Below are positions 1 through 40,967 of a stretch of 40,967 nucleotides of DNA, piece by piece (positions within the stretch are counted from its first letter, which is position 1; the number at the start of each line of letters is the position of its first letter). Under the pieces are notes generated by a model, which saw nothing but the letters and a program-made list of their open reading frames with translations, made no database searches and was not told the DNA's origin. This stretch comes from a virus. Location of the stretch: positions 1-40,967 of IMG/VR virus record IMGVR_UViG_3300036715_002835. One strand, given 5' to 3'. A program made the position numbers and the translations under genes.

Positions 1-704
1 ATGCTTGGAACGCAGCTACAAAAGTTGCAGCACAAAAAAGTCAAGGTACTGGTTCATCTTCTATGGATAGATGGATAAAGAAAATAAATAAACCAAAAGT
101 TAATTGGAGAGTAGAGCTTAGAAGATTCGTATCTTCTATCTATGACGAAAAAGATTATGCATATTTTAATAAGAATTATATAGATTTGGGCGATTATATA
201 TCTGGTGTTAAGGATGTTGACACATCAACATTTGATAATGTTGTAATTGCTATTGACACATCAGGATCTATAAGCGAAGAAACTTTAGCTAAATTTGGTG
301 CCGAAATTATGAAAATATTCAAAATGTACACAATCAATAACTGTTATGTAATATGGTGCGATAGTAGTATACCAGGATGGCCAGGTAGTACAAAACCTAA
401 AGGTGTTCAACATTTCAAAACTATTGATAAAAAATTCGATCTTAAAAAATTGAGTCCTCAAGGAGGAGGAGGTACTAGTTTTAGACCACCTTTTAATTGG
501 ATTCAACAGAATCTTCTTAAAAAAGGTAAAACGCCAGCATTCGTCATTTATTTCACTGATGCTTTTGGTGATTGTCCAGCAACTAATGAATATGATATCA
601 AGAGATATCACAAAAAAGTATTATGGGTAATTACTGAAAATGAAGATCCAAAAGAAATTAAATTTGGTAAAAAGATTTTGATTGATAAAATAGTAACAAC
701 GTAA
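1..704 (+). CDS. DUF2201-type VWA-domain protein, 5' part outside window
   Basis: The reading frame is open from base 3 to the stop, so the ATG at 63 is probably internal and this is the C-terminal part of a larger protein. From that ATG, 'KVNWRVELRRFV' (about residues 13-24) followed by 'IAIDTSGSIS' (about 62-71, a DxSxS metal-ion-dependent adhesion site) matches the C-terminal VWA-like half of DUF2201 proteins, whose N-terminal half is a putative metallopeptidase. Later 'GGGGTSF' and 'YFTDAFGD' fit the remaining VWA metal-site loops. The next gene is a MoxR-type ATPase, the usual partner of such VWA proteins; together they are expected to act as a chaperone or remodelling pair on an unknown substrate. 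The family call is firm; the role is inferred. Confidence 0.75.
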   Translation, partial: AWNAATKVAAQKSQGTGSSSMDRWIKKINKPKVNWRVELRRFVSSIYDEKDYAYFNKNYIDLGDYISGVKDVDTSTFDNVVIAIDTSGSISEETLAKFGAEIMKIFKMYTINNCYVIWCDSSIPGWPGSTKPKGVQHFKTIDKKFDLKKLSPQGGGGTSFRPPFNWIQQNLLKKGKTPAFVIYFTDAFGDCPATNEYDIKRYHKKVLWVITENEDPKEIKFGKKILIDKIVTT

Positions 705-721
705 AAAATAAAAAAAAATAT

Positions 722-737
722 ATTTATATATAACAAA
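722..737 (+). promoter_or_regulatory. Phage-type AT promoter element upstream of the MoxR gene
   Basis: ATTTATATATAACAAA followed by an A-rich leader lies just before the ATG at 755. It resembles the TTTTTATATATACA element found ahead of many genes in this window. No Shine-Dalgarno sequence is present. Confidence 0.4.
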
Positions 738-754
738 AAAAAAAATAAACAAAT

Positions 755-2233
755 ATGAAAATTGTAAAGGACTATAGAAATTTTTCAGATGAGTATAGAC
801 TGAATGAAAATCTATTAAAAAAAGCTTGGGATTCTATCTATGGCTATTTTGAAAAAAAATTTAAACAAGTAGCTTGGCTATACTACATGCTATTTTTGAA
901 GAAAAATGGAACTCTAGAAAAATTAGGTGTATCTCTATATGTACCATATGAAGTAGACGGTGTTCCTAGCGATGATGAAGTTGGATTAGATATGCCAAAC
1001 GAATCACTAACAATATCAAGAACTCCAATTCTTAATGAAGCAAATGTGGATTTAACGAGTTCGGATCCAAACAAACCTGATGTTGACGCTAAATTATTAC
1101 GACAATCATTAGAAAATGTTTGGGCAGAAAATGAAGATAGGGTTGAACAAGGCGCAAAACGTGCTGATAATAGTAGTACATTATTTATTTGGGGTGCGCC
1201 TGGTATTGGTAAAACTGCAATTGTAAATCAGTTTGCAAAAGAAAAAGGTATGGTTGTAGAAGTGATGTTATTATCTCAATTCTCACCAGAAGATTTCAAA
1301 GGTGTACCTAGAGTTGAAGCAGAAGAAGGTAGTACATCAAAAGATGACGAAAGAACAGTTTTCAAATTACCTAGAATTTTTCCAAAAGATAATTGTCCAA
1401 ACAATAGAGGTGGTATCTTATTCTTTGATGAAATGAATCAAGCTAACAAATTTGTGCTTGGCGCTGCTATGACATTATGTTTAGATGGTACAATTGGTAA
1501 ATATGAATTACCTGAACATTGGATTATTGTAGCTGCTGGTAATAGAAAAGAAGATGTTGGTGAAGGTGGTAGAATTGAAGCTCTTAGTAAACCATTAGCT
1601 GGTCGTTTTACTCATGTTAACTACGCTCCTAAAAAAGAAGATTGGATTGAACATGTTATAAATAAACCAGATATGAACCCTGATGTTATCACATTTATAG
1701 AATTTCAACCTGAATGGCTATTTAAAATGGATTCAGATAATGAAAGTGATTTATATCCTAGTCCTCGTTCTTGGGTTAGAGCATCGCACTCAGATTATAT
1801 AAGAAGAGGAAAAGATTGGAAAAATAAAATATCTGAAAAAGAATTGAGACTTATTTATGATATGAATATTGGTACCGCAGCAACTAGCGCATTTATATCT
1901 TATCTAAAACTAAGAGAACAATACAATGAAAAAGATGTAGCAGATGTATACAAAAAAGGTAAAAATGCTAAAAAGCTTCCAGCTAGACCAGATTTAGGTA
2001 GAGCCGCTGCAATAGCAATTGCGTTATACAAAAAAGGCGATGATCTTACAGTAGAAGATTTGAAAAATGTATACGATTTTGCATTAGATCTTCCAGACTT
2101 TGAAGCTATGACATCATTGTTGAACTATTTCAACTGGATTCATCCTGAAGTTAAAAAAGATCCTAAGTTTAAAGACATTGTATGGGACGGTATTAGGAAA
2201 TGGAATGAAATTGAACAAAATGGTACTAAATAA
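755..2233 (+). CDS. MoxR-family AAA+ ATPase
   Basis: 492 residues. The AAA+ module has Walker A 'GAPGIGKT' (about residue 147), Walker B 'GGILFFDEMNQA', sensor 1 'IIVAAGNR' and the arginine finger context 'SKPLAGRF', which together are typical of MoxR/RavA-like ATPases. The first ~110 residues are not conserved in that family and begin 'MKIVKDYRNF', then 'RLNENLL', a version of the N-terminal tag seen on several other proteins here. MoxR ATPases normally couple ATP hydrolysis to a VWA protein, and one is encoded immediately upstream. ATG with an A-rich leader is the start; a bidirectional terminator follows. The substrate is unknown. Confidence 0.85.
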   Translation: MKIVKDYRNFSDEYRLNENLLKKAWDSIYGYFEKKFKQVAWLYYMLFLKKNGTLEKLGVSLYVPYEVDGVPSDDEVGLDMPNESLTISRTPILNEANVDLTSSDPNKPDVDAKLLRQSLENVWAENEDRVEQGAKRADNSSTLFIWGAPGIGKTAIVNQFAKEKGMVVEVMLLSQFSPEDFKGVPRVEAEEGSTSKDDERTVFKLPRIFPKDNCPNNRGGILFFDEMNQANKFVLGAAMTLCLDGTIGKYELPEHWIIVAAGNRKEDVGEGGRIEALSKPLAGRFTHVNYAPKKEDWIEHVINKPDMNPDVITFIEFQPEWLFKMDSDNESDLYPSPRSWVRASHSDYIRRGKDWKNKISEKELRLIYDMNIGTAATSAFISYLKLREQYNEKDVADVYKKGKNAKKLPARPDLGRAAAIAIALYKKGDDLTVEDLKNVYDFALDLPDFEAMTSLLNYFNWIHPEVKKDPKFKDIVWDGIRKWNEIEQNGTK

Positions 2234-2237
2234 TAAA

Positions 2238-2272
2238 CAAAAAAGAGAAGATTTTATCTTCTCTTTTTTTTT
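2238..2272. terminator. Bidirectional intrinsic terminator
   Basis: AAAGAGAAGAT / ATCTTCTCTTT stem with a 3-base loop, flanked by A and T tracts. It separates the convergent MoxR gene and the minus-strand gene ending at 2271. Confidence 0.85.
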
Positions 2273-2585
2273 ATAAATTATATTTTCTTGAATACCACTG
2301 ATATTCTTCTAAAAAATAATCTGAATCATATCCAACAAAATTATTAGTATTATCAAAAACAACAAAACATTTACCAGATAACATCGCACCAGTATTAAAT
2401 TCGGCATACAAATTATAAGGTTTACCAACTGTTAGCTTTTCTTCTTTTTTACTACATATAACTTTTCTTAAAAATTTATCATGTTTGACATCATATAGTT
2501 TATTCATGTTTATATATCTTCTATTTATAATATTTAGAAGCTTCTTACTTGTATTATTTTTTTCAAATTCTGAAAGATGTTTCAT
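2271..2585 (-). CDS. Small N-tagged protein, possible SH3-like fold
   Basis: 104 residues, not recognised. It starts 'MKHLSEFEK', a form of the recurring MKxIKxFE N-terminal tag, and ends 'RKYNL', the C-terminus shared with the tandem genes at 39.3-40.5 kb. The middle, 'LTVGKPYNLY' then 'GYDSDYFL', is similar in pattern to 'LTIGQEYVV' then 'FSSKFI' in the minus-strand gene at 4963-5226, which suggests a small SH3-like beta barrel. It is the last gene before the terminator at 2238-2272 and lies 18 bases after the HAD-like gene, so the two are probably co-transcribed. Confidence 0.6.
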   Translation of the reverse strand: MKHLSEFEKNNTSKKLLNIINRRYINMNKLYDVKHDKFLRKVICSKKEEKLTVGKPYNLYAEFNTGAMLSGKCFVVFDNTNNFVGYDSDYFLEEYQWYSRKYNL

Positions 2586-2602
2586 ACATTTATTATTATT
2601 TT

Positions 2603-3460
2603 TTAAATTTTAAGTTTTACGCCACCTTTAATGTTTCTATCTGATGTATCAAAAACATAAAAATTTTCAGGGAAATCTAATGATTTTTCCATACCCATAA
2701 ACAATTCTTTTGCAGCATTTGAGTAATTTATATCATCATCTGAGAAACCAATATGCAAAGGTATTCTAGTTTTCTTAGAAAATTCTCTAACATAATTTGT
2801 GAATTTATTTATCGCATCTTGTTTACCTTGATTTGCTTTTGAACCAACTGGTATATAATGAAAATCATCTTCAAATGCTTGAGACATGATACCCATAAAA
2901 TAACAATTGTCTAAATATTGTTTAATTACATCATTTGTTGGTAAATTAAATAGTTCATTAAAGTTTTTTAGATTTTTAATCATTTCATCTCTATCTTTTT
3001 GCGACAAAACATTATCAATAATATATTGAACTGCAAAACGAATGGTTTGTGGTTCATGACCTCTTGTTGTAATGATTGCGAACAATCTACCTTTTTTTAA
3101 AGTGTCAATAAATGCATCCCAAGATGGTCCAAAACTTTTATTTGTGATTGCATGTTTGACATCATCTAAAAATGCGTTATCGCCTCTTGGTCCAAAATCA
3201 CGAAATTCTATAAATGTTTTATTTGGATCACCTTTCCATTCAATATTATCCAAATAATCGTGTGGGTATTTTTTACGAATTTCTGCAAACTGATGAGAAG
3301 ATATCTTTACATCTAACCATTTACCATTTTCAAAATGCTGATAGTGTAAGGGCGTCTGCATTGTTAGAATATTATCATCCCAATCAAATATATAATACTT
3401 CAATGTTTTTACATCAACATATTCTAAAAGAAAATCATTCCATTTTTTAACTTTACCCAT
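2603..3460 (-). CDS. HAD-superfamily phosphatase-like protein
   Basis: 285 residues. HAD motif I is 'YIFDWDDNIL' (DxD nucleophile, about residues 23-32), motif II is 'AIITTRG', and motif IV is 'GFSDDD' near the C-terminus, so a catalytically competent Mg-dependent phosphatase is likely. The inserted region between motif I and II could be a cap that sets the substrate. It starts 'MGKVKKWNDFLLE', which resembles T4 capsid-targeting N-termini and the other N-tags in this window, and ends 'GVKLKI'. A TTTTTAATATATACACTTATA element lies 11-34 bases upstream of the ATG. In phages such enzymes may be polynucleotide or nucleotide phosphatases; the substrate here is not evident. Confidence 0.7.
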   Translation of the reverse strand: MGKVKKWNDFLLEYVDVKTLKYYIFDWDDNILTMQTPLHYQHFENGKWLDVKISSHQFAEIRKKYPHDYLDNIEWKGDPNKTFIEFRDFGPRGDNAFLDDVKHAITNKSFGPSWDAFIDTLKKGRLFAIITTRGHEPQTIRFAVQYIIDNVLSQKDRDEMIKNLKNFNELFNLPTNDVIKQYLDNCYFMGIMSQAFEDDFHYIPVGSKANQGKQDAINKFTNYVREFSKKTRIPLHIGFSDDDINYSNAAKELFMGMEKSLDFPENFYVFDTSDRNIKGGVKLKI

Positions 3461-3470
3461 AATATTCTTA

Positions 3471-3494
3471 TTTTATAAGTGTATATATTAAAAA
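3471..3494 (-). promoter_or_regulatory. Phage-type AT promoter element
   Basis: On the minus strand TTTTTAATATATACAC then TTATAAAA precedes the HAD-like gene. It is nearly the same string, and at a similar distance from the ATG, as the elements at 6976-6994 and 9889-9907. Confidence 0.5.
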
Positions 3495-3583
3495 TTTATT
3501 TTATTATTTTACAAAGATATAAAAAAAAATTTATATATCAGTATAATAATACGTTAAATTAAATTATTTTTAAACAAAAAAAA

Positions 3584-3624
3584 GTTTTTGTATAATAAAC
3601 CAACTTAGTTTATTGTACAAAAAC
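3584..3624. terminator. Long hairpin between transcription units
   Basis: GTTTTTGTATAATAAAC / GTTTATTGTACAAAAAC is a 17-base-pair stem with one mismatch and a 7-base loop, followed on the plus strand by an interrupted T-rich run. It lies between the start of the HAD-like gene and the end of the minus-strand gene at 3658. The most likely role is to terminate the minus-strand transcript coming from the deformylase cluster. Confidence 0.55.
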
Positions 3625-3657
3625 ATATTTATTTTGCTTATTATCAAGTAATTATAT

Positions 3658-3903
3658 TTAAAAGTTATCGTAGCACCAAATTGGTGTTTTTTCACCAACA
3701 TATGCACCTGAAACATTGAATTCAAAAAAATCTGTTGCATCTTCTTCATTCATTTCACCATCTTTCATCAAAACCGAAATACAGTTAGTAACCGAATAAA
3801 TAAGTCTCATTGAACTTTGATCTACGCCAATTATTGCTTCATCTAATCCATCAGCGATTAAAAAATCTTCATCTGGATAGCTATCTAAAATTTCATCTAA
3901 CAT
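3658..3903 (-). CDS. Conserved acidic phage protein
   Basis: 81 residues, strongly acidic, e.g. 'YPDEDFLIADGLDEAIIGVD' at residues 9-28. From memory, the pattern 'GLDEAIIGVD' ... 'MNEEDATDFFEFNVSGAYVG' with 'GEKTPIWCYD' recurs as a conserved small protein in large phages and some bacteria, but I know of no assigned function. It sits immediately downstream of peptide deformylase on the same strand (17-base gap), so it is probably in that operon. Confidence 0.65.
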   Translation of the reverse strand: MLDEILDSYPDEDFLIADGLDEAIIGVDQSSMRLIYSVTNCISVLMKDGEMNEEDATDFFEFNVSGAYVGEKTPIWCYDNF

Positions 3904-3920
3904 TCATCTTTTATTATTTT

Positions 3921-4355
3921 TTAATCTATGATTAATTTTCCTTTAAGATGATCAAATTCGTGTTGAACAATTATTGCAATATCATCTTTATACTCTGCGT
4001 ATCTTAGAGTCCAATTTCTATCATAAAATTTAACTTTAACCTTTTCACGTCTATTAACTGGAAAGCTTAAATTTGGAAAGCTTAAACAGCCTTCTTTATT
4101 TTGAACACTCAATCCATCTATTTGTATTTCAGGATTTATAAAAACTTCTTGGAAATTTGATGTTTTAATTATAAACAAATTTAAATTTACCGCAACTTGT
4201 GGTGCTGCTAATCCAACACCAGGAGTTGAGTTAAGAGTATCAAACATATCGTCGATTAACTTATTTAAAGATGCGTTTTCTTTAGTTACATTAATATTTT
4301 TAGCTCTTAATTTAAATCCATTTGTATCACCATATTTAACGATATCTAATATCAT
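3921..4355 (-). CDS. def: Peptide deformylase
   Basis: 144 residues, shorter than typical bacterial enzymes (about 160-190) as is usual for phage versions. All three catalytic motifs are present: motif 1 'GVGLAAPQV' (about residues 46-54), motif 2 'EGCLSFP' with the metal-binding cysteine, and motif 3 'QHEFDHLKG' with the two metal-binding histidines and catalytic glutamate. It removes the N-formyl group from nascent proteins. It overlaps the upstream 76-residue gene by an ATGA stop-start, so the two are translationally coupled. Phage deformylases are known mainly from marine myoviruses; here ClpS/ClpC are encoded too, so deformylation may affect N-terminal stability as well as protein maturation (inference). 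Confidence 0.93.
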   Translation of the reverse strand: MILDIVKYGDTNGFKLRAKNINVTKENASLNKLIDDMFDTLNSTPGVGLAAPQVAVNLNLFIIKTSNFQEVFINPEIQIDGLSVQNKEGCLSFPNLSFPVNRREKVKVKFYDRNWTLRYAEYKDDIAIIVQHEFDHLKGKLIID

Positions 4356-4582
4356 TTGTTCTTACCGTGTTTTTTCTTTTTTGTGGGTTCAACTGAAGTA
4401 TCAGGATCAACCTTAGGAACTTCTGGTTCTGCTTGTTCTTTATGAGCACCAAAGAATTCTTTGTACTCTTTTTTTGAACAATGTTTCCAACCATAATCAA
4501 CTAATGCTTTAATAGCAACAACCTCATTTATTGTGCTATCTGGCATCTTTTTAAAATCGTTATTTCTTCTTAAAATTTTCAT
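4352..4582 (-). CDS. Small protein with basic C-terminus
   Basis: 76 residues, not recognised. The N-terminal half is 'MKILRRNNDFKKMPD' followed by a helical segment; the C-terminal third is a charged, proline-containing tail ending 'KKKKHGKNK', likely disordered and nucleic-acid binding. Its stop overlaps the deformylase start (ATGA) and its start overlaps the end of the 70-residue gene upstream, so it belongs to a tightly coupled minus-strand operon. Confidence 0.6.
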   Translation of the reverse strand: MKILRRNNDFKKMPDSTINEVVAIKALVDYGWKHCSKKEYKEFFGAHKEQAEPEVPKVDPDTSVEPTKKKKHGKNK

Positions 4583-4772
4583 ATTTCTTTTTATTTTTTA
4601 ATTTTTTTAATTTTTTCTTTCTTAATATTCTTTTAGCATCATCGTAGAAACAAGTATAACCTTCTTTCAATTTAACAAATCTATCAATATTGTTATAAAC
4701 AAGATAGAATTCTGACCACATTTCTTTCTCATATAAATAATATGCTATTTTATCCAACTCATTTAAAATCAC
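4560..4772 (-). CDS. Small basic protein with KLKKL tail, GTG start
   Basis: 70 residues, not recognised. An N-terminal helical part rich in aromatic residues ('MWSEFYLVYNNIDRFV') is followed by a very basic tail 'ILRKKKLKKLKNKKK', the longest form of the C-terminal tail shared by many proteins here. The only usable start is GTG at 4772: an in-frame stop lies just upstream, and that GTG overlaps the TGA of the preceding gene. The first residues 'MILNELDK' match the start of the gene at 4963-5226 ('MILNRLIL'), which supports this choice. Confidence 0.6.
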   Translation of the reverse strand: MILNELDKIAYYLYEKEMWSEFYLVYNNIDRFVKLKEGYTCFYDDAKRILRKKKLKKLKNKKKYENFKKK

Positions 4773-4979
4773 ATATCATTTAACTTTTCTAATTTTTGTT
4801 TTCTATTGTGTTTAATAAAAAAATCAACTAAATCATCAGTTTTATACATACTACAATTTTCTGCAAAATATAATGACTCACCAGTTTCACATTTTGAATT
4901 ACAGTCGCCAATATATTCATCAAAAAATTTTTTTATATTATATTTTATCGTTTTCTGATAACTTATTCCACTTGTTCAT
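4769..4979 (-). pseudogene. Frameshifted small gene with KLEKL tail
   Basis: The minus strand opens with an ATG at 4977-4979 ('MNKWNKLSENDKI', then a stop). The frame displaced by +1 then runs through 'IKYNIKKFFDEYIGDC' and 'ETGESLYFAENCSMYK' to a C-terminus 'NRKQKLEKLNDM', whose TGA overlaps the next gene's GTG start. Joined, they make a protein of about 70 residues with the common tail. Either a single-base indel has broken the gene or the base count here is wrong; no initiation codon precedes the conserved part in its own frame. Confidence 0.5.
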
Positions 4980-5226
4980 ATAACTTTTCTAATTTTTCTA
5001 ATTTTTCTTGTCTTAATCTTTTTACATTTATAAATTTGCTTGAAAAAACTACAACAATACCATAATTACCAATCAATGTCACATGTTCAATTCCATATTC
5101 CATAAAACATTCTATAACAACATATTCTTGTCCAATTGTTAATTCATGTGAATACAAACTGTTATTAACGCAAATTATTTTATCACCTTTCTTCCAATTG
5201 CTTAATATTAGTCTATTTAAAATCAT
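4963..5226 (-). CDS. SH3-like small protein with KLEKL tail
   Basis: 87 residues. 'WKKGDKIICV' ... 'LTIGQEYVVIE' ... 'GIVVVFSSKFINV' has the strand spacing of a small SH3-like beta barrel common in phage accessory proteins. The C-terminus 'LRQEKLEKLEKLYEQVE' is a clear example of the recurrent tail. The start ATG lies within the end of the 50-residue gene upstream (14-base overlap). The function is unknown; the fold is a guess from the pattern. Confidence 0.6.
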   Translation of the reverse strand: MILNRLILSNWKKGDKIICVNNSLYSHELTIGQEYVVIECFMEYGIEHVTLIGNYGIVVVFSSKFINVKRLRQEKLEKLEKLYEQVE

Positions 5227-5365
5227 ATAACTTATTAAGTTTTTCTAATTTTTGTTTTCTTTCACTTCTAAGTTTTTCAATTATATGCTTCTCATAGTCT
5301 ATATAACTATGACCAAATGAAAATATACCACCTGTACATTTGTTATATTTAATAATATCACTCAT
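5213..5365 (-). CDS. 50-residue protein with KLEKL tail
   Basis: A short gene reading 'MSDIIKYNKCTGGIFSFGHS' and ending 'KLRSERKQKLEKLNKLYDFK'. The start is the ATG at 5363-5365, which overlaps the TGA of the gene upstream; the stop lies inside the next gene. Both overlaps and the common tail argue that it is real. No function can be assigned. 'GGIFSFGH' looks like the end of a globular domain, so it could be a remnant that kept only its C-terminal region. Confidence 0.55.
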   Translation of the reverse strand: MSDIIKYNKCTGGIFSFGHSYIDYEKHIIEKLRSERKQKLEKLNKLYDFK

Positions 5366-5607
5366 AAACTATTCAACTTGTTTAATTTTTCTATTTTTTG
5401 TCTCCTAAGCACAATTTCATATCTTCTATCAATAATAACTGATAATGTTTGTGACATAATATAAGGAACAAACATATAGCCTTGTGAATATATTCCTACA
5501 CTTGATAAAGTTGTCATCGGATAATTAGTTGTTCCACTAATATTTAAATTACCATAATTATTTGATGATATATTTACTAATGAATATATAGAACTTATTG
5601 ATTTAAC
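5362..5607 (-). pseudogene. C-terminal fragment of a virion-like protein with KIEKL tail
   Basis: The frame is open from 5607, with the first ATG at 5515-5517. It reads 'SISSIYSLVNISSNNYGN' ... 'NISGTTNYPMTTLSSVGIYS' ... 'MFVPYIMSQTLSVIIDRR' and ends 'LRRQKIEKLNKLNSL'. The Ser/Thr/Asn/Gly-rich part looks like a structural protein and lacks its beginning, so this is probably a truncated gene, possibly still expressed from the internal ATG as 51 residues. Its TGA overlaps the start of the next gene (ATGA). It carries the recurrent tail, which may be why this end was kept. Confidence 0.45.
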
Positions 5608-5668
5608 TTAATATTAAATTGTTTTTATTTAATATCTATTCATGAAAAAATAAAAAGTTTTCATATTT

Positions 5669-5881
5669 TCAATCATTATTATTAAAGTAATTTATTGCAG
5701 ATTTTCTTAACGGATTTTCATTACCTTTTGAATCTCTAAGCAGAAATAATCCAGATTTTGTTTTTTTAACTATTATAAGAATTTCATCGTCTCTATATCC
5801 TCTCCATGGTTGACACATTCTCAAATCACCATGAAAATTAATTGTAGTTTCTTTACCAATATAATCCTCATTATCACTCAT
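5669..5881 (-). CDS. Small protein, function unknown
   Basis: 70 residues: 'MSDNEDYIGKETTINFHGD', then 'DEILIIVKKTKSGLFLLRDS' and a C-terminus 'NPLRKSAINYFNNND'. The alternating strands suggest a small beta protein. The start overlaps the end of the next gene upstream by 8 bases. The 'LRKS' near its end may be a weak version of the common tail. Not otherwise recognised. Confidence 0.55.
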   Translation of the reverse strand: MSDNEDYIGKETTINFHGDLRMCQPWRGYRDDEILIIVKKTKSGLFLLRDSKGNENPLRKSAINYFNNND

Positions 5882-6101
5882 AATTATTCAATTTTTTTAA
5901 TTTTTCGGTTCTAATATATTTTTTATACTTATTTAAAGTGATATGTTTAAAGTGATAAGTGCTATCATTTGGATATTTCAAATATATGTTAATATATCCA
6001 ACACCTTGAGAATCTCTTATAAGTATAACATAATCATCTAAATGAAAATTTTCTCTAATATAATTATTAAAATCTTTATCAGATATTTGTCTCCATTCCA
6101 T
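5874..6101 (-). CDS. Small protein with KLKKL tail
   Basis: 75 residues. 'MEWRQISDKDFNNYI' ... 'DYVILIRDSQGVGYINIYL' is followed by the tail 'KKYIRTEKLKKLNNYE', which fits the recurrent pattern closely. It overlaps the 115-residue gene upstream by 23 bases and the 70-residue gene downstream by 8 bases, a coupled operon. No known family was recognised. Confidence 0.6.
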   Translation of the reverse strand: MEWRQISDKDFNNYIRENFHLDDYVILIRDSQGVGYINIYLKYPNDSTYHFKHITLNKYKKYIRTEKLKKLNNYE

Positions 6102-6426
6102 TTTCTTTCAATCTATCTTTAAAATGTGGCGTATTAAATTTATCTATGATTTCATAGCAGTAATCTATGATTTGAACTATAATATTTTTTTGTTCTTCAT
6201 TTGTAAGATTATCTTTTCTTTTCCACCAATCTTTACTGTAAAATGGTGCATATTCAAATTTATCAAATATAGATTTGTATTCAACTTCCATAATTTTTAA
6301 AACACTTTCACAATAGTCGTAAAAGGCATAATACCGTTCATGATAAGGTGCATTAGAATGATAAAAATTTTCATGCAATTCATCTAATTTATTTCCAATT
6401 TCTTTTATTTCATCATCACTCATCAC
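6079..6426 (-). CDS. 115-residue protein, duplicated
   Basis: Mostly helical and acidic: 'DDEIKEIGNKLDELHENFYH', then 'FYDYCESVLKIMEVEYK' and 'KDWWKRKDNLTNEE'. A truncated second copy lies at 9070-9339 and is almost identical up to 'NLTNE'. The start, ATGATGAGTGATGATGAA, overlaps the TGA of the upstream 172-residue gene. The function is unknown. Confidence 0.6.
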   Translation of the reverse strand: MMSDDEIKEIGNKLDELHENFYHSNAPYHERYYAFYDYCESVLKIMEVEYKSIFDKFEYAPFYSKDWWKRKDNLTNEEQKNIIVQIIDYCYEIIDKFNTPHFKDRLKENGMETNI

Positions 6427-6934
6427 TGCTCAATTTTTTTAATTTTAAATATCTAATATCTTTTTTAGAAAAAATTTCTAATTTTGTTTGATTAATTATA
6501 TAATAAAATAATTTATTTTTCATTAGCTCATTTCTTTTTTCTACATGTATGGATTTAATTAGATTTTCAACATCTTCAATTTCTGTTCTTGTATTATATC
6601 GCTTATCTATTTTTATACCATTATTTTTTTTATCATACGATAATGCCATATATGTATTAAATGATTTTTCACCATATACATTAGTTTTAATTGAAGGTAA
6701 ATATCCATCAAATAAACTATCAAAATAATATGCTAAGTGACAAACGAAGTTTTCAAGAATATCATCTAAAAAATTATCACCAGAAAAATTTTCAATATTT
6801 CTTCTCATAAAAACATTTTTGAACCATTCTGATGCGTCAACACCTGATTCATTTGCAATTATATCAATTGCTTTAAGCTGTTTTTCAACTTTCCAATTAA
6901 TCCAACTTTTAAAATAATCCTCAAAAATTTCCAT
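6416..6934 (-). CDS. 172-residue protein with KLKKL tail, duplicated
   Basis: A mainly helical protein starting 'MEIFEDYFKSWI', with 'AIDIIANESGVDASEWFKNV' at about residues 23-42. It ends 'SKKDIRYLKLKKLSSDE', the recurrent tail. The paralogue at 9329-9847 has the same length; the bodies are only moderately similar, but the last ~27 residues are identical, pointing to recent gene conversion over this end. It is transcribed divergently from the acidic gene at 7012. The function is unknown. Confidence 0.6.
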   Translation of the reverse strand: MEIFEDYFKSWINWKVEKQLKAIDIIANESGVDASEWFKNVFMRRNIENFSGDNFLDDILENFVCHLAYYFDSLFDGYLPSIKTNVYGEKSFNTYMALSYDKKNNGIKIDKRYNTRTEIEDVENLIKSIHVEKRNELMKNKLFYYIINQTKLEIFSKKDIRYLKLKKLSSDE

Positions 6935-6975
6935 ATTTTATTATTTAGAAATTAATATGCAATTATAATAAAAAA

Positions 6976-6994
6976 TTTTTATATATACACTATA
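6976..6994 (+). promoter_or_regulatory. Phage-type promoter element, best example
   Basis: TTTTTATATATACACTATA ends 18 bases before the ATG at 7012. The identical 19-base string sits at exactly the same distance upstream of the paralogous gene at 9925. The sequence lacks the TAnnTTTG of Bacteroidota housekeeping promoters and somewhat resembles the T4 late promoter TATAAATA. Confidence 0.6.
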
Positions 6995-7011
6995 AAAAAT
7001 AAAATAAAAAT

Positions 7012-7389
7012 ATGAATTTAAAAAAATTTAAAGATTTTAACTATATAAATGAAAATATTCTTGACGATGATGATTCAATTGAGAACAAATGGGAAGTTAG
7101 AATTGATGATGCTACGGAGTCATTTTGGGAATATAAGCATGATGCTATTGAACAGATACTTGAAATATTAGACACACAAGGTGATAAAAATGGTTTAGAA
7201 GGATATGTTGACGATGATATGAATTACGAAATGTCAAAAAGTGAAATTGCTGATGTACTATATGATTTAGATGAAGATGATTTTTATGATAAACTTGATG
7301 AGCTTAAAGATTTTGTCGGTTATGACAGTGATATAAAATTAATTAATATTGCTGACGAAGATGAAATTGAGTTTTTAGACGAAAATTAA
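7012..7389 (+). CDS. Very acidic N-tagged protein, possible DNA mimic
   Basis: 125 residues, more than a third Asp or Glu, with few basic residues. It starts with the tag 'MNLKKFKDFNYINENIL' and continues 'DDDDSIENKWEVRIDDA', ending 'NIADEDEIEFLDEN'. The paralogue at 9925-10296 keeps the acidity and most of the sequence. The small size and charge fit DNA-mimic or anti-restriction proteins such as Ocr, but I recognise no family and the idea rests on composition only. The N-terminal tag suggests it might be packaged and injected, where an anti-restriction role would make sense. Confidence 0.65.
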   Translation: MNLKKFKDFNYINENILDDDDSIENKWEVRIDDATESFWEYKHDAIEQILEILDTQGDKNGLEGYVDDDMNYEMSKSEIADVLYDLDEDDFYDKLDELKDFVGYDSDIKLINIADEDEIEFLDEN

Positions 7390-7390
7390 A

Positions 7391-7425
7391 AAATGACTTG
7401 TATGGACTACAAGTCATTTATATTT
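7391..7425. terminator. Intrinsic terminator
   Basis: AAATGACTTGTA / TACAAGTCATTT stem with loop TGGAC, then a T-rich run. It separates the convergent genes ending at 7389 and 7441. Confidence 0.8.
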
Positions 7426-7440
7426 TCTATTTTAATTTTT

Positions 7441-7731
7441 CTAATAAATTTTAAATATTCTTCTTTTTGTTATTAAAATCTCTTTATCATATTCAAAAGT
7501 CACTTTTAAATCTTTAATTTCATTATTGTATCTAAAATCAAAATCCAACAGATTTATCATTTTGATAAATCTGAAATTTTTTAAAAAAAATGAATATGAT
7601 TTTACTCCAAATTTATTGAGATGTTCAATCTCCAAATATTTAATAATTGTATTACTATTTATAATTTTACTTATAACTTCATATGGAATTAAATTTTGTG
7701 TTTTACTATCGATATTAAGATTAAAAAACAT
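7441..7731 (-). CDS. 96-residue protein, paralogue of the gene at 10627
   Basis: Shares 'FLKNFRF', 'LLDFD' / 'FLDFD' and 'NEIKDLKV' / 'NEIKNLRV' with the 152-residue minus-strand protein at 10627-11085 but lacks its first ~50 residues. It ends 'ITKRRIFKIY', where the paralogue has the tail 'NRKIKLEKINYL', so the tail is degenerate or lost here. The function is unknown; it may be a decaying copy. Confidence 0.5.
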   Translation of the reverse strand: MFFNLNIDSKTQNLIPYEVISKIINSNTIIKYLEIEHLNKFGVKSYSFFLKNFRFIKMINLLDFDFRYNNEIKDLKVTFEYDKEILITKRRIFKIY

Positions 7732-7750
7732 AACATTTCATTCAATAGAT

Positions 7751-7804
7751 ACAGGTTGGATATGCTCTATTTCTAAAATTGATTTGGTTAAAAGATTATT
7801 ATAA
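7751..7804 (+). pseudogene. C-terminal fragment of the 215-residue protein
   Basis: 'TGWICSISKIDLVKRLL' then stop is almost the same as the end of the protein at 11869-12516 ('PGWICSISKIDLIKNYI'). Only this end remains; it overlaps the 3' end of the epimerase gene on the other strand and marks the decayed part of duplication copy 1. Confidence 0.75.
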
Positions 7805-8647
7805 AGATTGAATATATTCGTTTAATCTATCTTTTGGAGACCAACCTAATATTTTTATAGCGTCATCATTCATTCTAATTGATTTTCTATAATTACCATT
7901 TTGGTCCTTTACATAATTCTTATCAACATTAAATCTCTTGATAAACATATCACATACTTCGTTTATTGAATAATCATGGCCTGTTCCAAGCTCCCATGCG
8001 TCTTCATGTTTTTTATTTCCAAATCCAACTTTAATTAAACCATCCACAATATCATTAACGTGTGTAAAATCTCTACGTTGCTCACCATCTCCAACAATAG
8101 TTAATGGCAAACCAGATTGTACTTGTTTTCTCCAAATTCCTATTAATGCTGACCATTGACCATCAACAAGTTCATTTGGTCCGTATACATTATAAAACCG
8201 TGTTATTTCAAAATCACAATTATAAACTTTTTTATACATTTTAAGAATATCTTCACCAATCTTTTTATATGTTGCATATGGCGACAATGTAGAATCACAC
8301 CATTTAGATGATGATCCAGCATATACAACTTTAACTTTGTTTATTTTTGCCCATTCAGCAACACATTGAGTTCCAAAACTATTCACTCTAAAAGTTTCAT
8401 GTGGATTACTGAATGATGGCTGTATTCTACTCAATGATGCTAAATGATAACACAAATCAAAATTGTCATTTTTCCAATATTGTAGTTGTTCGATATCACC
8501 GTAACAATATTTACAACCTTCAACTTCATATTCTTTCAAACCTGTAGATAAGTCATCTAATGATACAACATCATGTTTATCTTTCACTAATTTTTTAATC
8601 AAATTTGAACCTATAAACCCATTTCCACCTGTAACTAAAATCTTCAT
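7799..8647 (-). CDS. NAD-dependent epimerase/dehydratase (extended SDR)
   Basis: 282 residues. The Rossmann motif 'GGNGFIGSNL' (about residues 7-16) binds NAD(P), 'DDLSTG' follows beta-2, and the catalytic 'YATYK' (YxxxK) is preceded by 'AGSSSKWCD' with the active-site serine. 'RFYNVYGP' and 'RRDFTHVNDIVDG' are typical of UDP-glucose 4-epimerase and dTDP-glucose dehydratase relatives. It converts an unknown nucleotide sugar, perhaps for virion or host surface glycan modification. It is inserted inside copy 1 of a segmental duplication and is not part of the repeated unit, which suggests separate acquisition. A promoter-like AT stretch precedes it; no other sugar genes are in the window. Confidence 0.88.
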   Translation of the reverse strand: MKILVTGGNGFIGSNLIKKLVKDKHDVVSLDDLSTGLKEYEVEGCKYCYGDIEQLQYWKNDNFDLCYHLASLSRIQPSFSNPHETFRVNSFGTQCVAEWAKINKVKVVYAGSSSKWCDSTLSPYATYKKIGEDILKMYKKVYNCDFEITRFYNVYGPNELVDGQWSALIGIWRKQVQSGLPLTIVGDGEQRRDFTHVNDIVDGLIKVGFGNKKHEDAWELGTGHDYSINEVCDMFIKRFNVDKNYVKDQNGNYRKSIRMNDDAIKILGWSPKDRLNEYIQSL

Positions 8648-8717
8648 TCTACACTTTTATTTTTTATTATATATAATAATATATATGTCCTATCAAATAT
8701 AGTTGACTTATATTATA

Positions 8718-8751
8718 AAAAAAAGAACCGATTTAAAATCAGTTCTTTTTT
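8718..8751. terminator. Intrinsic terminator, diverged copy
   Basis: AAAAAGAACCGATTT / AAATCAGTTCTTTTT with one mismatch. It is homologous to the perfect hairpin at 12771-12804 and, like it, follows the end of a 224-residue-type gene (here a relic). Confidence 0.7.
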
Positions 8752-9065
8752 AAAGTTTTAAAACATTCAATGTTCTCAATTTCAACTTTCTAAAATTATA
8801 TGATGCATCTACTACATCTAAATATGAACCTTTATAATTTTTAAACTGTTCTATATTTTTTTTTAATTATAATAATCATATGATTTATCATGATATTTCT
8901 GTAATAAATATGAATTTTTATTAGCATCATAAATGTAATTTCCAATACAATATAACTCTGTATCATTTTTAATTGATTCTAAACTATCAAAAAATAAATT
9001 CAGAATTAAAATTAAACACACTATCAGATAAATTTTTTAAATATTTGTTCAAATCAATTTTCATA
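8752..9065 (-). pseudogene. Frameshifted relic ending in a KLKL tail
   Basis: The minus strand gives 'MKIDLNKYLKNLSDSVFNFN' from an ATG at about 9063, a stop, then in shifted frames 'FFDSLESIKNDTELYCIGNY' ... 'YLLQKYHDKSYDYYN', and finally 'YLDVVDASYNFRKLKLRTLN' with stop near 8756. The last part matches the C-terminus of the protein at 12802-13476 ('LDIVDASYKFRKLKLKNLDN'). Frame changes fall in runs of A/T (one of nine), so the gene is broken or the runs are miscounted. It is the copy-1 counterpart of that gene, probably fused to another decayed sequence upstream. Confidence 0.6.
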
Positions 9066-9069
9066 TTGT

Positions 9070-9339
9070 CTATATTATCAACAGAAAAATCAAAATTATA
9101 TTTAGATATTCATTTGTAAGATTATCTTTTCTTTTCCACCAATCTTTACTGTGAAATGTTGTATATTCAAATTTATCAAATATAGATTTGTATTCAACTT
9201 CCATAATTTTTAAAACACTTTCACAATAGTCGTAAAAGGTATAATACCGTTCATGATAAGGTGCATTAGAATGATAAAAATTTTCATGCAATTCATCTAA
9301 TATATTTCCAATTTCTTTTATTTCATCATCACTCATCAC
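9070..9339 (-). pseudogene. Truncated copy of the 115-residue gene
   Basis: 89 residues, almost identical to the protein at 6079-6426 as far as 'WWKRKDNLTNE', then an unrelated end 'YLNIILIFLLII' read from the adjacent relic. The junction at about 9113 looks like a deletion that removed the 3' third of the gene. The start and its overlap with the upstream gene are kept. Confidence 0.6.
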
Positions 9340-9847
9340 TGCTCAATTTTTTTAATTTTAAATATCTAATATCTTTTTTAGAAAAAATTTCCAACTTTGT
9401 TTGATTAATTATATATGAAAATAATTTATTTTTCATTAATTCTACTTTACCATCAACTGATATAGAACGAATAAGTTCTTCAATTTCTTTAATTTCGTCT
9501 TCCTCTTCATAATCAAAATCTATTTGAACTCCAGCTGTTTCAATATTATATACTAATGACATATATGTTCCATATGAATATTCTTCATATATGTTTTTAT
9601 AACTTACAGGTAAATAATTTTCAAATAAAGAATCAAATTTATTTGATAAATGACACAAGAAGTTATCAAGAATAACATCTAGAAATTCATCACAAGCATA
9701 ATTATTTATTTGACGTTTCATGAATTTGTTTTTGAACCAATCTTTCGCATCAATATCTACTTCATTTGCAATAATATCTATTGCTTCAAGCTGTTTTTTA
9801 ACTTTATCATTTATCCAACTATTAAAATAATTCTCAAAATTTTTCAT
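9329..9847 (-). CDS. 172-residue protein with KLKKL tail, second copy
   Basis: Paralogue of the protein at 6416-6934. It starts 'MKNFENYFNSWI' (tag-like) and shares 'AIDIIANE' and 'LMKNKLF'; from 'IINQTKLEIFSKKDIRYLKL' to the end it is identical, finishing 'KLKKLSSDE'. The sharp change from diverged to near-identical sequence within one gene is the evidence for gene conversion. The function is unknown. Confidence 0.6.
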   Translation of the reverse strand: MKNFENYFNSWINDKVKKQLEAIDIIANEVDIDAKDWFKNKFMKRQINNYACDEFLDVILDNFLCHLSNKFDSLFENYLPVSYKNIYEEYSYGTYMSLVYNIETAGVQIDFDYEEEDEIKEIEELIRSISVDGKVELMKNKLFSYIINQTKLEIFSKKDIRYLKLKKLSSDE

Positions 9848-9888
9848 ATTTGCTGTTTTATAAATTAATCTGCAAATATAATAAAAAT

Positions 9889-9907
9889 TTTTTATATATA
9901 CACTATA
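9889..9907 (+). promoter_or_regulatory. Phage-type promoter element
   Basis: TTTTTATATATACACTATA, the same 19 bases and the same 18-base distance to the ATG (9925) as in copy 1 at 6976-6994. Confidence 0.6.
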
Positions 9908-9924
9908 AAAAATAATTAAAAATT

Positions 9925-10296
9925 ATGTCTATTAAAAAATTTAACGAATATAATCAAATAAATGAAAATATTCTTAGTGATGATGACGATATTGAAAACA
10001 AATGGGAAGTAAGAATAGATGACGCTACTGATTCATTTTGGGAATATAAGCATGATGCTATTGATCGGATACTTGAAATATTAGATACACAAGGTTATAA
10101 AAATAACTTAGAAGGATATCAAGATGATGATTTAGATTATGAAATGAATCTTGGCGAAATCGCAGATGTTTTAGATGTCTTAGATGAAGATGATTTCTAT
10201 GATAAACTAGATGAGCTTAAAGATTTTGTCGGCTATCAAATTGATATACGATTGATTAATATCGCTGACGAAGATGAAATTGAGTTTTTAGAATAA
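9925..10296 (+). CDS. Very acidic N-tagged protein, second copy
   Basis: 123 residues, paralogue of the protein at 7012-7389. The tag reads 'MSIKKFNEYNQINENIL'; the conserved core is 'ENKWEVRIDDAT' ... 'SFWEYKHDAI' ... 'LDEDDFYDKLDELKDFVGY' and 'LINIADEDEIEFLE'. The extreme acidity is retained although many positions changed, so charge is probably what is selected. It may be a DNA mimic (composition-based guess). Confidence 0.65.
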   Translation: MSIKKFNEYNQINENILSDDDDIENKWEVRIDDATDSFWEYKHDAIDRILEILDTQGYKNNLEGYQDDDLDYEMNLGEIADVLDVLDEDDFYDKLDELKDFVGYQIDIRLINIADEDEIEFLE

Positions 10297-10302
10297 AATT
10301 AA

Positions 10303-10419
10303 AAAAAAATAAAAGATATAGAAAAATTTTCAAATTTTAATGTTAAAGATAGTCATAGAATAGATGAAAATAATGATGTGATAATAGGAATTGACGACTT
10401 TTTAAAAACCAAGTTATGA
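10303..10419 (+). pseudogene. N-tagged relic with an ATA at the start position
   Basis: After the acidic gene the frame 'KDIEKFSNFNVKDSHRIDEN' ... 'DVIIGIDDFLKTKL' then TGA is open, but the codon at the expected start is ATA and no ATG or GTG precedes it. 'xKDIEKFSNF' resembles the N-terminal tag, so this looks like a gene that lost its start codon, or one using a rare start. A further fragment 'MIALAAACYKWKNEIFKF' overlaps its stop. Confidence 0.35.
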
Positions 10420-10452
10420 TTGCACTTGCCGCTGCTTGTTATAAGTGGAAAA

Positions 10453-10605
10453 ATGAAATTTTCAAATTTTAAATATAATATTATAGAGTTTAAAAAAGAT
10501 TTTATATTATTTTTAAATAATTATGGATATTTTATAGATAATGATGTTTTAGATTCTAAATTTGCTAAAATGTTATACTTTATAAAAAAAACATTAAAAA
10601 AGTGA
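10453..10605 (+). CDS. Possible 50-residue protein
   Basis: From the ATG at 10453 the frame reads 'MKFSNFKYNIIEFKKDFILF' and ends 'FAKMLYFIKKTLKK' just before a terminator. It is not recognised. It could be the rest of the decayed gene at 10303-10419. A longer frame from 10420 begins in sequence that looks like another relic, so the inner ATG is preferred. Confidence 0.35.
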   Translation: MKFSNFKYNIIEFKKDFILFLNNYGYFIDNDVLDSKFAKMLYFIKKTLKK

Positions 10606-10606
10606 A

Positions 10607-10646
10607 ATAAAAATTACTTGTGATTTTCACAAGTAATTTATTTTTT
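10607..10646. terminator. Intrinsic terminator overlapping a coding end
   Basis: AAATTACTTGTG / CACAAGTAATTT stem, loop ATTTT, T tract after it. The minus-strand 152-residue gene has its stop codon inside the hairpin, so its last codons form one arm. Confidence 0.8.
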
Positions 10647-11085
10647 CAAGTTTAATTTTCCTATTAAACTTTTCATATTCCGAACTAGATGTAATCGTAT
10701 AAATTTTTTCATATTTAAATATTACTCTCAAATTTTTAATTTCATTTGATTTATTCCAATCAAAATCTAGAAAATTCAAAATTTTAACAAACCTAAAATT
10801 TTTTAAAAAATTTGAATATATCTTACTACCGAATTTATCATAATGTACAATTTCTAAATATGATATTGTTTCAGAATTATCTATCATATTTTTAATGCTA
10901 TTATACGGACTTAATTCTTTTCCATCAAAATTTAAATTAAATTTCATAATATTCTTTTCAATAGAATAACAGTTATTTTTCAAATTAAAATCATAAAACA
11001 TAACATCAAAAAGAGAGCAATAAATAGGTTCAACATTGTAAGGTTTAAATATTCCTATATTGTTTATTTGTACAGACATAATCAA
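10627..11085 (-). CDS. 152-residue protein with KLEKI tail
   Basis: Longer paralogue of the protein at 7441-7731. It starts 'MIMSVQINNIGIFKPYNV' and shares 'FLKNFRF' and 'LEIVHYDKFG' / 'LEIEHLNKFG' with the other copy; it ends 'FNRKIKLEKINYL', a version of the recurrent tail. A 4-base ATGA overlap couples it to the 106-residue gene upstream. No family was recognised. Confidence 0.6.
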   Translation of the reverse strand: MIMSVQINNIGIFKPYNVEPIYCSLFDVMFYDFNLKNNCYSIEKNIMKFNLNFDGKELSPYNSIKNMIDNSETISYLEIVHYDKFGSKIYSNFLKNFRFVKILNFLDFDWNKSNEIKNLRVIFKYEKIYTITSSSEYEKFNRKIKLEKINYL

Positions 11086-11402
11086 TCAAAATTAAATTCA
11101 TTTCCAATGACAAACTTTATATCAATATAGATAGGACAATCACTCAATCTTCTATATTTTGGCAAATTATAAATATCGGAAATTCTTTTAAGTTTTTCCT
11201 TTCTAATATTTTTAATATCAGATTTTAAAATTAATTCAACTTTTTGTTTCATCTCATCCATAACTTGCTCTGTTTCAAACTCCCAAATATATTGCTGAAG
11301 CATTTCTTCAATCAATTTTTCACTTCTTCTATATGTTGATATTGAATCTACATCTACGGAAAAAAGTTTTCTTTTTACACTACTAATATCTATTTTTACC
11401 AT
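11082..11402 (-). CDS. 106-residue protein with an internal tail-like motif
   Basis: 'MVKIDISSVKRKLFSVDVDS' then a helical region 'LIEEMLQQYIWEFETEQVMD', the motif 'NIRKEKLKRISDIYN', and 38 further residues ending 'VIGNEFNFD'. The motif is like the C-terminal tail elsewhere but here is internal, so the gene may have been extended at its 3' end, or the resemblance is chance. It has no counterpart in duplication copy 1. The function is unknown. Confidence 0.5.
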   Translation of the reverse strand: MVKIDISSVKRKLFSVDVDSISTYRRSEKLIEEMLQQYIWEFETEQVMDEMKQKVELILKSDIKNIRKEKLKRISDIYNLPKYRRLSDCPIYIDIKFVIGNEFNFD

Positions 11403-11422
11403 ATTGTTTAGTTTTTTTTATA

Positions 11423-11470
11423 AAGGCATTCGCCTTATTTCTATTTATCTGCGAATGCCTTATTTTTAAT
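11423..11470 (+). terminator. Strong hairpin with 17-base loop
   Basis: AAGGCATTCGC / GCGAATGCCTT, 11 perfect pairs of unusually high G+C for this genome, then ATTTTTAAT on the plus strand. No plus-strand gene ends just before it: it lies upstream of the minus-strand gene at 11402 and of the plus-strand gene at 11588. It could terminate an unrecognised short transcript or fold in the 5' leader of the minus-strand gene. Confidence 0.55.
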
Positions 11471-11587
11471 AATATGACTTTTTTTGGCTTTATCTAATGT
11501 TGATTATCTATAGTATTCAATAACTTCAATCATTTTAATATATGATATTATAATAAAAAAGTTTTTAAAAATTAATATATAATAAAT

Positions 11588-11866
11588 ATGAAACATATAA
11601 AAACATTTGAATGTTGGTTTTCAAAAACGGAATACGAACTTGGCAATTATGTTAAATATAAACCAAACAAAAAAATTGATTATATATTTGGTAAAATAAT
11701 TTCAATATTTAAAAATGATGCACAATATCTTATAAGCGATCAAAATTTTAGTGATGACGTTGCAAAATCTTGCTGATGTACACCTAAAACTATAAAAAGA
11801 AAATTAAACGCAAAGGAATTAGCAGAAGTTAAATTTAAAGAAGAAGTAAAAAATTATAATTTATAA
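11588..11866 (+). pseudogene. N-tagged SH3-like gene with an in-frame TGA
   Basis: Starts 'MKHIKTFECWFSKTEYELGN' (N-tag, then an SH3-like start as in the 39-40 kb array). A TGA at 11774-11776 ends it after 'DDVAKSC', but the same frame stays open as 'CTPKTIKRKLNAKELAEVKF' and ends 'VKNYNL' with TAA at 11866, matching the KYNL ends of that array. One base change (TGG to TGA) would explain this. TGA is an ordinary stop elsewhere in the window, so a recent nonsense mutation is most likely; readthrough is not excluded. The next gene's ATG follows two bases later. Confidence 0.6.
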
Positions 11867-11868
11867 AC

Positions 11869-12516
11869 ATGAAACATTTAAACTTATTTGAAAACACATT
11901 TTCAGAAAATATGGAAGTTATTGCAAAAAATGAATCACATTATAGTTGGGAGTATGATAGTCACACAACCACAGCACAAATATTATTGGATAGAACGGAT
12001 GACTCATTATACATTAAAATTAGAACAGTTCACAATAAAAGTGGCTTAGGTGCAGGCTCATATCCGAAAGATTTAGAATTTAAAAGAATTGGAAACTTAC
12101 ACAAAGCTGATTTAACACTAGTTAGATCGCTATTAACAAAATATAATTATTCATATTCGCAACAAAAGTTTTCAAAACATTGGGAAGACGAAGAAGGAAA
12201 TAAAATGACTTTATCCGAACTGTTAAAATTATATAAACCTGAAAAAACTATAAGAGAAGAATCCCCAAAAAAAGAGTTAAAGCATATTCAGTCAATATCA
12301 TCATTTTCTGAACCTAAAAAATCAGATATAGAAATTGTTAAATACTCAGATAGAGCGTATGCAATTTTTGGTGAAGGTACAAAAAATATAAAAGAAAAAT
12401 TAATTGAATTAGGCTGTAGATATAATAAATTTTTAACTGATCCAAAAACTGGCGAAAAACGTCCAGGTTGGATATGTTCAATATCTAAAATAGATTTGAT
12501 TAAAAATTATATTTAA
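11869..12516 (+). CDS. 215-residue N-tagged protein with a C-terminal 'GWICS' domain
   Basis: The N-terminus 'MKHLNLFENTFSEN' is a tag variant. Residues ~15-110 form a domain with 'NESHYSWEYDSHTTTAQILL' and 'KHWEDEEGNKMTLSELL'. After a charged linker comes 'IVKYSDRAYAIFGEGTKNIK', 'LIELGCRYNKFLTDP' and 'RPGWICSISKIDLIKNYI'. From memory this C-terminal pattern (A/V-x-G-x-T-K-x-I-K ... LGxRxN ... GWIxS) recurs in phage and giant-virus proteins of unknown function. Its last 17 codons also occur as a relic at 7751-7804. A tag, a virus-wide domain and its position in the duplicated block suggest an accessory role. Confidence 0.65.
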   Translation: MKHLNLFENTFSENMEVIAKNESHYSWEYDSHTTTAQILLDRTDDSLYIKIRTVHNKSGLGAGSYPKDLEFKRIGNLHKADLTLVRSLLTKYNYSYSQQKFSKHWEDEEGNKMTLSELLKLYKPEKTIREESPKKELKHIQSISSFSEPKKSDIEIVKYSDRAYAIFGEGTKNIKEKLIELGCRYNKFLTDPKTGEKRPGWICSISKIDLIKNYI

Positions 12517-12770
12517 AATTTTATATAATCAAACAACGACTATATTTATTAATTGTAAAAATAGGAACTATTCCTGGTGATGATGAAAGTACAGCTGCAA
12601 GGCTTATTAATTATACTATGCGTACAATAGATTTAGGTGGTGGAATATTTACATGTTTAGCTGAAAATTATACTCTTAAAACAGGTAATTTAGTGAATTC
12701 ATATGCTACTTATGCCGATGAAAGTGATGCTACAACTGCTGGTATTTCTTCTGAAACTACATATAAATAT
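12516..12770 (+). pseudogene. Relic of a virion-like gene
   Basis: The open frame 'VKIGTIPGDDESTAARLINY' ... 'TIDLGGGIFTCLAENYTLKT' ... 'ATYADESDATTAGISSETTY' has the composition of a phage structural protein, but no credible start precedes it and it has no stop before running into the terminator. An ATG at 12618 exists but lies in the middle of the conserved-looking part. I take it as an internal fragment left by recombination. Confidence 0.5.
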
Positions 12771-12804
12771 AAAAAAGAACCGATTAAAAATCGGTTCTTT
12801 TTTA
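12771..12804. terminator. Intrinsic terminator
   Basis: AAAAAAGAACCGATT / AATCGGTTCTTTTTT, a perfect 15-pair stem with loop AAA. It serves the minus-strand gene ending at 12802; a diverged copy is at 8718-8751. Confidence 0.85.
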
Positions 12805-13476
12805 TACATTGTCTAAATTTTTCAATTTCAACTTTCTGAATTTATATGACGCATCTACAATATCCAAATAAATTTCATTATCACTACGCAATTTATCATC
12901 TTCTACAATTTTACAATTCTCTATATAAGATATTGAATTATTGTAAAAATTATATAGAATATTTGAAGCATTTTTTATTTCAGCTATGTATTTTTCAGCA
13001 TCTTCTAAATTATATAATATTTTATCACAATTAAAAACGGATTCAAAATTTTTAATAACAAAATTATCCTTAAAATTATTAATTGATTCTATTTCATTTT
13101 TCAATGTAATTAGATTCAATCCACATTCTTGAATATTATCAATAGCATTATTTATAACCAATTTAGATTTAGCACTAATTATAGGATAAAAATATTTCTT
13201 TCTAGATAATATGGCTGAGTGTTTAATATTATCGTCAACCTCACAACCTAATGATAAAAATATTTTGCCTTTATTCATTTCTAAATTTGATAATATTAAA
13301 TCAATTTGTTTTTCGGCAAATTTGTTTGTTTTCCAAGTTAAAACCTTTGATAAATTTTTAGTAAAAATATATGTTCTATAAAATCTGTTCCAACCATTAT
13401 AAGAATAATAGAACTCTCCAAATTCTGGATGAATTATCTTTATCGCATATTCTTTATTTGTTTTTATTTTAGACAT
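12802..13476 (-). CDS. 224-residue protein with KLKNL tail
   Basis: Not recognised. 'MSKIKTNKEYAIKIIHPEFG' leads a mixed domain with 'SYNGWNRFYRTYIFTKNLSK'; the rest is helical, with 'LGCEVDDNIKHSAILSRKKY' in the middle and 'LDIVDASYKFRKLKLKNLDN' at the end, a form of the common tail. A broken paralogue with the same end is at 8752-9065. 'KVLTWKTNKFAEKQIDLILS' hints at a small regulator-like helical segment, but I cannot assign it. Confidence 0.6.
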   Translation of the reverse strand: MSKIKTNKEYAIKIIHPEFGEFYYSYNGWNRFYRTYIFTKNLSKVLTWKTNKFAEKQIDLILSNLEMNKGKIFLSLGCEVDDNIKHSAILSRKKYFYPIISAKSKLVINNAIDNIQECGLNLITLKNEIESINNFKDNFVIKNFESVFNCDKILYNLEDAEKYIAEIKNASNILYNFYNNSISYIENCKIVEDDKLRSDNEIYLDIVDASYKFRKLKLKNLDNV

Positions 13477-13495
13477 ATTATTGTTTTAAAAAATG

Positions 13496-13722
13496 TTAGA
13501 TTTTAATTTTTGAAGTTTGATTTCCAGATTTTACAATATAAGTACCATTGTTTAGATTCAATTCTACTGTATTATTAGTCAATTCTAATGTTTTAAGTTT
13601 AACTCCAACTAAATTGTTTTTTGTTTTTTTTTGGTTTAACCTCTTTTCCTTGAGTTTTAAAGATTTTATAAGTATCAACATAATGAAACAGTTTTTATTT
13701 CTAAAAATCTAAAATGTTTCAT
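13496..13722 (-). pseudogene. Frameshifted N-tagged gene with a T9SS-like C-terminal end
   Basis: Three frames join up: 'MKHFRFLEIKTVSL' (ATG at 13720-13722, an N-tag), then 'YVDTYKIFKTQGKEVKPKK', then after a run of A 'NNLVGVKLKTLELTNNTVEL' and 'NLNNGTYIVKSGNQTSKIKI' with TAA. The last part is like type IX secretion C-terminal sorting domains of Bacteroidota (pattern: vY-x-x-x-G-K-x-V ... L-x-x-G-x-Y-x-V-K-x-G-x-Q-T-x-K). Only the last frame (from an ATG at 13681) is long enough to be seen as one ORF. It is either broken or miscounted in homopolymers. Confidence 0.4.
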
Positions 13723-13851
13723 AATTATAAATAGTTTTTATATTTATAAAAAGAATATAATAATAAGTTTAATTTTTATATGTTAAATATTTTTAAAAAT
13801 AAACTTATAAAAAAAAATAATATATATTCTAACTATAAATAATAAAATACT

Positions 13852-14400
13852 ATGGAAAAATTAAAATGGCAAAAGTTTAACGGAGAAAAAATTTCAAGCA
13901 TAAATGATTATGTTTTGGATTATGTTACAAATGTAGATAGAACAACAAAAGTTATTGTTGGTTGTGATTCAGATACACATTCACGCAAAACTAGCTATGC
14001 TGTTACCGTTGTTTTTTATAATGAATTTAAAAGAAATGGTGCTCACGTTGTTTATGCTAAATATAATGTACCTAAGGTTAAAGATATGATCACAAAACTT
14101 TGGGATGAAGCCGTTATAGCACATAGTGTTGCAGAATCTTTAGATAATTCATTAAGAGGTAATTACTATTATAAATTTGATAGAAATTATTATGACAATT
14201 CGGTACCAGAAAGGTTAGTTGAAATTCATGTGGATTTAAATTCAACAAAATCTACTAGAAATGGTTCAAGAATGTCTAATAATAAATCTAATAAAATATA
14301 CAATGATGTAATGGGCTGGCTATGTGGAGAAAGATATAAAGTAATGGGTAAACCATACGCATTTAGTGCGTCAAGTGCTGGAGATAAGCTTTGTCGTTAA
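13852..14400 (+). CDS. DUF458 (YkuK-like) predicted RNase H-fold nuclease
   Basis: 182 residues. 'KVIVGCDSDTHSRKTSYAVT' (about residues 38-57) has the D-S-D/Q-x-H-S pattern that opens the RNase H-like fold of the B. subtilis YkuK family. 'VEIHVDLNST' supplies the next acidic strand ('HxDxN') and the end 'PYAFSASSAGDKLC' matches the family's last conserved 'S-A-x-x-A-D-x-x-x' segment. Members are common in large phages and predicted to be nucleases, without an assigned substrate. A structured RNA candidate follows directly downstream on the same strand. Confidence 0.8.
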   Translation: MEKLKWQKFNGEKISSINDYVLDYVTNVDRTTKVIVGCDSDTHSRKTSYAVTVVFYNEFKRNGAHVVYAKYNVPKVKDMITKLWDEAVIAHSVAESLDNSLRGNYYYKFDRNYYDNSVPERLVEIHVDLNSTKSTRNGSRMSNNKSNKIYNDVMGWLCGERYKVMGKPYAFSASSAGDKLCR

Positions 14401-14483
14401 AATAGATAAAAATCATATTTAGATATTTATATATAATATTGTAATTATGATTAAAAGTAATACTAAACATATAACTGGAAAAA

Positions 14484-14655
14484 TATAACCTAACAAGCTC
14501 TACTAATGAGTCTGTTAGGTTATTTTATTATAATTACATTATTAGATTCAGGCTAAAGTCCTGACAGATTAACTCTGGTGTGTGGAAGCTGTCTAATGTT
14601 ATTTATTGTTAAAATCCGATATATATTTTTATATGTCGGATTTTTTTAATATATT
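14484..14655 (+). ncRNA. Candidate structured RNA ending in an intrinsic terminator
   Basis: A gene-free 300-base stretch holds a hairpin ATAACCTAACA / TGTTAGGTTAT (14485-14523, with inner pairs CTC/GAG). After it comes a branched region: ACATTA (14536-14541) with TAATGT (14594-14599), TCAGG/CCTGA, CAGA/TCTG and GACAG (14563-14567) with CTGTC (14589-14593). Then follows a terminator AATCCGATATAT / ATATGTCGGATT with seven T. The region is richer in G+C than its surroundings and stops and starts cleanly. It does not fit tRNA, known self-cleaving ribozyme cores or group I intron signatures that I could recognise. A promoter-like TTTATATATAATATTGTAAT lies at about 14425-14445. Confidence 0.55.
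14612..14650 (+). terminator. Intrinsic terminator of the RNA candidate
   Basis: AAATCCGATATAT / ATATGTCGGATTT stem with loop ATTTT-like centre, followed by TTTTTTT. It ends the structured stretch upstream and precedes the nuclease gene at 14698. Confidence 0.85.
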
Positions 14656-14697
14656 TGTATAAAAATAATAATTAGGCGAAATTTTAAACGATATAAT

Positions 14698-15462
14698 ATG
14701 ATGAATGACTATAATTGGAAAGACGACTCTGGTAATGAAGTACACGTATATATAGATAGTTATTACATAACACAAGTAAATAGCATTATATTAAAATATA
14801 TAAATGATACTTATGGTAAATTTGGGTTTAAATATGGTGAAGAAAATATTTTATTCACAGTAGGTGAAAAAATTATAAATTCAAAATGTATTTCATTTTT
14901 TGTGAACAACAAAAAAATATATAATAACACAATACATAGAGAAAATATAAATGACGGAAATTCATTTGTGAATTATATAAAATCACATTTAAAAGATATG
15001 TATCATTATGATGGTATATATTTTTCACAAAACTATACCACAACTAAAAACACAGCTGAAAAAGGAAGTCGTGGCGAGACTATATGTCTTCCATATTTTT
15101 CAAAAATGCATAAAGAGCGGCATAATGAAAATTTAATAATCTCGGCTTCAAAAATAAAAGATGATATAAATGGCGTAGATGGAACATTCTTATATAAAAA
15201 TAAGCCATTTACTATACAAGTCAAACCATTTTCAAATTTTTCATTAATAAATGATAAGATTATTATTAGATCAGATGGTGACTTAAAACTTAATGCGCAC
15301 TATTTAATATTATATAAAGAAGATTTAGATAAAAAATTATATGATATTATAATTTTAAGAAATGGTGTAAATAAAGATTTAATAACTTACAATCTTACCG
15401 AATACACAACCAGTATAGATAATTTCATTAAATTTGAAAAAAGTGTTACATCAGAAACATGA
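14698..15462 (+). CDS. PD-(D/E)XK-like nuclease candidate
   Basis: 254 residues. The C-terminal half has 'GSRGETICLPYF' (conserved Glu), 'KDDINGVDGTFLY' (conserved Asp in 'G-V-D-G') and 'PFTIQVKPF' (Q-x-K), spaced as in PD-(D/E)XK endonuclease folds where Asp and Glu/Gln-x-Lys form the metal site. The N-terminal ~100 residues are not recognised. It could be a restriction-like, homing or recombination nuclease. It lies just downstream of the structured RNA with its own leader, and its TGA is followed at once by the convergent 137-residue gene. The fold call is by pattern only. Confidence 0.55.
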   Translation: MMNDYNWKDDSGNEVHVYIDSYYITQVNSIILKYINDTYGKFGFKYGEENILFTVGEKIINSKCISFFVNNKKIYNNTIHRENINDGNSFVNYIKSHLKDMYHYDGIYFSQNYTTTKNTAEKGSRGETICLPYFSKMHKERHNENLIISASKIKDDINGVDGTFLYKNKPFTIQVKPFSNFSLINDKIIIRSDGDLKLNAHYLILYKEDLDKKLYDIIILRNGVNKDLITYNLTEYTTSIDNFIKFEKSVTSET

Positions 15463-15466
15463 AAAT

Positions 15467-15880
15467 TTATTCTTTTTTAAATTTCTTCAGTCTTTTAATA
15501 TCTTCTCTTAATTTTTCATCATAATATTTGATTAAAAAATCAACATCATTATCTGTAATTTGATAATATTCTTTTATTAATTTTAAGTCATTATTATTAA
15601 AATTAGATTCTACCTTTATCTTAGATACTTGCTTAGTTTTCCACCACCATTTAGGTATACCATTAGTTTCTTTATAAAAAACTTGAAACCAAATATCTAA
15701 TGCTGATGATCTTTCTACATTTTTAAAATTAAAAAATTGTGCTTTCTTTATATCTCTAAATGCAAATTTTTGATTCAACTTAAAAAAACAATCTTCTTTT
15801 TCCTCATCAGAAATATATTTATATTTACTCTTATCCTTGAATATTATGTTAGCTAGTGTTATGAAATCTACTTTTGCCAT
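15467..15880 (-). CDS. 137-residue protein, function unknown
   Basis: 'MAKVDFITLANIIFKDKSKY' then 'ISDEEKEDCFFKLNQKFAFR', 'ALDIWFQVFYK', 'IPKWWWKTKQ' and a basic end 'LREDIKRLKKFKKE'. The 'F-F-x-L-N' plus 'P-K-W-W-W' combination resembles small replication-factor proteins that I have seen near clamp loaders in large phages, but I would not assign it on this basis. The tail is a loose match to the recurrent C-terminal motif. It overlaps the histidine kinase gene by 13 bases. Confidence 0.5.
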   Translation of the reverse strand: MAKVDFITLANIIFKDKSKYKYISDEEKEDCFFKLNQKFAFRDIKKAQFFNFKNVERSSALDIWFQVFYKETNGIPKWWWKTKQVSKIKVESNFNNNDLKLIKEYYQITDNDVDFLIKYYDEKLREDIKRLKKFKKE

Positions 15881-17832
15881 ATACTTTTTAATATTGTTAT
15901 TAGTTTATCTTTATTTATTGGTTTTTTTAAGTGATAATCTACTAAATTGTTTTTTTCCTCGTCAACACCTGATTTTGAAATAATTTTACAATCTCCGCAT
16001 ATCATTTTAATATTTTTTATCATATCATAACTTTTTATACAAAATAAATTTAAGTCTATTATTATTATATCAATTTTTTCTTTTTGTTGTTTATATATTT
16101 CAACAGCCTCATCACCACAATTAGCGGTTATCATATTAATATTCATATATGTTAAATATATACCTAATATAGAATATTTTGGTGGAATATCATCTATTAT
16201 TAAAACTGTTTTATCTGAAAAATCAATATCATCATTATTTTTTTCTTTTACAATCTCTTCTATTGGTATTTTTATAAAAAACGTCGTACCTTTATTTAAT
16301 ACTGAAGTTAACCAAATATCACCATTTAAAATTTTTACTATACTCTGTGATATGGATAAACCCAATCCTGTTCCTTTATATTTTTTTCTACTACTACTAT
16401 CACATTGCCAAAATCTATCAAAAACATGTGGAACATTTTCTTCTGAAATCCCAATTCCAGTATCTTCAACTTTAAATGTTATATAATTGTTTTTTAATGA
16501 GAATGAAACTTTAATATACCCCTTATCTGTAAACTTGATAGAATTACTTATCATATTATATAAAACTTGCTTAACTCTTAAGTAATCTGATGATATTTTA
16601 ATATCATCACATTTTAAAAATAAAAGTTTTACAAAGTTTAAATTTTTACTATAATTAACTTCTTCAAATATATCTGATAATTCTTCAAACAAATCTAACA
16701 CTGAAAATTGTTCATATAAAATATCTAAAGCTTCGCTTTCTATTTTTGAATAATCTAAAATATTATTTAACAATTCGTCTAAGTGTTTAGCGTTTGAATT
16801 TATTGATTTTAAAAATCTATAAGAGCCTTTGTTTTTACTATCATTTAGTAGAATATCAGAAAATCCAATTATAGTATTCATTGGTGTTCTCAACTCATGA
16901 GATATATTAGAAAGAAAAGTGTTCTTTATTGAATTGCTTTTTTCTAATGCTTCCTCATTTTCTTTTTGAGATGTAATATCTTGAATTACACCAAAAACAA
17001 CCCTATTTCTATCATCATAGTTTGCTATAGATTTTATAATTTTAATTTTATTATTTACATTTATTTTAAACTCAACATTATAATGTTTATTATTCTCTAT
17101 CAATTTACTTAATGAATTATCTAAATACTCTCGGTATTCTGGTAATGTAAAATTTTTAATATCTTGATATTTAAATTCGTTTGATAAAGTTTTTAATTCA
17201 TATATTTTTTTTACACCTACTGACACATTAATTATTTTTTTATCAACATATAGTTCCCAATTTCCTGTTTTTGATATTATCTCAGCTCTTTCTAATCTAC
17301 TTTCTGATTTTATTAATTCTTCAGAACGTTTATATTTTTCGTCATTTGCATTAATCAATTCATCAGCACTTTTAACCTTTTCTTCGTTGGCAATAATTAA
17401 CTCATCAGCACTTTTACCATTTTCTTCATTTTGAAATATCAATTCCTGATCCAAATTCTTGTGAACATTTATTCTATCTGTAATATCTGTAAATATTGCT
17501 ATAAATCCAATATCATTCCAATATGCAACACTAACGCCAAAATATTTATTTATTTTATCATGATAAAATTCAAAATATTTTGAATTTTTATTTAAAATTA
17601 CATCAGAACACATATCTAATGATAATACATCGCCATATAATTCAGATGCTAATTTTCCTTCTGATTCTTTTTTTGTGTAACCAAAAATAGACTCAAATTC
17701 CATATTAACTTCGGAAATGATATAATCAATCGTATTTCCATTATTATCAAAAACCATTTGATGATATGCAACACCTTTTAGTCTATTAGATAGTAAGTTA
17801 TCAAAGTATAATTTATGTTGTAAATCTTGCAT
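15868..17832 (-). CDS. Hybrid sensor histidine kinase (PAS-PAS-HisKA-HATPase-REC)
   Basis: 654 residues, no membrane segment, so soluble. PAS-like domain ~25-115; a coiled-coil linker with repeats 'KSADELIIANEEKVKSADEL' (~140-160); second PAS ~185-290; HisKA with 'SNISHELRTP' (phosphoaccepting His ~312); HATPase with N-box 'YNMISNSIKF', 'VEDTGIGI' and 'GTGLGLSIS'; and a receiver domain with 'LIIDD' (~545), phospho-acceptor Asp ~593 in 'IIDLNL' and 'LKKPI'. All key catalytic residues are present, so it is probably active. The linker repeat is typical of Bacteroidota kinases, suggesting capture from a host. Sensor kinases are rare in phages; no output regulator is visible here. Confidence 0.9.
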   Translation of the reverse strand: MQDLQHKLYFDNLLSNRLKGVAYHQMVFDNNGNTIDYIISEVNMEFESIFGYTKKESEGKLASELYGDVLSLDMCSDVILNKNSKYFEFYHDKINKYFGVSVAYWNDIGFIAIFTDITDRINVHKNLDQELIFQNEENGKSADELIIANEEKVKSADELINANDEKYKRSEELIKSESRLERAEIISKTGNWELYVDKKIINVSVGVKKIYELKTLSNEFKYQDIKNFTLPEYREYLDNSLSKLIENNKHYNVEFKINVNNKIKIIKSIANYDDRNRVVFGVIQDITSQKENEEALEKSNSIKNTFLSNISHELRTPMNTIIGFSDILLNDSKNKGSYRFLKSINSNAKHLDELLNNILDYSKIESEALDILYEQFSVLDLFEELSDIFEEVNYSKNLNFVKLLFLKCDDIKISSDYLRVKQVLYNMISNSIKFTDKGYIKVSFSLKNNYITFKVEDTGIGISEENVPHVFDRFWQCDSSSRKKYKGTGLGLSISQSIVKILNGDIWLTSVLNKGTTFFIKIPIEEIVKEKNNDDIDFSDKTVLIIDDIPPKYSILGIYLTYMNINMITANCGDEAVEIYKQQKEKIDIIIIDLNLFCIKSYDMIKNIKMICGDCKIISKSGVDEEKNNLVDYHLKKPINKDKLITILKSIWQK

Positions 17833-17842
17833 AATATATAAA

Positions 17843-18424
17843 TTAATTATTTTTCAATTTTTTGTAACACTTTCTACATAATGGTTTATATGTATCATTT
17901 CCACCTATTTGAATTTGTTCACCTATTGAAACTATTTTACCATCCGAAAATTTGGTATTTATTATTGCTTTTTTTGATTTGCAACAACTACATATTGTCT
18001 TTATTTCTTCAATATTATCAGCAATAGACATTAAATTTTCTGAACCTTCAAAAGAGTTCATCATAAAATCTGAACGTAGTCCATAACAAATCACTGGAAT
18101 ATTTAAATCATCAACCACATCAGATAATTGAAAAATGTGTTTTTTATTTAAAAACTGAACTTCATCTACAAATATACAAGATAACTCAGCATTAAAATTG
18201 TTTTCTTTAACAATATCAAAAATGTTAGTATTTTCATCAACTGGTATAGCATCTATAGATAATCCTATTCTTGATGTTATTTTACCAACTTCATATCTAT
18301 TATCAATTGCGGATGTAAAACACAATGTTTTTTTACCATTCTCAACATAATTATAATTAGTTCTAATTAAATCTATACTTTTACCTGCATTCATTGTAGA
18401 ATACCTAAAATAAAGTTTTGCCAT
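17843..18424 (-). CDS. tdk: Thymidine kinase, type II
   Basis: 193 residues. The P-loop region 'YFRYSTMNAGKSIDLI' (~5-20), 'CIFVDEVQFL' (catalytic Glu and Walker B) and a C-terminal zinc site 'CSCC' ... 'CRKC' define the TK1-type enzyme, which phosphorylates thymidine for nucleotide salvage. Lengths match the bacterial enzyme. It sits between the kinase gene (10-base gap) and the DUF6939-like gene (4-base gap) on the same strand. With the dNMP kinase at 28216 it suggests the phage supplements host dNTP synthesis. Confidence 0.93.
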   Translation of the reverse strand: MAKLYFRYSTMNAGKSIDLIRTNYNYVENGKKTLCFTSAIDNRYEVGKITSRIGLSIDAIPVDENTNIFDIVKENNFNAELSCIFVDEVQFLNKKHIFQLSDVVDDLNIPVICYGLRSDFMMNSFEGSENLMSIADNIEEIKTICSCCKSKKAIINTKFSDGKIVSIGEQIQIGGNDTYKPLCRKCYKKLKNN

Positions 18425-18427
18425 TTT

Positions 18428-19006
18428 TTATAAATTATTTTTATATCTTTGCAATAAATCATATATTACAAATGCATGACCCATGCTTTTTTTCTCATTG
18501 TTTGCGACATCAGCTAATGTCATACCTTTTTCTTTATGATTGTATCCATCAAAACAAATCAAATAAATATCTTTATCTGTTGTTCTATAAATTTCTAAAA
18601 GTTTTTTAAATGCTTCAGATTTTACTACAGCACGACTGTATAGTGGTATATAAATTTTCTTTCTAGCCTCAATATAATTTAACTTTTCACCATTCCAATA
18701 TGAAAATATAGGTTTAATACCTCTACCCATTGGATATCTATATACATATGATGATGCCCATATTTTTTGTGCCCACTTAAAATATTCTTCAGTCGGCTCA
18801 TCATTGTCAACAAAATCACAATAGCACTTACACCCCTGATATGCATTCTCTACACTTTTTGCATAGTAATTATCATATAAATATCCAGCTTGTAAAACAA
18901 ATGGTGAAAGCCCTCTTGTCCAACTTCTAGACCGTGATGTTGTATCTATAACAATAGCATCTTCTGGTAATTTAAATCTATTTTTATATGCTTCTACGAA
19001 TAACAT
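18428..19006 (-). CDS. DUF6939-like conserved phage protein
   Basis: 192 residues. 'DAIVIDTTSRSRSWTRGLSP' near the N-terminus, 'SVENAYQGCK' and 'YIEARKKIYIPLYSRAV' in the middle, and 'MGHAFVIYDLLQ' at the end are in the order I remember for DUF6939, a family of unknown function widespread in phages ('VIDVTSKA...LSPFYP', 'SVEGIWQGLKVF', 'ARMLIYLPTY', 'LSHA'). It overlaps the ribbon-helix-helix gene upstream by one base and is followed by thymidine kinase, so it is in that operon. Its role is unknown. Confidence 0.6.
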   Translation of the reverse strand: MLFVEAYKNRFKLPEDAIVIDTTSRSRSWTRGLSPFVLQAGYLYDNYYAKSVENAYQGCKCYCDFVDNDEPTEEYFKWAQKIWASSYVYRYPMGRGIKPIFSYWNGEKLNYIEARKKIYIPLYSRAVVKSEAFKKLLEIYRTTDKDIYLICFDGYNHKEKGMTLADVANNEKKSMGHAFVIYDLLQRYKNNL

Positions 19007-19281
19007 TATTTGAAAGTTAGTTTATCTTTGTTCTTGATTGCTTTATTCAATAAAAATTTTATAACATCATTAAATTTTATCTTTTTTTCTTTACACAATT
19101 CCACACTTTCTTTAAATATTTCATTATCAATATCTAATAAAATAATGTTTTCACCATTTGTATATGAAGTTATAAAATAACGAATAACCTCACTCATTGA
19201 TTTGTTTTTTGCATCACAAACTTTTTGAAATTCTTCATACTCTTCTTCATCTACTCTTAGTTTCAAGAACGTTTTTTTCAT
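19006..19281 (-). CDS. Tandem ribbon-helix-helix-like protein
   Basis: 91 residues. 'FLKLRVDEEEYEEFQKVCDA' then 'KSMSEVIRYFITSY' is a strand-helix-helix pattern, and it repeats as 'IILLDIDNEIFKESVELC' then 'IKFNDVIKFLLNKAI'. Two such units in one chain would make an intramolecular ribbon-helix-helix dimer, likely a DNA-binding repressor. TAATG overlap with the 39-residue gene upstream couples translation. The target is unknown; autoregulation of the operon is possible. Confidence 0.6.
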   Translation of the reverse strand: MKKTFLKLRVDEEEYEEFQKVCDAKNKSMSEVIRYFITSYTNGENIILLDIDNEIFKESVELCKEKKIKFNDVIKFLLNKAIKNKDKLTFK

Positions 19282-19400
19282 TACAACTCTTCTTTAAATT
19301 TTTTCAATAATTCGGTATTTGATTTATATATTTTAATTTTTTTAAGTGCGTTTTTACGGTTTGTTCCGCTTTTTTTAGTTTCTTTTTTAGCTTTTCCCAT
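19281..19400 (-). CDS. 39-residue basic leader protein
   Basis: 'MGKAKKETKKSGTNRKNALK' then 'KIKIYKSNTELLKKFKEEL', ATG at 19398-19400 just after a promoter-like element; the stop overlaps the next start (TAATG). Highly basic N-terminus, helical C-terminus. It is the first gene of the minus-strand operon running to 15467. Unrecognised, but its overlap and position make it likely to be real. Confidence 0.55.
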   Translation of the reverse strand: MGKAKKETKKSGTNRKNALKKIKIYKSNTELLKKFKEEL

Positions 19401-19412
19401 AATAATAAATTT

Positions 19413-19458
19413 ATTTTTATAATATATAAAAAATAAATATAAAAGTTTTATATATAGC
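19413..19458. promoter_or_regulatory. Divergent pair of phage-type promoter elements
   Basis: On the minus strand TTTTTTATATATTATAAAAA (19415-19434) precedes the ATG at 19400; on the plus strand TTTTATATATAGC (19446-19458) precedes the ATG at 19462. Both match the recurring AT element. Confidence 0.5.
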
Positions 19459-19461
19459 AAT

Positions 19462-19899
19462 ATGAAAAATATTAAAACATTTGAATCTTGGAAAAATAAT
19501 ATTATTGATAATACATTATTTACTAGTGGAAAAGCTAAATATAATCCTAAAGTTAATAGCGGAGTTATAAAATATAAAACAGGTAACTATCAGCCATATT
19601 ATTTTGCCAGAATAGAAAGAAAAGGTACTAAATTTATATGCAAAATATATGAAAAAAATAAAGATGGTGAAACTATAAGATTGAGAAACAAATTAAAAAA
19701 CGAATTAAAAACAGCACACAATTATGTTAGAGAGTTTCTTAATCAAAAATTAAAAAGTAAACCAAAGAAAAGAAAAAAAGAAGTTGAAAAGGCTTATAGA
19801 GATGAGCCAGAAATTAGGAGAGAAGAATTGATGAAGCCAATACTGACACCAATGGAATATATTCCACCTGAAAGAAAAACTATAATTAGAAGATATTAA
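19462..19899 (+). CDS. 145-residue N-tagged basic protein
   Basis: Starts 'MKNIKTFESWKNN', one of the clearest forms of the N-terminal tag. The middle 'YKTGNYQPYYFARIERKGTK' then 'FICKIYEKNKDGETIRLRN' looks like a small beta domain, and the C-terminal part is basic and Pro-rich ('LKSKPKKRKKEVEKA', 'PMEYIPPERKTIIRRY'). Basic charge plus a capsid-targeting-like tag would suit an internal head protein, like T4 IPs; this is inference. It has a dedicated promoter element and terminator. Confidence 0.6.
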   Translation: MKNIKTFESWKNNIIDNTLFTSGKAKYNPKVNSGVIKYKTGNYQPYYFARIERKGTKFICKIYEKNKDGETIRLRNKLKNELKTAHNYVREFLNQKLKSKPKKRKKEVEKAYRDEPEIRREELMKPILTPMEYIPPERKTIIRRY

Positions 19900-19932
19900 A
19901 AATAAAACCCTTTGAGGGTTTTATTTTTTTAC
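19897..19932. terminator. Intrinsic terminator
   Basis: AATAAAACCC / GGGTTTTATT stem with loop TTTGA and a T tract, directly after the 145-residue gene. Confidence 0.85.
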
Positions 19933-20004
19933 ATAAAAATATAACTTTTATTTATAATTCATATATAATAGATATTAAAGCAATAAAAAAAATAATTAAA
20001 AAAA

Positions 20005-20526
20005 ATGAAATGGTATGTTGTTAGAGTTGCCAATGGCAAAGAAAAAAAGATAAAAGATGCAATAGAATTTGAACTTAAACAAAATTCTGTTGAATGTTTA
20101 ATTTCAAATATGATTATTCCTCATAAAAAGGTAGAGCAACTTAGAAAAGGTAAGATAATTGGTGTTGATCAATTAACTTTTCCTGGTTATATTTTTGTTG
20201 AATGTGAATCAATAGATAATGTTGAAGGAGCAATAAAACATATTAATGGTGTATATTCAATATTAAAAAATCCTTTAAGTAAAAGGGAAGTTGATAGATT
20301 GCAAGAAAATAAACAAGATGTAGTTATTGTTACTGATAAATATTATGTGAATGAAATAATTAAAATAATAGATGGTCCATTTAGCACATTTATTGGTACT
20401 ATTGTATCATTGGATAATAATAAGCAAAAAGCAAGACTTAGTGTTTATGTTTTTGGTAGAGAAGTTATGTTAGATTTGAATTTTTCACAATTTATTAGAA
20501 ATGTTGAATCTTCAGTTAGTGCTTAA
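20005..20526 (+). CDS. nusG: NusG-like transcription elongation factor
   Basis: 173 residues. The NGN domain opens with 'MKWYVVRVANGKEKKI' and has 'FPGYIFVECESIDNVEGAIK' and the 'INGVYSILKNP' strand; the KOW domain is at the C-terminus ('IKIIDGPFSTFIGTIVSLDN', 'RLSVYVFGREVMLDL'). This is the length and order of bacterial NusG, which binds RNA polymerase and affects pausing and antitermination. A phage-coded NusG may redirect host polymerase to phage transcripts. It shares a terminator with the convergent S1-domain gene. Confidence 0.9.
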   Translation: MKWYVVRVANGKEKKIKDAIEFELKQNSVECLISNMIIPHKKVEQLRKGKIIGVDQLTFPGYIFVECESIDNVEGAIKHINGVYSILKNPLSKREVDRLQENKQDVVIVTDKYYVNEIIKIIDGPFSTFIGTIVSLDNNKQKARLSVYVFGREVMLDLNFSQFIRNVESSVSA

Positions 20527-20562
20527 AAAAAGAGATGTTTAATTAAACATCTCTTTTTTATT
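20525..20562. terminator. Bidirectional intrinsic terminator
   Basis: AAAAAAGAGATGTTTAATTA then the mirror half AAACATCTCTTTTTT form an almost perfect palindrome with T tracts on both strands, between nusG and the S1-domain gene. Confidence 0.9.
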
Positions 20563-20575
20563 ATCTTTATTTTCT

Positions 20576-21709
20576 TTAAGCAAAATTTAGATAAATTTTC
20601 CTATCATCCTTAATTAATGATATAACTTTTACTTTTACTTCGTCACCAATATTCAATTTCTTTTCATATTTTGAAATATAAGTAGTTTGAATTAATCCAG
20701 TAGTTTCATCATCAAGTGAAATAAGTGCACCAAAACTTTTGATATCCCTAATCTTACCAGTTAAGATTTTACCAACTTTAATATTATCCCATAGAGACTC
20801 TTTTAAAATTTGAGTAAGGATAATCTTATTATTTTTTATAACTTCTTTAACATAGAATGCTATAGTCATGCCAGGTAAAATCTGATCCCATTTATTTTGC
20901 CATTCTTCTGTAATATTTGCTTTATGCACCATACCAGTTAAACAGTTAGGTCCATCACTTGTAGATTTGAATTGAGCAAATACGCCAAAAGGAGTAGTTC
21001 CTGTTATTTCGCCATTATATTTTTCACCATATTTCAATTTCTTAATTTCATCTGGAATCAATGATTGTAAATATTTTCTACGTGATACAACATAAACACC
21101 TTTTTCTTGCTGTAATGTTTCTAACATAACTTCAAAAGTTAAACCAAGAATAGATTGATTATCAGACAATTTGTTAACATCAGCTAATGTGTTTGGCATA
21201 AAAGCTTCAATTGTAATATTGTCCATGTGAATATCCATCATATATCCTGCGGGTATTAAAGATTTTACTTCTGCAATAAGAGGAAGTCTATTTTCAAAAT
21301 AGTTTTTCATCTTATTATTCACGTTTTGTTTAATTAACTCAGTTATAGAACCCCTAATAATATAAGGCTTATCTGAAACATCAGTAATCAAAACATCAAT
21401 AGATTCTCCGACAGTAAATTCTGTCACAAAAGTGCTCTTTTTAGGTTTATCTACATAAATATAGTCTTTGGATCCAAAGTCTATCAATATTTCTTTGTTG
21501 CTTATAGATGATATAACACCCGAAACAACATCATTCACTTTAACCTCTTTAAGAGAAACTAAAGATTTTTCCATTTGCTCATAAAGATCTTTATAATCTT
21601 GATTTAAATCTTTTGAACTTTTAATTTTTCTAATTTTATCGTTTGATAAAAATGGGAATGGATCTGGAAGACTACCAATGTTTACGCCTTCGATTAATTC
21701 TGTAATCAT
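20576..21709 (-). CDS. Four-S1-domain RNA-binding protein (ribosomal S1-like)
   Basis: 377 residues with four OB-fold S1 repeats: ~55-120 ('KVNDVVSGVISSISNKEILI'), ~140-210, ~225-300 ('YNGEITGTTPFGVFAQF') and ~310-377 ('LTGKIRDIKSFGALISLDD'). The last two have the clear S1 signature G-x-[IV]-x-x-x-x-x-F-G-[AV]-[LF]. Ribosomal protein S1 (usually six repeats) brings mRNA to the ribosome. A phage version could favour its own leaderless or SD-less messages, which fits the absence of Shine-Dalgarno sites here, or act in antitermination with the neighbouring NusG. Its role is inferred. Confidence 0.85.
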   Translation of the reverse strand: MITELIEGVNIGSLPDPFPFLSNDKIRKIKSSKDLNQDYKDLYEQMEKSLVSLKEVKVNDVVSGVISSISNKEILIDFGSKDYIYVDKPKKSTFVTEFTVGESIDVLITDVSDKPYIIRGSITELIKQNVNNKMKNYFENRLPLIAEVKSLIPAGYMMDIHMDNITIEAFMPNTLADVNKLSDNQSILGLTFEVMLETLQQEKGVYVVSRRKYLQSLIPDEIKKLKYGEKYNGEITGTTPFGVFAQFKSTSDGPNCLTGMVHKANITEEWQNKWDQILPGMTIAFYVKEVIKNNKIILTQILKESLWDNIKVGKILTGKIRDIKSFGALISLDDETTGLIQTTYISKYEKKLNIGDEVKVKVISLIKDDRKIYLNFA

Positions 21710-21800
21710 AATTTTTTTTTAAATGTTTAACAATAATTTTAATTTGTAAGTAATATATAAAAGAATTTTAATAAAGTTTATTTTTTAACTATAGTAAATA

Positions 21801-21848
21801 AATATAATTACTATCATTTTTTAATGATAATAGTTATATTAAATTTTT
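21801..21848 (-). terminator. Probable terminator of the virion gene operon
   Basis: AATATAATTACTATCATT / AATGATAATAGTTATATT, 18-base arms with a wobble and a mismatch, loop TTTT. It lies downstream of the minus-strand gene ending at 21879; T-richness follows only loosely. Confidence 0.5.
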
Positions 21849-21878
21849 TGAAAAGGTTTACAAAAAATTTAAAAACTT

Positions 21879-22526
21879 TTATAAATTATAATCGTTTTGC
21901 TTTCTTTGCATAGGTAGGATATCATTAGAATGATCCCAAGTTTGAGTATAAAAAATATTATCTTTCTTATAATCAGGATTATCCGTTAAGTCCCAATATA
22001 CATCTAAAAAATTAAATTTAAATGTTACAGTAAATGTTTGTTCTGAAACATCCATAGATTGATACATGAGTCTAACTTCTGATAGAGACTTAAGTAAGCA
22101 ATCTCTAAAAACTACAGAATAAAGGAAATCACCATCTTTATCCAATATGTATAAATTTAAAAGTGGTATACTATATGCTCTTGTATTATTATAATATGCT
22201 GCAAATATTTGTTGCATCATAAAATAACTTGCATGTGAATCGACACTTCTCATTGTTATGTCTATGCTGCTTGTGTAAGTGTCATAGATGCTTCCTGATG
22301 GTTTATGTTCTACTTTCTTACCGAATCTATTGATTTGCTCTGATCCTTCATATGTGATGCTTGGAAATACTATTTCTTTTATAACGGAATTTAAATATGA
22401 GATAGGATCTTCATATGGAATATAATTTTTATCCATATATTTTTTAAATCTATCATTAACATCACTAGATATAAAATCTACTGGAAATTGAAATAGAAAT
22501 TGATTATTTTGTGAACTTAATCTCAT
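21879..22526 (-). CDS. Tail-tube-like virion protein
   Basis: 215 residues. 'FLFQFPVDFIS' then 'VIKEIVFPSITYEGSEQINR' start a beta-sandwich; the end 'FRDCLLKSLSEVRLMYQSMD' followed by 'FTVTFKFNFLDVYWDL' is the strand pattern at the C-terminus of T4 gp19-type tail-tube and related baseplate proteins ('F-x-V-T-[FL]-x-[FY]-D-x-[YF]-W'). The likely role is a tail tube or tube-like baseplate subunit. It is followed by a terminator and preceded by the Hint-domain gene on the same strand. I am fairly sure it is structural, less sure which part. Confidence 0.6.
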   Translation of the reverse strand: MRLSSQNNQFLFQFPVDFISSDVNDRFKKYMDKNYIPYEDPISYLNSVIKEIVFPSITYEGSEQINRFGKKVEHKPSGSIYDTYTSSIDITMRSVDSHASYFMMQQIFAAYYNNTRAYSIPLLNLYILDKDGDFLYSVVFRDCLLKSLSEVRLMYQSMDVSEQTFTVTFKFNFLDVYWDLTDNPDYKKDNIFYTQTWDHSNDILPMQRKQNDYNL

Positions 22527-22561
22527 AATTTATATTTATTATTTATTATTTGCATATTTAT

Positions 22562-23371
22562 TTAAAGTAACGAATTATTTTGATTAGTGATAGAATCATC
22601 TGTTAATGCTTTTTGTTTATTGTGTGATATCAAATCATTTATAATATATGTGTGAGCATCTTCTACTTCTATTCTAATAACAGTACCAAATCCAATTTCA
22701 ACTATTTCAGTTATTTTTTTATATCCAGTTAATGTTTTAAGATTAACACCTACTGATATATCTGATATTGAAACATATTCATCATTTTCAGTTAGGAATT
22801 TATGAGAATCTGAGACTGTCACAAAATCATAACCAAAAGAAACTTTAACAATTTGCTGCATTATTTTTTCTAATTTACTAATTTTGAAATAACCTATTTT
22901 TTTTGTTTTTTCATGTATAGTATATATGTTTTGACCTTCTTTCAAGTCATCAACTATACTATATTTCTTATCTGATATTTTAATTTTCATATCAGGAGTT
23001 GGACAACCACCACCTCCACCAGTAACAGTAGCTGTGAATGATGTTGAATCTTTTGTTGATGGTATAATATCAGGTGATAGTGTTGTTTTATTTGTCACAA
23101 TAACAGAATCTACTGAAACTATTGGATCTGTTGTAATAACTTCCTGATATGGAACAGTATCATAACCATATCTTTTTATTGGTAAGATATCCATTTTATC
23201 TACATAAGGACTATTTAACAACTCTCTATATTGTGCTTCTGAAATTTCAGTCGCCAATATTAAATTATCTTTAATAAAAACAATTGTACCTCCACTTTTA
23301 ATTATACTATCCTTTAAAGGTGTAACATAAGTTAAATCGGAAAATAATGTATTTTTTGTTGATGTTGACAT
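22562..23371 (-). CDS. Virion-associated protein with a Hint (intein-like) domain
   Basis: 269 residues. Residues ~1-80 form a domain also present in the protein at 23700-24824 ('SGGTIVFIKDNLILATEIS', 'LPIKRYG'). After a linker and five Gly, a Hint domain runs from Cys123 ('CPTPDMKIKISDKK', block A) through 'DFVTVSDSHKFLTEND' (block B, Thr and His) to 'VEDAHTYIINDLISHNK' (C-terminal His-Asn). The residue after Asn is Lys, not Cys/Ser/Thr, so normal splicing is not expected; N-terminal cleavage or transfer, as in bacterial intein-like domains, is. An 18-residue tail follows. Genes with 'HNK' ends are common in tail and adhesin genes. It probably trims or crosslinks a virion protein. Confidence 0.8.
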   Translation of the reverse strand: MSTSTKNTLFSDLTYVTPLKDSIIKSGGTIVFIKDNLILATEISEAQYRELLNSPYVDKMDILPIKRYGYDTVPYQEVITTDPIVSVDSVIVTNKTTLSPDIIPSTKDSTSFTATVTGGGGGCPTPDMKIKISDKKYSIVDDLKEGQNIYTIHEKTKKIGYFKISKLEKIMQQIVKVSFGYDFVTVSDSHKFLTENDEYVSISDISVGVNLKTLTGYKKITEIVEIGFGTVIRIEVEDAHTYIINDLISHNKQKALTDDSITNQNNSLL

Positions 23372-23405
23372 TTAATTTTATTTTTTTTTAAATAGTTCGG
23401 AAAAA

Positions 23406-23606
23406 TCATATAAAATGATATGATTCTCTTTTTGTTTCTTCAATCATAGAGGTTCTAATATATTTACACTTCTTTGCTTCTTTGTATTCATTTATCTTAA
23501 AGTCTAAGCATTTATTGTAGACAAACCTTGAACAACCAAACAATTTACCTAAGTAAATTTCTTGATCAACCGATGGATATAATCTAACTTTTATTGCTTT
23601 TAGCAT
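23406..23606 (-). pseudogene. TnpB (IS200/IS605 OrfB) N-terminal relic
   Basis: 66 residues: 'MLKAIKVRLYPSVDQEIYLG' then 'FGCSRFVYNKCLDFK' is the start of IS605-family OrfB/TnpB proteins, which have a helix-turn-helix there. The remaining ~300 residues with the RuvC nuclease motifs are absent, so it cannot cut DNA. It sits between two paralogous virion genes. It may be the scar of a past insertion at this locus. Confidence 0.8.
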
Positions 23607-23699
23607 ATAATTAATTGATTTTTATTACTATAGTATATATAAATATTTTAATATCATTTATCCAAAATTTACTATTTTATATTAAAATGATTGAAATTA

Positions 23700-24824
23700 T
23701 TAAATACTATTCATTTCAATAATTGTAATAGTTAAACTTTGTGTACTACTACCAAAAGCATTTTTAGCTTTTATTGTAACTGTATTAGATCCAACAATTG
23801 TTGGTGTGCCTATTATCATATCATTTTTAAAAGTTAATCCCTTATTTAATGTTCCACTTATACTATATGTTGTTCCTGTTCCGTCACTTGATGTTATAGT
23901 ATATATAACTGCAGAATTTACCTCGGATGATATTATTGTTGGACTTGTTATAATTGGAATTGAACCAACATTTATTTTTAAATCTTTAGAATCAGAATTA
24001 GTTGCACCAGAAACTATAATTTTCATATCATATTCTCCACTTTTTGATATAATACCACTAATAATATTACCAGATAATGATAAACCTAAAGGCGCACCAG
24101 TTATATCATATGTTTTAGGTAAACCACCATCAGTTTCTATTGAGTATGACAATTTTGAGCCTAAAATATTATAAATATTAAGATTGGTATTAGTAATTGA
24201 AACTGTTTGATCAGTTGATATAACTAAATCTTTAGTGTATGAACCAAATCCATTTATAGCCTTAATTGTAACATTGTAAATTCCTGGTTTAGTTACTGTT
24301 CCAGTTAAAATGTTTATATCTTTTATTTCTAATGTACCAGAATAGTTATCTGGTTTTATAACTTGATATATTATAGATTCTGAACCTGTTGCAGTAATAG
24401 CGTAACTAAATGAATCATTAGTAGCTACTGTTATTCCTGAAATCGTATTAGTTATTATTGGATATATACCAGTTTTTGTATTTATTGTGGAACCAGATGT
24501 ATTACCACTATTTTCAATTCTATTAAATAGTGCAGAACTACTCATTTGATTAATTATACTATAATCAATTTCACCATATTGCTTTAGTGGCAAATCTTGT
24601 ATATAATCAATATTTGGGTTTTTTTGTAACTCTATCCAATATGTATCACTTATTTCAGATGCTATAATTATATTATTATATGAATATAATATAGTTCCAC
24701 CTTGACTTCTTATATCACTTTCAACCAATGAATTATTTATTAATATGTTATCTGTATCATTTAGTGTAGATAACAATTGATCTATATTAGTTGTTATATT
24801 ATTTATATTAGTTAAATCTGCCAT
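23700..24824 (-). CDS. Virion-associated protein with Ig-like repeats
   Basis: 374 residues. Residues ~35-90 share a domain with the Hint protein at 22562 ('SQGGTILYSYNNIIIASEIS', 'LPLKQYG'). The rest is about three Ig-like repeats of the 'He_PIG' kind, e.g. 'LGSKLSYSIETDGGLPKTYD' then 'GAPLGLSLSGNIISG' and 'GIYNVTIKAINGFGSY'. Such repeats decorate phage fibres and capsids and may bind host surface sugars. It is translated from the same strand and 12 bases after the 624-residue gene. The shared N-terminal domain is likely an attachment module, with the C-terminal part exchanged. Confidence 0.7.
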   Translation of the reverse strand: MADLTNINNITTNIDQLLSTLNDTDNILINNSLVESDIRSQGGTILYSYNNIIIASEISDTYWIELQKNPNIDYIQDLPLKQYGEIDYSIINQMSSSALFNRIENSGNTSGSTINTKTGIYPIITNTISGITVATNDSFSYAITATGSESIIYQVIKPDNYSGTLEIKDINILTGTVTKPGIYNVTIKAINGFGSYTKDLVISTDQTVSITNTNLNIYNILGSKLSYSIETDGGLPKTYDITGAPLGLSLSGNIISGIISKSGEYDMKIIVSGATNSDSKDLKINVGSIPIITSPTIISSEVNSAVIYTITSSDGTGTTYSISGTLNKGLTFKNDMIIGTPTIVGSNTVTIKAKNAFGSSTQSLTITIIEMNSI

Positions 24825-24836
24825 TTATTTAAAATA

Positions 24837-26711
24837 TTAGTTTATTGTATTTTTATATTTTGTATATATTATAACTGTTCTACCAGCTTTCGGCCATTCA
24901 GGAGCCGCAGTAGTGTTTGTTGTACTTGCTGCGGTTGTTGTAGATATTGGTGTAACAATATCATTACTAGTAACAGTGCTAGTATTTATACTCGTACTTT
25001 CTAAAAATTTAATATCTTCAAAGAATGAATATGTTCCAGAATACAATAAAGTTTTAACTCTATTTTTACCCATCACTTGTGATGTCGTATCTGATGTAGA
25101 TTGATCTTTATTTGATAATAATGTTAAATAAAAATTAGTATATCCCTTGCTGTATATCTTTTTTAATACAGTCAAATCGTTTTCAACGATTTTAAAGTTA
25201 ACAACACCATTTTTAAAATCACTATCCGCTTCGTTGTAAATAGATTTATCTATTGACTCTGTATCAGATTTAAATGTTAACAACAATTCTGAATTATTTA
25301 ATATTGATGACATATCATAAACCTCAAATTGATTAGCTGAACCAGTGTTTGTGTCTGGTATTTTTGCAAGTCTAAATTGTATAACATTATCAAAAGGTGT
25401 AATAATTATGTTAAGTAATCCCATACCCTTGTAATCATTACTTGATGATGGACTATTAACTATAATTTTACCAACTTGTATTAATTGTGGAGAATTCACT
25501 TTTATTATTTCTGTTGTTAAATTTCCAGAAAAATAATCTTTACCTAGAATTATTTCATCTGGTTTAGCATTATAAATCTTAAGTTTATTAAGATTTTGTA
25601 CATTTAAACTTATTAGTTTTTTACCATACTTTTGTATATTTCCGCTCAAACCTAATGATGAATATCTTTCAATTGTACTCATATCTGTCAAATCAATAAC
25701 TCTCATTGTAACTTTAATAGCCGCTGTCGTATTAGAAAAAGTTAAAATTGGTCTATATAATATTTTTTTAGTAAAGTCATCATTAATACCACCAGTAACA
25801 GCAATAGTTTGCATATTAGTTTGAATATTTTCTTCATATAAATAAATATCATATTCAATTCTAATTTTACGACCTTTATTTTCAGCTTCTCTAACAAAAT
25901 TATCTAAGTTCTCATTGGATGTACCATAAGTTCCAAATATTTCAAAAAAATCACCATCATTTGATTCTTGAATAGTTACAGCTAAAGTGTTATATTCTGG
26001 TGCTTTTGGAAATGAAGATTTAAATGATTCACTTGTATAATAATAGGTTGTACCTAAAACTAATTCCTTTGCTATTAAATATTGAAAATCTATAAATATT
26101 GGAGCAGTTTGACTTAATCCCTCTGATAATGTTAAATTATCATTAATACTATTATCCAAAACTGTGTTTCCTGTTGCTGATGTTAATCTTTGATTAGAAA
26201 CATAATCAACTGAAGGTACTTGAAATTCATAATATTTACCCCATTCTTGCTCATCATATATAAATGGCACAACTAAATTAGTTAAACCAGAATTATAAGT
26301 ATTCGTTGCATCAAAAAAGATATTAGATAACTCATAAACATTATTATTATAATATCCATACCCATATATTTTTATATATAACCCAACATAATTATTAAAA
26401 GTGAAATTGTATGTTGTTGGTAAATATAATCTTACTATATCATAAGGTACTGGCGCAGAACTATAGTCTTGCTCTTGTAAGAAATTATACTTCGCTGAAT
26501 TGACAATTGTATACTTTCTTAAAACAGAGTCTATTTGGAATAAATTATTGTTAATATTATTAATGTTTGAAGTTGAAAGAAAACTTCTTTTTTTGTTTTC
26601 ATTAAGATTGGTTATAACTTTATAATTTTCACCGATATAATTTTCACTATCAAATGTCCATTCCATTAGAACATTCGGATTTATCTTCATAAATTTTGAC
26701 ACCTTTGCCAT
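24837..26711 (-). CDS. Large virion structural protein, probable baseplate or fibre
   Basis: 624 residues, no recognised family. It starts 'MAKVSKFMKINPNVLMEWTF' and is rich in Asn, Ser, Thr, Ile and Tyr with strand-forming segments such as 'NYVGLYIKIYGYGYYNNNVY' (about 104-123), as in fibre or baseplate wedge proteins. Near the C-terminus is a Thr/Ser/Ala linker 'PISTTTAASTTNTTAAP'. It is the first gene of a minus-strand group with the Ig-like, Hint and tail-tube-like genes; a promoter element lies at 26731-26745. Call based on composition and neighbours. Confidence 0.55.
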   Translation of the reverse strand: MAKVSKFMKINPNVLMEWTFDSENYIGENYKVITNLNENKKRSFLSTSNINNINNNLFQIDSVLRKYTIVNSAKYNFLQEQDYSSAPVPYDIVRLYLPTTYNFTFNNYVGLYIKIYGYGYYNNNVYELSNIFFDATNTYNSGLTNLVVPFIYDEQEWGKYYEFQVPSVDYVSNQRLTSATGNTVLDNSINDNLTLSEGLSQTAPIFIDFQYLIAKELVLGTTYYYTSESFKSSFPKAPEYNTLAVTIQESNDGDFFEIFGTYGTSNENLDNFVREAENKGRKIRIEYDIYLYEENIQTNMQTIAVTGGINDDFTKKILYRPILTFSNTTAAIKVTMRVIDLTDMSTIERYSSLGLSGNIQKYGKKLISLNVQNLNKLKIYNAKPDEIILGKDYFSGNLTTEIIKVNSPQLIQVGKIIVNSPSSSNDYKGMGLLNIIITPFDNVIQFRLAKIPDTNTGSANQFEVYDMSSILNNSELLLTFKSDTESIDKSIYNEADSDFKNGVVNFKIVENDLTVLKKIYSKGYTNFYLTLLSNKDQSTSDTTSQVMGKNRVKTLLYSGTYSFFEDIKFLESTSINTSTVTSNDIVTPISTTTAASTTNTTAAPEWPKAGRTVIIYTKYKNTIN

Positions 26712-26730
26712 TATATTAAATATCTTTTTT

Positions 26731-26745
26731 TCTATATATAAAAAA
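26731..26745 (-). promoter_or_regulatory. Phage-type promoter element
   Basis: TTTTTTATATATAGA on the minus strand, about 20 bases upstream of the ATG at 26711; it heads the virion gene group. Confidence 0.5.
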
Positions 26746-26793
26746 TTAAACTTTGTATTCTAAAAATACTATTAATAATAAAAAAGTTTTATT

Positions 26794-27393
26794 ATGTCAG
26801 ATATAAATTCAATTTATTCAAATATAGATCCAGGCAACAGCTTATTAAACAGTTTAGGAAATCTATCATACACAACAACATCATCAGATATTAATACATT
26901 AAGTTCAAATGCATATACAGGTAACATATACGCTGGTAAAATATATAATGGTACATCCGCATATGATAATTATTCATCAGCTAAACAAATAATCTACAAC
27001 GCTCTTAGTGTTTTAGACTACAATGTTGATTTCGAATTTGACGATAAACAATTATTGAAAAATAATTTAAAATCAATAAAAAATAAAAAATTCACATTTA
27101 ATTGTAATTATGTTGGAAATAGAATTCAACCATATGAATATATTATGAACTTAATTGAGAACAAAACAAAATTTTCAGTTAAAGTTAAAGTGTCTAACAT
27201 TTTAACAATTTGTTACACTGGCGTACAATTCACTAAAATTCAAAATAACTTATCTTTTTCTGGTGATTGTAATTTCAGTGAACTTAAAGTAAAAATTAAA
27301 TATGATAGTGTATCATATGAAAATCATAAATTATCTGAAAAAGAAATAAGAACAGATAAATTAAAAAAAATAATAAATAATTCAGAACTATAA
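26794..27393 (+). CDS. 199-residue virion-like protein with KLKKI tail
   Basis: A Ser/Asn/Thr-rich N-terminus ('SDINSIYSNIDPGNSLLNSL', 'NAYTGNIYAGKIYNGTSAYD') is followed by a strand-rich domain 'KKFTFNCNYVGNRIQPYEYI' ... 'ICYTGVQFTKIQNNLSFSGD' and the tail 'LSEKEIRTDKLKKIINNSEL'. It is transcribed divergently from the 624-residue gene, and its N-terminal composition suggests a structural protein. It is the only plus-strand gene with the tail, which shows the tail is not a feature of one operon or strand. Confidence 0.5.
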   Translation: MSDINSIYSNIDPGNSLLNSLGNLSYTTTSSDINTLSSNAYTGNIYAGKIYNGTSAYDNYSSAKQIIYNALSVLDYNVDFEFDDKQLLKNNLKSIKNKKFTFNCNYVGNRIQPYEYIMNLIENKTKFSVKVKVSNILTICYTGVQFTKIQNNLSFSGDCNFSELKVKIKYDSVSYENHKLSEKEIRTDKLKKIINNSEL

Positions 27394-27421
27394 ATGGATT
27401 AGCTAAAATAGGGCGAATGTA

Positions 27422-27439
27422 TTTTTATATATACAATAA
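27422..27439 (+). promoter_or_regulatory. Phage-type promoter element
   Basis: TTTTTATATATACAATAA ends 11 bases before the ATG of the GIY-YIG gene. Confidence 0.5.
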
Positions 27440-27450
27440 AAAAGATATAT

Positions 27451-28209
27451 ATGAGAAAAACTACTTTTATTTACGCATTAAAAGATCCTACAACAAATGA
27501 AATAAGATATATTGGAAAAGCAAATGAACCACATGAAAGATATAAAAATCACATCAACAAATGTAGAGATAAGAATACTCACAAAAGAAATTGGCTTAAT
27601 AAATTAAGAGAAGAAAAATTGAAACCAATACTTGAAATATTAGAAGAAGTTTCAATTGATAATTGGGTAGAATTTGAAAAATCATATATAAAAAAATATT
27701 TAGAAGCTGGTTGTAAACTTTTAAATTATACTGATGGTGGTGATGGTGCAACATTTGCGAATAGTGGTTCTTTTAAAAAAGGAGAAGGTGGTAAAAAAGT
27801 TGTGATGCTAGATAAAGATGGTAATTATATTAAAACTTTTAATATGATAAAAGATGCTGAAGATGAATTGGGAACAACATCAAGTGTTAGTGCAATTTTA
27901 ACAAAAAATCAAAAAACTAGTAAAGGTTTTACATTTCTATATGAAAATGATTATAAAAAGATGACAGATGATGATATAATTAAACATATTGAATTATCAA
28001 AGCCAACAATATTGACAGCAAATAAAACATCATACAAAGAAGTTGAAGTATATCAATATGATTTGAATATGAATTTTATAAAAAAATGGAAATCATTAGC
28101 TGAGGCTTCAAAAACATTAAACATAAATAAAGCAGCAATATGCATGTGCGCTAAGGGTAAATACAAAAAATCTGGTGGCTATATTTGGAGATATCAAAAA
28201 ATAAATTAA
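27451..28209 (+). CDS. GIY-YIG homing endonuclease with NUMOD repeats
   Basis: 252 residues. The catalytic domain (1-95) has 'FIYALKDPTTNEIRYIGKA' (the GIY...YIG variant), 'ERYKNH' (Arg), 'VEFEKSYIKKY' (metal-binding Glu) and 'LLNYTDGGDG' (Asn). Two NUMOD1-type DNA-binding repeats follow: 'VVMLDKDGNYIKTFNMIKDA' (~117) and 'VEVYQYDLNMNFIKKWKSLA' (~205). Free-standing enzymes of this kind cut related phages lacking the gene and copy themselves across. It sits between a virion-like gene and the dNMP kinase gene, a typical intergenic site. Confidence 0.9.
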   Translation: MRKTTFIYALKDPTTNEIRYIGKANEPHERYKNHINKCRDKNTHKRNWLNKLREEKLKPILEILEEVSIDNWVEFEKSYIKKYLEAGCKLLNYTDGGDGATFANSGSFKKGEGGKKVVMLDKDGNYIKTFNMIKDAEDELGTTSSVSAILTKNQKTSKGFTFLYENDYKKMTDDDIIKHIELSKPTILTANKTSYKEVEVYQYDLNMNFIKKWKSLAEASKTLNINKAAICMCAKGKYKKSGGYIWRYQKIN

Positions 28210-28215
28210 AATGAA

Positions 28216-28758
28216 ATGAAAATAATTATAATAAATGGTGCAGCGAAAAATGGGAAAGATAAGTTTGTAAATTTTTGTATAACACATCATTATCAAAATG
28301 CCATAAACTGGTCAACAATTGACACAGTAAAAAAGATAGCAAAAGAAAAATTTGGTTGGAATGGTAAAAAAACAGATGAGGCAAGAAAATTTTTATCCGA
28401 AATTAAAAGAGTGTGGACAGAATATAATAATGGACCATTTAACTCTATGGTAAATAAAATATCAAAGCATTACAAAAAATTAACACCAATTGATAAAATA
28501 GATTTTATTTATTTTATACATTGCAGAGAACCACACGAAATTCAAAAATTTGTTGATCACTATAAAGAAGATTGTATTACAGTTTTATTGAATAGAGACG
28601 ATAGAGAAGTACCAAACAATGATTCTGATATGAACGTAGCTAATTATAACTATGATTATTATATTGAGAATAATGGTGATGTTGCACTATTAGAAAAAAA
28701 AGCTATTGAATTTTTAAAAGATATACGAAAAGTACAAGGTTCAGAATATAATATTTAA
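28216..28758 (+). CDS. Deoxynucleoside monophosphate kinase-like P-loop protein
   Basis: 180 residues. 'IIIINGAAKNGKDKFVNFC' is a P-loop (G-x4-G-K-D) at the very N-terminus, and 'IYFIHCREPHEIQKFVDHY' with 'TVLLNRDD' are the LID/base regions of T4 gp1-type dNMP kinases and related adenylate-kinase-like folds. It would phosphorylate dNMPs to dNDPs. It starts 6 bases after the homing endonuclease gene. Length (T4 gp1 is 241) is short, so the family call is probable rather than certain. Confidence 0.7.
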   Translation: MKIIIINGAAKNGKDKFVNFCITHHYQNAINWSTIDTVKKIAKEKFGWNGKKTDEARKFLSEIKRVWTEYNNGPFNSMVNKISKHYKKLTPIDKIDFIYFIHCREPHEIQKFVDHYKEDCITVLLNRDDREVPNNDSDMNVANYNYDYYIENNGDVALLEKKAIEFLKDIRKVQGSEYNI

Positions 28759-29004
28759 AAATTGAGATATAATAATTAAAACAAGTCATTATTGAAATAT
28801 ATAATAAAGTGTGAGGTACAATGTGTTTCGCATTTTTATTTTTTATCTTTACTCTTGTTTTTTTTTCTTATTTTTTGCAATACAAAATCTGAAATACAGT
28901 GACATAATAGAATAATATTTATTATTAAGTTAACATATAAATGTTTATATTTTTTACACTATATAAAACAAATATTTTTTAAAAACCTATTTTTTTGATA
29001 AATA
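28759..29004. other. Gene-poor stretch with a tiny hydrophobic ORF
   Basis: About 250 bases without a clear gene. The only notable item is an ORF at 28821-28892 with GTGAGG seven bases upstream of its ATG, one of very few Shine-Dalgarno-like sites here, encoding 23 residues 'MCFAFLFFIFTLVFFSYFLQ' plus YKI, a likely membrane span. The rest is AT-rich and unstructured to the eye. Confidence 0.4.
28821..28892 (+). CDS. Possible 23-residue membrane peptide
   Basis: Almost entirely hydrophobic, beginning 'MCFAFLFFIFTLVFFSYF'. GTGAGG precedes the ATG. It could be a small membrane-acting or lysis-type peptide, or a chance ORF in a T-rich run; the poly-T sequence gives Phe by default. Confidence 0.25.
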   Translation: MCFAFLFFIFTLVFFSYFLQYKI

Positions 29005-29042
29005 GCAAAAAAAAACTCTGAATAAATTCAGAGTTTTTTTTA
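29005..29042. terminator. Intrinsic terminator
   Basis: AAAAAAAACTCTGAAT / ATTCAGAGTTTTTTT stem, loop AA, strong T tract on either strand. It ends the ClpS-ClpC operon. Confidence 0.9.
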
Positions 29043-29046
29043 TTTG

Positions 29047-31584
29047 TTATTCTACTGATGTAGGTTCTTCAATTATTAAATTTACAATATCTGTTTCTTT
29101 TTGTTTAATCAAAGTTACTTCAGATTTCAAAACATCATATTCCAAAGATATTTTATCACCAAGTTCAATTTCTTCATTTAGAATAGCATCTGTAATGCGA
29201 TCTTCTATATATTTTTGTATTGCTCTTTTAAGAGGTCTTGCACCATAATCTTGGTCGTATCCATTTTCATAAAGAAAATCTTTTAAACTTTGACCGATAT
29301 TAACATCATAACCAAGTTCTTTCAAACGACTTATTAACTGTTTAACCTCAACTTCTACAATTGAACCGATATTTTCTTTTGATAAAGAATTAAACATAAT
29401 CACTTCATCAATACGATTTAAAAATTCTGGAGCAAAAGTTTTTTTCAACTCTTTTTCAATAATTTTATTTTGATCTTTTTGAACATCATTTCCATTATTA
29501 AAACCAATACCTGTTCCGAATTCTTTAAGTTTTCTTGAACCTGCATTTGATGTCATAATTATAATTGTGTTTTTAAAGTCAACTCTACGACCATAACTAT
29601 CAGTTAATACACCATCATCCAATAATTGCAAAAGAATATTATAAACATCAGGATGAGCTTTTTCAATTTCATCAAGAAGAATAATTGAATATGGCTTACG
29701 TCTCACTGCTTCTGTAAGTTCACCACCATCTTCATATCCTACATATCCTGGAGGCGATCCAATTAACCTTGATACGTTATGTTTTTCACCATATTCACTC
29801 ATATCAATTCTAATCATAGATTCTTCTGAGCCGAACAATTCTTTAGCAAGAATTTTAGCCATATATGTTTTACCAACACCTGTAGGACCTAAAAATATAA
29901 ATGAACCTATTGGTTTTTTATGATCTTTTATACCAATCCTTGCTCTCTTAACAGCTCTAACTAATTTATCAATAGCATCATCTTGTCCAATAACAATACC
30001 TTTTACCTTTTCAGACATCATTTTAAGTTTGATGTTTTCATCACTAGATATACTATCTACTGGAATTTTAGTCATAAGTGCTATCACTTCAGCAACATCA
30101 TCCTTTGATACAGTATCACGATTTTTATTTTGCAATGCTTTCCAGTTTTCTTTTTCTTTTTCAAACTCTTTAAGTAGAATTCTTTCAGAGTCACGTTTTT
30201 CAGCTGCAAGTTCAAATTTTTGGTCATTAACCAATTTTTCTTTTTCTGCTGCGATTTTTTTGACTTTTTTATCTAAGTCTTGAATTTTCTTAGGTAAAGT
30301 TGTCGTTTTGTTTACGTGAACTTTTGCACCTGCTTCATCAAGAGCATCAATGGCTTTATCTGGTAGGAATTTTTCTGACATATATTTATCAGTTAAATCA
30401 ACACACGCAATTAAAGCTTCTTCAGTATATGTGACATGATGATGTTCTTCATATTTATCTTTGATATTTTTCAATATCTCCAATGTTTCTGATTTTGATG
30501 TTGGTTCAACAACAATTTTTTGAAATCTACGTTCTAATGCACCATCTTTCTCAATATATTTACGATACTCATCAAGAGTTGTTGCGCCAATACATTGAAA
30601 TGCGCCTCTCGCTAAAGCTGGTTTCAGCATATTTGCTGCATCCAATGATCCAGATGCCGAACCAGCACCAATCATTGTGTGAATTTCATCAATGAATAAA
30701 ATTATGTTTCTATTTTCATCCATTTCTTTTATAATGCTTCTCAAACGTTGTTCAAATTCACCACGATACTTAGTTCCTGATACCAATGATGCCATATCAA
30801 GAGTTATAACTTTTTTATCCAAAAGACTTTCAGGAACATTACCATCAACTATAAGTTGAGCAATACCTTCAACGATTGCGGATTTACCAACACCTGGTTC
30901 ACCAACTAACACTGGATTATTTTTCTTACGTCTTGATAAAATTTGTGAAATCCTTTTAATTTCATCTTTACGACCAACTACTGGTTCCAACTTACCTTCT
31001 TTTGCAAGTTTTGTCATATCTGTACCAAATTGATCAATCAATTTAGTTTTAGAATTTTTATCCACCTTTTCTTTTGATACCTCATGTTCATTCATATCAT
31101 CATATTCACCATTCATATCATCATTTTCATATTCCATAGATTCATCTTCATGTTTTAATCTATTCATTAAAACTTTAAATGTTTGTGGCGATTTTTTAAA
31201 TAACTCCGTTACTAAATTTTGGTTATTATCCAAAATAGAATAAAATACATGTTCAGATTCAACTTCATTAGAATTCATCAATTTTGAAAATTCCTCTGAA
31301 TTTTTCAATATTTTTTCTGTTTCTAAATCAAGTGGAATAACAGCATTTTTTCTAGATTCTACTTCACCAATTTGTAATTGAAGCGAAATGGAAAAATCCT
31401 TCAATGTTTGTTTGATGGCGACAATATTAAGATTCATATCACGTAATATTTGATATGCCTCACAACCTTCATCATTAATTAATGCTAAAAATAGATGCTC
31501 AGGTCTAATTGATCTTGATTTTATACCAATTGCAATAGCCTTACTATCTTTAATCGCTTGTTGTACTTCTGTTGAATAATTCAT
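29047..31584 (-). CDS. clpC: ClpC/ClpA-type AAA+ unfoldase
   Basis: 845 residues in full Clp architecture: two Clp_N repeats (~1-145), an acidic linker, D1 with Walker A 'GEPGVGKSAIVEG' and Walker B 'ILFIDEIHT', a UVR-type middle segment 'NDQKFELAAEKRDSERILLK' as in ClpC, and D2 with 'GPTGVGKTYMAKIL' and 'IILLDEIEKAHPD'. 'FGTGIGFNNG' in D2 is an IGF loop in the position used to dock ClpP, which this window does not encode, so host ClpP is the likely partner. Read with the ClpS gene two genes upstream, the phage could redirect host proteolysis. ClpC-like genes are uncommon in phages. Confidence 0.92.
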   Translation of the reverse strand: MNYSTEVQQAIKDSKAIAIGIKSRSIRPEHLFLALINDEGCEAYQILRDMNLNIVAIKQTLKDFSISLQLQIGEVESRKNAVIPLDLETEKILKNSEEFSKLMNSNEVESEHVFYSILDNNQNLVTELFKKSPQTFKVLMNRLKHEDESMEYENDDMNGEYDDMNEHEVSKEKVDKNSKTKLIDQFGTDMTKLAKEGKLEPVVGRKDEIKRISQILSRRKKNNPVLVGEPGVGKSAIVEGIAQLIVDGNVPESLLDKKVITLDMASLVSGTKYRGEFEQRLRSIIKEMDENRNIILFIDEIHTMIGAGSASGSLDAANMLKPALARGAFQCIGATTLDEYRKYIEKDGALERRFQKIVVEPTSKSETLEILKNIKDKYEEHHHVTYTEEALIACVDLTDKYMSEKFLPDKAIDALDEAGAKVHVNKTTTLPKKIQDLDKKVKKIAAEKEKLVNDQKFELAAEKRDSERILLKEFEKEKENWKALQNKNRDTVSKDDVAEVIALMTKIPVDSISSDENIKLKMMSEKVKGIVIGQDDAIDKLVRAVKRARIGIKDHKKPIGSFIFLGPTGVGKTYMAKILAKELFGSEESMIRIDMSEYGEKHNVSRLIGSPPGYVGYEDGGELTEAVRRKPYSIILLDEIEKAHPDVYNILLQLLDDGVLTDSYGRRVDFKNTIIIMTSNAGSRKLKEFGTGIGFNNGNDVQKDQNKIIEKELKKTFAPEFLNRIDEVIMFNSLSKENIGSIVEVEVKQLISRLKELGYDVNIGQSLKDFLYENGYDQDYGARPLKRAIQKYIEDRITDAILNEEIELGDKISLEYDVLKSEVTLIKQKETDIVNLIIEEPTSVE

Positions 31585-31602
31585 TTTTTTTAATTTAAAT
31601 AT

Positions 31603-31809
31603 TTAGTTTTTATTTATTAAATCTATAGCTTTTATTTCAAGAAAAAATAAAGGAAAAAATATAAGCGAAAATATACACATATATATTTTATTTATAAACG
31701 ATATAATGTTTATAAATTTTACAGCCCATTCCTTAACATATTTAGTTTCATCTTCTTCTAAAACTGAGTGACATATATACAATATATAATTTATAGCAAA
31801 GTTCTTCAT
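31603..31809 (-). CDS. Small membrane protein between clpS and clpC
   Basis: 68 residues: 'MKNFAINYILYICHSVLEED' then a hydrophobic stretch 'FINKIYMCIFSLIFFPLFFL' (~38-57), probably one membrane span. It begins 4 bases after ClpS ends and finishes 19 bases before ClpC starts, so it is co-transcribed with both. Not recognised; the position suggests a membrane-linked adaptor or inhibitor of the protease, but nothing in the sequence proves this. Confidence 0.55.
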   Translation of the reverse strand: MKNFAINYILYICHSVLEEDETKYVKEWAVKFINIISFINKIYMCIFSLIFFPLFFLEIKAIDLINKN

Positions 31810-31812
31810 AAT

Positions 31813-32109
31813 TTATTCCTCTATTGAGACTGTTAATCCTCTTTCTTCTAATAATTTTTTGTATGGTTCTAATGTATCTTTAGAACCTGTTTTTAAAACA
31901 TCTTTACCTTGTAAATGAACAGTCCATGCTGATTTTTCAGCATCTTCATATGTGAATCTCATAAACCCCATAAGACAAGTTATTACCCATTCAAATGAAT
32001 TGAAATCATCATTCCATAAAATTAAGCGAAATTCTTTATCTTCATTTGTAGAAATACCACATTCTGATAGAATTTCATCTAATGTTTTGATACCTTCTTT
32101 TATGCTCAT
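31813..32109 (-). CDS. clpS: ClpS-like N-degron adaptor
   Basis: 98 residues. 'FRLILWNDDFNSFEWVITCL' (~27-46) contains the ClpS core [LV]-x-N-D-D/E-x-x-x-x, with Asn-Asp-Asp forming the N-terminal residue pocket. The later 'AEKSAWTVHLQGKDVLKTGS' corresponds to the ClpS 'A-x-x-x-[ML]-x-x-[VI]-H-x-x-G' segment that binds the ClpA/ClpC N-domain. ClpS hands proteins with bulky N-terminal residues to the unfoldase. It is first in the operon with ClpC. Confidence 0.9.
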   Translation of the reverse strand: MSIKEGIKTLDEILSECGISTNEDKEFRLILWNDDFNSFEWVITCLMGFMRFTYEDAEKSAWTVHLQGKDVLKTGSKDTLEPYKKLLEERGLTVSIEE

Positions 32110-32262
32110 ATTAATTATATTGTGAAAAGTTTGTAAAGTTTATTAATCTGTAGTTAATGTTTATAATTTCAATTTATGTTGCAAATATACGGACAATTTT
32201 TGAGACAACAAAATATTATTTGAAAATTATTTATATTTTATTTATAAAAACAAAAAATAACA
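32110..32262. other. Intergenic region ahead of the ClpS operon
   Basis: About 150 bases. On the minus strand it gives TTTACAAACTTTTCACAATATAATTAAT-like AT sequence before the ClpS ATG. It is not a good match to the TTTTTATATATACA element, so this operon may use another promoter. Confidence 0.3.
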
Positions 32263-32667
32263 CTATTTCTTAGTTTTTGATTTTAGTTTTATATCTTTTT
32301 CTGACAATTTACCATTAACTGTAATTATTATCAGATTTTTATTAGCTTCAGTTTTACTAACATTTAAATTTAAATCTCTTAAATAATCGCAAATTGGTTC
32401 AATTTTACATGGACATATCCAGTTTACAGACTTTTTTTCTAAGTGTAATTTTAATTTTCTACTTATTTTCTTCATTAGATTTACATTAACATTTGATGAA
32501 TATATCATATCATTATCTATAAAGCAACTATATACACTATTATTGTTATCTATAAATATTTTTATATGAAACCATATTGGTGCTTCATATGTACCCAAAA
32601 CTCTACGATATAATCTAATAAACGACTTAGGTATTAAACTCTCTATAATATTGCTGCGAATAATCAT
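32263..32667 (-). CDS. 134-residue protein, function unknown
   Basis: 'MIIRSNIIESLIPKSFIRLY' then strand-rich 'PIWFHIKIFIDNNNSVYSCF', 'WICPCKIEPICDYLRDLNLN' with three Cys, and a basic end 'LSEKDIKLKSKTKK'. The Cys group could bind a metal. It lies between the M16 peptidase and the ClpS operon, all on the minus strand. Not recognised. Confidence 0.55.
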   Translation of the reverse strand: MIIRSNIIESLIPKSFIRLYRRVLGTYEAPIWFHIKIFIDNNNSVYSCFIDNDMIYSSNVNVNLMKKISRKLKLHLEKKSVNWICPCKIEPICDYLRDLNLNVSKTEANKNLIIITVNGKLSEKDIKLKSKTKK

Positions 32668-32698
32668 TTTTTTAATTACTATATATTAATTGAAAATA

Positions 32699-33856
32699 TT
32701 ATATAAATTCAGTTATATCTATAGATTTATAAATATTATTCCAATTGAGATATTTATCAACTATATCGTGAACATCTTTTAATGTGATATCATTTATAAT
32801 ATTTTCCATTAGCCATTCTGGTTCATTCATATATTTATAAATATTTGAATAATTTAGTATTTGTGATTCTTCTAATTTTGTTAAATAACCATCTTTTATG
32901 ATATCAAATCTTTCTTGATTTAAATACAATTCTTTATTTTCTAAAATTTGTTTAATTTCGTTTTGCACACTTTCAATATTCTTTTTTGATGTATCAGTCA
33001 TAATACATATAGTACAGGATGTGCTATTCAATCTATCAACAAAACAACTTATACCATACGCCAATCCGTTTTTTTCACGAACCTCTTTATAAAGTGGTGA
33101 ATTTAAGCCAGAACCTAACATTTCACATAAAAATGATACATGTGAAAATTTTTCTGTTATTATAGGTGATACATTTATAATACTAACCCTATTCTGAAAG
33201 TCTGTTAATATTTCCAATGGTATAAATCCTTCTGGTACAATAGTATCGTCATCAGATTTAATAATATGTAAATTCTTATTTATATTAAACTCAAATGGTT
33301 TAATTATTACCTTTTCTAAAAACTCTATATCAGATTCAAAATCATTAAATTTAGAAATGTTAATTATCTTAGATGGCTTTTTAAAATATAAGTTTAAATA
33401 CTCTTTACAATTTTCTAATGTGAATTTTTCAATATCAGAACGTAAACCTATTGGGTTATAATGTCCAAAAAGTTTTCGTTGTAAATTTAAATAGTGCGAA
33501 TCTCCTTGCGAATTAAAACTCATCTTATACTCATCCAAGACAATTTTCTTTTCATTATCCAAGTGTTCTTGAGTTGGTTCATAATTTAAAATGAAATCTA
33601 AAAATTCTTGTTTATGCTCGTTTATATGTCTATCAAGTCCTTTCATATAAAAAACGATAGAATCTGTTGATGTGTATGCGTTCCATTTTATGTTTTTTTG
33701 CTGATATATATCCTGCATATGTTCAAATGACTTGCATACTAAATGCTCCATTAAATGTGATAACCCATACCAACCTGGTTTTTCATTCATTGTTGAACCT
33801 TCAAAAATAATATAAAAACCAGATAAGCCAGTTTCACTCTTTACGTTTATAATCAT
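32699..33856 (-). CDS. M16-family zinc peptidase
   Basis: 385 residues, the size of a single M16B subunit. The inverted zinc motif H-x-x-E-H is 'HLMEHLV' (~33-39) with the distal Glu in 'KIVLDEYKMS'. The second half has 'GSGLNSPLYKEVREKNGLAY', the conserved R/Y region that binds substrate in the partner domain. It looks active. M16 peptidases (processing peptidase, pitrilysin, PqqF relatives) are very rare in phages; near ClpS/ClpC it adds to a proteolysis theme, or it could process virion proteins. It is preceded by a TTTTTTTATAAATATATA element. Confidence 0.88.
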   Translation of the reverse strand: MIINVKSETGLSGFYIIFEGSTMNEKPGWYGLSHLMEHLVCKSFEHMQDIYQQKNIKWNAYTSTDSIVFYMKGLDRHINEHKQEFLDFILNYEPTQEHLDNEKKIVLDEYKMSFNSQGDSHYLNLQRKLFGHYNPIGLRSDIEKFTLENCKEYLNLYFKKPSKIINISKFNDFESDIEFLEKVIIKPFEFNINKNLHIIKSDDDTIVPEGFIPLEILTDFQNRVSIINVSPIITEKFSHVSFLCEMLGSGLNSPLYKEVREKNGLAYGISCFVDRLNSTSCTICIMTDTSKKNIESVQNEIKQILENKELYLNQERFDIIKDGYLTKLEESQILNYSNIYKYMNEPEWLMENIINDITLKDVHDIVDKYLNWNNIYKSIDITEFI

Positions 33857-33870
33857 AATTTAATTTTTAG

Positions 33871-33888
33871 TATATATTTATAAAAAAA
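33871..33888 (-). promoter_or_regulatory. Phage-type promoter element
   Basis: TTTTTTTATAAATATATA on the minus strand about 15-32 bases before the ATG of the M16 gene. Confidence 0.45.
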
Positions 33889-33957
33889 TATTAGATAACA
33901 AAGATATAAAAAATATCTTATATTACCTAATATTATTTAAACTGTTTCTAATATTTT

Positions 33958-34317
33958 TCAAATCTTATCTATCTTCTTCAATTTCATTTTTCTGAAAGCG
34001 CATTCCAATTTTGACATATATTCATTTGATTTTTCATGATTTGATATTTTTTCAATATACCGCTCAATAACATAATCTTCTGGTTTAAGTCCTGTTAACT
34101 TTAGAACAACTTCTGAAAAAGCATCACCAATATCATCAGCACAGTTAATTCTAACCATTTCTCCTTCAACTCTATAATAAATTTTACCATCTGGTTCTAT
34201 TCTTAATAACTCATCTCTATTAGTATTAAAAAATGTTATAATGTTAGGCTGAGTATATGATGCAGTACATGTTACGCCACTGTTTGCTATATTAAACATA
34301 TTATTTGAATTACTCAT
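33958..34317 (-). CDS. 119-residue protein with KLKKI tail
   Basis: The middle 'ELLRIEPDGKIYYRVEGEMV' is a pattern I recall from many small phage proteins ('[ML]-L-R-I-x-P-D-G-x-[IV]-x-[YW]'), usually of unknown function. It starts 'MSNSNNMFNIANSGVTCTAS' and ends 'CAFRKMKLKKIDKI', again the tail. The stop is TGA. It follows the 69-residue gene by 6 bases. Confidence 0.65.
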   Translation of the reverse strand: MSNSNNMFNIANSGVTCTASYTQPNIITFFNTNRDELLRIEPDGKIYYRVEGEMVRINCADDIGDAFSEVVLKLTGLKPEDYVIERYIEKISNHEKSNEYMSKLECAFRKMKLKKIDKI

Positions 34318-34323
34318 ATTCTT

Positions 34324-34533
34324 TTACTTTTTTTTGAATAGAAAACGTTCGTAGTATTCTTCTTCCATACCATGCAACGTTTTCAAAATAACATCCACAA
34401 AATTATCATCATTAGATATAGTTTTTTGATTATCTATACTATACTTTTTGGCATTTTCCACTTCTCTGATTAAATCTTCTAAAGAAATGTAAGGTCTTCC
34501 ATCTTCTCCTCTTATTGTTCGTACTACACCCAT
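34324..34533 (-). CDS. 69-residue protein, function unknown
   Basis: 'MGVVRTIRGEDGRPYISLED' then 'LIREVENAKKYSIDN' and a charged end 'YYERFLFKKK'. 'RPYISLEDLIREVENAK' resembles small phage proteins with a helical dimer. It precedes the 119-residue gene and follows the recombination nuclease gene, and has a TTTTTATAAATATATAGATG element at 34553-34572. Confidence 0.55.
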   Translation of the reverse strand: MGVVRTIRGEDGRPYISLEDLIREVENAKKYSIDNQKTISNDDNFVDVILKTLHGMEEEYYERFLFKKK

Positions 34534-34552
34534 TTATAATGTCTATCTTTTT

Positions 34553-34572
34553 CATCTATATATTTATAAAAA
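34553..34572 (-). promoter_or_regulatory. Phage-type promoter element
   Basis: TTTTTATAAATATATAGATG on the minus strand, 20-39 bases before the ATG at 34533. Confidence 0.45.
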
Positions 34573-34575
34573 TTA

Positions 34576-37500
34576 TTATCTTAATTCTAAACTAGAAACT
34601 AAATTAGCGTCTTTTTTAACATTTATAATTGAATCATAATTTATACTATGATTATGTTCTATAATAACAACTTTTTTAACTTTTGTTTTTAAAATTTCAA
34701 GGAAATCCATAAATTGTTGAACAGATTCTCCAATTAGTTTTCCTGTACATTCATCTAAAAATATAACATTAGATTTAGATTTAACATTTATTTGTCTTAA
34801 AGCAATCTTTAACGCCAACGCACAGAAAGTTCTTTCCATACCAGAGCTTGTTATGGCAGGCTGACTAACATCCATTCTATCATCCATACTCATTTTTAGC
34901 TCCAATTCTTCATCAAAATATAAAGTAAAATCAACATTTGATAGTAGTTCTGTTAACTCATGATTTATTAAATGTATAGATTTCTTTAAAAGATAACTAG
35001 GTATACCATCACGACCAATACATTTTGAATATTCCTTCAGCAATTCATCTTTTTTCTTTTGCTTTAAAAATCTTTTTATTTTAGAATTTATATCTTCAAT
35101 ATTTTTTTCAATCAATAAAATATCTTTTTCTAAATCATTATTAGAATCAGTCATTTTTTTTATATCATCTTTAATATCTAAAATATTTTTATCTAATTCA
35201 TCAATAGATAATTGTAAAGTTTTATTTTCTTCTATTTTAACTTTATACTCTTGATATTTATCTATCTCTAATTTTAATTCTTTTATTTTAAAGTTATAAT
35301 TTTCAACAGTCAAATCAATGTTGTCTTTATTTGATATTTTTTGTTTTCTCAACTCAAAATTATCTTTCTTGCGTTCTTCAATTTCAATATCATTTTCAAT
35401 ATTTTCTATATTATAATTTTTTAATTCTGATACAATATTCTTTATAACTTGTAATGTTTCTATTTTTGATTTTTCAATGTTTTCAATTAAAACCAACCCT
35501 TTTGAGATATTTTCTTTTAGTGTGATAGAATTATCATAATTATCATTTTCAATCTCTTCAATTAAATCTTTTAGATTTTTATTTTCTTCTTTTAAAACTT
35601 TATTGCTACCAATTTCTTTTAATTTTTGAGATATGATTTCTGTAAAAATGCCATTTTTTAAATCATCTTTACTTTGTTTTAATGTTAACTCCGATGTCTC
35701 AAATTCGTTTAGAGTAGATTTCATCTTCACATATTCTGACATTAAACTTTTAATTTTATCGTCATTTTCCGATTTTTTTAATTCAAGACTTTTTATTTTT
35801 TCTTGTATATGTTCAATATGTTCAGAATACTTTGGATCATTTTTATCAAAAGCTCTACCACAACTAGGACAAGAAGTTGATTCTTTTAACTCCTTTATCT
35901 CAACATCAATATCTTCATTATTTTTTTTATAGAATGCTCCATCTTTTTGTAAAAGTTTAATCTCGGATGTTTTTTCTCCTTTTTTCAATTCAACTTTCTG
36001 GATTTCAGATGTGATGTTTTTAATTTCATCATTTACGACTTTTTCTTTTTCACTCTGTATAACTTGAATTTTCAAATCATTATCACTAATTTTAGCAGTA
36101 ATTCTTTTAATTTCATTAGACTTTAACTCATTAATTTTAACATTAATTTTATCAATCTTATTATCTGATTCTGTCAAAGTATTTCTAAATGCTGATATCT
36201 CTTCCTTTCTTGCCGAAATTTTATCAGTTGTTTTTTTCAAACTTATTTTTAGATTGTTAAGTTTCGTAGCATCGAAAGATGATGGTAATTTTTCAATATC
36301 TCTATCTAAAATCGCCTTTTGAATTTTACACTCTTCTATCTTTAATTTGTAATTTTCTATTGACTCTAAATTAATATCTTCATCAAAATTAATCATAGAA
36401 GAATCAATATTATTTAATTTTTTATTTAAATTATCTCTTTCATCATTATTATTTTTTAAAGATTTTTCAAAATTTTCAATTTCTTCTAAATTTGATTGTA
36501 TAGTTGAATTCAATACAATTATATCGTCTTTTAATTTTTCAACTTCTGATTCAGATTCTTGAATATTAACTACCAATTTTTCTTCACTCAACTCTTTCTT
36601 ATATTCTTTAAACTCTTCTACTTTAGTTTCAAAAATATCCATACCAGCATCTCTAATAACATTATCAATAAATACCGCTCTTGTTTCAGATAAAATATTA
36701 TTTAAATTATCAGCGTTTGTGTAAGATAGTCTTATGAAGTCCAAAAATTCAGATAATATAGAATCTAACTTTTTCTGAGTCTTGTTTTTAACTTCACCAG
36801 TCAATTTATTTTCTTCAGAAATAGTTTCCGATGAATAAAAATCTAATGTTGTTGGACAAGATGTTAAAGCAGTCTTATTTTTGTTCCAAACTCTTTCAGT
36901 TTTACGTTGAATTATAAACTTCTCACCATTAACATCAATAACAGCACCACCTAAACAATAATCTAAAAACCTTTTATTGTTTATATAACGATTGTCACCA
37001 AATTTTGCTTGATTTAAAGTAGTTGTAGTTTTACCATATAAAATGTAAGTTAAGGCATCAATAATTGTTGTCTTACCCATTTTATTAACTCCAAAAATTT
37101 GATAAATTCCATCAACATCTTTCCAATCAACTTCATTATCATCACCATATGATTTAAAATTACTAAACCAAAACTTATCTACACTCCATTCAATATTTTT
37201 AATTGTATCAGCTAAGTGTAAACGACTATTGATAATTTCATCAATCTTTAAAATCTCTTTAATATCTTCTTGTTTATATTTCTGTTCTTCTAAATATTCT
37301 TTAAAAATTTTTGTTTGAACTTGTAAATCACTTAAATCTAATGATTCAGTAAGCATCTTAGATGAGATAATATCATTATATAGATATACTTTTTCAAACT
37401 TAACCTTAGTCGTATTAAAATTTGTTTTAATATAATCCCTAATTTTCTTTTCGTTGATGATATTTATGTTTGAACTATAATCAGTCCAATGAACTTTAAC

Positions 37501-38304
37501 TTCCATTTCCTTGAAAATTGGAGAATTCAAACTAAGATTATCATAATCAACACCTTCATTAATTGTCAAATTTACAAAGGCGTGATCGTTAAAAATGTCA
37601 TACTCATCTACTGTAAATTCTGTAGGTGATTCTATATTCCAGACAAGGAATCCGTGACCAGCGATATTCTCACCAAAATCTTTCTGAATTGTTGAGCCGC
37701 AGTATGCCGCAGATTTATTTTTTCTGAAGTATTGACGTTTGTGTATATCAGCAAGCATCAGATAATCATTATTCTTAAAATAATTTATATCCTTTAATTT
37801 TTTATCATTAAATACTTTTCCAACATCTGTTGTACAATTTTGAATAGGATCGTGAAACAATCCAATATAAATTTTATCATCATCTTTAACTTGATTCAAC
37901 CAAGGATCGACATTTTTTTCTGGATGATTATAAACAACCCAAGCTATTTCATCATCTTCATAAATTCCACTTTTATTATAATATTCAATATTTGGATTGT
38001 TGATAAGTTTAACAATCATATCAATACTATCAACTCTTGATAGGTTTTTAATGTTTAAATCGTGATTTCCGATGATAATCTTAACCTTAGAAATATTTGC
38101 TAAATTGTTTAGAAATTCACCAGCCAACACTTTCGCTTCATTCGTAAGAGTTAACTTACTTTCAAAGAGATCGCCACATAGAACAATTCTATCTGGTTTT
38201 ATTTTTTTTAATTCTTTGTATATTTTACCGAAAATATCACGATATTCATCATGTCTATCACTCTCGTTGAAAATATGGGTATCACCTAAGTGCGCTACAA
38301 TCAT
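34576..38304 (-). CDS. Fused SbcD-SbcC (gp47-gp46-type) recombination nuclease
   Basis: 1242 residues in one frame. N-terminal ~330 residues are a calcineurin-like Mre11/SbcD nuclease: 'AHLGDTHIF' (~4), 'VLCGDLFE' (~41), 'IIGNHDLN' and, later, 'GLFHDP'. From ~370 comes the SbcC/Rad50 half: 'FKSYGDDNEVDW', Walker A 'GVNKMGKTT', long coiled coils with a zinc hook 'TSCPSCGRAF' in the middle, the ABC signature 'SSGMERTFCALALK' and Walker B 'VIFLDECTG'. In T4 and bacteria these are two proteins; here they are one chain. It should resect double-strand ends for recombination-dependent replication. Confidence 0.93.
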   Translation of the reverse strand: MIVAHLGDTHIFNESDRHDEYRDIFGKIYKELKKIKPDRIVLCGDLFESKLTLTNEAKVLAGEFLNNLANISKVKIIIGNHDLNIKNLSRVDSIDMIVKLINNPNIEYYNKSGIYEDDEIAWVVYNHPEKNVDPWLNQVKDDDKIYIGLFHDPIQNCTTDVGKVFNDKKLKDINYFKNNDYLMLADIHKRQYFRKNKSAAYCGSTIQKDFGENIAGHGFLVWNIESPTEFTVDEYDIFNDHAFVNLTINEGVDYDNLSLNSPIFKEMEVKVHWTDYSSNINIINEKKIRDYIKTNFNTTKVKFEKVYLYNDIISSKMLTESLDLSDLQVQTKIFKEYLEEQKYKQEDIKEILKIDEIINSRLHLADTIKNIEWSVDKFWFSNFKSYGDDNEVDWKDVDGIYQIFGVNKMGKTTIIDALTYILYGKTTTTLNQAKFGDNRYINNKRFLDYCLGGAVIDVNGEKFIIQRKTERVWNKNKTALTSCPTTLDFYSSETISEENKLTGEVKNKTQKKLDSILSEFLDFIRLSYTNADNLNNILSETRAVFIDNVIRDAGMDIFETKVEEFKEYKKELSEEKLVVNIQESESEVEKLKDDIIVLNSTIQSNLEEIENFEKSLKNNNDERDNLNKKLNNIDSSMINFDEDINLESIENYKLKIEECKIQKAILDRDIEKLPSSFDATKLNNLKISLKKTTDKISARKEEISAFRNTLTESDNKIDKINVKINELKSNEIKRITAKISDNDLKIQVIQSEKEKVVNDEIKNITSEIQKVELKKGEKTSEIKLLQKDGAFYKKNNEDIDVEIKELKESTSCPSCGRAFDKNDPKYSEHIEHIQEKIKSLELKKSENDDKIKSLMSEYVKMKSTLNEFETSELTLKQSKDDLKNGIFTEIISQKLKEIGSNKVLKEENKNLKDLIEEIENDNYDNSITLKENISKGLVLIENIEKSKIETLQVIKNIVSELKNYNIENIENDIEIEERKKDNFELRKQKISNKDNIDLTVENYNFKIKELKLEIDKYQEYKVKIEENKTLQLSIDELDKNILDIKDDIKKMTDSNNDLEKDILLIEKNIEDINSKIKRFLKQKKKDELLKEYSKCIGRDGIPSYLLKKSIHLINHELTELLSNVDFTLYFDEELELKMSMDDRMDVSQPAITSSGMERTFCALALKIALRQINVKSKSNVIFLDECTGKLIGESVQQFMDFLEILKTKVKKVVIIEHNHSINYDSIINVKKDANLVSSLELR

Positions 38305-38370
38305 AGTTTATTTTCTTTATTTTTAAATAATCCGTAAAGATAGTATAAATATTTATAATATCAAAATATT

Positions 38371-38523
38371 TTATACATTTTTAAAGTATTCTTTTACAAC
38401 ATCTTCTATAAATTTTGATTTTTTAATTTTATTATTTATACAAAATTTTTCAATTAGTTTTAAAATATCATCATAAACTGATATACTTATGTTAATTTTC
38501 TTATCTTTATATTCTTTAGTCAT
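38371..38523 (-). CDS. Ribbon-helix-helix-like small protein
   Basis: 50 residues: 'MTKEYKDKKINISISVYDDI' then 'LKLIEKFCINNKIKKSKF' and 'IEDVVKEYFKNV'. Strand-helix-helix order and 'KINISISVYDDILKLIE' fit ribbon-helix-helix DNA-binding proteins. The ATG is at 38521-38523. A divergent, frameshifted gene of similar type starts at 38637. Possibly a repressor or antitoxin-like regulator. Confidence 0.5.
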   Translation of the reverse strand: MTKEYKDKKINISISVYDDILKLIEKFCINNKIKKSKFIEDVVKEYFKNV

Positions 38524-38609
38524 AAGATATTTTTATTTTTTATATTATTAAAAAAATGTAAAGTTTTTATTAAAATATGGTAAAAATTACTATTTATAAC
38601 TTTAAATTA

Positions 38610-38625
38610 TTTTTATATACAATAA
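38610..38625 (+). promoter_or_regulatory. Phage-type promoter element
   Basis: TTTTTATATACAATAA, 12 bases before the ATG at 38637; a shorter form of the recurring element. Confidence 0.45.
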
Positions 38626-38636
38626 AAAGAAGCAAT

Positions 38637-38808
38637 ATGAAAAACATTTATGACAAAAATAAAAGAAACAAATTATCAATTACTATTAATCCGAAAATTG
38701 TTGATATGATAGATGATAAAAACAACTAATATATCTTATCTGATAAATAATATATTAAAAGAGCACTTTAATTGTATGGAAGAAGATGTGTCAAAAATAA
38801 AATTATAA
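38637..38808 (+). pseudogene. Frameshifted ribbon-helix-helix gene
   Basis: 'MKNIYDKNKRNKLSITINPK' then 'IVDMIDDKNN' and TAA; the next frame (+1) goes on 'TNISYLINNILKEHFNCMEE' and 'DVSKIKL' with stop at 38806-38808. Together they form one ribbon-helix-helix domain (strand 'KLSITI', helices either side of the shift). A one-base change has broken it, or expression needs a +1 shift at AAAAACAACTAA. The next gene's ATG is two bases after the stop. Confidence 0.5.
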
Positions 38809-38810
38809 TT

Positions 38811-39011
38811 ATGAAATGGACAAAAGAAACTTGCAAAAAAACTGCGTTAAAATATACATTTAAACAAGATTTTTATAAAAACTCACATGTAGAAGTTTCA
38901 TTAAAATATAATAATAAAAAAGATTTTATAAAAAATGAAAAATCTGCTTATAATTATGCACATAGAGTTAAAATATTTGATGAAATATGTTCACATATGA
39001 ACAAATCCTAA
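38811..39011 (+). CDS. Small 'KWTKE...ICSHM' domain protein
   Basis: 66 residues from the ATG at 38811. 'MKWTKETCKKTALKYTFKQD' begins and 'SAYNYAHRVKIFDEICSHMN' ends a helical domain (W-T-K-E-x-C ... A-x-K-Y ... F ... S-A-Y-x-x-A ... D-E-I-C-S-H-M) that I know from phage homing endonucleases and stand-alone phage proteins. A longer frame from 38772 begins inside the relic upstream, so the inner ATG is preferred. It is probably DNA-binding; alone it has no nuclease motif. Confidence 0.7.
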   Translation: MKWTKETCKKTALKYTFKQDFYKNSHVEVSLKYNNKKDFIKNEKSAYNYAHRVKIFDEICSHMNKS

Positions 39012-39284
39012 CTAAATCACATTAGCTTCCAGTTCTCTCTCTTCTTTCAAATAGAAAGCTTTGAATTCTGGCTCAATTTCATCTAAATACACATTTATCA
39101 TTTTTGCGCACCATATGAAGCTTTCTACCAACGCCGAAGCGTCTTTAATATCATAAAGCTCATTTACTCTTTTTTTAAGATATTCAATATCTTCTTTTGC
39201 GCCTAATTGTCTAAAATTATTATATTGTTCTATAATATTTAAACTTCTAATCATTCTTGGTATGTCTTTGTGTAGTTTGTTCAT
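39012..39284 (-). CDS. 90-residue helical protein, last gene of the KYNL array
   Basis: 'MNKLHKDIPRMIRSLNIIEQ' ... 'YLKKRVNELYDIKDASALVE' ... 'INVYLDEIEPEFKAFYLKEE', mostly helical and acidic; not recognised. Its ATG overlaps the TGA of the gene upstream (ATGA), in the same 'AATTTATGA' context as the array members, so it is coupled to them although unrelated in sequence. It converges on the gene at 38811. Confidence 0.55.
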   Translation of the reverse strand: MNKLHKDIPRMIRSLNIIEQYNNFRQLGAKEDIEYLKKRVNELYDIKDASALVESFIWCAKMINVYLDEIEPEFKAFYLKEERELEANVI

Positions 39285-39601
39285 AAATTATATTTATTTA
39301 TTGTTATTATTAATTCTAATTCTTCTTTATTTTTACTTATATGTTTTATATATCTTGGATTAACATATATTGTGTGATTATCTTCTTCAAAAGTATCTGA
39401 CGTTGAGTCATCATATTCAACAGCAATATATTCACCAGAAGTATTTTTTAATTTTACTTTACCAACATGACTATTTACAAAATTTATATCATTAATACCG
39501 CTAATTTTAGCATAAGCAAAACTATCAATATATAGTATAATATAATCACCTGGTTGTACATCATTCACAAAATATGTTTCAAAAGTCTTAATATTCTTCA
39601 T
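39281..39601 (-). CDS. N-tagged SH3-like protein, array member 1
   Basis: 106 residues. 'MKNIKTFETYFVNDVQPGDY' joins the N-tag to an SH3-like start ('V-x-P-G-D-Y-[IV]-[IL]'), and it ends 'EELELIITINKYNL'. The middle 'INFVNSHVGKVKLKNTSGEY' matches 'FLNSNVGRYVKYARDY' in the next members. Stop and next start overlap as ATGA. Function unknown; the family resembles small KOW/SH3-like phage proteins. Confidence 0.6.
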   Translation of the reverse strand: MKNIKTFETYFVNDVQPGDYIILYIDSFAYAKISGINDINFVNSHVGKVKLKNTSGEYIAVEYDDSTSDTFEEDNHTIYVNPRYIKHISKNKEELELIITINKYNL

Positions 39602-39912
39602 AAATTATATTTTTTTGATGCTAATTTTAATTCTAATTCTTCTTTATTATCAGAGTAATCAATAATATCATATCTATCAAACCACAATAAACTATTATCT
39701 AGATTTTTATCTAAAGAAAATGGTATATTTTCATATTTTACACCATATTTTAAATCATAATCTCTGGCATATTTAACATATCTACCAACATTGCTATTTA
39801 AAAAATCTATAGTTTCGTCACTATCGTATACATATTTATCATTTGTATGACAAAGCACATAATCTCCTATCTTCAATTTAGTTTTTTCTTCAAATTGTTT
39901 AATATATTTCAT
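39598..39912 (-). CDS. N-tagged SH3-like protein, array member 2
   Basis: 104 residues: 'MKYIKQFEEKTKLKIGDYVL', then 'LWFDRYDIIDYSDNKEELEL' and end 'KLASKKYNL'. It is nearly identical to member 3 (39909-40223): by my reading about ten base differences, all changing amino acids. It is coupled to both neighbours by ATGA overlaps. The fold is probably an SH3-like barrel. Confidence 0.65.
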   Translation of the reverse strand: MKYIKQFEEKTKLKIGDYVLCHTNDKYVYDSDETIDFLNSNVGRYVKYARDYDLKYGVKYENIPFSLDKNLDNSLLWFDRYDIIDYSDNKEELELKLASKKYNL

Positions 39913-40223
39913 AAATTATATTTATTTATTGCTAATTTTAATTCTAATTCTTCTTTATTATCAGAGTAATCAATAATATCATATCTATCAAACCACAATA
40001 AACTATTAACTAGATTTTTATCTAAAAAAAATGGTATATTTTCATATTTTACACCATATTTTAAATCATAATCTTTGGCATATTTAACATATCTACCAAC
40101 ATTGCTATTTAAAAAATCTATAATTTTGTCACTATCGTATACATATTGATAATTTGTATGACAAAGCACATAATCTCCTATCTTCAATTTAGTTTTTTCT
40201 TCAAATTGTTTAATATATTTCAT
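39909..40223 (-). CDS. N-tagged SH3-like protein, array member 3
   Basis: 104 residues, close copy of member 2. Changes relative to member 2: Asp25-Lys26 to Tyr-Gln, Glu33-Thr34 to Lys-Ile, one Arg to Lys, Ser to Phe, Asp to Val and Ser-Lys to Ile-Asn near the end; the N-tag 'MKYIKQFEEKTKLKIGDYVL' and the 'KYNL' end are unchanged. The concentration on amino-acid-changing sites suggests diversification after duplication. Confidence 0.65.
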   Translation of the reverse strand: MKYIKQFEEKTKLKIGDYVLCHTNYQYVYDSDKIIDFLNSNVGRYVKYAKDYDLKYGVKYENIPFFLDKNLVNSLLWFDRYDIIDYSDNKEELELKLAINKYNL

Positions 40224-40522
40224 AAATTATATTTTTTTGATGCTAATTTTAATTCTAACTCTTCAATGGTTTTACCATATTCTACTATATCAGAAATATT
40301 AAAAACTACAGTATTATTATAAAACCATATTTTCTTTATATTTTCTGGAACATTTTCATATTCAACTTCAATTTCATTGAACTTAAAATCAACCTCAAAT
40401 AATTTACCTATATTATTATTTATAAATGATTCAAAGTCTTTATCATATTTAATTTTATAGTTAATTAGTACATAATCACCAACTTCTGGCTTATTATTAT
40501 ATTCTTCAAATATCTTTATCAT
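40220..40522 (-). CDS. N-tagged SH3-like protein, array member 4
   Basis: 100 residues: 'MIKIFEEYNNKPEVGDYVLI' (shortened tag, then the SH3-like start), 'FINNNIGKLFEVDF', and end 'EELELKLASKKYNL', identical to member 2 in the last 14 residues. The ATG overlaps the stop of a broken fifth member upstream. Function unknown. Confidence 0.6.
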   Translation of the reverse strand: MIKIFEEYNNKPEVGDYVLINYKIKYDKDFESFINNNIGKLFEVDFKFNEIEVEYENVPENIKKIWFYNNTVVFNISDIVEYGKTIEELELKLASKKYNL

Positions 40523-40575
40523 AAATTATATTTATTTGCGTCAACTTCATAATCTTCTACTGTTATTACAGCTCA
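40519..40575 (-). pseudogene. C-terminal stub of a fifth array member
   Basis: 'AVITVEDYEVDANKYNL' then TGA overlapping the next ATG is the end of another array gene. The frame closes at 40573-40575, where TnpB-element sequence begins. The rest of the gene should lie beyond the element, outside the window. Confidence 0.65.
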
Positions 40576-40582
40576 TTTTTGT

Positions 40583-40641
40583 ATAGAAAACTATGGAAAG
40601 TTTCTATAAAAAATTTTAGGAAGCCAACAGAGTGACTTTCC
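40583..40641 (-). ncRNA. Candidate omega RNA scaffold at the tnpB 3' end
   Basis: On the minus strand a hairpin GGAAAGTC / GGCTTCC (40619-40641, overlapping the last codons of tnpB) is followed by a hairpin ATAGAAAC / GTTTTCTAT (40583-40607). The loop of the second holds CTTTCC, complementary to GGAAAG in the first, so a pseudoknot is possible. This is the place and general form of TnpB guide RNA scaffolds, with a guide expected from the sequence just past the element end (below about 40575). Inferred from position. Confidence 0.4.
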
Positions 40642-40967
40642 TTGGGTTAACTGCAAACCCTCTATTCCCTTCATTAAATTCAGGAACTACTTTTTTAAAG
40701 ATGTTTAATGATCCATTGATATCTGCATTAATTTTGAATCCATCTTTTGTTTTAAATAAACCTCTTTTCACCCTTCTACCAAGGTAATTTTCGTGATATT
40801 TCATGGCTTCATTATCGAAGTATGAACATTTACTTGTGTAAGATTCTTCAGTCAAAGTGACATTTATTCCTTTCAGCCTTGCTTTATACGTTAATGTATT
40901 AATTAGTTCAAGGTATGGTATTTGAATAAACTTTTGATTGTTTACTTTACTCATTTTACAATCGTTT
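40616..40967 (-). CDS. tnpB: TnpB (IS605 OrfB) RNA-guided nuclease, 5' part outside window
   Basis: The frame is open to the window edge: 'NDCKMSKVNNQKFIQIPYLE' continues upstream of the ATG at 40954, as in intact TnpB ('...K-x-N-N-Q-K-F-x-Q-I-P'). 'TSKCSYFDNE' followed by 'YLGRRVKRGLFKTKDG' and 'INADINGSLNIFKKV' (last catalytic Asp of the RuvC site) is a variant in which the four-Cys zinc ribbon is lost, as in a Bacteroidota/Firmicutes lineage of OrfB. It ends 'NPRKVTLLAS'. In full-length form it is an RNA-guided DNA nuclease helping the element persist. The first half cannot be judged here. Confidence 0.85.
   Translation of the reverse strand, partial: NDCKMSKVNNQKFIQIPYLELINTLTYKARLKGINVTLTEESYTSKCSYFDNEAMKYHENYLGRRVKRGLFKTKDGFKINADINGSLNIFKKVVPEFNEGNRGFAVNPRKVTLLAS

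Follow-up and report, generated by a model that had tools for sequence, protein, structure and literature searches.

A conserved clpS–membrane protein–clpC gene block in large phages suggests a phage-coded Clp protease

Introduction

Clp proteins are encoded by various large phages. Agrobacterium phage Atu_ph07 harbors ClpX, ClpA, ClpB, ClpP, and ClpS in one genome (PMC6102473), and this set was confirmed by our own searches. In contrast to the locus described below, the ClpS, ClpP, and Hsp100 genes of Atu_ph07 are found at distant loci, and no operon including a membrane protein has been reported. A review of jumbo phages describes ClpP in some phages, ClpS "instead" in others, where it works together with the ClpAP of the host, and ClpA or ClpX in still others (PMC7824862). 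The larger records examined here correct this picture of reliance on host ClpAP, in that phages with a ClpS scoring above the cut-off nearly always have a Clp-type ATPase and a ClpP match as well. The jumbo phages GAP32, CBB, Phosso, PA5oct, Kaldavass, and Vibrio 2.275 each combine ClpS, an Hsp100 protein, and ClpP, but they infect proteobacterial hosts and the genes are scattered. The unfoldases of GAP32, CBB, and XaC1 are ClpA-like and lack the M segment, unlike the ClpC studied here. The ClpS of XaC1 scores below the cut-off, and ClpS was not found in Lak-A1, LR756508, and LR756501. The Mahaphages LR745206, LR756502, and LR756504 (PMC7162821) encode a Bacteroidota-type ClpS, a Clp-ATPase, and two or three ClpP matches; however, clpS and clpC are separated by more than 200 kb in LR745206 and LR756502, and the Mahaphage clpS has no adjacent membrane gene. 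The ClpC proteins of LR745206 and LR756502 (L226 and L227) lack the N-terminal adaptor domain, although ClpS is encoded elsewhere in these genomes. Altogether, a complete phage set of ClpS, Hsp100, and ClpP is recurrent and already known, having been published for Atu_ph07, and we found no report on the substrates of the jumbo-phage sets.

Two cellular systems are also relevant. The phage ClpS shares the pocket Asn, Asp, and His with the ClpS–ClpA–ClpP system of E. coli, but the phage unfoldase is of the ClpC type, not the ClpA type, and the phage lacks Aat. Closer counterparts are the ClpS, ClpC, and ClpP of Sphingobacteriaceae, which belong to the same families as the phage proteins, with identities of up to 53% for ClpS, 61–68% for the ClpC motor domains, and 58–64% for one of two types of phage ClpP. 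However, clpS and clpC of these bacteria were non-adjacent in the loci read, without a membrane gene between them, and the N-domain of the phage ClpC is only 23–25% identical to theirs.

The sequence analyzed here (the window) is a virus record of 40,967 bp (IMG/VR IMGVR_UViG_3300036715_002835), which represents a fragment of a phage genome and carries clpS, a gene for a small membrane protein, and clpC in one block. No prior description of a fixed clpS–membrane protein–clpC operon, or of a diverged ClpC N-domain, was found in the literature, and the fixed arrangement appears to be new. The reading that we favor, and regard as fairly probable, is that of a nearly self-sufficient phage ClpS–ClpC(–ClpP) protease, for which ClpP is usually phage-coded, the N-degrons are possibly written by the host, and the membrane protein serves as a third component.

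Organization of the locus

The three genes occupy positions 32109–29047 of the minus strand and are arranged, in the direction of transcription, in the order clpS, a 68-codon membrane ORF, and clpC, exactly at the coordinates given in a preliminary description of this locus. The first gene (31813–32109, minus strand) encodes the N-degron adaptor ClpS of 98 aa, recognized by PF02617 and its pocket residues. The second (31603–31809, minus strand) encodes the small membrane protein of 68 aa, which belongs to no known family and was characterized by hydropathy, AF2 modeling, and conservation. The third (29047–31584, minus strand) encodes ClpC, a two-ring Hsp100 unfoldase of 845 aa, assigned on the basis of Pfam, a PDB match, domain identities, a model of the N-domain, and a tree. 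The intergenic distances are 3 nt between clpS and the membrane ORF and 18 nt between the membrane ORF and clpC. Directly 3' of clpC lies a terminator-like hairpin with a 15-bp stem and a T-run (29008–29041, minus strand), a palindrome that is terminator-like when read on either strand, and the gene that follows is oriented convergently. Therefore, the three genes read as a single transcription unit. The roughly 150 nt upstream of clpS contain a candidate promoter, TTTG-N19-TATATTTG (32182–32212, minus strand), a pattern match to what we take to be the Bacteroidota promoter type, and its spacing to clpS is identical in the related contigs G004 and G005. Because the pattern is not enriched across the window, the candidate counts as a conserved position only. 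The matches of a sigma-70 promoter scan were no more frequent than in shuffled sequences.

The preliminary description had also listed a peptide deformylase and an M16 peptidase as signs of phage control of protein turnover. Both were found by Pfam, the deformylase at a separate locus (3921–4355, minus strand; PF01327, 7.4e-41) and the peptidase, with its HxxEH motif present as HLMEH, as the upstream neighbor of clpS (32699–33856, minus strand). Deformylase is a known gene of huge phages (PMC7162821). The tie of the M16 peptidase to the Clp unit is weak, as the gene is located near clpS in the window and in the relative G006 alone; given this inconstancy, a conserved role of the peptidase in supplying ClpS with N-degrons was rejected. 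Similarly, the idea that the unit clears ribosome-stalled products found no support: neither tRNA nor tmRNA genes were detected in the window, and ClpS is not known to be an ssrA-tag adaptor. A PADLOC search for known defence systems yielded only generic AAA and SMC-type matches.

Conservation of the three-gene unit

Relatives were collected from viral contigs, for which ClpS, ClpP, the membrane protein, and the S1-domain gene served as queries. The order clpS–membrane gene–clpC was observed in eight distinct lineages, namely the window, G004 (counted as one lineage with G001–G003, which represent the same phage), G005, G006, G028, G029, G030, and G032. The intergenic gaps within the unit are below 80 nt across the lineages, and in G030 the neighboring genes overlap by 8 nt and 4 nt. 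The recurrence of the same order in seven other phage lineages indicates that the arrangement is not due to chance. In addition, the gene upstream of the unit varies among the lineages, so that the block has been retained although its surroundings change. The clade consists of phages, as indicated by the tail sheath, tail-fibre-type proteins, and ribonucleotide reductase encoded in G004, and the source of the window is probably a large contractile-tailed phage.

The small membrane protein

The membrane protein between ClpS and ClpC, already noted in the preliminary description, is an ORF of 68 aa that is kept in all eight lineages. A short amphipathic helix precedes its one strong hydrophobic span, which contains a conserved proline, and the AF2 model (pLDDT 77) predicts helices at residues 2–16 and 19–67. 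No match to a Pfam, PADLOC, or PHROG family was found, and the protein diverges faster than its neighbors, with identities to the window copy of 31–46% compared with 64–69% for ClpS and ClpC. Both features would fit an ORF that has no functional tie to Clp, for example a small protein for host takeover or lysis timing, and that is merely co-transcribed. We consider this explanation possible but doubtful, because the ORF is always located between clpS and clpC despite the changing flanks, because the genes of the unit overlap in G030, and because a single homologue scan with the membrane protein yielded one extra contig, with the same clpS/clpC context and no other. The gene is under purifying selection, with dN/dS values of 0.35 (G004/G005) and 0.22 (G006/G032).

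The membrane protein is probably a third component of the module, most likely acting as a membrane anchor or an accessory adaptor for ClpC/ClpS. A more specific version would make it a dedicated tether or adaptor that takes the phage ClpS–ClpC(–ClpP) to the host inner membrane, where a membrane-directed N-degron protease would remove host envelope or defence proteins. The diverged ClpC N-domain would then be open to the membrane protein and the phage ClpS but closed to host adaptors; we regard this version as rather unlikely. The membrane partner is the best question raised by the unit.

ClpS and the origin of N-degrons

ClpS matched PF02617 with 61.9 bits (4.9e-17; curated cut-off 23), and the NCBIfam ClpS equivalog models matched below their own cut-offs. 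In an alignment of the phage, Sphingobacteriaceae, and E. coli proteins, N33, D34, and H65, which correspond to N34, D35, and H66 of the amino-group pocket in E. coli, are invariant. The Asn-Asp-Asp pocket proposed earlier therefore held for N33 and D34 but not for its third residue (D35), which is replaced by Ser in G006 and by Glu in G032. The gatekeeper position (Met40 in E. coli) is Phe in the phage ClpS and likewise in the Sphingobacteriaceae ClpS, and thus no changed specificity is implied. From the conserved residues, we infer that the phage ClpS recognizes N-degrons.

The closest cellular relatives of the phage ClpS are all from Bacteroidota of the Sphingobacteriaceae/Sphingobacteriales type. 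Together with the leader of the ClpP proteins described below and the promoter element, they suggest a Bacteroidota host, probably a Sphingobacteriaceae-like (soil) bacterium. The Leu/Phe transferase Aat (PF03588) was absent from all 16 phage records searched for it, and ATE/Bpt (PF04377) was absent from the seven records searched. Among 13 Sphingobacteriaceae-type genomes, representing the likely host group, Aat was present in 12, and ClpC and ClpP were present in all. Since the transferase is missing from the phage records and present in the likely hosts, destabilizing residues would be added by the host Aat or exposed by endoproteolysis.

Phage-coded ClpP

The search for ClpP and Aat that had been proposed in the preliminary description was performed; apart from the negative result for Aat, it revealed no ClpP anywhere in the 40,967-bp record, in line with the earlier observation that none is visible near the unit, whereas ClpP was found in the relatives. 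Specifically, ClpP is encoded in G001–G006 (64–235 kb), in G029 (86 kb), in the closest relative, G026, and in the three Mahaphages, and it is present on every unit-bearing contig of a relative that reaches 86 kb or more. In G004, G005, G006, and G029, clpP forms a separate locus about 36–56 kb from clpS. An alignment with host ClpP revealed the Ser/His/Asp catalytic triad and a Bacteroidota-type leader in the ClpP of G004, G005, and G006. The G004-type ClpP is divergent, with 38–45% identity to host ClpP compared with 58–64% for the G006 type. The PHROGs entries for the ClpP fold are mostly head-maturation families. However, a role as prohead protease was rejected on the basis of the family scores, which for G004 and G006 amount to 249 and 349 bits with the ClpP model PRK14514 versus 67 and 85 bits with the head-maturation model, and of the neighborhood of clpP in G004, in which no capsid gene was recognized.

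The window shares with G026 an S1-domain protein (89% identical) and the gene at 2603–3460 (80% identical). Beyond the latter gene G026 continues, and its clpP is located about 8 kb further on. The gene order of the window departs at 2.3–2.6 kb, just before the position of clpP in G004, G005, and G026, and the contig end near 63–2233 reads as a rearrangement, a deletion, or an assembly join. This end carries a pair of genes for a VWA (DUF2201) protein and a MoxR-type ATPase (63–2233), and the same pair is found 25 kb away in G004. A search via this pair for the clpP absent from the window retrieved distant relatives only. Judging from the relatives, a phage ClpP is likely to be encoded in the window phage's own genome.

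The preliminary description had instead assumed that the phage borrows the host ClpP, such that the phage ClpS and ClpC would reprogram the host ClpP cylinder. This is consistent with the lack of clpP on the window contig, where the clpP-holding stretch of the relatives is not at the collinear place, with the presence of ClpP in each of the host-group genomes, and with the resemblance of the docking loop of the phage ClpC (FGTGIGFNN, with GTGIGF) to that of the host-group ClpC (GQGVGF). Nevertheless, all long-contig relatives as well as G026 encode ClpP, and the window is a fragment that breaks before the clpP site. Borrowing was therefore downgraded as the main model, and we consider it unlikely; phage and host ClpP may, however, be used side by side.

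ClpC and its diverged N-domain

The phage ClpC contains the Pfam domains Clp_N, AAA, AAA_lid_9, AAA_2, and ClpB_D2-small. Most of the features noted earlier for the unfoldase were corroborated: Walker A and B motifs are present in both rings, in accordance with complete D1/D2 motifs, and the IGF loop for ClpP is present; the Walker motifs are conserved, and the (I/V)GF tripeptide is kept in every aligned lineage. For the UVR middle segment, the match is weak (18.2 bits, below the cut-off of 21.5), and the M region can be aligned without gaps to those of the host and B. subtilis-type proteins. The closest solved relative in a PDB comparison is B. subtilis ClpC, and in a tree the phage ClpC groups with host ClpC and not with ClpB. 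A ClpP-independent chaperone or disaggregase activity of ClpC that aids virion assembly or replication and is modulated by ClpS would be in line with the assembly and translocation roles suggested for phage Clp ATPases (PMC7824862, PMC6102473), but it is very unlikely in view of the conserved docking tripeptide, the clustering with ClpC rather than ClpB, and the co-occurrence of ClpP with the unit in the relatives.

The comparison of the N-domain with that of host ClpC, also proposed in the preliminary description, revealed an uneven divergence. The window and host ClpC are 66–68% identical in D1 and 61–65% in D2, but only 23–25% in the N-domain; as a yardstick, host ClpC and a Staphylococcus-type ClpC are 62% identical in both rings and 34% in the N-domain. 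When the phage N-domain was modeled with AlphaFold (pLDDT 89.7), solved ClpC N-domains headed the list of PDB matches. Divergence has thus affected the adaptor-binding N-domain far more strongly than the motor, but the predicted fold of this domain is retained. This divergence fits a motor that is bound to its own adaptors, without proving it.

Several "phage" matches for ClpC and ClpP came from Staphylococcus, Listeria, and Enterococcus records and resemble host DNA included in phage assemblies; none was counted as phage evidence, and one such record was retained solely as the Firmicutes-type ClpC yardstick. In two relatives, the D2 Walker A motif of ClpC is split between Lys and Thr (GPTGVGK^T) by an intein with a homing endonuclease (Pfam Hom_end_hint and Hom_end). 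The intein-bearing genes are L285:1925-5479 (G028) and L286:1662-5207 (G029); the window, G004, G006, and G030 lack the intein.

Proposed mechanism

The favored phage ClpS–ClpC(–ClpP) protease builds on the gene order in eight lineages, the active-site and docking residues, the ClpP of the relatives, and the purifying selection on the membrane gene. From these observations we infer that the components assemble physically. The phage ClpS would bind proteins with a destabilizing, that is, bulky hydrophobic, first residue, generated by the host Aat or by endoproteolytic cleavage. ClpS would then dock on the phage ClpC, namely on its N-domain, although docking is not to be assumed, because this domain is just 24% identical to that of host ClpC. 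ClpC would unfold the substrate and thread it, via the IGF loop, to ClpP, which in this phage group would normally be phage-coded at a separate locus, and the membrane protein would anchor or adapt the Clp complex at the inner membrane. The targets may be of host origin, either defence proteins or regulators, or may belong to the phage itself; the sequence cannot discriminate between these options. The unit brings together an N-recognin, its unfoldase, and a co-conserved membrane protein, with the divergence being greatest in the adaptor-docking domain. As a definable module that can be expressed, it could be used to test whether phages run targeted proteolysis of their own, and where.

Other genes in the window

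Several further genes of the window were recorded. A hybrid histidine kinase (15868–17832; PAS-PAS-HisKA-HATPase-receiver) adjoins a thymidine kinase and has a partial relative in G006. An ORF of 1242 aa (34576–38304) fuses metallophosphoesterase and SMC/Rad50-hook parts in an SbcD-SbcC-like manner; the fusion is kept in G004, G005, and G006, and a similar fused PHROG family exists. A gene block is present as a tandem duplicate (6416–7731 and 9329–11085), either copy of which matches the same genes of G004 and G005. Three adjacent ORFs of about 100 aa (39598–40522) match one gene of G005 and are likely to form a tandem family. Finally, a NusG-like protein adjoins the S1 RNA-binding-domain protein (20005–21709), and few proteins of the clade are as well conserved as the latter.
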